A DNA stretch of 64,000 nt, from assembly GCA_022496185.1 (NCBI GenBank), contig WTXG01000075.1, forward strand, positions 94,718-158,717. Direction: 5' to 3'. Positions 1 through 64,000 of the stretch are shown piece by piece (position 1 is the stretch's first letter; each line of letters starts with the position of its first letter). Source of the DNA: Multifurca ochricompacta (Eukaryota > Basidiomycota > Agaricomycetes > Russulales > Russulaceae). Below the pieces are notes generated by a model. The model was not told the DNA's origin. It searched no databases and worked only from the letters and a program-made list of their open reading frames with translations. The translations under genes were made by a program, and so were the position numbers.

Positions 1-58
1 CAAAGATGGGGACAAGGAAGAGCTGTTCTGGGACACTGGGGCACTTTTCAGTCACTAT

Positions 59-1509
59 TAGTGATTGTCAAGGGGTTTCATACCCACGCGGGTAAGCGCC
101 GCGGGTTTTGCCAGGTACGGGTACGGGTATACGGCTCCCAACCCGTGGAAACCCGTACCCGCGCGGTGGGTTTGGCGGGTATAGGCGCCGATTATGCATT
201 GATAAGATCAGTAGAATTTCCGAGATAAAACACATCTGCAGTCACAAAAATACAAGATCTCGTCTGATGTATGCTACAGGGTGGCGTTAAATATGTTCTA
301 GTATTATCCTACAAAATATCAAAGCAGATTAACAGTGCGATGTAAAATAAAATCCTTATCAGTGATCCACTTTCTTGAAAACCATGATACATCTGTTTTA
401 TTAACGCACGACCAATTCTGCCGGTCTGGCACTATCTAAAATACACTCTAGACTAATATAGACTATTCTATAATTTAATTATTAAATTACTTTATTGAAA
501 CAAGGCCCGCGTGTGTCTACAAGCTGCATGGGGCAGCGACTACATTGCATCGCATGGTGGTCTGACCTCCTTCCTATTAAGGAAGGTTGACTTAAACGCG
601 CAGAAATGTGCATCCAGGGACTAGGACAGTCGCGCTTGTATGAAATGAAACCAGAATAATAAAATAATAATGTAAATAAAGGATCCATTTAATCTTCTGA
701 ACATAAACCAACAATTTTTGAGGAATCTTGAGTAGCCATAAATGAACGCGTTGTGTCCAAGTGCTTATCTCCTTGACCGGGATGGCCCGGGCCATTTACC
801 CGAAATGCGCAGAAATGCAAAGAACAGTCACGCTCATATAAAATTGAAACCAGAATAATAAAATAAAAATGGAATAATAAATTATCTTAATCTTATGAAC
901 ATAAAATAGGAATCTTTGAGGGATCTTGAGTAGCCATAAATGAACGCGTTGTGTCCAAGTGCATATCTCCTTGACCGGGATCTCCCGGGCCGGATCTCCG
1001 AAATGCGCGATGCAAGTAAAGAACTTGCACGCGTTTCATTTTATGGGTAACCCAGGTATCAAAACAATTATCCAGGTGTTACCCCTACCAATTTCTATGT
1101 GTTCATCAATTTTTTTTGCATTCTGTGTAATTATCTGACAGGCTTTTCATCAATGTTCTATAACATCCTATCTAATCATTGCTGTATACTGGATTTTAGT
1201 TGTGCTTGTATAAAATTGAAAGCAGAATAATAAAATAAAAATGGAATAATTAATTATCTTAATCTTCTAAACATAAAACAAGAGTCATTGAGGGATCTTA
1301 AGCAGCCACAAATGAACGCGTTGTGTATCTTCTTGGTCCGGGAAGGCCCGGGCCGGTTATCCGAAATGCGCGATGCAAGTAAAGAACTTGCACGCGTTTT
1401 CACGGGTGACCCGCGGGTAACCGCGGGTTACCCGTACCCGTAGTGACGGGTACGGGTACGGGTACGGGTACCAACGAGGATACCCCAGGGTTACCCCTGC
1501 CAATCACTA
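59..1509. mobile_element. H1 copy a: non-autonomous hAT-like element
   Basis: A 1451-bp non-coding element with imperfect terminal inverted repeats: left TAGTGATTGTCAAGGGGTTT, right end (reverse complement) TAGTGATTGGCAGGGGTAAC. It is flanked by the perfect 8-bp direct repeat gtcactat at 51-58 and 1510-1517. TAGTGA-type ends with 8-bp duplications are the hallmark of hAT transposons. No transposase frame is visible, so movement would depend on a source elsewhere. Subterminal regions are packed with ACGGGT/GGGTAC units, probably transposase-binding repeats. The interior has AT-rich repeated blocks containing aatgaacgcgttgtgt near 742, 941 and 1311. A second full copy lies at 57495-58934. Confidence 0.85.
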
Positions 1510-1535
1510 GTCACTATCGGCTGCAAAGGAGATTG

Positions 1536-2054
1536 TGTTGAACAGGCATGAGGTGCAGCATACTGACTGTGGGTTGTTAGCGAGTTAGGCTAGACAAAGA
1601 CAAGTTAAACTTCAGAGGTAGAAGAAACTCTATTATACTATACTACTGACCTAGACAAAGACAAGTTAACTACTAAGAGTGTTAGTCTCAAGGTATGGTA
1701 GTAAGTAAGAGAGGGACTTACACTTCAGAGGTAGAAGAAACTCTGAAGTGTAAGAGACAAAACAGACACCCTTATATACTTTCCAAGGGATGGTCTGTGC
1801 ACTGGGAATAAGTCCACAAGTGCTGGACAAAGTCCAAACAATAAACAAGAGGGAATAAGGCCATTGGCCAGTAAGGAATCACATGCTTGTACATCATTAC
1901 TAAGGTACATCAGTCAGCTACTGTGGAATGTGAGAAAGAAGGTAATAATGATATGGTAAATAGTCTGAAACTCCGATATCTAATCTAGTCCACTAAGTAG
2001 CCAATCTAATCTCCTGATGCCTGAAGCATCACCGAACACATCCTGTGTTCAACA
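1536..2054 (-). repeat. copia A 3' LTR
   Basis: A 519-bp LTR with inverted ends TGTTGAACA and TGTTCAACA. It is nearly the same as 16163-16675. On the minus strand it follows a purine-rich tract (plus 2055-2063, minus ATGGAGGGA) that is the likely polypurine tract for plus-strand DNA priming. A diverged copy of the same LTR lies at 28588-29089. Confidence 0.85.
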
Positions 2055-2327
2055 TCCCTCCATGCTGAAGGCATCTGGTCATAGATGGGAAATGAGTTAA
2101 ATGAGCACACTGCCAGCCAGCAATGTTGAGAACGAGTCAACAAGAAGTGCGGGTTGTGAGTTTGCATACAAGTTGTAGATTCACTTATGCAAGCTGAACA
2201 CCTGACATATTTGAATGCCTACTTCTGGTGTACACACCACTTGCATCACTCTCAAGGTTGAGAACATGCTCATGTTGCATGGTGGGAAAGTGAGACTGGT
2301 ATACAAAGTCTCCAAATTCCAGCTCTC

Positions 2328-5300
2328 TCATTCCAGCACTAATCCAAGTCCATTTACCATGGTTTCAAAGGATGCTCTTGGTAGAGACTTAGTGAAGCCA
2401 TCTGCCAGCATCTCACCAGTGGGAGTTTGCACTAAGTCAATTATGTGTGATTCAATGTATCCCCTAATGGCATGGTACTTGATGGGTATGTGCTTTGACT
2501 GCCTTCCTGTGACAGGGTTTAATGCCAGATCTACAGCACCCTTATTGTCACAGTGGAGTAGTATAGGGGAGGATACCTCAAACCCTAATTCCTCCATAAA
2601 AGTCCTATACCACGCTGCCTGATTTGCAGCCTCAGAGAGGCTCATATATTCAGCCTCTGTGGTGGACTGTGCTACTGTCTTCTGCTTTCTGGAGCACCAG
2701 GATATGGCACCATTAGCTAAGAAAATACATAGCCTGAGGTAGAGTGGCAGTCCTCTTGATCTCCCCATGAGGAATCTGCAAAGCCATGAAGGCCACTCTC
2801 CCCATTCCCTCCAGAATACTGCAACTTGCAGTCTTTTGTACTATTAAGATATTTTAAGACATATTTTGCAAGTCACATATGATCTTGAGAGGGATTGGAA
2901 GCATATTGACTAAGGCATGCCACAGCAAAACTGATGTCCAGTCTGCTTCCTATCTGCACCCATAGCAGAGACCCCATCAACTGTTGATACTTCTTTATTT
3001 CAGAAGTAGATGCCTGGCCATCAAACTTGACCAGATGTACATCAGCACCAGAGGGAAGAGGAGTATATACTCGGTTGGAATCCCTCATCCCAAACTTCTC
3101 AATGATAGATAAAACATAGGCTGCTTGATCAATCTCCAGTGTCTTGTTAGGACGATCCCTGGTGATGTTAACTCCAAGGTATGACTGGATTTCTCCCAAG
3201 TCAGTCATCTCATATTGATTAGATAGAGCTGACTTCAGCCATGTTATCTTATCATTGGAAGATCCAAGTATAGTTATGTCATCTACATAGAGAATGATGT
3301 AGAGTGAATCATCCCCCTCCTTTTGATGAAACACATATACTCCTGCATCAGAGTATGTCTGAGTAAAGCCCAGTTCATTAAGAACTGCATGGAATTTGCA
3401 ATTCCATGCTTGAGAAGCTTGTTTGAGGCCATATAATGCTTTTTGTAGCCTACAAACTTTGGACTCTTGACCAGCAATGATGAAACCAACTGGTTGCTCC
3501 ATATAAATTTCCTCATCCAGATCACCATGTAGGAATGCCGATTTGACATCCATTTGGTGGATTTCCCAATCCTCTAGCATAGCTAGCACTAGTAATAATC
3601 TAAGAGATTCAAATCTGGCAACTGGGGAAAAGTTTCATCAAAGTCTACCCCTTCTATTTGGGTAAAACCTTTTGCCACAAGCCTAGCACAAAACCGTCCA
3701 TCTGGTTTCAGCTTAAAAACCCATTTTGACTTGACTGCCTTTCTTCCTTCTGGAAGATCCTCAAGGCACCACACATTAAGTTTATCTAAGGCATCAATTT
3801 CATATTTACATGCCTCAAGCCATTCACTGGCATTGTCAGACTGCATTGCCTCCTGAAAAGTCAGGGGGTCTCTATAGGAGACACCTGCAGCATTTAGCAA
3901 TTCCATATGCCCAAGTCTGGAAGAACCTTGCACGAACTCAGCATTATCCTCATTATAAAATTGAGGATTCATGTGACATGAACATTTGGGACAGGCAGTA
4001 TCAAGATCTAAATCTTCCTGCACAGCCCTGTCACATTGTTGAGAGCATGGACTTTCCCTAGTAAATACTGGTTGGGGAAGTCTGCCAACATTCTTTTTAG
4101 ATTGTCTTTTGGCACAGGTTCTTTGGGGGAGTTCTGATGGTTCCATGATTTGGGACGGAGGTGTCTGATAGATAGTAACATCATGCATGTCTACATCTCT
4201 TTCGGGTGTGGTAGGCTCAGGATTTATTTGAGGAGGTTCCACTACCTCCTGTTCCTCAACCTTGGCTTCCTTATCTTCAGGAGCCTGAGGAACTGTGGCT
4301 ATTGCTGGTTGAGGCTGGACAGGCCTCTCAACTTCTAAGACAAAAGGTGTAACTTTTTCCTTTTGCTTTCCCTTGCTGTCCTTGGCAAGGTTGGATGGGA
4401 AGGATCCTTCATCAAATGTCACATCTCTTGACAATATGAAGGATTGAGTATGCATATCCCATAAAAGATATCCTTTAGAGTGGGGTGCATACCCAACAAA
4501 GACTGTTTCTCTGGCCTTGTGATCCAGTTTATGTCTTTTATCCTCTGGGACAGTGTAATAGGCTAAGCAGCCAAATATTTTAAAATAGGAGACATCTGGA
4601 ATGTCCCCATCCAGAAGCTCAAGCAGTGTCCTCCACTTATTAGAATGGATGGGTGTTCTGTTGTATATGTGACATGCGGTTCACACTGCACATTCCCAGA
4701 AACCAAGGGAAAGACCAGCATGATGCAGCATACTGGTAGCCTTTTCCATAATGGTTCTGTTGAACCTTTCAGCCCTTCCATTCTGTTGTGGGGAATATGG
4801 CATTGTCAATTTATGCTCTATGCCAGCCTGCTCAAGTATTGACTTCAGCTCCCTATTAACAAATTTGCCACCTTGGTCCGTATGTAAGGTCTTTATTTTC
4901 TTGTCTGTTTTATTTTCCAAGAATGCCTTAATGTTTACGAAGACCAATGTAAAGTCACTTTTAGCCTTCATAGCAACAACTAGAGCTGTCCTGCTAAAGT
5001 TGTCTATGAAGGTGGTGAAGTATAGATTCCCTTGAATTGAAGTACATTGTAAAGGACCAACTAGGTCACTATGAATGACTTCTAAGGGTGCTGAAGCTCT
5101 CTTTTGAGAGGGAGGGAATGGAAGACGGTGTGATTTTCCCATTTCACAGCCATAACATGGCTTGTCTTCCACTTGGCTATTATCAATGCTAAGGCCTTTT
5201 ACAGCCTTAGGAGCATGTCTTTTGAGGGCCTCTTTTGACATATGACCCATGCACAAATGCCAGGTTTCAAGGCTACTTGATGCAGATTTGTGGGAAGCAG

Positions 5301-5952
5301 TATTTAGATTCTGCATAGTTTTCCCAAGGACCCAATAGAGTCCCATAGCCTTGACACCTTCTGCTATAATTGCATTATTATACTTTATTCTGACTTCAGA
5401 TGGAGTAAACTCCACTGAGCCGCCTTTATCTGTGATGCAGCTTGTTGACAGTATTCTTTCACTGCCAGGCATATAGTAGACATTATTTAACTCTAACTCA
5501 TAATTATTACAAGTTTTGAGAATGACTTTGCCTGTTCCTTTGACTTGGACTATGGAGCCATCACTGATTGTCACCTGATGTCCTGTATGTGGCAGGTATT
5601 CAGAGAAATCTTCTAGATATGGTGTGAAATGAGTGGTGGCTCCACTGTCCATCATCCAAGGGTTGCTGCCATCATTGACTTCTTGCATATGTTCTGTCAA
5701 AGAATAAAGTGAAATGCGAGGTGTCTCATGCACCTCCTGTATTCTGCCACTACCATTAACTATGGTAGCTACTTGTGTGGAGTTTGTTTGTACACTGGGG
5801 CCTTGCCCCTTCCTCTTGTTGCCCTTTTTGCCTGCATCAGCATTGGCTCTGTCCTGTTTCCTTTGCCAACATTCATTAGCCTTGTGGCCTGGCTTCTGGC
5901 AATAGAAGCAGGTGACATCATTGGACAATGATGCACCTGCAGGTTGTGGCAT
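2328..5952 (-). pseudogene. pol: copia A pol (protease, integrase, RT, RNase H), frameshifted
   Basis: The polyprotein is readable in pieces on the minus strand. 5952-4681 holds a CCHC knuckle (CFYCQKPGHKANEC), protease motif WMMDSGATTHF, the GAG-pre-integrase HxCMGH region, and integrase with HSDLVGP, HTDQGGKF and PQQNGRAERFNRT. 4455-3589 carries a Pro/Glu-rich linker and the RT start (WVFKLKPDGRF, ARLVAKGFTQ). 3589-2873 holds RT with MDVKSAFLHGDL, KALYGLKQA and the catalytic LYVDD. 2768-2328 is RNase H with TTEAEYMSLSEA and DNKGAVDL. Frame changes near 4681, 4560, 3590 and 2800-2870 break it. Family knowledge: pol matures and copies the element RNA and integrates the cDNA. It is inactive as read. 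Confidence 0.85.
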
Positions 5953-6042
5953 GAAATTTGATTGTTTTTTGTTTTTATTTTTGTTGACATGGGCTGCCTT
6001 GTTAAGGGCAGCCCCAACACCACTTCCTGTGGGGCTGGCTAG

Positions 6043-6753
6043 TCAGCTTTCCTCATTTAGGAACCTTTGTACAAGGTCCTGAGGGGAAAGGTGGTCAGGA
6101 GGACCTGATGCCAGGATTGAGCCAGCAATGGCATTGTAGGATGGAGGTAGGGATTGGAGCAAGATAAAGCTCATCTGGAGATCAGAGATCTCCATCCCAT
6201 TCTCTTTGAGAGTACTCCTTGCATCCAACACATGCTGCAACTGGGGCCTAAATTGTTTGCCTTCCTCCAAATGGAAGGACGAAACTGAGCACCACAGATT
6301 GTAGGTGGCCATGCTACCTACTGAGCCATAGAGCAATTCTAGTTGCTCATACTTGGCATTGACAGAAGGGTAAGTTCTGTCAGAGGCAATTTGGGAGTAT
6401 TTTTCTGGTGATGTTACCATCACCAAAACTCCCATGAGGACTTCCTCCACTCTGTTCCATTCTAGGTACAGAGGCTCCAACCAAAGTGCGAAGTGTTTGG
6501 CATATTCATCACCCTTTTCTCCATCCTCCATTTTGGGTGCATTCAGGAACTCAGGTGCATCATGCATGATGTGCCTTTTCATTCCATTGATGCGAAGCAG
6601 GGCAGTAAAAGAAACTGACCACTGCTGCCAATTGGAGCCATCAAGCTTGTTGAACTTGAAGGTGGGGGGGAAGACGATGGAAGACATTTGAGATGATTTA
6701 AAGAGTTGATCCTGGTTCCAAGGAGCAGTTAGAACCAGTTGTCCAGGTCTCAT
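6043..6753 (-). CDS. gag: copia A gag (capsid region)
   Basis: 236 codons upstream of pol on the minus strand. The text FNKLDGSNWQQWSVSFTALL, followed by WLEPLYLEWNRVEEVLMG and QSLPPSYNAIAGSIL, is the UBN2/gag-polypeptide of LTR copia type. I favour the internal start MSSIVFPP at 6687, where similarity to copia gags begins, over the ATG at 6753. The CCHC knuckle that normally ends gag is in another frame (about 5915-5875), so gag and pol are separated by a frame change near 6040-5950. Gag would form the cytoplasmic virus-like particle. Confidence 0.75.
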   Translation of the reverse strand: MRPGQLVLTAPWNQDQLFKSSQMSSIVFPPTFKFNKLDGSNWQQWSVSFTALLRINGMKRHIMHDAPEFLNAPKMEDGEKGDEYAKHFALWLEPLYLEWNRVEEVLMGVLVMVTSPEKYSQIASDRTYPSVNAKYEQLELLYGSVGSMATYNLWCSVSSFHLEEGKQFRPQLQHVLDARSTLKENGMEISDLQMSFILLQSLPPSYNAIAGSILASGPPDHLSPQDLVQRFLNEES

Positions 6754-6953
6754 TTAAGAGGGCCCGTCCATTCTGTGGCGCTATGCTTCAGAACTTAAAA
6801 AAGTCCTGCCTCTGATGTGCGACTTCTAAGTAGTATAGTAAGCTGTCTAGCGCCATCTACAACAAGTCCTAAGCCCACATCAGGGGGACGTTGTGTAAAT
6901 AGATGTGTTACAACTCACTGTCGACTGCCTGGACAGTGGGTTGTATGCAAAGG

Positions 6954-7542
6954 TGTTACGACCCCTGCCTAGCAACCCGATTTTCTTCACTCTCCCCAAT
7001 GATGACCCTGCCCTTCCCCCTACGCTACACTTCTTGATTACGTCTCCTTCCTGGGACCCATCACGTGCCTTGCTCCCTTCCCCGTGATCGACTTTGTCTC
7101 TGTTTGCCTCGCTTTGTCTATGGTTGACTCCGTTTCTCTTATCTCTTATCCCTTATCGTACGACCGGACACTTACTTAGTTCCCTATCAGAAGCTAGGCT
7201 TTACGCCCTTCGCTTTCGTATATTTGGGCCCACATGACTCTGTTCTCTTATCTCGTAGACGCCCATTCGATTATGTATATAAGTCCGCTGTAACTACAAT
7301 GTAGACCTCAGACTCGACTTATTGAATACATCGGTGTTTGTCTTCTGGACTTCCCCTTGAAACCTCTGACTCAATCGTCTCAGTGCTTTTGGCACTTTCC
7401 GCTCACCATTGTCACTCGGGAACAGCCCCGTTGACTTTGACTCATCCATTCACACTCCAAGAGGTCTTGTTGATCTCTTATCTGAACACACGTACTAAGC
7501 TGTCACACAAGTCGTGCGGAACGTCTCACACTGGACGTAACA
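6954..7542 (+). repeat. gypsy A 5' LTR
   Basis: Begins TGTTACGACCCC and ends GGACGTAACA. It contains TATATAAG at 7276-7283 and the predicted transcript start AGACTCGACTT at 7310-7320. It is paired with 14323-14911. Confidence 0.92.
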
Positions 7543-7555
7543 TCAAGTCGAGTCT
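7276..7555 (+). promoter_or_regulatory. gypsy A promoter, transcript start and self-primer binding site
   Basis: TATATAAG (7276-7283) is followed after 26 nt by AGACTCGACTT (7310-7320). Its exact reverse complement AAGTCGAGTCT lies at 7545-7555, 2 nt after the LTR end. No tRNA 3'-end complement is seen at that place. This is the layout of S. pombe Tf1, where the first 11 nt of the mRNA fold back onto the primer site and are cleaved to prime reverse transcription. The match is exactly 11 nt, with no extension on either side. The transcript start itself is inferred from TATA spacing. Confidence 0.75.
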
Positions 7556-7561
7556 CTCACA

Positions 7562-9613
7562 GTGGCTTCCAGCTGCAGTCAGACCCTCTTCCAGGAAGAA
7601 CTCATCGAACGCAGAGACGAGAATAATCTTTCACAGCAAGTACTTGGCTCTGCCGCCTGGAAAGACTTTGAATCCGAGTTTGGATACTACATCTATCACA
7701 ATGGAAGATACCAACCGGTAGAATACAACGAAGAGAAAAGAGTTTGGTATTGTATCCGATACTCGGACAGTCGAAACTCTTGGGTTACAACCAGACCTGC
7801 CCCACCTGAATTTGGACTAGGCCCGTGGAGAGAAAACCCTCCGGCCATTGTCACGGACTCTGAACCAGAAGAGTACGTAGAAGAACATAGCGAAGAAGCA
7901 CTGGTATTAGCGTCGTCTACAGCCCCAGTTGCACCTGAAGTTGTCACGTTCAGAGCCCCTGCTTTGACAACTCCCCAGATCTCTATACAATCCACCAACA
8001 CCGTCACCCCGTTTTACCAGAACATGTCCACCATTGCCGCCCAGCTTCCAGACCCCGCCCCACCAGCCCCAGTGGCAGCGCCACCAAACATTCCTCCCCC
8101 GTCCGGACGATTATCAGGAGTGTGACAGAATTCTCCCTGCGACGTTACTAATGACTTGACATCATGTTTCCTCGGTGTTTTGCTTACTGAGGGCCTAACC
8201 CCTCCTAATTCTCCTTAGTTCTAGCCTGATCTACTATTAGACATTATATCATAGTACTAGATGCTTCTACATAATATGACATAGCTAGCTCCACATGTAT
8301 TTAAAGACCAACTAGAGTAGAGAGACAGACTAAGTCTGTTCTCTTGTGTTCAATCAAAGGTGCTTCGGAATCCTTGAGTCCTCCCAGTTAGAACCCCACT
8401 TGAACTCTCCAAGATGTGACTTGGAGAGCCTTCATCATCTTGAACTTGCTGCAGGACCGAGCGTCTCTGCTGTCAACTTCGAATCTCACGCGCGTGCCCT
8501 ATCGACTTTGAACTAGGCTTGATCCACTGTGACCTTTGAACCTTGACTGAACTTGTTTCCTCTTGTTCGACAACGACACAGTTCCGCACCTAACTGTGAC
8601 AAGGAGTGCTTCCCCAAACGTTCACTGGGGACCGCTCACAAAGCAAAAAATTCATGTTGGAGTTCACAACCTTTAAAAACTTCAACCATGACGTCCCACA
8701 GATTGTCAATCCATTTCAACGAGCCAATCTGTTCCTTTCCCTGATTCGGGGGGATGCGGTTGACGACTGGACCATGGAACAGCTGGAATGGCTGAATGAA
8801 CAAGTCGAAAGTGGGCGCCGTACCACTAGTGAAGGTCTTTGGGAGACCATCACTGAGCAGTTCAAGGATGCCTTCACGGATGGGCAGGCCAAGCAGAAGG
8901 CAGCCCGGGAGCTAAAGTCCCTCAGAATGGAGAAGGGAGAACTTGACGCGTATGTCGCCAAGTTCAGAAGTCTAGCCAACAGGGCCGGCTATGACACAGA
9001 CGAAGAGGCAACGTTAGACCTCTTTTCACAAGGTCTGCCCAACCCCCTGGTCAAAAATATTATTCAGTTTCATCACCCCCACGACTGGGATACTTGGGTT
9101 GACGCTGCTCGGAGGCAGCAACAAGACTACCTTGACTTCCAGACAAGGTTTGGAGTTGACACCAAAAAAGGAAAGACCCGAGACCAGTGGAAGGCAGTGT
9201 TCGGAGTGAAGCCCGCGCCACATGGCCAGAGGGATCCAAATGCTATGGATACCTCTGCAGATCGGGCCCGAGCTCGGGCAGCACTTACGGAAGACGAGCG
9301 GCAGACACTAATGAAAGAAGGGCGCTGCTTCCGTTGCAGAGCATTGGGACATATGTCCCGGGACTGTCCCAAGAAGGGAGCACGAGTTGCTGTCGCCACG
9401 GTGACACCGGAGCACCCTGTTCAAAACAACCCCCCCACTGTGGACAAGCGGTCAAAAGAAGAGAAGGCTCAGGATATATGGGCCAACATGATGAAGGAAA
9501 GTGAGGAAGTGCGCGCCATACTAGTAGAAAAGGCATTTGCAAAAAGGATTTTTGTTAGGCTCAAACCCATCGGCCTGGGCATGAGCACTCCATGTTACCT
9601 CTGTGTATGCTAG
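7562..9613 (+). pseudogene. gag: gypsy A gag, split by a solo LTR
   Basis: The gag frame runs 7562-8120 and 8606-9550. Its homologous start is GTG GCT TCC; no ATG occurs in frame until about codon 146 (MSTIAAQL). The second part carries the retrotransposon gag domain (FTGDRSQSKKFMLEF, AVDDWTMEQLEWLNEQ, LFSQGLPNPLVKNIIQF) and one CCHC knuckle CFRCRALGHMSRDC. A 1-nt deletion in the AAAAAGG run near 9540 removes the usual gag stop and fuses the end of gag to the pol frame. The solo LTR at 8121-8601 interrupts Gly-Val of the GVLPQTF motif. Confidence 0.85.
8121..8601 (+). repeat. solo LTR of family S inside gypsy A gag
   Basis: A 481-bp unit beginning TGTGACAGAATTC and ending CTAACTGTGACA, with perfect 5-bp duplication aggag at 8116-8120 and 8602-8606. 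It has a TATTTAAAG box near 8300 and the palindrome-like AGACTAAGTCTG near 8328. It is a solo LTR, left by LTR-LTR recombination. Relatives lie at 34351-34867, 39285-40448 and 56462-56756. Confidence 0.85.
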
Positions 9614-12600
9614 TCGATTCAAGTCATTAAAAATACCAGTCCATTTTGAAACTACACAGAGGACGGCCGATCGAGATATTTTAGTGGACTCCGGAGCCAC
9701 AGACAATTTTATTCATCCACGACTAATCAAAACAATGGGTCTGGGCAGCTGGCACTTCCCCAGGAAAAGAACATTTGGAACATTGACGGAACGGCCAACC
9801 GTGCTGGGAAAATCACTCATTACACGGATCTGAAGGTCCAGGTTGGAGAGACCATGAAGAACATTCGTTTCCTGATTACGGATCTGGGAGACGAAGATCT
9901 TATCTTAGGGTATCCGTGGCTTGCCACGTTCGAGCCCAAGATCAACTGGGCTGACGCGACAATGGATAAAGAATCATATCCCACTATCATCACGTCGATA
10001 GGCTATGACTATGCAGTCAGACACCCAATGATAAAAGCCATGAGCACGGGAGGGGAAGACCCAGGACGCTGTTATGCCACTAAAGCATCGGAGCTAGCCC
10101 AAAAAGCAGTACAAGGGCAGACGGAAAAGACGTACAGCGAGTAGTGCCGAGCACCTACCATCGGCATTGGAAGGTGTTTTCTGAGGAAGAATCCCAGCGT
10201 TTTCCACCTTCCAGACCATGGGACCATGCCATAGACTTACTCCCTGATACGCCAGCAGCAATAGATTGCAAAATCTATCCGCTGTCCCAGTCTGAGCAGG
10301 TGGCGTTGACGGAGTTCCTGGAAGAACATTTGGCAAAAGGATACATTCGCCCATCCAAGTCGCAGTACGCTTCACCCTTCTTCTTCATCAAAAAGAAGGA
10401 TGGCAAGCTGCGACCAGTTCAGGATTATCGGCAATTAACGCATACACCGTGAAAAACGCCTACCCCCTGCCGCTCATCTCCGAACTTATTGACACCATGA
10501 GGGATAAGTCCCTCTTCTCAAAGATGGACGTGCGATGGGGTTATAACAACGTCAGGATCAAGGAAGGTGACCAGTGCAAAGCAGGCATTCAAAACAAATC
10601 AAGGGTTGTTCGAACCCAATGTTATGTTCTTTGGCCTCACGAACTCGCCGGCAACATTCAGGCCATGATGAACCACATCTTCCGTGATCTCATTCTCACA
10701 GGAGAAGTAGTGGTCTATATGGACGACATTCTAGTAGCCACCCCAGATGACCTGGACCACCACCGAAGTCGTGTACATCAGGTGTTGGATATACTGCATG
10801 AACATGATCTCTATCTCAAGCCTGCCAAATGCTCCTTCGAACAGCGGAGCATTGAATATCTAGGGGTCATCCTGGAAGGAGGACAAGTACGCATGGATCC
10901 CATTAAAGTACAGGGAATCCAGGAGTGGCCCGTGCCACCTGTGTCAAGGATGTCTGATCGTTCATTGGATTCTGTAACTTTTACCGACGATTCATCAAGG
11001 GGTTTTCAGGCATCGCACGACCACTGAATGACCTGCTGAAAAAGGATGTACCATGGCATTGGGATGCCGCATAGCAGCAGGCATTTGAACAGATTAGGGC
11101 CCTCGTTGGCTCAGAGCCAGTACTTATCCAACCAGACCTAGGCTGCCCCTTTGAAGTAGAAGTGGATGCCTCGCACTTTGCGAATGGGGCAGTATTGTAC
11201 CAGAGAGACGCCGCACAAGTACTCCACCCAGTGGCGTACTATTCCGAAACCTTCTCCCCTGCTGAGAGGAACTACGACATCTGGGATAGGGAGCTTTTAG
11301 CCATAGTCAAGGCGTTGCGACACTGGCGACCCTATTTGGGGCACCCCTCATAAGACCGTCATTCACACCGATCATTCCAACCTTTTATACTGGAAGGAAC
11401 CCCACAAGATCAGCCGGCGTGTAGCACGAGAAGTCTTGGAATTAGAAGAATATAACTTCACGCTGAAACACATTGCTGGGAGTCAGAATGCTAGAGCAGA
11501 TGCATTATCGCGCAGACCAGACATGCATACAGGGGAAGACGACAATAACGACATCACTGTCCTCCCAGAAGAGGTATTCGCCAAGACGGCCGTCGTCAGT
11601 CTCCATGACATGGACCTTGGGCACAAGTTTCCCAAAATATGAACCAAGACCTGTGTCGTTCATGGGCTGACGCTCACAATTTAAAAGAAATCAGCGGTCT
11701 TTGGTGGAAAGATGGAGATCGACTCGTTGTCACCGGTGGTGACAACATTAAGAGGGGGGTGATCCATTTTCATCACGACCTTCCCTCCGCTGGCCATCCA
11801 GGCATTGCCAACACTTACGCCCTGGCCAAGAGAGACTATTGGTGGCCCAATATGAAAAAGACATTGAGAGCTACGTACGAGGATGCGCATCATGTCAAGC
11901 AAACAAGGTGAACACGCACCCAAAATCCCACCAATGCTTCCCATTACTCCCAGTACATCGACTCCTTTCCAGACCATCGCCATGGACTTCATTGTCAAGC
12001 TGCCCAAATCACAAGGCTTCGACACTATCCTTACAATCACAGACCATGATTGCTCCAAAGCGGCCCTCTTCATTCCCTGCAATGAAACTATCACAGCTGA
12101 AGGAGTGGCGAAACTATACCTGAACCACGTATACCGTCACTACGGACTCCCTAAAAGATCATCTCTGACCGAGATACCCGTTTTACATCGGCATTTGCGA
12201 GAGCCTTATGCAAGACGCTGGACATCACGCAGAATATCTCGACGGCATACCATCCACAGACAGACGGACAGTCTGAGCGGACGAACCAATGGTTGGAACA
12301 GTATCTCCGGTTTTGGTGCAACGGCAGGCAAGACGATTGGGCAGAATGGCTGTCGACCGCAGAATTCGCTCACAATTCATGGCCCAATGGAACGACAAAA
12401 TCCACCCCTTTCTCCCTTATCATGGGCTGGACTCCACGCACCACATGGACAGAGAAGCCCATCAATGTCCCTCAGTAACCGAACGGATCGGCCAATGGGA
12501 AGAGCTGCGGCAATCAGCCAATGAGAATCTGGTAAAGGCGCAACAGCTTCTGGCAGCACAGCCAAGCACATTCACACCTTATCAGACCAATGACTGGGTA

Positions 12601-13022
12601 TGGCTCGAGGGTAGGAATATTCACACGTCACACCCCTCGGCCAAATTAGCGCCCCGACGTCACGGACCCTTCCAAATCACAAGGAAGCTGTCAGACGTCT
12701 CTTACGAATTGCAGTTGCCGCCGAAATGGAAGATCCATCCAGTCTTCCATGCCAAGCTTCTGACCCCTTACAAGGAAACCTCCATTCACGGAGAGAACTT
12801 CCGAGACCCCCGCCTGACCTTATCGACGGCGAAGAAGAATGGGAAGTGGAGCGCGTTCTAGACTCCAAGCGACAAGGCCGAGGGCGCAAGTTGTATTACC
12901 TGATCAAGTGGAAAGGTTTCCCAGACTCTGACAACTCGTGGGAACCAGCCGGGGATATCTCTGCCCCGGACCTGATTGCGGAGTTCCATTTACGACATCC
13001 CCAAGCGCCCAAGAACAGTTAA
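9603..13022 (+). pseudogene. pol: gypsy A pol with chromodomain, frameshifted
   Basis: Pieces in order: protease with DILVDSGATDNF (about 9675), RT from 10144 with [20 protein letters not shown], catalytic YMDD at 10716-10727, RNase H with VDASHFANGAV (11162) and [22 protein letters not shown], integrase zinc region HFHHDLPSAGHPG (about 11760), the integrase core (AMDFIVKLP, then SFQ-less DRD region broken by a frameshift near 12150), and chromodomain WEVERVLDSKRQGRGRKLYY followed by LIKWKGFPDSDNSWEP ending at 13022. Several 1-nt frameshifts and a stop near 11073 interrupt it. The chromodomain class tethers integration to modified chromatin in related elements. Confidence 0.88.
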
Positions 13023-13089
13023 AAGAAGGCCAACTCCAGACTTTTCCCCAGAACAATGCTTCACCAGCAACGTCCTAACCACACTTTAC

Positions 13090-14291
13090 ATGTCTTCCTC
13101 CTTCGTCGCTGCCTCCGCCGCCATTGATGCCTTCACTGCCACCACTGTGGTCGTGGAAGCCTTCCCTTCCGCTCACCCCTCCACTGTCCCTCCTCCCCTA
13201 TCGACTATGAAGCCGCGGAAGAACGCGTTAAGAATCAATCCCCCAACCCCAACGATGACTTCGAACACTGCGAAGAGCCACACCCAATGACCTCATGGGC
13301 ATGGAAATGGACGACGAGGTCCCGAGTTCCCGTTCTTCGCCAACAATCCGAATTCGTCGATGTACTTCCCGCTCGAGATTACCATGGCGGATGGCACTAA
13401 GGCAATAGCTAAGTACATCTTTTATACCAACGGAGGGATGGATGTCGCAGGATGTATGAAGAAGAATGGTCCCGTTTATGGGGCCCCGGTCTATTTGGAA
13501 GAGCGCTATACAGGACGACTGCATCACACCATGAGCGATGAGCAGCTAGGGCATTTAGCCGCTGAAGATTCTCGCGCCTTTGCAATCGACGAAGTACTGA
13601 ATGACATGCGTCTCCCGTGCCTCAAAGCCAAGGTAATGAGGCTGCGGAAGAACCTGACGCTGCGTACGACTCTCAATAGGCAGTACAAGGAGCACGCAAG
13701 GATGATGACGAGATTGACCAGTGGGATGTTCCAGGTCGAGCAGGAGCTGGTAGAGATCTGAAAGAGGTTGGAAACGGGGATGCGTATCAGACCATCGCTG
13801 AAAGGTACGTGGACACATATGCACGACCCCTCCCTCCACGATCGTTGGGGGCTGCACCAAGGCTGTTACCCAACCGGTTCGAAATGCTGCGGATGCACGA
13901 GAACCCCCGCGGAGAGACATGTTGGCGGTGTGACAGTAAGTACCACATCAGCTGGAACTGTCCCCTCAACCGCAAGTGGTGTCGTCACTGCCGCAGTAAC
14001 CTGCACTGGAGCCGGTTCTGTATTTTCCGTCGTGTAGGCGTTCCCCCGACAATCATCAATCCGTCCGGCTGGTGCGGCAAGTGCCTGCATCACAATGCGG
14101 GGCATCGTGAGTTGGACTGCCCTGTCCACGACCTCTGTCACTCGTGCGGACAGCGCGGCCCCTACAGCTTTCTTCGTGCACATAGGTGTCCCCAGGATGA
14201 GGACAAGGAAAATTACACCATGGACGATCGTAATGTAGCCGATGATTATCTGGACCTGGTACAGGACGATGATGGTACAAGTCGTTTCTAG
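13090..14291 (+). pseudogene. gypsy A ORF3, zinc-motif protein, broken copy
   Basis: Begins ATG at 13090 (MSSSFVAASAAIDAF), 70 bp after pol. A frame change lies near 13200-13330, the body resumes as MYFPLEITMADGTKAIAKYI (13360), a TGA at 13759 replaces an Arg codon, and the C-terminal zinc part runs 13809-14291. Motifs are CWRCDSKYHISWNC, CRHCRSNLHWSRFC, CGKCLHHNAGHRELDC and C-X2-C-X11-H-X1-C, then an acidic tail. The intact version is in gypsy D (47986-49218). Function is unknown. By position it replaces env, but no signal peptide or membrane segment is seen. Confidence 0.8.
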
Positions 14292-14322
14292 CTGGGTCAG
14301 CTAGAGCCAGAAGAGGGGGTGA

Positions 14323-14911
14323 TGTTACGACCCCTGCCTAGCAACCCGATTTTCTTCACTCTCCCCAATGATGACCCTGCCCTTCCCCCTATGCTACACT
14401 TCTTGATTACGTCTCCTTCCTGGGACCCATCATGTGCCTTGCTCCCTTCCCCGTGATCGACTTTGTCTCTGTTTGCCTCGCTTTGTCTATGGTTGACTCC
14501 GTTTCTCTTATCTCTTATCCCTTATCATACGACCGGACACTTACTTAGTTCCCTATCAGAAGCTAGGCTTTACGCCCTTCGCTTTCGTATATTTGGGCCC
14601 ACATGACTCTGTTCTCTTATCTCGTAGACGCCCATTCGATTACGTATATAAGTCCGCTGTAACTACAATGTAGACCTCAGACTCGACTTATTGAATACAT
14701 CAGTGTTTGTCTTCTGGACTTCCCCTTGAAACCTCTGACTCAATCGTCTCAGTGCTTTTGGCACTTTCCGCTCACCATTGTCACTCGGGAACAGCCCCGT
14801 TGACTTTGACTCATCCATTCACACTCCAAGAGGTCTTGTTGATCTCTTATCTGAACACACGTACTAAGCTGTCGCACAAGTCGTGCAGAACGTCTCACAC
14901 CGGACGTAACA
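14323..14911 (+). repeat. gypsy A 3' LTR
   Basis: 589 bp, same length as the 5' LTR, preceded by the purine tract agaagagggggtga. It differs at about eight sites, all CpG-type transitions, for example cacgtg versus catgtg. Confidence 0.92.
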
Positions 14912-15460
14912 AAAGGGGGGATTTGGAAGTGGGGCAAGAGATGAGAGTGAGGGTGAAAGTGCAGGGAGACGAAGCAAACAGCTCAAGGACAAGGGGTGAG
15001 AAGCCTTCCACAAGGTGGGGCTAATCTCCTAGGCAATAAGGTACTGGATCACAAGTGGACAGTCTGGAGCTGTCCATTCTATTCCTAAAGGGTTTATATA
15101 CGTAATTACAACCGGGACTTTGGTCTGTGCACTACTTTAGGGGAGGTTAACTTCGCTTTAACTCCCTACTGATCCACCAATGAGAATAGCCCCACTTTTG
15201 GGCTTAGAAATCCACAGTCCGCAGTCCGCAGTTTGTGGACTGCTGTTTAGGCATTGTGGGGTTCTGTTAGTACTCTTCCCACAGGTCTCCAATTTGGCAG
15301 GAGTCCGGCCCTGGTCTGGACCAGCCTTTCTCTGGTCTTAATCTAGGGTTATCTTCATCTCTGAGGGTTCTACAAGGTCTCTGGGAGCGTCTAGGGATTT
15401 CTGGGGGGTCAGGAGGTTTTCTAGGGTGTCAGTTCATGACAGACGTTGTGTAAATAGATG

Positions 15461-16150
15461 GGGAGTCATGTCATGGAGGAGCCAACTGCAAGTTCCACTA
15501 GAGACAAAGGGTATAGAGCCCTTCCTCTAGTGCTGGTGGTGGAGTCCATGACTAAGCCCTAGATGATTGGGGCCATGACTATAGTAGACTATTAGGTTTC
15601 CTCTGGTTGGGGTGGACCCCCAATGACAGCAGCAGGTACTTCTGCCCAGAGACAAAACCTTCTAGCTACTGTGTAAATACTATAGTAGTTCAAGCCTACT
15701 TGTATCGAGCCCAAGTGTCATGGGAGTGACTACCCATGCCTTGTTCTAGACCCTAAACTCTACCTGCAGGTCACTAAACCTGGCTTACAGATCGAGCCAA
15801 GCATTGACTGAACCTATAGCCTCAAGCCTTCTGGGCAAGTGGCCTACTAAGACTATGGATGGGACAAAAACCCAGCTACAACTAAGAATACTATTTACTT
15901 AGAGCACACATGAGGAACTCAAGGTGTTTCACCCGCTTAGGGTCCCTCATCACCTTTTGTAAGAATCCCCTGAGGGACTAGCCAAACAGATCAAGGTGGG
16001 CACATAAAGCACACCACCTTGTGGACAGTTAAGGGCAAAGAGAAATAGTCAAAGCTCACTTGAAGATTGATTGGGAAGGATGAGGTCTTGCAAGTTGTGA
16101 GCTTGAAGAAATGTAGGACTGATCAAGGAGTGGTCAGTAAAGCATGCCCA
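15461..16150 (-). other. copia A untranslated leader
   Basis: No convincing coding potential. On the minus strand this lies between the primer binding site and the gag region, and continues at 6886-6754 beyond the nested insertions. The resulting leader is about 0.8 kb, long for a copia element. I see no other feature in it. Confidence 0.5.
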
Positions 16151-16162
16151 GGGCCCATAACC
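16151..16162 (-). promoter_or_regulatory. copia A primer binding site, half-tRNA type
   Basis: On the minus strand GGTTATGGGCCC directly follows the 5' LTR. This is complementary to the anticodon stem-loop of initiator tRNA-Met (CAT anticodon), not to a tRNA 3' end. Drosophila copia uses this kind of internal site with a cleaved 5' half of tRNA-iMet. The same sequence is present in copia B' at 34070-34081. Confidence 0.75.
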
Positions 16163-16675
16163 TGTCGAACAGGCATGAGGTGCAGCATACTGACTGTGGG
16201 TTGTTAGCGAGTTAGGCTAGACAAAGACAAGTTAAACTTCAGAGGTAGAAGAAACTCTATTATACTATACTACTGACCTAGACAAAGACAAGTTAACTAC
16301 TAAGAGTGTTAGTCTCAAGGTATGGTAGTAAGTAAGAGAGGGGACTTACACTTCAGAGGTAGAAGAAACTCTGAAGTGTAAGAGACAAAACAGACACCCT
16401 TATATACTTTCCAAGGGATGGTCTGTGCACTGGGAATAAGTCCACAAGTGCTGGACAAAGTCCAAACAATAAACAAGAGGGAATAAGGCCATTGGCCAGT
16501 AAGGAATCACATGCTTGTACATCATTACTAAGGTACATCAGTCAGCTACTGCGGAATGTGAGAAAGAAGGTAATAATGATATGGTAAATAGTCCGAAACT
16601 CCGATATCTAATCTAGTCCACTAAGTAGCTAATCTAATCTCCTGATGCCTGAAGCATCACCAAACACATCCTGTG
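16163..16675 (-). repeat. copia A 5' LTR, end removed by copia B insertion
   Basis: Matches 1536-2054 along its length but stops at cacatcctgtg, where the copia B LTR starts. Differences from the 3' LTR are mainly CpG transitions (for example ctgtgg/ctgcgg, gtctga/gtccga) plus one G indel. Confidence 0.88.
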
Positions 16676-17052
16676 TGGTATAGTTATGAGCATGAGATAG
16701 GCTTTGTAGATGCGTGTGAAGAAAACAATTTTTATTCGTTACTTATTTCTTGCTTGATTTTTGAGCTTTATTATACATTTTACACTACAGCTTATTTCAA
16801 TATGAACACAAGATCTTTGTAATACAGGGGCTAAGTTTTGGTCGTGCTTGAATCAGCAACATAGAATAATCAAGACAAGAGGCCATAGTCTGTAAAATCA
16901 TATGAAAGATTTATTTCAACAGGATGAATAAGAAGTTCATCGCCCCTGAGGGGCACTCCAAAAATTAGTCATTCTAGCCCGAAGCTAGAATCATAGACGA
17001 GTGTGGTGCACTTTCATGCTCCTCCTGCTTGTCAATGGATTGCAATCCATCA
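16676..17052 (-). repeat. copia B 3' LTR
   Basis: A 377-bp LTR, on the minus strand beginning TGATGGATTGCAATCCAT and ending ACTATACCA. The purine tract GTGGGGGGAG precedes it (plus 17053-17062). Same length as the B' 5' LTR at 33693-34069. Confidence 0.9.
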
Positions 17053-17863
17053 CTCCCCCCACAAGCACGATGCAAGCCTAGGGAGGAGTTGTGATAATCC
17101 ACCTTCCATTTTGGAAGGGCTTTGGTTAAGATATCTGCTGTCATCTGGTCAGTAGGACAGTAGATAAGTTTGAGCATGCCATTAGATATCACATCGCGAA
17201 TGAAGTGATATCTTATATCGATATGTTTTGTTCGTGCATGGTAATTATCCTCGATGGCCAGTTTTATCGCAGCCTGATTGTCACAATAGAGCGGGGTGGA
17301 TGTGATAAAAGATGGGAAAAGCTCATTTATGAGCTTGCAAAGCCATATTCCTTCTTTTGCTGTGTGCATCACAGCAACATATTCTGATTCCGTGGTGGAA
17401 AGAGTTACGAGTTCTTGTTTTCTTGAACTCCAGGATACAGCTCTGCCGTCGATCAGAAAAATGTAGCCAGAGATGGCATGCCTATGCTCTTGACTGGCTC
17501 CATCTGCGTCTGTGTACCCTATGAGATCATGACATTCACCGCTGTAAGTCAGCTTGATATTCCTAGTGCCAGAAAGATACCGGAAGATCTGTTTAACAGC
17601 TTCCCAGTGTAATCGGCCTGGATTTTCGAGGAAGCACAACAGAGTCGAAACAGTGAATGCGATGTCTGGTCGGGTACCAACTGATGCATACATCAAACTC
17701 CCTATTTCTTCGCGATAAGGAATTTTCATCATTTCGGCAGTGTTGGCTGGGTTTTGCGGTGAATCTTTTTTAGAATACTCAACTCTGGGTGCCATGGAAG
17801 TGTTGTTGGGTTTCACATCGCTAAATCTGAATCGTGCAAGAATTGAAGTAATATATGACGTTT
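16974..17863 (-). pseudogene. pol: copia B pol C-terminal part (RT end and RNase H)
   Basis: The minus-strand frame reads SYITSILARFRFSDVKPNN, GSLMYASVGTRPDIAF, then RNase H with AVSWSSRKQELVTLSTTESE, LYCDNQAAIKLA, ARTKHIDIRYHFIRD and ADILTKALPKWK. The stop lies at 16974, so pol extends 79 nt into the 3' LTR, as in B'. The other end is cut by gypsy B within the codons for YDV(C), which resume at 25381. Confidence 0.85.
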
Positions 17864-18185
17864 TGTTACAACCAGGGCCAAGTCCCCCACTTTTCTTTAC
17901 CATTCCCAACATGGACCCTTCCCTTCCACCCACCCTTCACTTCCTGATCACGTCCCCATCCTGGGATCCCTCACATGCCCTACTCCCTTCCCCATGACCA
18001 CTATCTGTATATGCTGACGAGTTGTTTGTACTTACTTATGTCTTCGTTTATCTCTTATCTCCTTATCTCTAAGACTGGACACTTACTTAATTCCCTATCA
18101 GAAGCTAGGCTCTACACCCTCCGCTTTCACATATTTGGGCCCATATGACTCTGATATCTTATCTTTAGACGCTCATTCGATTATG

Positions 18186-18463
18186 TATATAAGTCCGCTG
18201 TAACTACATTGTAGACCTCAGACTCGACTTATTGAATACATTGGTGTTTGTCTTCTGGACTCTCCTTTGAAAGCTCTGACTCGATCATCTCAGTACTTCT
18301 GGTACCTTCCGCTCACCATCGTCTTAGAGAACAGCCTCTTTGACTTTGACTTCTCATAAACCACTCCAAGGGGTCTCATTGGTCCCTTACCTGATCACGA
18401 ACGAACGCTGTCACACAAGTTGTGTGGAACGTCCCGCACCGGACGTAACATCAAGTTGAGTCT
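18186..18463 (+). promoter_or_regulatory. gypsy B promoter, transcript start and self-primer site
   Basis: TATATAAG at 18186-18193, AGACTCGACTT at 18220-18230, and AAGTTGAGTCT at 18453-18463, 2 nt after the LTR. The C-to-T change in the primer site leaves a G-U wobble, so RNA pairing is maintained over all 11 positions. Confidence 0.7.
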
Positions 18464-18472
18464 CCTCCCAAC

Positions 18473-19984
18473 ATGGCTTCTTCCAGCCGCAGTCAGACCT
18501 TGTTTAAAGAAGAGCTCATCGAACGCAGAGACGAGAATAATCTTTCACAACAGGCACTTGGCTCTGCCGTCTGGAAAGACTTTGAATCCGAGTTTGGATA
18601 CTACATCTATCACGACGGAAGATACCAACCGGTAGAATACGACAACGAGAAAAGAATTTGGTATCGTATCTGATACTCGGATTGACGACACTCTTGGGTC
18701 ACTACGGGACCCACTCCATTAGAGTTTGGATTAGGACCGTGGAGGGAGAACCCCCCGGCCATTGTCACCAACTCTGAAGAAGAATATATAGAACCAGACC
18801 AGAACGATGACGCACCAGTATTAGCTCTTGCTACCCAGGTTGCACCGGAGATTGCTACGATCAGAGCCCCTGCATTAGCGACTCCCCAGATATCTACACG
18901 ATCCACCAACACTATCCACCCTGTCATCATGTCTACCATTGCTGCACAGCTCCCTGACCCTACCCCGAACCCGCCACCCCCTCCTACCATGACTATCCCA
19001 AATATTCCACCACCATCGGGGTGACTTTCAGGAGTAATGCCTCAGACGTTCATGGGAGATTGCTCCCAGAGCAAGAAGTTCATTCTGGAATTTACTACCT
19101 TCCAGAACTTCAACCATGATGTCCCACAAATGGTCAACCCATTTCAAAGAGCCAACCTCTTCTTATCACTCATTAGAGGAGAAGCTGTGGATGATTGGAC
19201 GATGGAGCAGTTAGAGTGGCTGAATGAACAAGTGGCGTCTGGACGATGAACTACGAGCCCTGGACTTTGGGAGACCGTCACCCAACGATTCAAAGACGCC
19301 TTTACAGATGGGCAGGCTAAGCAGAAAGCTGCAAGGGAATTAAAAACACTAAAGATGGAGAGAGGGGATTTGGATGCATATGTTGCCAAATTCCACAGCC
19401 TGGCCAACCGAGCCGGGTACGACACAGATGAGGAGGCCACGTTGGACCTCTTCTCGCAGGGACTCCCCAACCCCCTGGTAAAGAACATAATCCAGTTCCA
19501 TCACCCACACACTTGGGACGACTGGGTAGATGCTGCACGCCGGCAGCAACAAGATTACCTCGACTTTCAGACAAGGTTTGGGGTTGACACAAAAAAAGGG
19601 AAAATGAGAGACCAGTGGAAAGCAGCTTTTGGAGTAAAATCACCAGGACACGCCCTGACACAGGATCCAAACGCCATGGACACCTTGGCGGATAGAACCC
19701 GCGTCCATGCCACACTCACAGAAGACAAGTGGCAGACCCTTATGAAGGAAGGGAGATGTTTCCGCTGCAAAGCCCAAGGGCACATGTCCCGAGATTGCCC
19801 AAAGAAGGGGGCACGCGTAGCCAAAGCTACTACTACTCCGGCCCCTGCTTCCAATAACCTGACCACCATTGACAAACGCACCAAGGAAGAAAAAGCCCAT
19901 GATATATGGGCAAATATGATGAAAGAAAGCGAGGAAGTGCGCGCCATTCTAGTGGAGAAGGCGTTTGCCAAAAAGGATTTTTGA
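18473..19984 (+). pseudogene. gag: gypsy B gag with CGA-to-TGA stops
   Basis: Starts ATGGCTTCTTCC at 18473. Stops at 18671 (RI-TGA-YSD), 19022 (SG-TGA-LSG) and 19247 (GR-TGA-TT) all replace Arg. The body has FMGDCSQSKKFILEFTTFQ, WTMEQLEWLNEQV, GLPNPLVKNIIQFHHP and the CCHC knuckle CFRCKAQGHMSRDC. It ends KKDF-TGA at 19982-19984, overlapping the pol frame. The ATG here appears to be a decayed CpG, because gypsy F reads aatGTGG where B reads aacATGG. Confidence 0.85.
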
Positions 19985-22900
19985 CTGGCTCGACCCCATC
20001 GGCCTGGGCAAGAGCACTACATGTAACTTCTGTGTACACTAGTCGATTCAAATCGTTGAAAATACCAGTACATTTTGAAACTACACAGAAAACGGCCGAC
20101 CGAGACGTACTGGTGGACTCTGGAGCCACCAACAACTTCATCAGCCAGCGACTTGTAAAAGTCCTGGGATTAGGGACACTTATGCTCCCTCAAGAAAAAA
20201 ACATTTGGAACATAGATGGGACAGCCAACAAGGCTGGGAGAATCACACACTATACCGACCTAAGTATACAGGTCGGGGAAAGTACGAAGACAATCCACTT
20301 CCTCATCACTGATCTTGGGACCGAAGACCTTATCCTGGGATACCCCTGGCTTGCGGCCTTTGAGCCAAAGATAAACTGGATGGATGCAACCATGAGTAAA
20401 GAATTCTACCCAGTCATCGTTACGTCTCTGGGGTATGATTATGCAGTGCGACACCCCGCCATCCAAGCCATTGTTATGGGAGAGCGAGCTATATGGGATG
20501 ATTTAGAGCCCAGTGATCAAGTATACTGCTATATGACAAAGGCTTCTGAATTGGCACAAAAGGCAATGGAGGGGCAGGAAGCCAAAACCTTTGAAAACAC
20601 CATCCCCAAAGAGTATCATCGTCACTACAAGGTATTCTCTGAAGAGGAATCTCAGTGATTTCCACCTTCACGACCTTGGGACCATGCCATCGATTTCATA
20701 CCAGATACCCCTCCAGCTATCGACTGTAAAATTTATCCACTGTCACAAAAAGAACAGGAGGCGTTGACTGCCTTTCTGGAAGAACATCTTGCCAAAGGTT
20801 ACATTTGTCCATCAAAATCACCCTATGTGTCACCTTTCTTCTTTATTAAGAAGAAAGATGGCAAGCTACGTCCAGTACAAGATTACCGAAGAATCAATGC
20901 CTATACAGTCTGAAATACCTATCCTCTTCCACTCATACCAGAACTTATCGATACAATGAGAGACAAGGCATTATTCTCCAAAATGGACATCCGTTGGGGA
21001 TACAACAATATACATATTCGTGAAGGAGATCAGGGAAAAGCTGCATTCAAGACTAACCAAGGGCTTTTCAAACCTAATGTCATGTTTTTTGGGCTGACCA
21101 ACTCTCCGGCGACATTCCAAGCAATGATGAACCACATATTCCGAGAGCTCATACTGACCGGAGAAGTGGTTGTCTACATGGATGATATCCTGGTTGCTAC
21201 CAAAGATGATCTCCCTCATCATCAAGCCCGCGTCCATCAGGTCTTGGAGATTCTACATGACCATGATCTTTACTTAAAACCGGCAAAATGCTCCTTTGAA
21301 CAAAAGAGCATCGAATACCTAGGAGTCATACTCGAGGGAGGACGCGTACGCATGGATCCAATCAAAGTACAGGGAATTAGGGAATGGCTGACACCCACAA
21401 GCATCAAGGATGTCAGGTCTTTTATTGGGTTTTGTAACTTCTATTGGCGCTTTGTCAAAGGATTCTCAGGAATCGCTCGTCCGCTGAACGACCTCCTGAA
21501 AAAGGACATGCCATGGCATTGGGATACACCCCAACAGGAAGCATTTGAACGGATTAGAGACGTCGTAGGAGCGGAACCGGTACTCATTCAACCAGATCTA
21601 AACCGACCCTTCGAGCTAGAGGTAGATGCTTCCCACTTTGCAAATGGAGCCGTGCTGTATCAACGCGACGGCGCACAGATCCTGCACCCAGTAGCATACT
21701 ATTCAGAAACCTTCTCCCCAGCTGAACGAAATTACGACATCTGGGACAGAGAGTTGCTTGCCATTGTCAAAGCCCTACGTCACTGGCGACCTTATCTGGC
21801 TGGCACCTCTCACAAAACTGTTATTCACATGGACCATTCCAACCTGCTGTATTGGAAGGAACCTCACAAAATCAGTCGACGAGTAGCACGAGAGGTTTTA
21901 GAACTCGAGGAATACAATTTTACCCTGAAACACATTGCAGGAAGCCGTAACGCACAAGCAGATGCATTGTCACATAGACCAGACATGCATACCGGAGAGG
22001 ACGACAATAATAACATCGTGGTCCTCCCAGAAGAAGTGTTTGCATGAACTGCGGTGGTCAGCCTCCACGACATGGATTTATGGGCACAAGTCTCGCAGAA
22101 TATGAACCAAGAACTCTGCCGATCATGGGCCGACGCACATAACTTAAAGGAAATCAATGGCCTATGGTGGAAAGATGGAGATCGACTCATTGTCACCGGT
22201 GGCGACAACATTAAGAGGGGGGTGATCCATTTTCACCATGACCTCCCCTCTGCTGGCCACCCTGGCATTGCCAACACCTACACCCTCACTAAACGAGATT
22301 ACTGGTGGCCCAATATGAAACGTGACGTCGAAGACTATGTGAAAGGATGTGCAGCATGTCAAGCAAACAAGGTCAACACACATCCAAAAGTTCCACCAAT
22401 ATACCCCATCACGCCTACCGCATCAACCCCATTCCAGACCATCGCTATAGATTTTATAGTCAAACTCCCTGAGTCACAAGGGTTCGACTCCATCCTTACG
22501 ATCACTGACCATGACTGCTCGAAGGCAGCCCTTTTCATACCCTGCAAAGAAACTATCACAGCCAAAGGAGTGGCAAAACTATACCTTGATCATGTTTACC
22601 GCCACTATGGACTCCCCCAGAAGGTCATCTCCGATCGAGATACTCGGTTTACATTGGCATTTGCACGAGCCCTGTGTAAAACATTAAATATCACACAGAA
22701 CATATCCACAGCATACCACCCACAGACCAACGGACAGTCGGAACGTACCAACCAGTGGTTAGAACAGTATCTGCAGTTCTGGTGTAATAGACAACAAGAT
22801 GATTGGGCCCAGTGGCTCTCCACAGCAGAGTTCGCCCACAACTCCTGGCCCAATGGGACGACAAAGACTGCCCCATTCTCCCTTATCATGGGCTGGACCC

Positions 22901-23487
22901 CGCGGACCACATGGGTAGATAAGCCCACTAATGTACCATCCGTAACCCAGCATATCGACCAATGGAAGGAATTATGACAATCGGCCAATGAGAATCTACT
23001 GAAGGCGCAAGAGCTCTTATCAGCACTGCCTCACAAGTTCATACCGTATCAGGCCAATGAATGGGTCTGGCTCAAAGGGAAGAATATTCATACGTCACAT
23101 CCCTCTGCCAAGCTAGCGCCCCGACGTCACAGACCTTTCCAGATCAGGAGGAAACTGTCGGATGTTTCATACAAACTGGAACTCCCTGAGAAATGGAAGA
23201 TCCATCCGGTCTTCCATGCACGACTACTGACTCCATACAAGGAAACTTCCATGCATGGTGGAAACTTCCCAAGACCACCACCTGACCTTGTTGATGGAGA
23301 AGCGGAGTGGGAAGTGGATCGCATTCTGGACTCATCCCGAAGAGGCCAAGGGCGCAAGTTACATTACCTGATCAAGTGGAAAGGATTCCCAGACTCTGAC
23401 AGTTCGTGGGAACCCACTGGGAATATCTTTGCTCTGGCCCTTATCACAGAGTTCCACTTACGACACCCCCAAGCGCCCAAAGCATAG
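19906..23487 (+). pseudogene. pol: gypsy B pol with chromodomain
   Basis: Nearly complete polyprotein in the -1 frame relative to gag. Protease DVLVDSGATNNF near 20105; RT with YMDD at 21175-21186; RNase H VDASHFANGAV; integrase zinc region (HHDLPSAGHPG, CAACQANK), core AIDFIVKLP, DRDTRF and TAYHPQTNGQSERTNQW; chromodomain WEVDRILDSSRRGQGRKLHY then LIKWKGFPDSDSSWEP up to 23487. In-frame TGAs at about 20656, 20911, 22045 and 22975 fall where relatives have Arg or a CpG codon. Apart from these the frame is open, the best-preserved gypsy-1 pol in the window. Confidence 0.9.
19975..19984 (+). promoter_or_regulatory. gypsy-1 gag/pol -1 frameshift site
   Basis: The end of gag reads GAT-TTT-TGA while pol uses the frame GGA-TTT-TTG. 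A one-base backward slip of the Phe tRNA on TTTT would re-pair perfectly and replace the stop by Leu. The same GGATTTTTRA is in gypsy D (minus strand, 52714-52723), C and F. Confidence 0.5.
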
Positions 23488-23566
23488 TTAAAAGGAGACG
23501 ACTCTCGGCCCCAGATAAAACCCCCAGAACAATGCTTTACCAGCAACGTCCTACTATCCACTAAAC

Positions 23567-24762
23567 ATGTCTTCTTCCTCCTTTATCACTGCCTCTGCCG
23601 CCATTGACGCCTTCGCCGCCACTCATGTTGTGGTGGAAGCTTTCCCCTCCACTCACCCTTCCACACGTCCCTGCTCTCCTATCGACTACGAAGCCGCGAG
23701 GAACGAGTCAAAAACCAGTCACCAAACCCCAACGACGACTTTGACCACTCTGAAGAACCACACCTGAACAACCTTGTCGGTATGGAGCAGGATGACAATG
23801 TTCCCGAATTCCCCTTCTTCACCAACAACCCGAATTCCTCCATGTACTTCCCACTTGAAATCACAATGGCTGATGGAATGAAGGAGATAGCTAAGTACAT
23901 CTTTTACACCAATGGAGGGATGGACGTCGCAGGATGTATGAGGAAAGACGGGCCTGTTTATGGGGCCCCCGTCTATTTGGAGGAACGATACACTGGGTGT
24001 CTCCATCACACAATGAGTGATGAACAGCTGGGACATCTTGCAGCTGACGACCCCCGAGCATTTGCGATTGATGAAGTACTGAATGACATGCGCCTTCCGC
24101 GTCTCAAAGCTGAGGTGACGAGACTGCGGAAGACCCTCACACTGTGCACCACGTTGAACACCCAGTACAAGGAATATGCGAAACAGATGACGAGGCTCAC
24201 GAGAGGAATGTTCCAAGTAGAACAGGAGTTGACGGAGATCCGGAAAAGATTAGAGAAGGGGGATGTGTACCAAACTATCGCGGAAAGGTACGCAGACACT
24301 TATGTGCAGCCCCTCCCACCACAATCACTAGGAGCTGCACCACAATTACTGCCAAACTGGTTTGAGATGCCACGGATGCACGAGAACCCCTGAGGAGAGA
24401 CATGCTGGCGATGTGATAGCAAGTATCACATTAGCTGGAATTGTCCCCTTAATCGCAAATGGTGCCGTCATTGCCGCAGTAACTTACACTGGAGCCGATT
24501 CTGTATCTTCTGCCGCATGGGAGTCGCCCTGACAATTGTCAACCCTTCGGGGTGGTGTGGTAAATGCCTATGCCACAATGCAGGCCATTGCGAGTTAGAC
24601 TGCCCAGTTTACGACATGTGCCCCCAGTGCGGACAATGTGGCCCATATGGCTTCCTACGCACGCACCAATGCACGGCCGACGAGACGTACACCTTGGAAG
24701 ATCGAAACTTGGCAGATGATTATGTGGACCTGGTACAGGATGATGATGGTGCGCGTTTCTAG
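23567..24762 (+). pseudogene. gypsy B ORF3, zinc-motif protein, broken copy
   Basis: ATG at 23567 (MSSSSFITASAAIDAFAA), 80 bp after pol. A frame change near 23690-23780 separates the low-complexity N-terminus from the conserved block (NSSMYFPLEITMADGMKEIA, YTNGGMDVAGCM, PVYGAPVYLEERYTG) and coiled coil. TGA at 24391 replaces Arg in ENPRGETCWRC. Zinc motifs CWRCDSKYHISWNC, CRHCRSNLHWSRFC, CGKCLCHNAGHCELDC and CPQCGQCGPYGFLRTHQC follow to 24762. Family-specific and of unknown function; see gypsy D. Confidence 0.8.
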
Positions 24763-25380
24763 CTGGGTCAGCTCGAACCAGAAAGGAGGGTGATGTTACA
24801 ACCAGGGCCAAGTCCCCCACTTTTCTTTACCATTCCCAACATGGACCCTTCCCTTCCACCCACCCTTCACTTCCTGATCACGTCCCCATCCTGGGATCCC
24901 TCATGTGCCCTACTCCCTTCCCCGTGACCACTATCTGTATATGCTGATGAGTTGTTTGTACTTACTTATGTCTTCGTTTATCTCTTATCTCCTTATCTCT
25001 AAGACCGGACACTTACTTAATTCCCTATCAGAAGCTAGGCTCTACACCCTCCGCTTTCACATATTTGGGCCCATATGACTCCGATATCTTATCTTTAGAT
25101 GCTCATTCGATTATGTATATAAGTCTGCTGTAACTACATTGTAGACCTCAGACTCGACTTATTGAATACATTGGTGTTTGTCTTCTGGACTCTCCTTTGA
25201 AAGCTCTGACTCGATCATCTCAGTACTTCTGGTACCTTCCGCTCACCATCGTCTTAGAGAACAGCCTCTTTGACTTTGACTTCTCATAAACCACTCCAAG
25301 GGGTCTCATTGGTCCCTTACCTGATCACGAACGAACGCTGTCACACAAGTTGTGTGGAACATCCCGCACTGGACGTAACA

Positions 25381-28300
25381 CATTTGTGATAGTGAAATTG
25401 TTCATGCTGATCTATCACACGTGATTTTGATACCTAGGAGCCAATGAATTGGTCCTAGATCAGTGATAGAATATTGGTCATTAAGTTTCACTTTATATTG
25501 TGCAATCAGTTTGCTCGAACTGCCCGTAAAGGCACAGTCATTGACATGAATGGCAAGGACTAATAAATGCCCTTCCATGCAAGTATAAAAAACTCCTGGA
25601 TCTGTGTAGCTTACACAGAAACCCAGGTCAGCTAAGGCATGCGAGAGTGTGTTGTACCATTTTCTTCCAGCTTGTTTTAATCCATAGAGCGACTTGCGTA
25701 GTCGCATAACTGTGTTACCATTTTTGTTTTCATATGCAGGCGGCGCTTGCATATAAATTTCTTCATTGTTATCTAGTTCTCCATTTAGATAAGCACCATT
25801 AAAATTGAAAGATTCGATATCCCAATTGAATCATGCTGCCAGAGCCAGGATGGTGCAAAAACTGCTGAGTTTAGCAACAGGAGAGAAAGTGTCAAAATAA
25901 TCGACACCATAAACTTGAGTGAAGCCTCATGCGACAAGTCTTGCCTTGTACTTGTCTATCATACCGTCCGCTTTTTGTTTGATACAAAAAACCCATTTTG
26001 AACCTACAATATTCTTATTTTGAGGACATGACACCATGATCCACGTTCCAGCTTTTTCCAATGTTTTGATTTTGCGGTCCATGGCCTCTTTCCAAAGGGG
26101 CCAGTTGGCACACGTCTGTGCTTCGGCTAACATTCTCGGATCGCCTTCAGTGTCTTGAATTGCTGCCGCAATGACATTGTTGTATTCGGTGTGGTACGCG
26201 TAATCTATATCTAAATCAGCAATAGATGCCGAACTGCCTTCTTGTGTATCTGGATGGTGATATTTAAGCCTGGAAGATATTGTCGAAGATGTGGGAGTGC
26301 TCTTGTGAGATGGTTGGCTGTCTGAGCCTTTGCTTTTGCGCCTCTCTAAAAGTCTTGCAATGCATTCTGATTTTCACATTGATTGAGTGAATTCGAATCT
26401 TTTCTTTGGTGCGGCTGGTGGTTGCATAGTTGCTCTACCTTTTCCTTTTGAGGTTGACACAACTGGCTCAGTAAGTTCTTCTTCGACTTCTTCATCTTCC
26501 ATTTCTTCTTCGCCACTATCAGTAGCAACAGGTGGTAATATCAGCGCGCTGACTGTAGATAGTGGTGTCTGAGGTGTTACAATTGATGATTGCGTTGCAA
26601 CTGATGGCATTTGTGGTGCGGAAATTGTTGGTTGGATGGTTGAAATGGGAGGTGTTGGGAGAGTGGTGGCTGGTGGAACTTGTGTTGCAACTTGAGGTTG
26701 CGAAGTCGCAGTGGCATAACTGGGAGGTGGTGAATAAAGAGAGACAGTTGGAGGCATGAACTTGAAGTTTCGTTCTACAGAAACAGTTCGTTTCTCTGTC
26801 CAATACATGCAGGAAGCGTGTGTACTGTCTTGATCGTAACCTACCCATCATGCTTCTAGGCCTTGCGCATCCAGTTTTGAGCCTGTGTGATTGTGAACCC
26901 AGATGTGCTGTCCCCACTCAGGTACTCTCTCCAGGTTAGGTTTTTCTTGGTAAAGATGCTTGAAAGGTGTTACATTACTGAGCGCTTTTGTAGAAGTATG
27001 GTTCTTTAACCATACAGTGAAATGAATAGCCTCCCCCCATAAGTTTTTGGGCAGTTGCACATGGTGAAGGATGGTGCACACATGCTCCAAAAGACAGCGG
27101 TTCAATGATTCCGCCATGCCATTATGTTGTGGAGTATCGTGAGTTGTAAGACGTTGTTCAGTACCTTGTTCTTGCAAAAATTTCATGAATTCATTACTTG
27201 TAAATTCACCTCCACAGTCTGATCACAATCGTTGAATGTGAACACCATGCTGTGTTAAGGCCCAAGCTGCAAAGCTCTTGTAAGCTTTTAGTGCCTTGTC
27301 TTTACTTCTCAAGAGCTCTATCTTTGTAAATCTCAAATAATCGTCAGTGAATGTCACATAGTATTTTCATCCTCCAATAGTAGAAGTTGGGGACAGTCCC
27401 CATAAATCAGTGTGGATTTCTTCTCCGAAAGCTTTTGCAGGCAGCACTGTACGCTCCTTTTTGATTGTCTTGCGCATTAACTTGGCATATTCGCATGATT
27501 CACAAAAGAATGGTGAATGGTCGTCTATTAAACACAGTCCGGTGACTGCATGACTGCGAATCAACATACGAATGGTGTCGACAGAGATGTGGCCAAGTTG
27601 TTTATGGAGCATGGGAAGATCAACTTCTTCCGTTATCGCTATTGCTACCTGATCTGTGTGCTCGACTTTGTATAATCCATTTGAATTTGCCGCTATACTG
27701 CCTATCTGGTGTCCTGTTTGATTTTTGATCTTGCAATAATTGCCTTCAAAAGATACAGCATAACCTGCACCTGCAATGCACCCTATTGATACAACAGTGA
27801 GTGGAATGTCAGGTGCGTGCAGTATATCTCGCAAGATTATCGGAGTGGTCGATACGCCATTGGGCACTTCAATTTGAAGGTCACCAGTGCCAATTGCATA
27901 GAACAGGTGTTTGTTGGCAGCACTAATAGGTCGAGGGGGAATAGACTGATAGGAGAGAAATTGGTGACGAAAAGGGGATATGTGCCGTGAGGCACCAGAA
28001 TCGTAAAGCTCGGCTTCACATGTGTTTGCTGTGCTTGCTGTCTCTTCTACTGACAAAGTACTTGGCTCTTGCTCTTGATAACTTGTAACTTCGATGACCC
28101 AAGACTCAATATCTGTGGACTTGTCTGTCTTTTCTGCTGCAACAGCAACATTGTCTTTGTCACTCTTGGTTCTCTTTGGCCCTTGGCCTTCTTTTCCTCC
28201 TCCCTTTGCCCAACAGTCCACTTTGATATGCCCCTTCTTGTGGCAATTGAAACACTCGATGTCATGCTTTTTCTTCTTCTGCTGGGTACTTGCTACAAAT

Positions 28301-28587
28301 GCCTCATCCTGAGGCGCTTTTCGGAGGAGTTGACGTTCATATACATTGATGGCAACTTGCTTTATAGTGACAGGGGTCACAACTTGATTACTGGCATCAT
28401 ATGATGTCATAAGAGATTTGACGGGACCGTCATAGGATGGTGGTAATGAACCTGAGATGATGGCGACATACTTGAGGTTGTCAACAACTCTGCCAATAGA
28501 TGCGAGCTTCTCTCACATCTCATCCAGCCTATCAAGGTGAGCACGTACATTGTTGTCTTCACCACATTTCATGTTTTGGAACTTCCT
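25381..28587 (-). pseudogene. pol: copia B gag end and pol N-terminal two thirds
   Basis: Minus-strand pieces: 28587-28410 gag; 28410-27367 with knuckle CFNCHKKGHIKVDC, protease LYDSGASRHISPF, MLHKQLGHISVDTIRM and the integrase start; 27186-26848 integrase (TTHDTPQHNGMAESLNR); 26808-26374 Pro/Thr-rich linker; 26133-25927 RT start (SKWVFCIKQKADG); 25752-25402 RT with RKSLYGLKQAGRKWYN and AIHVND where B' has AIHVDD. Stops between pieces are TGA at Arg positions, and some Trp/Arg codons are altered, as expected for CpG decay. Confidence 0.85.
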
Positions 28588-29089
28588 GAAGAACAGGCAT
28601 GAGGCGCAGCATACTGACTGTGAAAAGTTAGCAGGTTAGGCTAGAAACAAGTTATACTTCAGAGATGAAGAAAACTCTATATTACTATACTACACACCTA
28701 GAAACAAGTTATCTACGAGAGATGGTTAGTTTATAGGTAAGGTAGTGAGTAGAGAGACTGGGACTTACACTTCAGAGATGAAGAAAACTCTGAAGTGTAA
28801 GAGACGAAACAGACACCCTTATATACTCTTCAAGGGATGGTCTGTGCACTGGGAATAAGTCCACAAGTGCCGGACAAAGTCCAAACAATAAACAAGAGGG
28901 AATAAGGCCATTGGCCATTACAGAAATCACATGTTATGTGGTACATCAGTCAGCTACTGCGGAATGTGAGAAAAAAGATAATAATGATAATGTAAATAGT
29001 CTGAAACTCCGGTATCTAATCTAATCTACAAAGCAGCTAATCTGATCACCTGATGCCTGAAGCATCACTGAACATCTTCTGTGTTCAAC
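28588..29089 (-). repeat. LTR of the copia A family, diverged copy
   Basis: About 500 bp resembling 1536-2054 (plus gaacaggcatgaggcgcagc ... ctgtgttcaaca) with several small deletions. Left flank is copia B gag, right flank is the Tc1-like relic, and the two flanks show no matching duplication. It therefore marks a rearrangement point or a truncated element rather than a clean solo LTR. Confidence 0.75.
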
Positions 29090-29274
29090 ATCCCTTACTT
29101 TTCCAAGTATAGCTCCTTCTGTCTGAACCAATTCTGTTCATTATAGTCTCACCTGACCACAAGATCCTTTTCCAATCATCCACTGTCCAATTTTCATGGT
29201 AACCACTCTCTGACAGAACCACCACCCTGACAGTCAAGCATGGAGGAGGAAGAACTTATGGTATGGGGCTTGTA

Positions 29275-29776
29275 TAGTGATGTTCCGGCCCAGCTTGGCC
29301 CAAAAGCCGCAGCTTTGGCTCGGCCTGAGGCGGCTCCAGCTTTCCTGAAGTCTGGGCCAAGCCAAAGCCACCACAGACAGCTTGGCCCTGGCCCGGCTTG
29401 GCCCAAGCTGCAGCTTTTGGCAGAGAAAATTTTATGACATATAACTAGTAGTTATAGTTCAGCTAATCCAAATATGACTTAGTGTGTTATGTATTGCAAA
29501 GCTATATCGAAGAAAAAGTTTGAAATGCCGCGATAAACATGATCACGTGACCCAAATCAACCACTTTGTGATCAGATTTGTACTGATTTTGATGATTGCT
29601 ATTGCACTTGTATGTGCTGTTGAAAGCCGCGGCCTGAGCCGGCAGCTTTGGCTTTTAGCTTCTCTGAGCCAGGCCAAAGCCCTTGCTGGGCCGTCACAAC
29701 GGCCTGGCTTGGCCTGGCCCAAACAGGCCCGGCTTGGCCCAGCTTCCGGCTTTGAGCCAGGCCAGGCACATCACTA
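29275..29776. mobile_element. H2: 502-bp non-autonomous hAT-like element
   Basis: Ends TAGTGATGTTCCGGCCCAGC and (reverse complement of right end) TAGTGATGTGCCTGGCCTGG. Perfect 8-bp duplication ggcttgta at 29267-29274 and 29777-29784, inside the Tc1-like relic. Subterminal arrays of GGCTTGGCCC-like units; the middle is AT-rich with no coding. A second, fragmented copy spans 56757-57494 and 58943-59136. Confidence 0.85.
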
Positions 29777-30218
29777 GGCTTGTATGGGATGAAATGGACT
29801 AGGAATGCTTACATGGGTTTAGGGGATCATGAATCCATGCCAGTACTATGATATTTTGGATGGCAGAGTGGTGGAAAGGTTTGGAGGGTGAAGGCATGTT
29901 TCAGCAGGACAATGACCCAAAACACAATTCCAAGAAGGCAAACCAGTGGTTTAAAGACAAGAATATTGAACCCTGGTATGGACAGCCCAATCACTTGAAA
30001 TATTAGCCCCATTGGACACCTCTGGGTGGATCTGAAGAAGGTTCTTAACCAGTCAAGGGGATACCTGAGTTGCAGGGGAGGGTGGTGGAGGAGTGGAATA
30101 AAAATGCACCAGAATGATGGCAAAAGGTTATAGAAAGGATGACTAAAAGGATTCAAGGAGTTACCAAGGCAAGAAGGGGTGAAATAAAGTAGTAATTGGG
30201 CAGATAGTGGACTAAAAA

Positions 30219-30434
30219 GGCAGCTCAAAAAACTGTCCACATGATGAAGCAGATTGAATGGTTGATATCTTGATCACATCTTCATAGAATCTTATGAACA
30301 AAGGTCCATTGGAAAGCCCTGAACCTAGGCTACATTTCATGCACTCACACCTTGGCTTCATTCCCTTTTATTACTTTGTAATATATGCATTTGTACAAAA
30401 GTTCAAAACATGTGGACAGTTTTTTGAGCCACTG
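30219..30434. repeat. inverted repeats at the Tc1-like element's right end
   Basis: The outer end, read inward, is CAGTGGCTCAAAAAACTGTC, continuing CACATG (30434 back to 30409). An inverted near-copy, CAGCTCAAAAAACTGTCCAC then ATG, lies at 30221-30243. The outer copy abuts the TA target. The inner copy may be a second transposase site or the end of a smaller derivative. Confidence 0.65.
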
Positions 30435-31508
30435 TATATTGTTGTATCCCCAACAAATATCCATCTTGGAGAACCATGCCTTGTCTTGCATTGTGTCAAT
30501 GAGTTCTGGTATGAGAGGGAGGGGATAGGTGTTTCGGACTGTGTAAGCATTGATCTTTCTATAATCCTGTACTGGATGCAGTTTACTGTCCTTCTTCTTG
30601 ATGAAGAAGAAGGGTGAAGCATAGGGTGACTTAGATGGATGGATATATCCCTTAGCAAGGTGCTCCTCTAGGAAGGCAGTCAATGCCTTCTGCTCCAGGG
30701 GTGACAGTGGATAGATTTTGCAATCAATGGTGGGGGGTGCATCTGGTACAAAGTCAATGGCATGATCCCAAGGTCACAAAGGTGGAAATTGTTGGGATTC
30801 CTCTTCAGAGAACACCTTGTAATGATGATGGTATTCTTTGGGGACTGTGTTCTTGAAGGTCCTATCTTCCTGCCCTTCCAGCACCTTCTGTGCTAATTCA
30901 GAGGCTTTTGTTGTGTAACAATACACTTGGTCATTGGGTTCCAAGTCATCCCACATAGCCTCTTTTCCTATGACAATGGCACAGATAACAGAGTGGTGCA
31001 CTGCATAGTCATACCCTAAGGAAGTGATGACAACAGGGTAGAACTCTTTGTCCATCATTGCATCTGTCCAATTTATCTTTGGTTCAAAGGCTGTGAGCCA
31101 GGGGTATCCCAAGATAAGGTCCTCAGTACCAAGATCAGTGATGAGGAAGCAAATGGTTCTTGTACTTTCACCAACCTGTATACTTAGGTTGGTGTAATGT
31201 GTGATCCTTCCAGCTTTGTTAGCCATCCCATCTATGTTCCAGATGTTTTTTTCTTGAGGGAGCATGAGTGTTCCTAATCCTAGGACTTTTACAAGTCACT
31301 GACTAATGAAGTTATTGGTGGCTCCCAAGTCCAGTAATACATCATGATTGGCTGTCTTCTGTGTAGTTTCAAAATGAACTGGTATTTTTAATGATTTGAA
31401 TTGACTAGTGTACACAGAGGTTACATGGAGTGCTCTTGCCCAGGCCAATGGGGTTGAGCCAATCAAAAATCCTTTTTTGTGAATGCCTTTTCTACTAGGA
31501 TGGCACAT
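30435..31508 (-). pseudogene. pol: gypsy C protease and N-terminal RT
   Basis: 31508-31296 contains TSQFKSLKIPVHFETTQKTA and VLLDLGATNNFISQ, where the protease motif DSGAT is DLGAT. 31265-30774 covers the retropepsin end (LILGYPWLTAFEPKINW). 30683-30435 begins RT with [20 protein letters not shown] and [20 protein letters not shown]. The rest of pol is absent, replaced by the Tc1-like element. Confidence 0.8.
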
Positions 31509-32197
31509 ACCTCCTCACTTTCTTTCATCATGTTTGCCCATATGTCCTGGGCCTTTTCCTCTTTGGTGCACTTATCAATTGTGGGCAGGTTACTGGAAAT
31601 AGGGGCAGGGACAGTAGTGGCTTCTGCTACCCTTGCTCCCTTCTTTGGGCAGTCTTGGGACATATGCCCCTGTGCTTTGCAGTGGAAGCATCTCCCCTCC
31701 TTCATAAGGGTTTGCCGTTCATCTTCTGTAAGGGTGGCCTGAGCATGGGCTCTATCAGCTGAGGTATCCATGGCATTTGGGTCCCTTGACAGGGTGTGTG
31801 TTGGTGTTTTTACCCCAAAAGCTGCTTTCCATTGGTCTCTGGTTTTCCCCTTTTTGGTGTCAACTCCAAACCTAGTTTGGAAATTGAGGTAATCTTGTTG
31901 CTGCCAACATGCAGCATCTACCCAGGCATCCCAATTGTGCGGGTGATGGAACTGGATAATGTTCTTGACTAGGGGGTTGGGGAGGCCTTGTGAAAAGAGG
32001 TCCAATGTGGCCTCCTCATTGGTGTCATACCCTGCTCTGTTCACCAGGCTGCAAAACTTGGCAATGTAGGCATCCAAATCTCCACACTCCATTTTTAATG
32101 TCTTTAGTTCCCTTGTGGCCTTCTGCTTGGCCTGTCTGTCTGTGAATGCATCTTTGAATCTTTGGGCTATGGTCTCCCATAGCATGAGGCTTGTCAT
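31463..32197 (-). pseudogene. gag: gypsy C gag, C-terminal part
   Basis: 245 codons open: LWETIAQRFKDAFTDRQAKQ, LFSQGLPNPLVKNIIQFHHP, QDYLNFQTRFGVDTKKGKTR and the knuckle CFHCKAQGHMSQDC, ending KKDF-TGA with the usual GGATTTTTGA junction. The N-terminal part lies across H3 at 33619-33453. The open frame is surprising given its CpG loss, because its CGN codons changed mainly to CAN. Confidence 0.8.
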
Positions 32198-32243
32198 CTG
32201 TCATCCAGCTGTGACTTGGTCATTAAGCCACTCCAGTTGCTCC

Positions 32244-33444
32244 TAGTGATGTGCACGGCTCGGCTCAAAGCCGTAAGCCGGCCGTTTCTGAGCCGGAAAA
32301 AGCCGGGCTGACATAGGCCGTGAAAACGGCTTCCAGCGGCCCACGGCTCAGGCTTAAGGTTTGGAAAGCCTGAAGCCGCGGCTTTTGGTGGCTGAGTCAC
32401 GCTTTCTATCCAGATTTTTGCAAACTGTTGAACCAGAATACCAGTACAGAGATAGCAACATAATTGTGATTGTGTTTAGATAAAACAATTGATGAGATAA
32501 AGACATGTCTCACATTAATTAAAATACTGAGTATATACATCTCAGATTGATCATGTGATTGAATCACATTGCAAGATAATACATTTGTTTACTTTAACTT
32601 AGTAGCTGATATAGTACATGTCCTGGATGCACATTTTTTGGCATCCCAGACTGATTGAAAACCATCCTGAGGGTGTCACGCGATTGCGCGTCTTGCAGAG
32701 TCGACCTTCTTAGACTTAGATAAGATAAGAAGGAGTTCGGACCGATCTGACCCAGTCCACACGATGCCAAGTAGTCGCTGCCCTACACATGGACACTGAT
32801 AGATACATGCGGCCTTTGTTTGAGTAATACAATTCAATGATTTGATTATAGAGTGATCTAAAGTAGTCTAGTATGTATTTTAGATAATGCCAGACTGGCA
32901 GAAACGATTGCGCGTTAATAAACAAGATGTGTCAGGGTACTTAGAAGAGTAAGCCACTGATAACTAATTAGATTTACATCGCACGCTCGATTGGCTTTGG
33001 TATTTCGTAGAATAGTATTAGAACTTATTTAAAGGTCTATTCTTGCTGGATTTTCACTCTTAGTTTCACCACGATCTCAACATCTTATCTTATCTACATA
33101 ACAAGCATGGGATAGAAGCACCTGTTACAAACACTTGTTATTGATACAAGCTAAACTAAGACAATTTATGTTACATGAGTTAAATAGGAGAAATAATATG
33201 GCAGAAGGCCAAAGCAGTGGCCAGGGGTTGATATAATGTAAACTACAAGTCCTTCAGAAATGCAGAGTAAAAGCGATCAGAAGATCCAAACTAAAACTTG
33301 TAAAGCCACGGCTTGGGCCTAAGCCGGGCCTAAGCCGGCCGGAAGCCATCACTACGGCCCAGGCTTGAGTTTTGACAAGCCTGAGCCGCTAAAAGCCGAG
33401 CCTAAGCCGCGGCTTCAGGCCGAGCCGGGGCCGTCACAACACTA
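32244..33444. mobile_element. H3: 1.2-kb non-autonomous hAT-like element
   Basis: 1201 bp; ends TAGTGATGTGCACGGCTCGG and (reverse complement of right end) TAGTGTTGTGACGGCCCCGG. Perfect 8-bp duplication gttgctcc at 32236-32243 and 33445-33452, splitting the QLEWLN motif of gypsy C gag. Subterminal regions repeat AGCCG/CGGCT units and keep CpGs although the host gypsy C has lost them. The interior is AT-rich without transposase. A relative of its interior is at 59236-59605. Confidence 0.85.
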
Positions 33445-33692
33445 GTTGCTCCATTGTCCAGTTGTCCACTGCTTCTCTTCTGATAAGTGACAAGAAGAGG
33501 TTGGCACATTGGAACAGATTGACTATTTGGGGGACATCATGGTTAAAATTCTGGAATGTGGTAAATTCCAAAATGAACTTTTTGCTCTGGGAGCAGTCTC
33601 CTGTGAACATCTGGGGCAATACTCCTGAAAGTCATCCTGATGGAGGTGGAATGTTCAGGGGTGCTACTACAGCTGGAGGATGTTGAACACAG

Positions 33693-34069
33693 TGATGGAT
33701 TGCAATCCATTGACGAGCAGGAGGAGCATGAAAGCGCACCACACTCATCTATGATTCTAGCTTTGGGCTAGAATGACTAATTTTTGGAGTGCCCCTCAGG
33801 GGTGATGAACTTCTTATTCATCCTGTTGAAATAAATCTTTCATATGATTTTACAGACTATGGCCTCTTGTCTTGATTATTCTATGTTGCTGATTCAAGCA
33901 CAACCAAAACTTAGCCCCTGTATTACAAAGATCTTGTGTTCATATTGAAATAAGCTGTAGTGTAAAATGTATAATAAAGCTCAAAAATCGAGCAAGAAAT
34001 AAGTAATGAATAAAAATTGTTTTCTTCACACACATCTACAAAGCCTATCTCACGCTCATAACTATACCA
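33693..34069 (+). repeat. copia B' 5' LTR
   Basis: 377 bp, TGATGGATTGCAATCCAT to ACTATACCA. It contains a gaaataaa/aataaa AT-rich stretch and is very similar to 16676-17052 and to the split 3' LTR. Confidence 0.9.
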
Positions 34070-34081
34070 GGTTATGGGCCC
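34070..34081 (+). promoter_or_regulatory. copia B' primer binding site, half-tRNA type
   Basis: GGTTATGGGCCC immediately after the LTR, complementary to the initiator tRNA-Met anticodon arm, as in Drosophila copia. Confidence 0.75.
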
Positions 34082-34139
34082 TGCTGCTGCTAAATAAACT
34101 CGAAACTTACTTGCATCATTTGCACTACATTCTTTCATT

Positions 34140-35371
34140 ATGACTGATGATCTTAAACTCAATGTTATCAAGTTAGCAGCAGATGGATCCAACTGGATCA
34201 CATACCGAGATCGCATGAAGTGGATCATGGATATGAGGGGCTTATCAGAACTCCTCACGAACAACACTGTCACACAAAAATACATTGATGCTGGAACAGT
34301 AGGAGGGATAACTCCTGCACAACAATGGACAGCGGATGGAGCTATAGTGAATGTCACAGTTAGGTGCGGAACTGTGTCGGGGATCATGTGGGAGCTAGCC
34401 TCCCAAGTCACGTCAAGATAAGTCAAGGCTCTAGGTCACAGCAAAGTCAAGTTCTGGGTGTGCCCACAATGAAGTCGAGGGTGCGCGCGTGAATTGAAGT
34501 CGACGGCAGAGACACTCAGTCCTGCAGCAAGTTCACTAGGGTCGAAGGCTCTCCAAGTCACATCTTGGAGAGTTCAAGTGGGGTTCTAACTGAGGAGTTC
34601 AGATGAAGTCGAAGCACCTTGGATTGAACACAAGGAGAACAGACTTAGTCTGTCTCTCTACTCTAGTAGGTCTTTAAATACATGTAGAACTAGCTATGTC
34701 ATAGTAAATAGAAGGTTCTAGGACTATGACATAGTATCTAAATAGTTGTGCAGTAGAATGAGCTAGAACTAAGGAGAATTAGGAGGGGTTAGGCCCTCAG
34801 TAAGCCAAAACACTGGTGAAACACAATGTCAAGTCATTAGTAACGTCGCAGGGAGAATTCTGTCACAGTGAAACAGCTCATTGCCATGTCCATACCTGAT
34901 ACAGTCTTTAATCGAATTAAGACTGCAACGCATGCGAAGGCAGTATGGGACATCTTGACAACTCTTTTTGAGGGATGATTGAGTAGTTTGATGGTGGATC
35001 TTGGAAGGAAGTTCCAAAACATGAAATGTGGTGAAGACAACAATGTACGTGCTCACCTTGATAGGCTGGATGAGATGTGAGAGAAGCTCGCATCTATTGG
35101 CAGAGTTGTTGACAACCTCAAGTATGTCGCCATCATCTCAGGTTCATTACCACCATCCTATGACGGTCCCGTCAAATCTCTTATGACATCATATGATGCC
35201 AGTAATCAAGTTGTGACCCCTGTCACTATAAAGCAAGTTGCCATCAATGTATATGAACGTCAACTCCTCTGAAAAGCGCCTCAGGATGAGGCATTTGTAG
35301 CAAGTACCCAGCAGAAGAAGAAAAAGCATGACATTGAGTGTTTCAATTGCCACAAGAAGGGGCATATCAAA
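34140..35371 (+). pseudogene. gag: copia B' gag, split by a solo LTR
   Basis: ATG at 34140: MTDDLKLNVIKLAADGSNWI then TYRDRMKWIMDMRGLSELL, typical copia gag. The solo LTR 34351-34867 interrupts it. It resumes with VKQLIAMSIPDTVFNRIKT, AKAVWDILTTLFEG, stops at 34976, 35080 and 35269 (all TGA at Arg), and the CCHC knuckle CFNCHKKGHIKVDC around 35340. Would form the particle shell. Confidence 0.82.
34351..34867 (-). repeat. solo LTR of family S in copia B' gag
   Basis: 517 bp in reverse orientation (plus TGTCACAGTTAGGTGC ... GAATTCTGTCACA) with perfect 5-bp duplication gtgaa at 34346-34350 and 34868-34872. Closely similar to the reverse complement of 8121-8601. Confidence 0.88.
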
Positions 35372-38300
35372 GTGGACTGTTGGGCAAAGGGAGGAGGAAA
35401 AGAAGGCCAAGGGCCAAAGAGAACCAAGAGTGACAAAGACAATGTTGCTGTTGCAGCAGAAAAGACAGACAAGTCCACAGATATTGAGTCTTGGGTCATC
35501 GAAGTTACAAGTTATCAAGAGCAAGAGTCAAGTACTTTGTCAGTAGAAGAGACGGCAAGTGCAGCAAACACATGTGAAGCCAAGCTTTACGATTCTGGTG
35601 CCTCACGGCACATATCCCCTTTTCGTCACCAATTTCTCTCCTATCAGTCTATTCCCCCTCGACCTATTAGTGCTGCCGACAAATGCCTGTTCTATGCAAT
35701 TGGCACTGGTGACCTTCAAATTGAAGTGCCCAATGGCGTATCAACCACTCCAATAATCTTGTGAGATATACTGCACACGCCTGACATTCCACTCACTGTT
35801 GTATCAATAGGGCACATTGCAGGTGCAGGTTATGCCGTATCTTTTGAAGGCAATTATTGCAAGATCAAAAATCAAACAGGACACCAGATAGGCAGTATAG
35901 CGGCAAATTCAAATGGATTATACAAAGTCGAGCACACAGATCAGGTAGCAATAGCGATAACGGAAGAAGTTGATCTTCCCACGCTCCATAAACAACTTGG
36001 CCACATCTCTGTCGATGCCATTTGTACGTTGATTCGCAGTCATGCAGTCACCGGACTGTGTTTAATAGACGACCATTCACCATTCTTTTGCAAATCGTGC
36101 GAATATGCCAAGTTAACATGCAAGACAATCAAAAAGGAGCGTACAGTGCCGCCTGCAAAAGCTTTTGGAGAAGAAATCCACACTGATTTATGGGGACTGT
36201 CCCCAACTTCTACTATTGGAGGATGAAAATACTATGTGACATTCACTGACGATTATTTGAGATTTACAAAGATAGAGCTCTTGAGAAGTAAAGACGAGGC
36301 ACTAAAAGCTTACAAGAGCTTTGCAGCTTGGGCCTTAACACAGCATGGTGTTCGCATTTGACAATTGCGATCAGACCGTGGAGGTGAATTCACAAGTAAT
36401 GAATTCATGAAATTTTTGCAAGAACAAGGTACCAAACGATGTCTTACGACCCACGATACTCCACAACATAATGGTGTGGCGGAATCATTGAACCGTCGTC
36501 TTTCGGAGTGTGTGCGCGCCATCCTTCACCATGCGCAACTGCCCAAAAACTTATGGGGGGAGGCTATTCATTTCACTGTATGGTTAAAGAACCGTACTTC
36601 TACAAAAGTGCTCGGTAATGTAACACCTTTCGAGCGTCTTTACCAAGAAAAACCTAACCTGGAGAGAGTACCTGAGTGGGGACAGCACATCTGGGTTCAC
36701 AATCACACAGGCTCAAAACTGGATGTGCGAGGCCTAGAAGCACGATGGGTAGGTTACAATCAAGACAGTACACACGCTTCCTGCATGTATTGGACAGAGA
36801 AACGAACTGTTTCTGTAGAACGAAACTTCAAGTTCATGCCTCCAACTGTCTCTCTTTATTCACCACCTCCCAGTTATGCCACTGCGACTTCGCAACCTCA
36901 AGTTGCAACACAAGTTCCACCAGCCACCACTCTCCCAATGCCTCCTGTTTCAACCATCCAACCAACAATTTCCGCACTGCAAACACCATCAGTTGCGACG
37001 CAATCATCAATTGTAACACCTCAGACACCACTATCTACAGTCAGCGTGCCGATATTATCGCCCGTCGCTACTGATAGCAGTGAAGAAGAAATGGAAGATG
37101 AAGAAGTCGAAGAAGAACTTACTGAGCCAGTTGCGTCAACCTCAAAAGGAAAAGGTAGAGCAACTATGCAACCACCAGCCACGCCAAAGAAAAGATTCGA
37201 ATTCACTCAATCAATGCGAAAATCAGAACGCATTGCAAGACTTTTAGAGAGGCACAAAAGCGAAGGCTCGGACAGCCAACCATCTCGCAAGAGCACTCCC
37301 ACATCTTCGACAATATCTTCCAGGCTTAAATATCACCATCCAGATACACAAGAAGGCAGTTCGGCATCTATTGCTGATTTAGATATAGATTACGCGTACC
37401 ACACCGAATACAACGACGTCATCACAGCAGCAATTCAAGATGCCGAAGGCGATCCGAGAACATTAGCTGAAGCACAGATGCGTGCGGACTGGCCCCTTTG
37501 GAAAGAGGCCATGGACTGCGAAATCAAAACATTGGAAAAAGCTGGAACGTGGATCACGGTGTCATGTCCTCAAAATAAGAATATTGTAGGTTCAAAATGG
37601 GTTTTTTGTATCAAACAAAAAGCGGACGGTATGATAGACAAGTACAAGGCAAGACTTGTCGCATGAGGCTTCACTCAAGTTTATGGTGTCGATTATTTTG
37701 ACACTTTCTCTCCTGTTGCTAAACTCAGCAGTTTTTGCACCATCCTGGCTCTGGCAGCATGATTCAATTGGGATATCGAATCTTTCAATTTTAATGGTGC
37801 TTATCTAAATGGAGAACTAGATAACAATGAAGAAATTTATATGCAAGCGCCGCCTGCATATGAAAACAAAAATGGTAACACAGTTATGCGACTACGCAAG
37901 TCGCTTTATGGATTAAAACAAGCTGGAAGAAAATGGTATGACACACTCTCGCATGCCTTAGCTGACCTGGGTTTCTGCGTAAGCTATGCAGATCCAGGAG
38001 TTTTTTATACTTGCATGGAAGGGCATTTATTAGTCCTTGCCATTCACGTCGATGACTGTGCCTTTACAGGCAGTTCGAGCAAACTGATCGCACAATATAA
38101 AGTGAAACTTAATGACCGATATTCTATCACTGATCTAGGACCAATTCATTGGCTCCTAGGTATCAAAATCACGTGTGATAGATCAGCACAAACAATTTCA
38201 CTATCGCAAACATCATATATTACTTCAATTCTTGCGTGATTCAGATTTAGCGACGTGAAACCCAACAACACTTCCATGGCACCCGGAGTTGAGTATTCTA

Positions 38301-39097
38301 AAAAAGATTCACCACAAAACCCAGCCAACGCCGCCGAAATGATGAAAATTCCTTATCGCAAAGCAATAGGGAGTTTGATGTATGCATCAGTTGGTACCTG
38401 ACCAGACATCGCATTCGCCGTTTCGACTCTGTCGCGCTTCCTCGAAAATCCAGGCCGATTACACTGGGAAGCTGTTAAACGGATCTTCCAGTATCTTTCC
38501 GGCACTAGGAATATCGAGCTGACTTACAGCGGTGAACGTCATGATCTCATAGGGTACACAGACACAGATGGAGCCAGTCAAGAGCATAGGCATGCCATCT
38601 CTGGCTACATTTTTCTGATCGACGGCGGAGCTGTATCCTGGAGTTCAAGAAAACAAGAACTCGTAACTCTTTCCACCACGGAATCAGAATATGTTGCCGC
38701 AATGCATGCGGCAAAAGAAGCAATATGGCTTTGCAAGCTCATAAATGAGCTTTTCCCATCTTTTATTGCATCCACCCCGCTCTATTGCGACAATCAGGCT
38801 GCGATAAAACTGGCCATCGAGGATAATTACCATGCACGAACAAAACATATTGATATAAGATATCACTTCATTCACGATGTGATATCTAATGGCACACTCA
38901 AACTTATCTACTGTCCTACTGACCAGATGACAGCAGATATCTTAACCAAAGCCCTTCCAAAATGGAAGGTGGATTATCACAACTCCTCCCTAGGCTTGCG
39001 TCGTGCTTGTGGGGGGAGTGATGGATTGCAATCCATTGACGAGCAGGAGGAGCGTGAAAGCGCACCACACTCGTCTATGATTCTAGCTTCAGGCTAG
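35372..39097 (+). pseudogene. pol: copia B' pol (protease, integrase, RT, RNase H)
   Basis: Protease LYDSGASRHISPF (about 35585), integrase zinc arm (LHKQLGHISVDA, CEYAKLTCKT), core LRSDRGGEFTSNEF and TTHDTPQHNGVAESLNRRL (36370-36500), Pro/Thr/Ser-rich linker, RT with SKWVFCIKQKADGMIDKYKA, SLYGLKQAGRKWYD and AIHVDDCAF at about 38040, RNase H with TTESEYVAAMHAAKE, LYCDNQAAIKLA and ADILTKALPKWK. The stop is at 39097, 79 nt into the 3' LTR. Interrupting TGAs (35761, 36224, 37664, 37760, 38237, about 38398) sit at Arg positions. No clear frameshift, so decay is by base substitution. Confidence 0.88.
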
Positions 39098-39284
39098 AAT
39101 GACTAATTTTTGGAGCACCCCTCAGGGGCGATGAACTTCTTATTCATCCTGTTGAAATAAATCTTTCATATGATTTTACAGACTATGGCCTCTTGTCTTG
39201 ATTATTCTATGTTGCTGATTCAAGCACGACCAAAATTTAGCCCCTATATTACAAAGATCTTGTGTTCATATTGAAATAAGCTGT

Positions 39285-40448
39285 TGTGACGCTTTTGTCG
39301 ATGTAATGGTTTGTGACGCGTTTGTGACGCGCTTGTGACAGTTTTTCGACCCACGCGCGTTCGACTTTTGTTTCAACGTTTTTGACACTTCTCACTCCGA
39401 GTCATGTGACTGGAGCTGATGGATCTTTATTATCTAATCGCTAAAATCCTCGGACTGACTTGATGGACACTGATCTGCCTTTGGAGTGGGTACAACACCA
39501 CTTACAATTCCTGCTTCAGTTCCCACTAGAGATTCACATGTATATTTACTATATGTTACGACCTACCCAGCGTACCAAACAGACGGCAAGACGTGGGGGA
39601 CACATAAGCAGTGACAGTAGCCGCGCAGGGTCCGCAAGGACATCGCCAGCTTAGTCATGATGTCCCACGCCGAAGTCCAGAAGACAGATATGGCATGAGG
39701 TACAGAAGCAGATCACGTGACAGTAAGGTTTGATGCCTCGTGTACAGAAGGACCCTGAACCTTAGTTGACGTGGGAAGACGGTGGCACTGGTTCTGATGG
39801 AAGGTTCCATAGTCACACGTCCAGAACCACAAGTGTCTAGATAAGCATGATAAGAACGGATGACTAAGCTAGTACCAGCATGTATATATACCCTAGCTAG
39901 TCTCGCTCAGATGTTCCCCATCTTGAGCTTCTGTGACAATCAGTAGCCTTGTGGACCTTTAACTCCCTTCCTTGCGTCTCACCACCCAAACTCGTCCCTT
40001 TGGTACTCGTCCTCTGTGACTTGTACACTGAGCCTGTGACTCTGGTAGACCCTGCGTCGGACTTATTGTCTTCCGCATCGACCCAAGATCGTCCCGACCT
40101 TGTCTCTGTGACCTAGCCGCCCGCACTCGACCGCATACGCCCCTCTGAGCGTAACACTATACTACATTCTACTTTACTTACAAAGACACTAGAATACTTG
40201 TACTTAAGTAGGACACACTGGAGAAACAGACTTTAAGTCTGTTCTCTTGTATCTAATACAGGTCTACTTGACTTCACCAGAATTTCTCCCTTGAACTTCC
40301 TAAGCTGCGACTTAGGAAGCCTTCTCCCCAGACTTCCAGCAGGGCCTATTGCCACTGCTTCGCCTCCCTGCTCGCACGCGTGCCCCTCTTGTATCTTGTG
40401 GGACTGCAGTTTGAACGATCTTGACACAGCAGAGATCTGGCTGTGACA
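39285..40448 (+). repeat. family S solo LTR, itself interrupted
   Basis: TGTGACGCTTTTGTCG ... CTGGCTGTGACA with duplication gctgt at 39280-39284 and 40449-40453. About 555 bp without the inner insertion. It shares with 8121-8601 the block cacatgtat-ttta, AGACT-AAGTCTGTTCTCTTG and similar terminal bases, but is otherwise diverged. Confidence 0.82.
39554..40157 (+). repeat. solo LTR of a third gypsy-type family
   Basis: 604 bp, TGTTACGACCTACCC to CTGAGCGTAACA, perfect duplication ctata at 39549-39553 and 40158-40162. Contains tatatataccc near 39882-39892. Ends resemble gypsy-1 LTRs but the body is different, and no internal region of this family is present. Confidence 0.85.
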
Positions 40449-40564
40449 GCTGTAGTGTAAAATGTATAATAAAGCTCGAAAATCGAGCAAGAAATAAGTA
40501 ACGAATAAAAATTGTTTTCTTTGTGCGCATCTACAAAGCCTATCTCATGCTCATAACTATACCA

Positions 40565-40620
40565 ACAGGTATGGGTATGGGTACAGGTATGGGTATGGGT
40601 ACCAATGAGGATACCCCAGG
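40565..40620. repeat. H1 fragment, left of gypsy E
   Basis: GGGTATGGGTACAGG-like repeats followed by accaatgaggataccccagg match the right end of H1 (compare 1445-1490). It continues at 56437-56461 (ccagggttacccctgccaat, then cacta), showing that gypsy E landed in an H1 copy. Confidence 0.8.
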
Positions 40621-41523
40621 TGTCACGGCTCTACCTTATTTTTTCCTTTCTCCCTTGAAGATCACATGACTGTGGGAAGATTACCCAGCAGTCTCAACAC
40701 GTGATCATGGGAATGTAGTCGTGACATGGATCATGTGACCGAGTCACATGTAATAGTCACATGCTGCTTAGTCAGCACAAGAGCCACTCAACAATAACAA
40801 GTCGATTCTCTATTGTGTGTACCACAATAGGCAAGGCCCCACAGTCTAGACGGTTCTAGACCAAGTGGAGCTGTTATCAAGATAAGAGGAGTCCAGCCTA
40901 GAAGGTTCTAGGTAAGTGGAGCTCTAGATAAGGGCCCAGGTTGGGCCATGGCCAATTTTAGCACAGAATCACATGTATCAGTAGATAGACATGTTCCAGA
41001 CCTAAGGGCTAGACTACATATCAGTTATCTACTCCACAGTGACGTCATTATGACATCACACTGTGGAGCATGATCAGTCAGCAGAGTAAAGCAGCTTACG
41101 AATCACAAAGATAAGGCTCAGTCAGCAATACAGCTGACTGATACTTGCTGATTCTTGCTTACACTCATCGCTTACCTCGTTACACTGAGAAATGTATATA
41201 AGACCCTCTGTAACAGCCTGTAGCCCCCATCTTGTCCTCTTGGGGCTGCAGGTGAGTAACTGTCTACACGAGTTCGATACATAGTGCTAATGGCATCCTG
41301 CCTCCCTGTGTGACTCGATCCTTTGGATCTTGTCCTCTTGGAGCTGCAGTTTCTTCCAGTTTCAGAACGCTGTCATCATGGTTGTATAAACCACAGTGGG
41401 TGACACAGTTCCTGGTCATTACTTAACGCGTGACGTTTGCCTCCGCGGTACGCCCAACGACTTAGGTCACCACACCTTTGCCCTTCTTGATTACTAATTG
41501 TACACGGAGCTTCACCCGTTACA
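40621..41523 (+). repeat. gypsy E 5' LTR
   Basis: 903 bp, TGTCACGGCTCTACC to CACCCGTTACA. TATATAAG at 41195-41202. ATCTTGTCCTCTTGGGGCTG occurs at 41229 and again, with one change, near 41327. Confidence 0.92.
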
Positions 41524-41535
41524 TTAGGACAAGAT
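41195..41535 (+). promoter_or_regulatory. gypsy E promoter, transcript start and self-primer site
   Basis: TATATAAG (41195-41202), then 26 nt, then ATCTTGTCCT (41229-41238). Its reverse complement AGGACAAGAT lies at 41526-41535, 2 nt after the LTR. The spacings (26 nt and 2 nt) equal those of gypsy-1, though the paired sequence is unrelated. This is covariation between families and supports Tf1-like self-priming. Confidence 0.75.
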
Positions 41536-42096
41536 TGTATCCTACGTGCCCTCCCAGTTTCGGGCCGGTACTTTTTAACCTTCTTTCACAGCAGTAGTAG
41601 TGTTTCAAATAGTCTTAGTTACAACCCCTGGGGTCGGAGGCCTGATCAGACAGTAGCTGAGTTGAGCCAATAATTCATAGCCGAGGCGGTGATCAGAGAT
41701 ATACCCGAGTAGTGGTTATCCTGGTTGCTTGGTCATTCCAAACTCGAGTTGTCATGTTTACATGCGCTTGGGGATCATCTGTGCCGGATCTCCTACCAAG
41801 GAGTGTAAAACTGGGCAGAGCTGAGGGGGCCCCGGGAAACCGGTGACGAACTCAGAGAGACATCTGTCAGAACCGATTTCAGAGCACTTGGGCTCGTGTC
41901 CCTTGTGTGAGAGGCAGCCAATAGGTCGAGGAGACTGCGGCAGACAGCCTTGGGCTCTGTAACTTCCCATAACATTTTTCCTGGTGCTTGTCATTACCGC
42001 CGGAGCTTGGCTAGTGCACTCTTGTGTGCATTAGTATTCGCCTCTTTGGTTGACACACCCTTCCATCCTGTGCTTAGCGTTGCGCGGCACTTGTAA
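41524..42096 (+). other. gypsy E leader
   Basis: Between the primer site and the gag-like frame. No conserved coding seen. The frame later used by gag is closed here by TGA (41908) and TAA (42094), and open from 42097 on. Confidence 0.4.
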
Positions 42097-44292
42097 CATC
42101 GAAACACACCAAAACTACGAAGCTTCTGGTCCAGCGGACCAGCTTCCATACCCTTTTCCACAACGCCGCGTATTCCGTGGGTTGACCGTATCATCCGGCG
42201 CGCTCGAGAGCGTGTCCAACAACTTCGAAGGAGAGGAAGACACATTTTAACGCCGCCGCTTCCTATTCAGGAGCAGCCGCATCAGGAAGACGTGACTGCG
42301 GAGAACATTCTTCCGCAACACCCCGACTTCCCTTTCACTTTCAACAACCTTCCCTCGACAGTCTCCTTCGATCTCGCATATCACTACCGTTGGGATAACA
42401 CCCAAGAAGAACATTTTGCCACACCTGCCTCTTCTACTATAGAAGGATCAGAAGGCGCTCTCTCCACTTCCCCTACTCTCCGCAAAGCCAACAACATCAT
42501 TGAAGAAAGCTTCGAGGACGAACGGGACATTTATATTTACCGCGACAGACTAGTGCGCAACTGGTTAAACGAAATAACTGAACGTTTACACCACCACCTG
42601 TCTGCCGAGGCCGAACTACGAGAGCTTTTTGGCAACTGGTATCTCCCCGGTACAGAAGTAACGGTCACCGACCTTGTCGCACGCGCCGCTGAGTGGGAAG
42701 AAGAAGAAGAAGAAGAAGAATTTGGGTCAGAATTAGAATATCTGACCGACTGAACGGTGGCTTCTAGAAGTTCTAGAACACCTAACCCTCCATACTCCCG
42801 CTCCACTAGGCCCTCTCGATTACCTAGCCGAGCACCGTCGCCTATAGAAAATTTAATCTCCCCTGCAATCGAAGCAGAACTAGAAGAACAACAGTTTATC
42901 AGGAATTTAGCTTCCCAGTTATCCGACGAATTACTCCGTCAAGCTGGTGTACCTGATATTACTTCTTCTAATTCCACTCCTTCCGATTCCAGCACTCCTA
43001 CTCGTCACGACACTCCTCCAGCCAGACAGAATAGTCCTACTAGTCCTATGGCTAGCACCGCTCCCACAACCGGGCCCAGTGGACCCAGTACCAATCCCCC
43101 GCCGCCAGCGCAGACCCCGCTTACAATGACACCGGCAGAGCTTCGTAATATGATGGGCGCCATGATGGCTGCCATCACACAGCTCTCCGCGGACGTCCAA
43201 ATAGTGGTCCAGCAGCTTGGACAGCCAACCCCTCCCCAGACAGTCGGCTCTGGAAAAGACTCTTCCGTTGCTCGACCTGCTTCCTGGGATGGAAAGGGAA
43301 ATTCAGCTGACGCCAGGCACTTCCTGGCTGCATTCCATAACTGGGGATGGAACCAAAAGCGGAACTTGAATGACTATGACCCCACGACAACCAGCTGGTC
43401 CAAGAGGGATGCAGATTGGATCTTGGCGGTCTTGAACTTAATGACTGGAGACGCACGAACGTGGGCTCTGCCGCATTTGGAGCAATTAAAAAACGGAGTT
43501 ATTCCCTTTTCAGCGAATTGGGGTAACTTCGAACAGGCATTTACTTCGCGGTTTATACCGCACGACATTGGAGAAGCAGCGCGATCAGCGCTGAAGAAAA
43601 TCCAACAAGGACGCCACAGCGTGGCAGAATACAAAGCTCGCTTCGACGAGCATTCACCTCAAACCGGATGGTCGGACCGAGACCTTTTCGATCGGTTCTA
43701 CGATGGCCTTTCCGGCAAAATCAAGGACACCTTGGCCATTATGCCAGTCCAACCCACAGATATGCAGACACTCTTCACGTCTGCTCAGCTAATCGACCAA
43801 AGATTACGCTGAAGAGAAGCAGAGAAGAAGGGAGAAGTTCTCCCTGAACCAACCCAGCACCGAAAAGACCCCAATGCTATGGAGATCGATGCCTCCAAAC
43901 AGCAACAAACAGGGTCTGGAAAGAAAAGCTTTTTCGATTACAAAGCTGCCTTTAAAGGAAAGTGCACGGGATGTGGAAGCAGTGCCCATACTTGGGCGAA
44001 CGGCAACCACAAAGAGCAAATCTGCAATCACTGTGGAAGAAAAGGGCATATTACTACAGGATGTTACCACAAATGGGCTGGAAAGCCCAAAGCAGCAAAA
44101 GTCGCTGGCTCTGACAGCCAGGCACCTGCAGCTCCTCAAGCTGCCGCAGCAAGCACCCAGCCTACCCAGGCTGCTAATGCTAGCTCGACCTCCAAAAAGG
44201 GTAACGCGCCCGCCAATAGCGACAACTCAGAGCTCCTAAAACAGGTGGCCGACCTTAAGGCCCAAATCGAAGCTCTGAAGGCAAGTTTTTAG
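42097..44292 (+). pseudogene. gag: gypsy E gag with N-terminal extension
   Basis: One reading frame from 42097 to the TAG at 44290, interrupted only by TGA at 42751 and 43810; the second replaces CGA (Arg). N-terminal extension: basic segment, then an acidic Glu run (about 42697-42720). Main gag: SR/P/T-rich start, RPASWDGKGNSADARHFLAA, GDARTWALPHLEQLKNGVIP, LFDRFYDGLSGKIKDTLAIM, then knuckle CNHCGRKGHITTGC near 44020. No ATG exists in this frame before about 43048, so initiation is unclear. The first clear homology to Ty3 gags starts near 43270. Confidence 0.75.
44283..44292 (+). promoter_or_regulatory. gypsy E gag/pol -1 frameshift site
   Basis: Gag ends AGT-TTT-TAG; pol is read AAG-TTT-TTA-GTG, one base back. 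Same T-TTT-T-purine arrangement as gypsy-1, in an unrelated context. Confidence 0.5.
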
Positions 44293-47200
44293 TGGCTTCT
44301 TCGGATGTAGCCGCAACCGAAGAAGCGGATATATGTGCTGTTTCTGAGACTGACTCGGATGACTCAATCATATTTACATCTGCTTGTGAGATGAACAATA
44401 GTATTAGTGCTTCCTCTCATGTTCGTAGTAGGGTTCGTTTCTTGCTTGATAAAATTGAAAAAGAAGAAAAAATCGATTCCTGCACGTTACCAGTAATAAA
44501 TAAATACGATCAGCATTTCCATATTTACGTCACTCTCGAAGGACGAAACAAAAGCACCACTGTAGTGGCTATGATAGATTCAGGAGCAACAGCCATGTTC
44601 CTGGACTATAAGTTCGCCACCCAAAAGAAGATGCTTCTAGAACCATTGGAAAACTCGATTCGAGTACATAACATCGACGGCAGTCATAATATAGCCGGAG
44701 ATATTACCCACACGGTCACCCTTTTAGTCACTATAGGGTCAAGGGTAGAAAAACACCGATTCCTGGTCACAAGTCTAGGACCGGAAAAGGTCATACTCGG
44801 ACTTCCATGGTTAAAATACAGCAACCCTTCTATTAATTGGGAAAGGGGCGAAGTCACCCTGCAAGACTCCATTGAGAAAGACATCCTCATGGAGGACGAA
44901 AGCGACTGGTTTGCAGGAGTAGAGCAAATATCGGCAAATAGATTAGAATGCCGACAATTTGTAAAAGATGGAGTCTTGGACTGTACCACCGACGAATTAT
45001 GGTGTTGTGCAGGCTTCACTTATTCACAAGAAGCCTACGCAAAAGATTACCTAACTCGTACGGAAGGAAAATCTTTTGAAGATTTGGTACCTCCACCATA
45101 TAGAGACTTCGCACGGGTCTTCTCAGAAGAAGAATCCCAGAGACTCCCTCAGCACCAACCATGGGACCATACCATAGACATTGTGCCTGGGTCGAAGACC
45201 CAATGGAAAGCCAAAGTCTATCCCATGTCACCAAATGAGCAAGTAGAACTGGACAAATTTCTGGAAGAGCATCTCCAGAAAGGGTATATCGTACCATCTA
45301 AATCTCCGATGGCGGTACCTGTATTCTTCATAAAGAAAAAGGATGGGAAAATCCGTCTCATCCAAGACTACAGACCTTTGAACGATATTACTGTCAAAAA
45401 CAAATACCCACTTCCACTTGCAGTCAACATCATCAATCGACTTAAGGGTGCAAAGATCTTTACCAAAATGGATGTGTGATGGGGATATCATAACATCCGG
45501 ATAAAGGAAGGAGACGAATACAAGGCGGCGTTTTCCACCAACTGTGGTCTCTTCGAGCCACGTGTAATGTATTTTGGATTAACAAATAGCCCCGCCACCT
45601 TCCAGGGATTTATGAATTCCATCTTCTCTGACATGATCGCAAAAGGGGAAGTCGCTGTATACATGGACGACATCTTAGTCTTCTCACCAAATATAGAAAA
45701 ACATAGAAAAGATGTCAGAGAAGTCCTAAAGCGACTAGAGGAATACGACCTCTACTTGAAACCCCAGAAATGCGACTTTGATAAAGATAACATGGAGTAC
45801 CTTGGACTTATCATATCTGAGGGACAAGTCAGGATGGACCCTGGGAAGGTCCAGGTGGTCAAAGACTGGCAAACACCGAAAACCCTGAAAGAAGTCCGCG
45901 CCTTTATTGGCTTTGCCAATTTCTATAGACGCTTTATACAGGGATTCTCAATTATTGCCAGACCACTTCACGACCTGACAAAGAAAAATCAACCCTGGCA
46001 GTGGGAAAGACCACAACAAGAGGCTTTCGACGCCTTAAAAAGGAGATTCATTCAAATGCCTATCTTGGCAATCTATGATCCTGATCTCCCAACTCGGGTC
46101 GAAACAGATGCCTCGGGATTTGCCACTGGAGGCATATTATCCCAAAAACACACCGATGGCCTTTGGCACCCTATCGCCTTCTGATCGCAGTCAATGTCGG
46201 AAGCAGAAAGAAATTATGAAATATACGATAGGGAAATGCTCGGCATAATCCGCGCCCTAGAAGACTGGCACCACTTCTTAGAAGGGCTTCTCCAGTTCGA
46301 AATAGTAACGGATCACAAGAATATTGAATGGTGGAGATCCATGCGAGACCTCACCAGACGTCAGGCACGATGGGCTCTCTACCTGAGCAGATTCAATTTC
46401 ACGATCCAATACAAAAAGGGGCACCTTATGCAAGCAGACGCCTTAAGCCGATTTTCGGCAGACCAGGTGTTAGACAATGAGGACAACAAACAAGTCCAGG
46501 TCCTCAAGCCGGAACACTTTCTTAGTGCGGCACGGGCACATTATCGCCCACATAGTTCTCCCCTTACGGAACGTATCAAAAAGGCAGGAAGCAGGGAAGC
46601 AGAAGTCATAGAAGGATTAAAAACCCTTACCAAGACTGCTCCCAGCGCCTTGAGAGATGGTGTCAACCTTTGGGAAGAAGAAGATGGCCTAGTTTACTAC
46701 AAAGGGAAACTTTATGTACCCAACGTACCGGATCTCCGAAAAGACATTATTCGGGATTGTCACGATTCGGTTACAGCCGGTCACCCTGGTAAAAACGGGA
46801 CCATCGAGTTGGTATCACGCTATTATTGGTGGCCCAGAATGGCACAATATATTACGCGCTATGTCGAAGGATGCGACCGATGTCAGCGATATCGGATGGA
46901 TAAGCACCCAGTCGCCCCTCTGCAACCACTGGAAGTTCCAGAAGGACCCTGGCAAACGATCGGAGTAGATCTGATCACAGGGCTACCTTCCTCTTCCGGG
47001 AAAGATGCGATCCTAACAATAGTGGATCATTATACGAAGCAAGTGCATCTATTCCCAGTTACAAGTGGTATTACAGCAGATGGCGTGGGAAAAATATACT
47101 TCGACCATGTATTCCCTCTGCATGGGATCCCCAAAAGTATTGTCAGTGACAGGGGTCCCCAGTTTGCAGCAAGGACCATGCGCACCACCTTGAAGCGGTT

Positions 47201-47377
47201 AGGGGTGAACAGTAGTCTCACCACAGCCTATCATCCACAAGCCAATGGTATGACAGAGCGTAAAAATCAAGAAATAGAACAATATTTACGACTCTTCATT
47301 GGCAAGAGACAGGATGACTGGATCGAGCTACTCCCCACAGCGGAGTTCGTATTAAACACGAGGAAGTCCTCAGCAAC
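44292..47377 (+). pseudogene. pol: gypsy E pol, N-terminal part
   Basis: Protease VAMIDSGATAMFLDYKFA at about 44567; RT with [33 protein letters not shown] and YMDD at 45660-45671; RNase H VETDASGFATGGIL and SEAERNYEIYDREMLGIIRA; integrase zinc arm HDSVTAGHPGKNGTIELVSR, CDRCQRYR, core GVDLITGLPSSSGKDAILTI, SDRGPQFAARTMR and TAYHPQANGMTERKNQEIEQ. In-frame TGAs at 45477 (KMDV-R-WGY) and 46182 replace Arg. Cut at 47378 by gypsy D and resumed at 54819. Confidence 0.88.
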
Positions 47378-47954
47378 TGTTACGTCCGGTGTGAGACGTT
47401 CCGCACGACTTGTGCGACAGCTTCGTTCGGGTATTCGGATAAGAGACCAATAGGGCCTCTTGGAATATAAATGAATGAGTCAAAGTCAACGGGGCTGTTC
47501 CCGAGTGACAATGTTAAGCGGAAAGTGCCCAAAGCACTGAGACGATCGAGTCAGAGGGTTCAAGGGGAAGTCCGGAAGACAAACACCGATGTATTCAATA
47601 AGTCGAGTCTAAGGTCTACTGGGTAGCTATAGCGGACTTATATACGTAAGGCAGTGGGCGTCTACGAGATAAGGGTGTGGAGTCAAGTGGGCCCAAATAT
47701 CTGAAAGCGGAGGGCGTAAAGCCTGGCTTCTACTGATAGGGAATTAAGTAAGTGTCCGGTCGTATGATAAGGAGATAAGAGATAAGCGATAAACGTGTAG
47801 GTAAATATGTACAAGCAAACGAGTCACGAGGATGGATGAAGGGCATGTGACGGGTCCCACGATGGAGACGTAATCTGGTAGTGAAGCGTAGGTGGAAGGG
47901 AGGGGTTATCGTTGGGCAAGAAAAAGAATGTGGGTAGCGATGGGGTTCGTAACA
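47378..47954 (-). repeat. gypsy D 3' LTR
   Basis: 577 bp; on the minus strand TGTTACGAACCCC to GGACGTAACA, preceded by a GAAGAGGGGGTGA purine tract (plus 47955-47967). Confidence 0.92.
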
Positions 47955-47985
47955 TCACCCCCTCTTCTGGTTCTAGCAGTCCCGG

Positions 47986-49218
47986 CTAGAAACGACTCGT
48001 ACCGTCATCATCCTGAACCAGCTCCAAGTAGTCGTCAGCTACATTACGGTCATCCATGCGGTACGACTCCAACTCCTGCGGGCATGCGTGGGTACGAAGG
48101 AATCCATATGGGCCGCGCTGACCACATGCGCGGCACAAGTCGTAGACAGGGCAGTCGATCTCTTTATGCCCAGCGTTATGACGAAGACACTTGCCGCACC
48201 ATCCCGATGGGTTAGTAACCGTCGGGGCCACCCCTACTCGTCGAAATATGCAGTGTCGACTCCAGTGGAGATTGCTACGGCAGTGGCGACACCATTTGCA
48301 ATTGAGCGGGCAATTCCAACTGATGTGGTATCTGCTGTCACAACGCCAGCAGGTCTCTCCGCGGGGGTTTTCATGTAGACGTGGCATCTCGAGTCGATTC
48401 GGCAGCAGCGTCGGGGCCGCGCCTAAGGTTCGAGGGGGGAGGGGTCGCGCATAAGTGTCGGCGTACCTTTCAGCGATCGTTTGATATGCATCCCCTCGTT
48501 CTAGCCTCTTTCTGATCTCGACAATCTCCTGTTCCAACTGGAACATTCCGTTCGTAAGTCTGGCCATCATCTTCGCATGTTCTTTGTATTGCTGGTTCAA
48601 CGTCCTTCGCAGCGTGATGCTCTTCCTCAATCTCATGACTTCTGCCTTCAAGCGCGGGAGCCTCATGTCATTCATTACTTCGTCGATCGCGAAGGCGCGG
48701 CAGTCCTCCGCAGCAAGGTGACCCAACTGTTCATCGGTCAGCGTATGATGAAGCCGACCTGTGTACCTTTCATCCAAATATACGGGTGCCCCATAGACCG
48801 GCCCATCCTTTTTCATGCATCCTGCCACATCCATTCCTCCATTGGTGTAGTAAATGTACTTGGCGATGGCTGTGGTTCCGTCGGCCATGGTGATTTCTAG
48901 GGGGAAGTACATGGAGGAGTTGGGGTTGTTGGGAATAAAGGGAAATTCGGGGGCCTCATCGTCAATCTCTCCGTTGAGTAGGTCGTTGGGATGGGGTTCT
49001 TCACTGTGAGTGAAATCGTCGTTTGGGTTTGGGGATTGGTTCTTGATGCGGGCCTCCGCAGCGTCATAGTCGATGGGGGACGAGGGACGAGTGGATGGGT
49101 GAGCGGACGGGAAGTTTTCGGCAATGGTCATGGGGGAAGTAAAGGCGTCGATGGCAGCAGAGGCGGCGATGAAAGACATGATAGACTGTTCTGTGGTAGT
49201 AATTCGCTGGGGGAGCAT
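47986..49218 (-). CDS. gypsy D ORF3: intact coiled-coil, four-zinc-motif protein of unknown function
   Basis: 410 codons from ATG 49218; the start conserved in A and B is the Met at 49179 (MSFIAASAAIDAF). Residues 1-95 are low-complexity and acidic. 96-165 is a conserved block (MYFPLEITMADGTTAIAKYI, YTNGGMDVAGCM, GPVYGAPVYLDERYTGRLHH). About 188-245 is heptad-like helix. 290-303 and 310-323 are CX2CX4HX4C knuckles; 341-356 is CX2CX6HX4C; 362-379 is CX2CX11HXC; the tail is acidic. It begins 36 bp after pol on the same strand, probably on the genomic transcript. CCHC knuckles bind RNA or ssDNA in known families, so a nucleic-acid role is likely (inference). No membrane segment. Three copies in the window show it is a fixed part of the family. 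Confidence 0.88.
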   Translation of the reverse strand: MLPQRITTTEQSIMSFIAASAAIDAFTSPMTIAENFPSAHPSTRPSSPIDYDAAEARIKNQSPNPNDDFTHSEEPHPNDLLNGEIDDEAPEFPFIPNNPNSSMYFPLEITMADGTTAIAKYIYYTNGGMDVAGCMKKDGPVYGAPVYLDERYTGRLHHTLTDEQLGHLAAEDCRAFAIDEVMNDMRLPRLKAEVMRLRKSITLRRTLNQQYKEHAKMMARLTNGMFQLEQEIVEIRKRLERGDAYQTIAERYADTYARPLPPRTLGAAPTLLPNRLEMPRLHENPRGETCWRCDSRYHISWNCPLNCKWCRHCRSNLHWSRHCIFRRVGVAPTVTNPSGWCGKCLRHNAGHKEIDCPVYDLCRACGQRGPYGFLRTHACPQELESYRMDDRNVADDYLELVQDDDGTSRF

Positions 49219-49254
49219 ATACTGGGGAATTCAAGAGGTTCTGGGGCTGTTCTT

Positions 49255-52200
49255 TTAACTGTTTTTGGGCGCTTCTGGATGTCGGGTATGGAACTCCGTG
49301 ATAAGGGCCAGGGCAAAGATATCTCCGGCTGGTTCCCATGAGTTGTCAGAGGCTGGGAATCCCTTCCACTTAATCAGGTAATACAGTCTGCGCCCTCGGC
49401 CTTGTCGCTTCGAGTCTAGAATGCGTTCTACTTCCCACTCTTCTTCCCCGTCGATAAGGTCAGGAGGGGGTCTCGAGAAGTTTTCTCCATGTAGAGGTGT
49501 CTCTTTGTAGGGCGTAAGCAGTTTGGCATGGAAGACTGGGTGAATGCGCCATGTGGGGGGGAGCTCGAGTTGGTATGACACATCTGACAGCTTCCTTGTT
49601 ATCTTAAAAGGTCCGTGACGTCGGGGCGCTAACTTGGCGGTCGGATGTGACGTGTGGATGTTCTTCCCTTCCAACCAGACCAGATCATTGGTCCGATAAG
49701 GTGTGAACCTTGTGGACCTCTCAGCCAGGGTCTTTTGCGCCTTCAACAGGTTTTCATTGGCCGATTTCCTAATCTCCTCCCATTGGTCGATACGTTGTGT
49801 GGCTGAAGGGACATTCGTTGGCCTTCCTGTCCATGTGGCTCGGGGTGTCCATCCCATGATAAGCGAAAATGGGGAGTGTTTCGTGGTGCCATTGGGCCAA
49901 GAATTGTGGGCAAACTCTGCTGTCGCGAGCCAGTCAGCCCAATCATCCTGTCGTCCGTTGCACCAGAACCGAAGTACTGTTCGAGCCACTGGTTTGTTCT
50001 TTCCGACTGTCCGTCTGTCTGTGGGTGATATGCCGTGGAGATGTTCTGGGCGATATTCAGCGTTTTACAGAGCGCTCTAGCAAACGCAGACGTGAAGCGT
50101 GGGTCGCGGTCTGAAATGATCTTTTCAGGGAGGCCATAGTGTCTGTAGACGTGATCCAGATAGAGTTTGGCCACTCCTTCTGCTGTGATAGATTCGTTGC
50201 AGGGTATGAACAATGCCGCTTTCGAACAGTCGTGATCAGTGATGGTCAGGACTGAGTCGAAACCTCTGGAAGTGGGGAGTTTGACGATGAAATCCATGGC
50301 AATAGTCTGGAATGGTTGTGAGGTCGTCGGCGTAATCGGGAATGGTGCCGGTGGTTGCGGGTGCGTATTCACTTTGTTAGCCTGGCAGTCTGCACATCCC
50401 TTCACATATTCCTCCACATCCTTTTTCATATTTGGCCACCAGTAATCGCGTTTGGCAAGGCGTAAGTGTTGGCGATGCCAGGATGTCCTGCAGAGGGGAG
50501 GTCATGGTGAAAATGGATCACCCCCCTCTTAATGTTGTCGCCACCGGTGACAACGAGACGATCCCCGTCTTTCCACCACAAGCCGTCGACTTGTTTCAGG
50601 TTATGGGCCTCTACCCAGGATTGGCATAACTGCTGATTCATATTTTGCGACACTTGTGCCCATAGGTCCATGTCATGGAGGCTTACAACCGCTTGCTTTG
50701 CGAAAACCTCTTCTGGGAGCACAGTGATATCGCTATTGTCCTCTTTCCCATTACTAAAATCGGGTCGTCTTGACAGAGCATCTGCGCGTGCATTGCGACT
50801 TCCTGCAATATGTTTCAACACGAAGTTGTATTCTTCCAGCTCTAGGACTTCGCGCGCAACCCTTCGGCTATTTTGTGGGGTTCCTTCCAATAGAGTAGGT
50901 TGGAGTGGTCGGTATGAATGGTGGTCTTATGAGGTGTCCCCGCTAGGTATGGTCGCCAATGTCGTAGCGCTTTCACAATAGCAAGCAGTTCCCTGTCCCA
51001 GATATCATAGTTTCGTTCCGCGGGTGAGAATGTTTCCGAGTAGAAGGCAACTGGGTGAAGTAGCCCTCTTCATCCCTTTGATTCAGTACAGCTCCATTAG
51101 CAAAGTGGGACGCATCGACTTCGAGTTCAAAGGGCTTCTTCAGATCCGGCTGTAAGAGGACTGGTTCTGAGCCAACAATATCTCGGATCTGTTCGAAGGC
51201 CTGTTGTTGTTCTTCTGTCCAATGCCAAGGTACATCCTTCTTTAACAATCCATTTAGCGGTTGGGCGATCCCTGAAAATCCCCTGACAAATCGTCGATAG
51301 AAATTGCAAAACCCATGAAGGACCGCACGTCCTTGACACACGTAGGTGTGGGCCATTCTCGGATTCCTTGTACTTTTATGGATCCATCCGTACGTGTCCT
51401 CCTTCTAGGATAACTCCCAGATATCAACGCTTCGTTGTTCGAACGAGCATTTGGCCGGTTTAAGGTACAGATCGTGTTCATGTAGGATGTCTAGCACCTG
51501 GTGTACTCGCTTTCGATGATGGGTCAGGTCGTCTGTAGTGGCCACTAGTATGTCTCCATGTATACTACTACTTCGCCAGTAAGAATGAGGTCACGGAATA
51601 TGTGATTCATCATAGACTGGAAGGTGGCAGGCGAGTTGGTAAGGCCGAAGAACATGACGTTCGGCTCAAAGAGCCCTTGGTTGGTTTTGAACGCGGCTTT
51701 GCACTGGTCTCCCTCTTTGATCCGAATGTTATTGTAACCCCAACGGACGTCCATTTTGGAGAATAAGGACTTGTCTCGCATGTATCGATGAGCTCTGATA
51801 TGAGTGGCAGTGGATAGGTATTCTTTACAGTATGGGCATTTATCCGTCGGTAGTCTTGTACGGGTCGGAGTTTGCCATCTTTCTTCTTGATGAAGAAGAA
51901 TGGCGATGCATATGGTGACTTTGACGGCGGATATATCCCTTGGCAAGGTGTTCTTCGAGGAAGGTTGTGAGTGCGGTTGTTCTGCTGGGACAGTGGATAG
52001 ATTTTGCAGTCAATTGCTGCTGGGGTATCGGGCATGAAATCGATGGCGTGGTCCCATGGTCTCACAGGGGGAAAACGTTGCGATTCCTCCTCTGAGAACA
52101 CCTTCCAGTGCCGGTGGTACTCTCTGGGCACTACCTCTTCAAAGGTCCTTTCTGTATGCCCTTCCACTGCTTTCTGCGCAAGCTCTGATGCTTTGGTAGC

Positions 52201-52740
52201 GAAGCAGCAGCCTGGATCTTCCTTTCTTCTTCTATCCTTCGCACTGCCGAGTGTCGAGCCGCATAGTCGTACCCATTGACGTGATAAGACAGGGTAGGAA
52301 TCTTTATCCATGGTGGCATCGTCCAGTTGATCTTGGGCTCGAATGCAGCGAGCCAGGGGTATCCTAGACTAAATCTTCTCCACCTAGATTGGTGATTAGG
52401 AAGCGTAGACTTTCGTCTTTTCCCCTACTTGGACACTAAGGTCCGTGTAATGTGTGATTTTTCCTGCTTGATTGGCCGTTCCATCAATATTCCAGATATT
52501 CTTTTCCTGAGGGAGTGCCAGCATCCCTAACCCATGGTCTCGTCATCCGTAGGCTAATAAAATTGTCGGTGGCTCCTGAGTCGATCAGGATGTCACGATC
52601 GGCCGTCCTCTGTGTAGTTTCGAAATGCACTGGTATTTTCAAAGATTTGAAGCGACTAGTATACACAGAGGTTACATGTAGTGCTCGCGCCCAGGCCGAT
52701 GGGTCAGAGCCAGTTAAAAATCCTTTTTCGCGAACGCCTT
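49255..52740 (-). pseudogene. pol: gypsy D pol with chromodomain, frameshifted
   Basis: Minus-strand pieces: protease DILIDSGATDNF (52666-52484), LGYPWLAAFEPK region, RT from 52311 with [20 protein letters not shown] and LFSKMDVRWGYNN, catalytic site reading VVVYMETY because one base of GACGAC is lost (near 51560), RT connection and RNase H 51356-50973, integrase 50890-49743 (HHDLPSAGHPG, CADCQANK, DRDPRFTSAFAR, TAYHPQTDGQSERTNQW), and chromodomain WEVERILDSKRQGRGRRLYY then LIKWKGFPASDNSWEP, ending at 49255. At least six single-base frameshifts. Stops of the CGA-to-TGA type are rare, in contrast with gypsy B. Confidence 0.85.
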
Positions 52741-52745
52741 TTCCA

Positions 52746-54218
52746 CTAGGATGGCTCGCACTTCTTCACTTCCTTCATCATGTTGGCCCATATTTCCTGT
52801 GCCTTTTCCTCCTTTGTCGACGTCTTTTTGTCGACAGTTGGTGGGTTGTTGCGGACAGGTGTGACAGTTGCTTCTGCCGCGCGTACTCCCTTCTTGGGAC
52901 ATTCTTTTGACATATGCCCTTGTGCTTTGCAGCGAAAGCACCGTCCTTCCTTCATCAACGTCTGCCTCTCATCTTCTGTAAGGGCGACCCGTGCCCTGGT
53001 TCTGTCAGCAGAGGTATCCATTGCGTTCGGATCCCTCTGACCGGTGTGTGTGGGTTTAACTCCAAAGGCGGCCTTCCACTGGTCGCGGGTTTTTCCTTTC
53101 TTGGTGTCGACTCCGAAGCGGGTCTGGAAGTCGAGGTAATCCTGCTGCTGTCGTCGGGCAGCGTCGACCCACGTATCCCAGTCATTGGGATGGTGGAATT
53201 GGATAATGTTTTTCACCAGAGGGTTAGGCAGCCCTTGGGAGAAGAGGTCCAGCGTCGCCTCTTCGTCTGTGTCATAACCGGCCCTGTTGGCCAAACTCCT
53301 GAACTTTGCCACATAGGCGTCCAGTTCTCCTTTTTCCATTTTCAGGGCTTTCAATTCTCGGGCCGCCTTCTGCTTGGCCTGCCCATCCGTGTAGGCATCT
53401 TTGAACCGCTGGGCAATGGTTTCCCAAAGTCCCTCACTAGTGGTGCGACGCCCATTCTCAATTTGTTCGTTCAGCCACTCCAGCTGTTCCATGGTCCAAT
53501 CGTCTACGGCCTCCCCCTGTATCAGTGAGAGGAAGAGGTTGGCACGTTGGAAAGGATTAATAATTTGGGGAACGTCATGGTTGAAGTTTTTGAAAGTGGT
53601 AAACTCCAACATAAACTTTTTGCTCTGTGATCGATCCCCTGTAAATGTCTGTGGCAGTACACCTGACAAACGTCCTGATGGTGGGGGAATGTTTGGTGGT
53701 GCCGCTACTGGGGCTGGTGGGGCGGGGTCTGGAAGCTGGGCGGCAATGGTGGACATGTTCTGGTAAAACGGGGTGACGGTGTCGGTGGATTGTATAGAAA
53801 TCTGGGGAGTTGTCAAAGCAGGGGCTCTGGACGTGACAACTACGGGTGCAACTGGGGCTGTAGGCGACGCTAATACCAGTGCTTCTTCGCTATGTTCTTC
53901 TACGTACTCCTCTGGCTCGGAGTCCGTGACAATGGCCGGAGGATTTTCTCTCCACGGGCCTAGTCCGAATTCAGGTGGGGCAGGTCTGGTTGTAACCCAA
54001 GAGTGTCGACTGTCCGAGTATCGGATACAATACCAAACTCTTTTCTCTTCGTCGTATTCTACCGGTTGGTATCTTCCGTCGTGATAGACGTAGTATCCAA
54101 ACTCGGACTCAAAATCTTTCCAGGCGGCAGAGCCAAGTACTTGCTGTGAAAGATTATTCTCGTCTCTGCGTTCGATGAGTTCTTCCCTAAAGAGGGCCTG
54201 ACTGCGGCTGGAAGCCAC
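52746..54218 (-). CDS. gag: gypsy D gag
   Basis: 490 codons. Starts at GTG GCT TCC (54218); the first ATG in frame is about codon 146. N-terminal part conserved in the family (LIERRDENNLSQQVLGSAAW, RPAPPEFGLGPWRENPPAIV), Pro/Thr-rich linker, capsid domain (FTGDRSQSKKFMLEFTTFKN, LFSQGLPNPLVKNIIQFHHP), and knuckle CFRCKAQGHMSKEC. A frame change near 52765 replaces the last 15 or so residues (relatives end SEEVRAILVEKAFAKKDF, then stop). The GGATTTTTAA junction is at 52714-52723. Confidence 0.85.
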   Translation of the reverse strand: MASSRSQALFREELIERRDENNLSQQVLGSAAWKDFESEFGYYVYHDGRYQPVEYDEEKRVWYCIRYSDSRHSWVTTRPAPPEFGLGPWRENPPAIVTDSEPEEYVEEHSEEALVLASPTAPVAPVVVTSRAPALTTPQISIQSTDTVTPFYQNMSTIAAQLPDPAPPAPVAAPPNIPPPSGRLSGVLPQTFTGDRSQSKKFMLEFTTFKNFNHDVPQIINPFQRANLFLSLIQGEAVDDWTMEQLEWLNEQIENGRRTTSEGLWETIAQRFKDAYTDGQAKQKAARELKALKMEKGELDAYVAKFRSLANRAGYDTDEEATLDLFSQGLPNPLVKNIIQFHHPNDWDTWVDAARRQQQDYLDFQTRFGVDTKKGKTRDQWKAAFGVKPTHTGQRDPNAMDTSADRTRARVALTEDERQTLMKEGRCFRCKAQGHMSKECPKKGVRAAEATVTPVRNNPPTVDKKTSTKEEKAQEIWANMMKEVKKCEPS

Positions 54219-54224
54219 TGTGAG

Positions 54225-54501
54225 AGACTCGACTTGATGTTACGTCCGGTGTGAGACGTTCCGCACGACTTGTGCGACAGCTTCGTTCGGGTATTCGGAT
54301 AAGAGACCAATAGGGCCTCTTGGAATATAAATGAATGAGTCAAAGTCAACGGGGCTGTTCCCGAGTGACAATGTTAAGCGGAAAGTGCCCAAAGCACTGA
54401 GACGATCGAGTCAGAGGGTTCAAGGGGAAGTCCGGAAGACAAACACCGATGTATTCAATAAGTCGAGTCTAAGGTCTACTGGGTAGCTATAGCGGACTTA
54501 T
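54225..54501 (-). promoter_or_regulatory. gypsy D promoter, transcript start and self-primer site
   Basis: Minus strand: TATATAAG (near 54501-54494), AGACTCGACTT at 54470-54460, and AAGTCGAGTCT at 54235-54225, 2 nt after the LTR end. A perfect 11-nt complement in the youngest copy. Confidence 0.75.
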
Positions 54502-54813
54502 ATACGTAAGGCAGTGGGCGTCTACGAGATAAGGGTGTGGAGTCAAGTGGGCCCAAATATCTGAAAGCGGAGGGCGTAAAGCCTGGCTTCTACTGATAGG
54601 GAATTAAGTAAGTGTCCGGTCGTATGATAAGGAGATAAGAGATAAGCGATAAACGTGTAGGTAAATATGTACAAGCAAACGAGTCACGAGGATGGATGAA
54701 GGGCATGTGACGGGTCCCACGATGGAGACGTAATCTGGTAGTGAAGCGTAGGTGGAAGGGAGGGGTTATCGTTGGGCAAGAAAAGAATGTGGGTAGCGAT
54801 GGGGTTCGTAACA
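54238..54813 (-). repeat. gypsy D 5' LTR
   Basis: 576 bp, identical by eye to 47378-47954 except one A missing in the AAAAA run near its right end. Confidence 0.92.
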
Positions 54814-54818
54814 GCAAC

Positions 54819-55522
54819 GGATCATACCCCATTTGAATTACTCTACGGGTATACCCCGGACTTCACTATCCCCGTGGGACGTGCCACTGGCATCCCCAGT
54901 TTAGACCAACGCCTACAACAGTTACGTCTTGCCCGACGCGACGCAGAGGCAGCTATGAGGCTTAGCAAGACACGTATGACTCGTGATCTAGCTCAATCAG
55001 GGCACAATTTCCCAAACGAGGGAGATTACGTCTGGTTGCAGTCCAAAAACATTAAAATCCACCAACGGTCCCAGAAACTAGGTCCCAAACAGTTAGGACC
55101 ATTCAAAGTACTGAAGAAGCTTAGTGACCTGGATTACAAATTGGACTTGCCCCCTGCACTGAAAGTCCACAACATATTTCACGTGGACCGCCTCAGTCTA
55201 TACAAAGGCAACAACGTTAACGGGCTGATGCCCACACCACCAGACCCCATTACCATAGATGGTGAGGAAGAGTATGAAGTGGACCATATCAGAGACAGCA
55301 AAATGTTGGTCGCACACTCAAGTTCCTTATCCGATGGAAGGGTTACGGCGAAGGCGAAGATACGTGGGAACCGGAACGGAATCTAACCCATGCACAGGAC
55401 TCCATTCAGAAGTTCTACCACCAGAACCCAGGAGCTCCTAGGAAGATTGCCGCAATCCACTTCGCCACTGCCCCTTGGCAGCCCACACAACTCTATACGG
55501 CTTATGAGGACGTTACGCCCTA
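54819..55522 (+). pseudogene. pol: gypsy E pol, C-terminal part with chromodomain
   Basis: Resumes integrase with DHTPFELLYGYTPDFTIPVG, GPFKVLKKLSDLDYKLDLPP and VHNIFHVDRLSLYKGN. The chromodomain begins EEYEVDHIRDSK. A 1-nt frame change near 55305 is followed in the other frame by RTLKFLIRWKGYGEGEDTWE, then PERNLTHAQDSIQKFYHQN, ending at the TAG at 55520. Domain order and spacing are normal for a chromovirus. Confidence 0.85.
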
Positions 55523-55533
55523 GGAAGGGGTAA

Positions 55534-56436
55534 TGTCACGGCTCTACCTTATTTTTTCCTTTCTCCCTTGAAGATCACATGACTGTGGGAAGATTACCCA
55601 GCAGTCTCAACACGTGATCATGGGAATGTAGTCGTGACATGGATCATGTGACCGAGTCACATGTAATAGTCACATGCTGCTTAGTCAGCACAAGAGCCAC
55701 TCAACAATAACAAGTCGATTCTCTATTGTGTGTACCACAATAGGCAAGGCCCCACAGTCTAGACGGTTCTAGACCAAGTGGAGCTGTTATCAAGATAAGA
55801 GGAGTCCAGCCTAGAAGGTTCTAGGTAAGTGGAGCTCTAGATAAGGGCCCAGGTTGGGCCATGGCCAATTTTAGCACAGAATCACATGTATCAGTAGATA
55901 GACGTGTTCCAGACCTAAGGGCTAGACTACATATCAGTTATCTACTCCACAGTGACGTCATTATGACATCACACTGTGGAGCATGATCAGTCAGCAGAGT
56001 AAAGCAGCTTACAAATCACAAAGATAAGGCTCAGTCAGCAATACAGCTGACTGATACTTGCTGATTCTTGCTTACACTCATCGCTTACCTCGTTACACTG
56101 AGAAATGTATATAAGACCCTCTGTAACAGCCTGTAGCCCCCATCTTGTCCTCTTGGGGCTGCAGGTGAGTAACTGTCTACACGAGTTCGATACATAGTGC
56201 TAATGGCATCCTGCCTCCCTGTGTGACTCGATCCTTTGGATCTTGTCCTCTTGGGGCTGCAGTTTCTTCCAGTTTCAGAACGCCGTCATCGTGGTTGTAT
56301 AAACCACAGTGGGTGACACAGTTCCTGGTCATTACTTAACACGTGACGTTTGCCTCTGCGGTACGCCCAACGACTTAGGTCACCACACCTTTGCCCTTCT
56401 TGATTACTAATTGTACACGGAGCTTCACCCGTTACA
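55534..56436 (+). repeat. gypsy E 3' LTR
   Basis: 903 bp, TGTCACGG to CCGTTACA; seven differences from the 5' LTR by my reading, for example acatg/acgtg and ccgcgg/ctgcgg. Confidence 0.92.
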
Positions 56437-56461
56437 CCAGGGTTACCCCTGCCAATCACTA
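56437..56461. repeat. H1 right-end fragment after gypsy E
   Basis: ccagggttacccctgccaat, then cacta: the last 25 bp of H1, continuing from 40620 after removing gypsy E and one ccagg. The expected H1 target copy would be agtagaac (56462-56469); its left partner is lost. Confidence 0.78.
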
Positions 56462-56756
56462 AGTAGAACAGGACAGGACTTTTAGTCTGTTCTTCTGTAT
56501 TCAATACAGGTGCTTAGGACTCACTTCAAAGACTGAGATTCCACTTGAAACCTTTAAGCTTGCACCTTAAAGGAACTTCAATCCCAGAGACTTGTGGCAG
56601 GACTTAGCATTGCTACTCAACTTTGCCTCACACATGTGCTCTTTGACTGGCACAACTTAACTTGACTTGACTTAACTTGACTTGATAGAAGTTCTTGAGC
56701 CTTGCTAAATGACTTGAACTTTGAATCCTGACACAGCAGTGCACCTTGCTGTGACA
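56462..56756 (+). repeat. family S LTR, 3' part
   Basis: Contains aggactttTAGTCTGTTCTTC, the tattcaatacagg block, a CTTAACTTGA-type simple repeat (56645-56692) and the end CACAGCAGTGCACC...GCTGTGACA. The 5' part is missing. It joins H2 sequence at 56757. Confidence 0.7.
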
Positions 56757-57494
56757 TTCGGCTTGGCCTGAGGCAGCTCCAGCTTTCCTGAAGTCTGGGC
56801 CAAGCCAAAGCCACCACAGACAGCTTGGCCCTGGCCTGGCTTGGCCCAAGCCACAGCTTTTGGCAGAGAAAATTTTATGACATATAACTAGTAGTTATAG
56901 TTCAGCTAATCCAAATCTGACTTGGTGTGTTATGTATTGCATGTCAGAAATGGATCAATATGGCCAGGTCAGATCAATCACTAAGTGTGTGGTACTAACA
57001 AGCAAGTTGTGTGTTGTGCAGTAGCATGCAGACTGCATTTCACCTTCCTGTGAATAGTTTGATACCTTACTTGATTAGACACAATCCTTCTGAATCTTGG
57101 TTACTATAAGCACACTTGTTTACAGTATTTAAAGGACACTTTTACTGTACAGTTCACTTCAGTTCTGACCATCATAACTGAAGTGAGTATTTTGTTATCT
57201 TATCTTTACCTATGTAGCTAATGCATACTAGTTACAACTACCATTCTAGGTAAAGACTAATATTATTAGTTCTGACCATCATAACTGAATTACAACTACC
57301 ATTCTAGGTAGTTTGAATTATCTAACCTCAGGCTGTGTTCATTATTGCAAAGCTATATTGAAGAAAAAGTTTGAAATGCCATGATAAACATGATCACATG
57401 ACCCAAATCAACCACTTTGTGATCAGATTTCTACTGATTTTGACAATTGCTATTGCACTTGTATGTGCTGTTGAAAGCTGTGGCCTGAGCCAGT
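56757..57494. repeat. H2 fragment with two insertions
   Basis: Matches the left two thirds of H2 (29320-29640). It is interrupted at 56942-57342 by an unidentified 401-bp sequence flanked by tattgca, then by H1b at 57495. H2-like sequence resumes at 58943 and ends in cacatcacta at 59136, with an extra partial end at 58984. Confidence 0.72.
56942..57342. mobile_element. unclassified 401-bp insertion in H2
   Basis: Begins TGTCAGAAATGG, ends near GCTGTGTTCAT; tattgca is present at 56935-56941 and 57343-57349. It contains AGTATTTAAAGG and a repeated ttctgaccatcataactgaa (57154, 57271). It could be a solo LTR or a small DNA element. No coding. Confidence 0.45.
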
Positions 57495-58934
57495 TAGTGA
57501 TTGTCAAGGGGTTTCATACCCACGCGGGTAAGTGCCGCGGGTTTTGCCGGGTACGGGTACGGGTATACAGCTCCCAACCCGTGGAAACCCGTACCCGCGC
57601 GGCGGGTTTGGCGGGTATAGGTGCCGATTATGCATTGATAAGATCAGTAGAATTTCCGAGATAAAACACATCTGCAGTCACAAAAATACAAGATCTCGTC
57701 TGATGTATGCTACAGGTGGCGTTAAATATGTTCTAGTATTATCCTACAAAATATCAAAGCAGATTAACGGTGCGATGTAAAATAAAATCCTTATCAGTGA
57801 TCCACTTTCTTGAAAACCATGATACATCTGTTTTATTAACGCGCGACCAATTCTGCCGGTCTGGCACTATCTAAAATACACTCTAGACTAATATAGACTA
57901 TTCTATAATTTAATTATCAAATTACTTTATTGAAACAAGGCCCGCGTGTGTCTACAAGCTGCATGGGGCAGCAACTACATTGCATCGCATGGTGGTCTGA
58001 CCTCCTTCCTATTAAGGAAGGTTGACTTAAACGCACAGAAATGTGCATCCAGGGACTAGGACAGTCGCGCTTGGATGAAATGAAACCAGAATAATAAAAT
58101 AATAATTTAAATAAAGGATCCATTTAATCTTCTGAACATAAACCAACAATTTTTGAGGAATCTTGAGTAGCCATAAATGAACGTGTTGTGTCCAAGTGCT
58201 TATCTCCTTGACCGGGATGGCCCGGGCCATTTACCCGAAATGCGCAGAAATGCAAAGAACAGTCGCGCTCATATAAAATTGAAACCAGAATAATAAAATA
58301 AAAATGGAATAATAAACTATCTTAATCTTATGAACATAAAATAGGAATCTTTGAGGGATCTTGAGTAGCCATAAATGAACGCGTTGTGTCCAAGTGCATA
58401 TCTCCTTGACCGGGATCTCCTGGGCTGGATCTCCGAAATGTGCGATGCAAGTAAAGAACTTGCACGCGTTTCATTTTATGGGTAACCCAGGTATCAAAAC
58501 AATTATCCAGGTGTTACCCCTACCAATTTCTATGTGTTCATCAATTTTTTTTGCATTCTGTGTAATTATCTGACAGGCTTTTCATCAATGTTCTATAACA
58601 TCCTATCTAATCATTGCTGTATACTGGATTTTAGTTGTGCTTGTATAAAATTGAAAGCAGAATAATAAAATAAAAATGGAATAATTAATTATCTTAATCT
58701 TCTAAACATAAAACAAGAGTCATTGAGGGATCTTAAGCAGCCACAAATGAACGCGTTGTGTATCTTCTTGGTCCGGGAAGGCCCAGGCCGGTTATCCGAA
58801 ATGCACGATGCAAGTAAAGAACTTGCACGCATTTTCACGGGTGACCCGCAGGTTACCCGTACCCGTCACTACGGGTACGGGTACGGGTACGGGTACCAAC
58901 AAGGATACCCCAGGGTTACCCCTGCCAATCACTA
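57495..58934. mobile_element. H1 copy b: non-autonomous hAT-like element
   Basis: 1440 bp, same ends and internal layout as 59-1509, very high identity by eye. Perfect 8-bp duplication gagccagt at 57487-57494 and 58935-58942 within the H2 fragment. Differences from copy a include several CpG-type changes and loss of part of the GGGTAC array. Confidence 0.85.
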
Positions 58935-59136
58935 GAGCCAGTGGCTTTGGCTTTTAGTTTCTCTGAGCCAGGCCAGGCACATCACTAGTTCCAGCCTGGC
59001 TTGGCCCAAAAGCCATGGCCTGAGCTGGCAGCTTTGGCTTTTAGTTAATCTGAGCTGGGCCAAGCCCCTGCTGGGCCATCACCAATGGCTTGGCTTGGCC
59101 CAGCTTCTGGCTTTGAGCTGGGCCAGGCACATCACT

Positions 59137-59764
59137 AAGTGTAGGCTGTGCCATACCTGTTCCTCAAACCTGGGTATCAAAACAAATATCCAGGGGTTAC
59201 CCCTGCCAACTGCTATATGTTCATTAATTATTTTTGTTGAACCAGAGTACCAGTACAGAGATACTGGGATAGTGGTCCAACATTATTGTGATCATGTTTA
59301 GATAACATTAATTGATGAGATCAAAACATGTTTCACATTAATTAGATAACTGAGTATAAATATCTCAGATCGATCATGTGATTTGATCACATTCATCAAC
59401 GAGCAAGATAACATGTTCATTTTACTTTAAATTAGTAGCTGATAATAGTACATCTAAAAATGTATATAAAGTCACTAAAACTGCTATAGATGAAGTAGTT
59501 GTTATCACATTATTGCAAGCAGCTAAGTCTCTGAATTAACAAGGTGAGATAGATAGTAGTACAGTAGTATCTAGAATATAAGCCTGCACCATGCCTGTTC
59601 CTTCAATTTTTGCATTCTGTGCAGTTATCTGACAGGCTTTTCATCAATGTTCTACAACATCATATCTAATCTCTGTATACTGGGGTGGATTTTAGTTGCA
59701 CTTGTATAAAATTGAAACCAGAATAATAAAATAACAATAGAATATTGAATTATCTTAATCTTCT
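59137..59764. repeat. mosaic of H1 and H3-like pieces
   Basis: 59168-59235 and 59606-59764 match the H1 interior (gggtatcaaaacaa..., gcattctgtg...gacaggctttt). 59236-59605 interrupts it and resembles the H3 interior (ttgaaccagagtaccagtac, compare 32425). No coding or other feature seen. Confidence 0.6.
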
Positions 59765-60357
59765 TGTTACAACCTCTACTGTCCAACCCTGTTTTCTTCA
59801 CCCTCCCCAATGACAACCCTTCCTTACCACCCACACTACATTTTCTGATCATGTCTCCATCCTGGGACCCATCCCGTGCTCTACTTCCATCCCTGTGACC
59901 CCCTTTGTACTTATTGACTCGCTGTTTGCTCATGATTGACCCTTATCTCGTTATCCATTATCTCTTTATCTTTATGACTGGACACTTACTTAATACCCTA
60001 TCAGAAGCCAGGCTTTACGCCCTCCACTTCCGTATATTTGGGCCCACTTGACTCTGTATCCTTATCTCATAGACGCCCACTGAGTTACATATATAAGTCC
60101 GCTGTAGCTACCTTGTAGACCTCAGACTTGACTTATTGAATACATTGGTGCTTGTCTTCTGGACTTCCCTTTGGATCCTTGAGCTTGGTTGTCTCAGTAC
60201 TTCTGGTACCCCTCCACTTACCATCATCTTAGAGTACAGCCTCTTTGACTTTGACTCATCATGCTGTGACTCCAAGAAGCCTTATTGGTTTCTTATCTGA
60301 ATCTACGAATTGCGCTGTCACACAAGTCGTGTGGAACGTCCTGCACTGGACATAACA
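59765..60357 (+). repeat. solo LTR of family gypsy-1
   Basis: 593 bp, TGTTACAACCTCTAC to CTGGACATAACA, perfect duplication cttct at 59760-59764 and 60358-60362, inside H1-like sequence. Contains the TATATAAG and AGACTTGACTT blocks (CpG of AGACTCGACTT lost). Confidence 0.85.
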
Positions 60358-60395
60358 CTTCTGAACATAAAACAAGAGTCATTGAGGGATCTTAA

Positions 60396-60517
60396 GTAGG
60401 GATCAGCAAGGGTTTTCATACCCACACAGGTAAGTGCCGTGGGTTTTGATGGGTACAGGTACAGGTATACAACTCCCAACCCACCAGAAACCCATACCTG
60501 CACAGCAGGTTTGGCAG
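60396..60517. repeat. H1 left-end fragment
   Basis: TAGGGATCAGCAAGGGTTTT and following 100 bp match the H1 left end (59-180) but with CpGs replaced (cacgcggg to cacacagg). Cut by gypsy F at 60518. Confidence 0.72.
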
Positions 60518-61094
60518 TGTTATGACCCCTACCTAGCAACCCACTTTTCTTTTCTCTCCTGCACTCAGACCCTGCGCTTCCACCTACGCTACATTTCTTG
60601 ATCACGTCTCCCTCCTGGGATCTGTCACATGCACTGCTTCCATCCCCATGACCGTGTTTGTCTTTGTTTATAAACCATTGCTTATGATTGTCTTTCTTAT
60701 CTTCTTATCTTTATGACCGGACATTTACTTAATTCCCTATCAGAAGCCAGGCTTTACGCCCTCTGCTTTTGAATATTCAGGCCCACTTGACTCCAATTTC
60801 CTTATCTTTAGACGCCCGTTCCCTTATGTATATAAGTCCGCTGTAACTACATTGTAGACCTCAGACTCGACTTATTGAATACATCGGTGCTTGTCTTCTG
60901 GACTTCCCTTTGAAAGCCTTGACTCAATCATCTCAGTACTTCTGGTACTCCCTGCTTAACATTGTCTTAGAGTACAGCCTCTTTGACTTTGACTCTTCCT
61001 ACATAAACTCCAAGAGGCCTTATTGGTCTCTTATCTGATTACAAACAAATGCTGTCACACAAGTTGTGTGGAACGTCCCGCACTGGACATAACA
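60518..61094 (+). repeat. gypsy F 5' LTR
   Basis: TGTTATGACCCC to CTGGACATAACA; AGACTCGACTT at 60863-60873. The primer site AAGTTGAGTCT lies at 61097-61107, 2 nt past the LTR, pairing through one G-U wobble. Confidence 0.85.
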
Positions 61095-61116
61095 TCAAGT
61101 TGAGTCTCTTTCCAAT

Positions 61117-62625
61117 GTGGCTTCTTCCAGCCACAGTCAAACCTTGTTCAAAGAAGAGCTCATCGAACGCAGAGACGAGAATAATCTTTCACAACAGACA
61201 CTTGGCTCTGCTGTCTGGAAAGACTTTGAATCCAAGTTTGGATACTACGTCTATCACAACAGAGGATACCAACCGGTAGAATATGATGATGAGAAAAGAG
61301 TTTGGTATCATATCCAATACTTGGAATGATGACACTCTTGGGTTACTACAGGACCCACCCCATTAGAATTTGGATTAGGACCATGGAGGGAGAACCCCCT
61401 GGCCATTATTACCAACTCTGAAGAAGAGTACATAGAACAAGAAAGCGACAACACACTGGCATTAGCTACTGCTACCCAGGTTGCACTGGAAATTGCTACA
61501 ATCAGAGCCCCTGCATTAGCAACTCCTCAGACATCCATACAATCCACTGACACTGTCCACCCCACCACCATGTCCACCATCACCACACAACTTCCTGACC
61601 CCACTCCCAACCCTCCACCTCCTCCTGCCATGACCATTCCAAACATCCCACCTCCATCAGGATGGCTCTCAGGAGTCTTGCCCCAGACATTCACGGGAGA
61701 TCGCTCCCAAAGCAAGAAGTTCATTCTGGAATTCACCACTTTCCAGAATTTCAACCATGATGTCCCACAAATCATCAACCCATTCCAACGAGCCAACCTC
61801 TTTCTATCACTCATTAGAGGAGAAGCCGTAGATGATTGGACAATGGAGCAGTTAGAGTGGTTGAATGACCAGGTGGCATCTGGATGCCAGACCACCAGCC
61901 TCGGGCTTTGGGAAACTGTTGCCCAAAGATTTAAAGATGCCTTCACAGACAGGCAGGCTAAACAAAAGGCTGCGAGGGAACTAAAGACATTAAAAATGGA
62001 AAGAGGGGATTTGGATGCATACATCGCCAAATTCCGCAGCCTGGCTAATTGAGCTGGGTATGACACAGATGAAGAGGCCACATTGGACCTTTTCTCACAA
62101 GGACTCCCCAATCCCCTGGTAAAGAATATAATCCAGTTCCATCACCCACACACTTGGGACAACTGGGTGGATGCTGCACGTTGGCAGCAACAAGACTACC
62201 TTGACTTCCAAATGAGATTCGGAGTCAATATGAAGAAGGGGAAGACAAGAGACCAGTGGAAGGTGGCCTTTGGGGTAAAGGCGCCAGGGCACACTTCAAC
62301 AAGGGATCCAAACACCATGGATACCTCAGCTGATAGAACCCATGTCCATGCTATGCTAACGGAGGACGAGCGGCAGACCCTTATGAAGGAAGGAAGGTGT
62401 TTCCACTGCAAAGCCCAAGGGCACATGTCTCGCAACTGCCCAAAGAAGGGAGTACGCATAGCTGAGGCCACTACCACCCCCGCCCCAGCCTCCAACAACC
62501 CACCCTCAGTCAACAAATGCACCAAGGAAGAGAAGGCCCATGATATATGGGCCAATATGATGAAAGAAAGTGAAGAAGTACACCCCATCCTGGTAGAGAA
62601 GGCATTTGCCAAGAAGGATTTTTGA
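61117..62625 (+). pseudogene. gag: gypsy F gag
   Basis: Homologous start at GTG GCT TCT (61117). Stops at 61327 and 62050 (LAN-TGA-AGYD, Arg in relatives). 61570-62052 has FTGDRSQSKKFILEFTTFQN and WTMEQLEWLNDQV. 62083-62625 has GLPNPLVKNIIQFHHPHTWD and knuckle CFHCKAQGHMSRNC, ending KKDF-TGA at 62623. Confidence 0.83.
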
Positions 62626-64000
62626 CTGGCTCAACCCCATTGGCCTGGGCAAGAGCATTACATGTAACTTCTGTATACACTAGTTGGTTCAAATCATTAA
62701 AAATACCAGTACATTTTGAAACTGCACAGAAGACGGCCGACTGAGATGTTTTGGTGGACTCTGGAGCCACTGATAACTTCATCAGCCAGCGACTCATAAA
62801 AGTCCTGGGATTAGGGACAATTACACTCCCTCAAGAAAAAACATTTGGAACATAGATGGAATGGCCAATAAAGCTGGGAGGATCACACACTGTACCAACC
62901 TCAGCATACAAGTCAGAGAAGATACCAAAACAATCTGTTTCTTCATCACTGATCTTGGTACCGAGGATCTTATTCTGGGATACCCTGGCTTGTGGCCTTT
63001 GAGCTGAAGATAAACTGGACAGACGCAACTATGAGCAGAGAGTTCTACCCTGTTGTCATTACATCGTTAGGGTACGACTATGCCATACAACATCCCACCA
63101 TCCGGGCCATAGTTATGGGAAACGAGCTACATGGGATGATCTAGAACCTAGTGATCAAGTATAACTGCTACATGACAAAGGCTTCTGAATTGGCACAAAA
63201 AGCAATGGAGGGGCAGGAAGACAAAACCTTTGAAAACACTGTCCCCAAGGAGTACCAGCGTCACTATAAGGTGTTCTCCGAAGAAGAGTCCCAGCAGTTC
63301 CCACCTTCACAACCTTGGGACCATGCCATTGATTTCATACCGGACGCCCCCCCTGCCATTGACTGTAAAATTTATCTGTTGTCGCCAAAGGAGCAGGAGG
63401 CGCTGACCGCCTTCCTGGAGGAACACCTTGCCAAAGGATATATTTGACCATCCAAGTCACCCTATGCGTCGCCCTTCTTCTTCATCAAAAAGAAAGATGG
63501 CAAACTATGCCCAGTACAGGATTACAGGAGAATCAACGCTTACACCATTTGAAATGCCTACCCTCTTCTGCTCATACCAGAACTCATCAACACAATGAGG
63601 GACAAGGCACTATTCTCCAAAATGGACATTCGTTGGGGGTACAACAACATACATATTCGCGAAGGAGATCAGGGAAAAGCAGCATTCAAAACCAACCAAG
63701 GACTCTTCAAACCCAATGTCATGTTCTTTGGACTAACCAATTCCAAGCAATGATGAATCACATATTCCGAGATCTTATACTGACAGGAGAGGTGGTTGTC
63801 TACATGGACAATATTCTGGTTGCTACCAAAGATGACCTCCCTCATCATTGAACCCGTGTCCATCAGGTCCTGGATATTCTACATGATCATGACCTCTACT
63901 TGAAACCGGCAAAATGCTCCTTCGAACAGAAAAGCATTGAATACCTAGGAGTCATACTCAAGGGAGGACGCATGTGCATGGGACCCAGTCAAAGTGCAGG
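62626..64000 (+). pseudogene. pol: gypsy F pol, N-terminal part
   Basis: Protease VLVDSGATDNFISQRLIKVL (about 62750), frameshifts near 62840, 62985 and 63120, RT from 63151 with [20 protein letters not shown] and [14 protein letters not shown] followed by TGA at 63445, [32 protein letters not shown], a small deletion near 63741 (LTNSPATFQ reduced), and catalytic YMDD changed to YMDN near 63801. Truncated at the window edge. Confidence 0.83.

What the first reader, a model, noticed from the sequence alone, without database searches (positions are those of the whole stretch)
41195..41535. Independent family gypsy-2 keeps the self-priming geometry with a different sequence
In gypsy E the pair is ATCTTGTCCT (41229-41238) and AGGACAAGAT (41526-41535). 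The distances (26 nt from TATATAAG, 2 nt from the LTR end) are identical to gypsy-1, while the paired bases are unrelated. Conservation of pairing and spacing without sequence conservation is strong evidence for a mechanism rather than chance.
Basis: seen in the sequence. Interest (0 to 1): 0.82.

Follow-up and report, generated by a model that had tools for sequence, protein, structure and literature searches.

The report
Self-priming retrotransposon with duplicated first exon
A fungal jumping gene carries a sequence that should let the start of its own RNA prime copying into DNA (a known trick), and it also holds an exact second copy of that RNA start at the end of what looks like a tiny intron, which could let it splice its RNA and still rebuild the intron when it copies itself.

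Summary
In element E, ATCTTGTCCT (41229-41238) starts 26 nt after TATATAAG and pairs with AGGACAAGAT (41526-41535), 2 nt after the LTR end. 20 of 20 further copies fetched keep it. A related family (G) keeps the same pair; gypsy-1 and a third family (F) have unrelated pairs in the same layout. Self-priming of the Tf1/sushi type is the best reading, and that mechanism is known.

The primer starts a 23-nt segment (41229-41251) that ends at GTGAGT and recurs at 41327-41349, ending CTGCAG. In 40 of 42 distinct intron-bearing LTRs held, the two copies are identical. In family G the spacer is unrelated and shorter, yet both 23-mers are kept, and G's one change (C to T) is in both. GT...YAG ends mark spacer plus second copy as an intron of 58-99 nt; LTRs with the exact spliced junction exist (8 E-type, 52 G-type). 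Proposed: exon 1 is copied at the intron's 3' end, so first-strand DNA made on spliced RNA can anneal to the second copy in the unspliced 3' LTR and restore the intron. Splicing and restoration are inferred; no RNA data were available.

The parts
40621..41523 (+). 5' LTR of gypsy-2 element E (903 nt, TGTCA...TTACA)
   Evidence: self-comparison; 3' copy 55534-56436 differs at 7 of 903 sites
55534..56436 (+). 3' LTR of element E
40616..40620 (+). target-site duplication CCAGG (right copy 56437-56441)
41195..41202 (+). TATATAAG promoter box
   Evidence: 22 of 22 rows
41229..41238 (+). self-primer ATCTTGTCCT, predicted RNA 5' end
41229..41251 (+). copy 1 of the 23-nt segment = predicted exon 1 (+1 to 5' splice site)
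41252..41257 (+). predicted 5' splice site GTGAGT
   Evidence: 22 of 22 E rows; follows copy 1 in 23 of 23 intron-bearing E LTRs
41252..41349 (+). predicted intron, 98 nt, whose last 23 nt repeat exon 1
41287..41291 (+). CTAAT, the only CTRAY (branch-point-like) motif in the predicted intron
41327..41349 (+). copy 2 of the 23-nt segment (one G to A at 41342 in this LTR)
41524..41525 (+). 2-nt gap TT between LTR end and PBS
41526..41535 (+). primer-binding site AGGACAAGAT
56142..56164 (+). copy 1 in the 3' LTR
56240..56262 (+). copy 2 in the 3' LTR, the proposed landing site of strong-stop DNA
42757..43812 (+). gag (Retrotrans_gag PF03732)
   Evidence: E 1.1e-13
44292..45479 (+). protease and start of RT
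   Evidence: protease; RT position
45330..45815 (+). reverse transcriptase domain with one in-frame TGA
46194..47377 (+). RNase H and integrase, cut by the nested element
47378..54813 (-). nested gypsy-1 element C inside E (flanked by GCAAC on both sides)
54745..55386 (+). open frame with the integrase C-terminal SH3_Tf2-1 domain
   Evidence: E 3.1e-19
55278..55523 (+). open frame with the chromodomain (PF00385)
   Evidence: E 6.2e-11
7310..7320 (+). gypsy-1 A self-primer AGACTCGACTT (PBS 7545-7555)
54460..54470 (-). gypsy-1 C self-primer (PBS 54225-54235)

Best explanation
E is a chromovirus that primes its own reverse transcription. RNA starts at A41229; its first 10 nt fold onto the PBS 2 nt after the LTR, are cut off by RNase H and act as primer, as in Tf1. 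In addition the RNA carries a short spliceosomal intron (41252-41349) wholly inside the LTR. Exon 1 is exactly the 23 nt from +1 to the 5' splice site, and the intron's last 23 nt are a copy of exon 1. When genomic RNA is spliced at its 5' end, minus-strand strong-stop DNA reads U5, exon 2 and exon 1. It then pairs without a break to copy 2 plus what follows in the unspliced 3' LTR, and extension copies the intron, copy 1 and U3. The intron is thus rebuilt in each cycle and copy 2 is rewritten from copy 1. Landing on copy 1 instead gives an intron-free LTR. Shown: the pairing geometry, the exact repeat, splice-like signals, intron-free LTRs. Inferred: the start site, priming, splicing, and the restoring transfer.
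For: Priming: three unrelated primer/PBS pairs with the PBS 2 nt after the LTR and the primer 34-35 nt from the TATA start; PBS kept in 20 of 20 further E copies and 21 of 21 G copies; predicted pairing probability of primer to PBS 0.91-0.97 in the 7 sequences folded, copy 2 at most 0.013; chromodomain and SH3_Tf2-1. Intron: LTRs found by the U3 alone, with nothing asked of what follows, gave 44 distinct LTRs (one stray hit dropped). 42 have GT right after the 23-mer and a second copy ending YAG, and in 40 of these 42 the copies are identical; the other 2 are intron-free LTRs fetched on purpose. One CTRAY motif lies in the predicted intron in 37 of 38 LTRs. E and G spacers (75 and 36 nt) are no more alike than shuffles (162 of 200 score as well) while each 23-mer is 22 of 23 identical, and the one difference is in both copies. 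In the C359 element both LTRs lack the intron and the PBS is intact, most simply because an intron-free RNA was copied. L097 holds a third copy that starts exactly at +1 and runs straight into exon 2, joined to another U5. The E-type double-unit LTR expected from slippage on unspliced RNA was not found: 0.
Against: No RNA data. Recombination between two 23-nt direct repeats would give the same intron-free junction. BARE authors hold that spliced RNA must be kept out of replication (PMC3735527, passages read). Of the intron-free G-type LTRs 34 of 52 begin with ACAG, so that lineage seems to have spread without the intron; absence could also be the older state. The G donor (GTGCGC, GTGCGG and others) is weaker than E's. 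In E the CTAAT lies about 60 nt from the 3' splice site, and one CTRAY in such a length is expected by chance about 0.2-0.4 times (own arithmetic). The copies compared within E and within G were chosen by likeness to stretches that hold the repeat. All evidence is from one genome; scans of viral and prokaryote collections for relatives gave nothing.
Confidence: 0.58

Rival explanations
1. Plain Tf1-type self-priming on unspliced RNA. The 23-nt repeat is an old duplication whose two copies are held by selection or by template switching, and no splicing takes part in replication.
For: Self-priming alone explains primer, PBS and spacing. Unspliced E and G leaders fold with copy 1 on the PBS. Intron-free LTRs can arise by recombination between the repeats.
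Against: Does not explain why the repeat starts at +1 and ends at GT in two families with unrelated spacers, nor the C to T change shared by both copies in G. Slippage on unspliced RNA should also give double units; 0 of the E type found. The third copy in L097 joins exon 2 directly.
Confidence: 0.25
2. The intron is spliced only in mRNA used for translation; genomic RNA stays unspliced, and copy 2 is kept for another reason, such as its pyrimidine-rich splice acceptor.
For: Splice-like signals; known use of separate RNA pools in BARE (PMC3735527, passages read).
Against: An acceptor does not need an exact 23-nt copy of exon 1 that tracks its changes; a full-length element with both LTRs intron-free suggests that intron-free RNA was copied.
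Confidence: 0.13
3. tRNA priming; the self-match is coincidence.
For: F's PBS begins TGG, as tRNA-type sites do.
Against: Against 20 of the 62 tRNA matches, the best 3'-anchored match was 1 nt for E, G and gypsy-1 and 4 nt for F, and the best internal match 6-7 nt. The set is incomplete; no gene in the 30 tRNA loci fetched was read as tRNA-Met.
Confidence: 0.03
4. The 10-nt match is chance.
For: A match this long to the whole 903-nt LTR appears in 22 of 2000 shuffles.
Against: The position and the repetition in three unrelated pairs.
Confidence: 0.01

Closest known systems
Tf1 of Schizosaccharomyces pombe and the Tf1/sushi group of chromoviruses (Tf2, Tj1, Tosmo1-3, Tcn1)
   Same: PBS just after the 5' LTR complementary to the 5' end of the RNA; Tf1 primer of 11 nt; chromodomain (passages of PMC7175516, PMC10085805, PMC4600332)
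   Different: E has a 2-nt gap before a 10-nt PBS, and a second exact copy of the RNA start inside an intron-like unit in the LTR; no mention of such a unit in the passages read
Tcn1 clade of non-seed plants and fungi
   Same: Chromoviruses, most of the plant ones predicted to self-prime (PMC6317226, passages read)
   Different: No repeat of this kind mentioned in the passages read; no self-priming found for SM-Tcn1 (PMC2864245, passages read)
BARE1 of barley
   Same: An LTR retrotransposon with a short spliced intron (104 nt)
   Different: The BARE1 intron lies near the end of gag, serves translation, and its spliced RNA is held not to be copied (PMC3735527, passages read)
Retroviruses with a splice donor in R, such as foamy viruses (recalled, not read)
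   Same: A 5' splice site close to the RNA start within the LTR
   Different: The acceptor lies far downstream and genomic RNA is unspliced; no exon-1 copy at the acceptor (recalled)

Membership tests
Tf1/sushi self-priming chromoviruses | PBS next to the 5' LTR complementary to the start of the element's own RNA | tested here: met
   Pair and position confirmed; the RNA start itself is predicted from the TATA box
Tf1/sushi self-priming chromoviruses | Chromodomain at the integrase C-terminus | tested here: met
   PF00385 E 6.2e-11 at 55278-55523; SH3_Tf2-1 E 3.1e-19
Tf1/sushi self-priming chromoviruses | PBS not complementary to a tRNA 3' end | tested here: inconclusive
   No match of note against 20 of 62 tRNA matches
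Tf1/sushi self-priming chromoviruses | Three-duplex 'pretzel' RNA fold | tested here: inconclusive
   Central primer:PBS duplex predicted at 0.91-0.97; the two flanking duplexes were not tested
Tf1/sushi self-priming chromoviruses | Placement in the clade by RT/integrase phylogeny | not tested
   No tree built; the few hits that bear an organism name are from mushroom-forming fungi
Tf1/sushi self-priming chromoviruses | RNase H cut after the primer and priming by the RNA 5' end | not testable with these tools
   Needs RNA and cDNA from the fungus
Spliceosomal intron in the LTR | GT...AG ends with a branch-point motif | tested here: met
   GT and YAG in 42 of 42 intron-bearing LTRs found by U3 alone; one CTRAY in 37 of 38 (whose pattern itself required GT and a near-copy). 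CTRAY as fungal branch consensus is recalled
Spliceosomal intron in the LTR | Removed from RNA | not testable with these tools
   Indirect only: LTRs with the exact spliced junction

The most novel reading that the evidence does not exclude
A retrotransposon replicates through spliced genomic RNA and regenerates its intron in every cycle, because the intron ends with an exact copy of exon 1 that captures the strong-stop DNA at the first strand transfer. This also keeps the two copies identical and lets the intron body evolve freely.
Probability: 0.45. Interest if true: 0.82.

Novelty: new variant of a known kind. Interest (0 to 1): 0.58.

Why it matters
Self-priming in another fungal genome adds members to a known group. 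The duplicated first exon would be new as far as my searches show: retroelements are expected to lose introns when spliced RNA is copied, and this layout would let an element keep one. It would be a route by which an intron persists in a reverse-transcribed genome and by which a repeat is kept identical through reverse transcription rather than selection. It gives sharp predictions that ordinary RNA-seq and cDNA sequencing can test.

Tried and rejected
Chance match: rejected by position and by repetition across families. tRNA primer: no support in the 20 of 62 tRNAs examined. Copy 2 as a second transcription start: rejected by inspection, no TATA-like box about 30 nt upstream. Copy 2 as the working primer: folding gives it 0.013 or less. 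E-type double-unit LTRs: 0; the G type was not searched. A variant 23-mer (ATCTTGTCTTCTTGGGGGTGTAG) was sought as a test of paired change; 5 sites were found, all followed by GCTC, but the pattern as I wrote it could not match a GTGCG donor, so this test is void. The counts came from a pattern that itself required GT and a near-copy; they were redone without that requirement. Relatives in other genomes: none in viral contigs or prokaryote genome contigs; the viral-contig scan with the integrase piece matched 2 stretches, neither encoding a relative. The insert in L097 is not random DNA: apart from its own site it matches at 85-94% in 16 further places (plus one 27-nt piece at 100% within one of them), 8 of which lie beside 23-mer sites among the 100 listed, so it is read as the U5 of a sister subfamily. 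L118 could not be folded because the script caught an earlier primer match.

Papers: ten searches of the open library listed no paper that I recognised as describing an intron wholly inside an LTR that is restored at strand transfer. The two hits were opened at their passages and concern a lentiviral vector leader and the bacterial ltrB gene. Only listings and the passages named here were read, and the library lacks most subscription papers. Three founding Tf1 papers were not held.

Full report
What was checked. The window lies in a 53.8-Mb, 605-contig genome. Few of the integrase relatives listed bear an organism name; those that do are from mushroom-forming fungi (Coprinellus, Rhodofomes, Moniliophthora), so the host is most likely a basidiomycete; this is inference. 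Element E is a Ty3/gypsy chromovirus with LTRs 40621-41523 and 55534-56436 (7 differences in 903), target duplication CCAGG, and a gypsy-1 element nested in its integrase. It carries gag, protease, RT, RNase H, integrase and a chromodomain, with in-frame stops, so this copy is broken.

The pair. All letters and coordinates of the finding are right. The same layout holds for gypsy-1 (AGACTCGACTT), for family F (AGACTGTCCA, loci L093 and L120), and for family G, which has E's primer but an RT 73% identical to E's at the DNA level. In each the PBS starts 2 nt after the LTR, and the primer starts 34 nt (E, gypsy-1) or 35 nt (G, F) from the first base of the TATA-like box. Two of the five gypsy elements examined in the window, gypsy-1 B and D, have a decayed PBS with one G.U pair. 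Shuffles reach the observed match in at most 22 of 2000 whole-LTR trials and at most 7 of 2000 trials of the +1 region. Folded from predicted +1 to just past the PBS, the primer:PBS helix forms with probability 0.91-0.97 in 7 of 7 sequences folded; with the PBS letters shuffled (8 times each) the mean is 0.04 or less, highest single value 0.274 in G. Together with the chromodomain and the Tf2-like SH3 domain this is self-priming as in the Tf1/sushi group. That is a known mechanism.

The second copy. The primer's 10-mer occurs twice in the E LTR, as part of a 23-nt segment, ATCTTGTCCTCTTGGGGCTGCAG, at 41229-41251 and, with one change, at 41327-41349. Copy 1 begins at the predicted RNA start and is followed at once by GTGAGT. 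Copy 2 ends in CTGCAG. Among 20 further E copies (20 of 23 non-window hits reaching the PBS) plus the 3' LTR, copy 1, GTGAGT, copy 2 and (where present) PBS do not vary, while U3 differs from the column majority in 2% of cells, the intron body in 3% and the region after copy 2 in 5% (one search counted copy 2 one base too far to the right, and its 7 differences fall on that extra base). The window's own 5' LTR has one change in copy 2 (41342).

Family G. In 21 G copies (L091 plus 20 of 22 further hits that run past the LTR into the PBS) copy 1 is ATCTTGTCCTCTTGGGGCTGTAG in 21 and copy 2 the same in 20, the other having lost one base. The spacer is 36 or 44 nt (35 in one copy) against mostly 75 in E and shows no likeness to E's beyond chance (162 of 200 shuffles score as well, one copy of each compared). 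The 40 nt before +1 (30 of 40) and the U5 (117 of 199) are recognisably related, 0 of 200 shuffles each, so E and G share descent; the distal U3 (24 of 200) and the leader past the PBS (56 of 200) are not clearly alike. The single difference between E and G in the 23-mer is present in both copies of G. So something keeps copy 2 equal to copy 1, with borders at +1 and at GT, while the spacer is free to change.

Intron reading. LTRs in the held loci were found by the U3 just before +1 alone, nothing being asked of what follows: 45 distinct hits, of which one is a stray and 44 are LTRs (25 E, 19 G). 42 have GT right after the 23-mer (23 of 23 GTGAGT in E, two of them shifted by an extra C in the U3; 19 of 19 GTG in G) and a second copy ending in YAG; in 40 of 42 the copies are identical, the exceptions being the window's 5' LTR and L112. 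The other 2 are the intron-free LTRs of C359, fetched on purpose. In 38 LTRs caught by a stricter pattern, exactly one CTRAY motif lies in the predicted intron in 37, as CTAAT or CTGAT, and predicted intron lengths are 58-67 nt (G) and 94-99 nt (E). Genome-wide, LTRs in which copy 1 runs directly into the sequence after copy 2 number 8 (E) and 52 (G) within 3 mismatches, with no hit for the reversed control pattern; intron-bearing counts by similar but not equal patterns are 176 and 179. One element (C359) lacks the unit in both LTRs and has its PBS. Of the 52 G-type cases 34 begin with ACAG, a subfamily that seems to have multiplied in this form. The same junction could come from recombination between the two repeats, so these LTRs agree with splicing but do not prove it.

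A molecular fossil. Locus L097 (C191) has copy 1, intron and copy 2, then the U5 of a sister subfamily, then a third 23-mer that begins exactly at the predicted +1 and runs straight into E's exon 2. This is what strong-stop DNA made on a spliced RNA and ended at its 5' end would look like if it jumped to a wrong place. It is a single case, and about 16-23 nt at the joint are of unknown origin.

Proposed mechanism. Strong-stop DNA copied from spliced RNA ends with exon 1 joined to exon 2. In the 3' LTR this matches copy 2 plus the following sequence without a break, but copy 1 only over the exon itself. Annealing to copy 2 and extension restores intron, copy 1 and U3; annealing to copy 1 drops the intron. 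The model predicts identity of the two copies at birth, free spacer evolution, some intron-free LTRs and no double units; what was seen agrees, with double units searched for the E type only. It also needs the RNA to run past copy 2 in the 3' LTR unspliced, which was not tested. The start site, splicing and the transfer are inferred. An unspliced-RNA account cannot be excluded.

Known or new. Self-priming is known from Tf1 and relatives. Short introns in LTR elements are known, for example BARE1, whose authors hold that spliced RNA must be kept out of replication. Ten searches of the open library listed nothing that I recognised as an intron contained in an LTR and restored during reverse transcription (two listed papers opened are unrelated). 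I rate it a new variant of a known kind.

The GT and identity counts were redone without a built-in requirement, one void test was marked as such, and two papers were opened.

Noticed in passing
41218-41251: The predicted RNA start of E lies in the loop of a 10-bp inverted repeat (CTGTAGCCCC ... GGGGCTGCAG, one G.U pair if RNA); G has a near-copy and F has TGGACAG ... CTGTCCA around its primer. The upstream arm is outside the predicted RNA. Unexplained.
   Followed up: partly
17864-18450 and 60518-61094: gypsy-1 copies B and D have a PBS with T for C at a CpG, leaving a G.U pair to the primer; fits decay after insertion.
   Followed up: no
L097 (C191:9100-9800): Chimeric LTR with three copies of the 23-mer and the U5 of a sister subfamily.
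   Followed up: partly
L118 (C328:800-4200): An element with the gypsy-1 primer and PBS whose LTR gave only two short matches to gypsy-1 A in the R-U5 part.
   Followed up: no
45477-45479 and 46182-46184: In-frame TGA stops in pol of E; whether they come from C to T decay (RIP or CpG) was not tested.
   Followed up: no
25383-28587 and 35006-38210: A 3.2-kb inverted repeat at 96% identity outside the gypsy elements.
   Followed up: no
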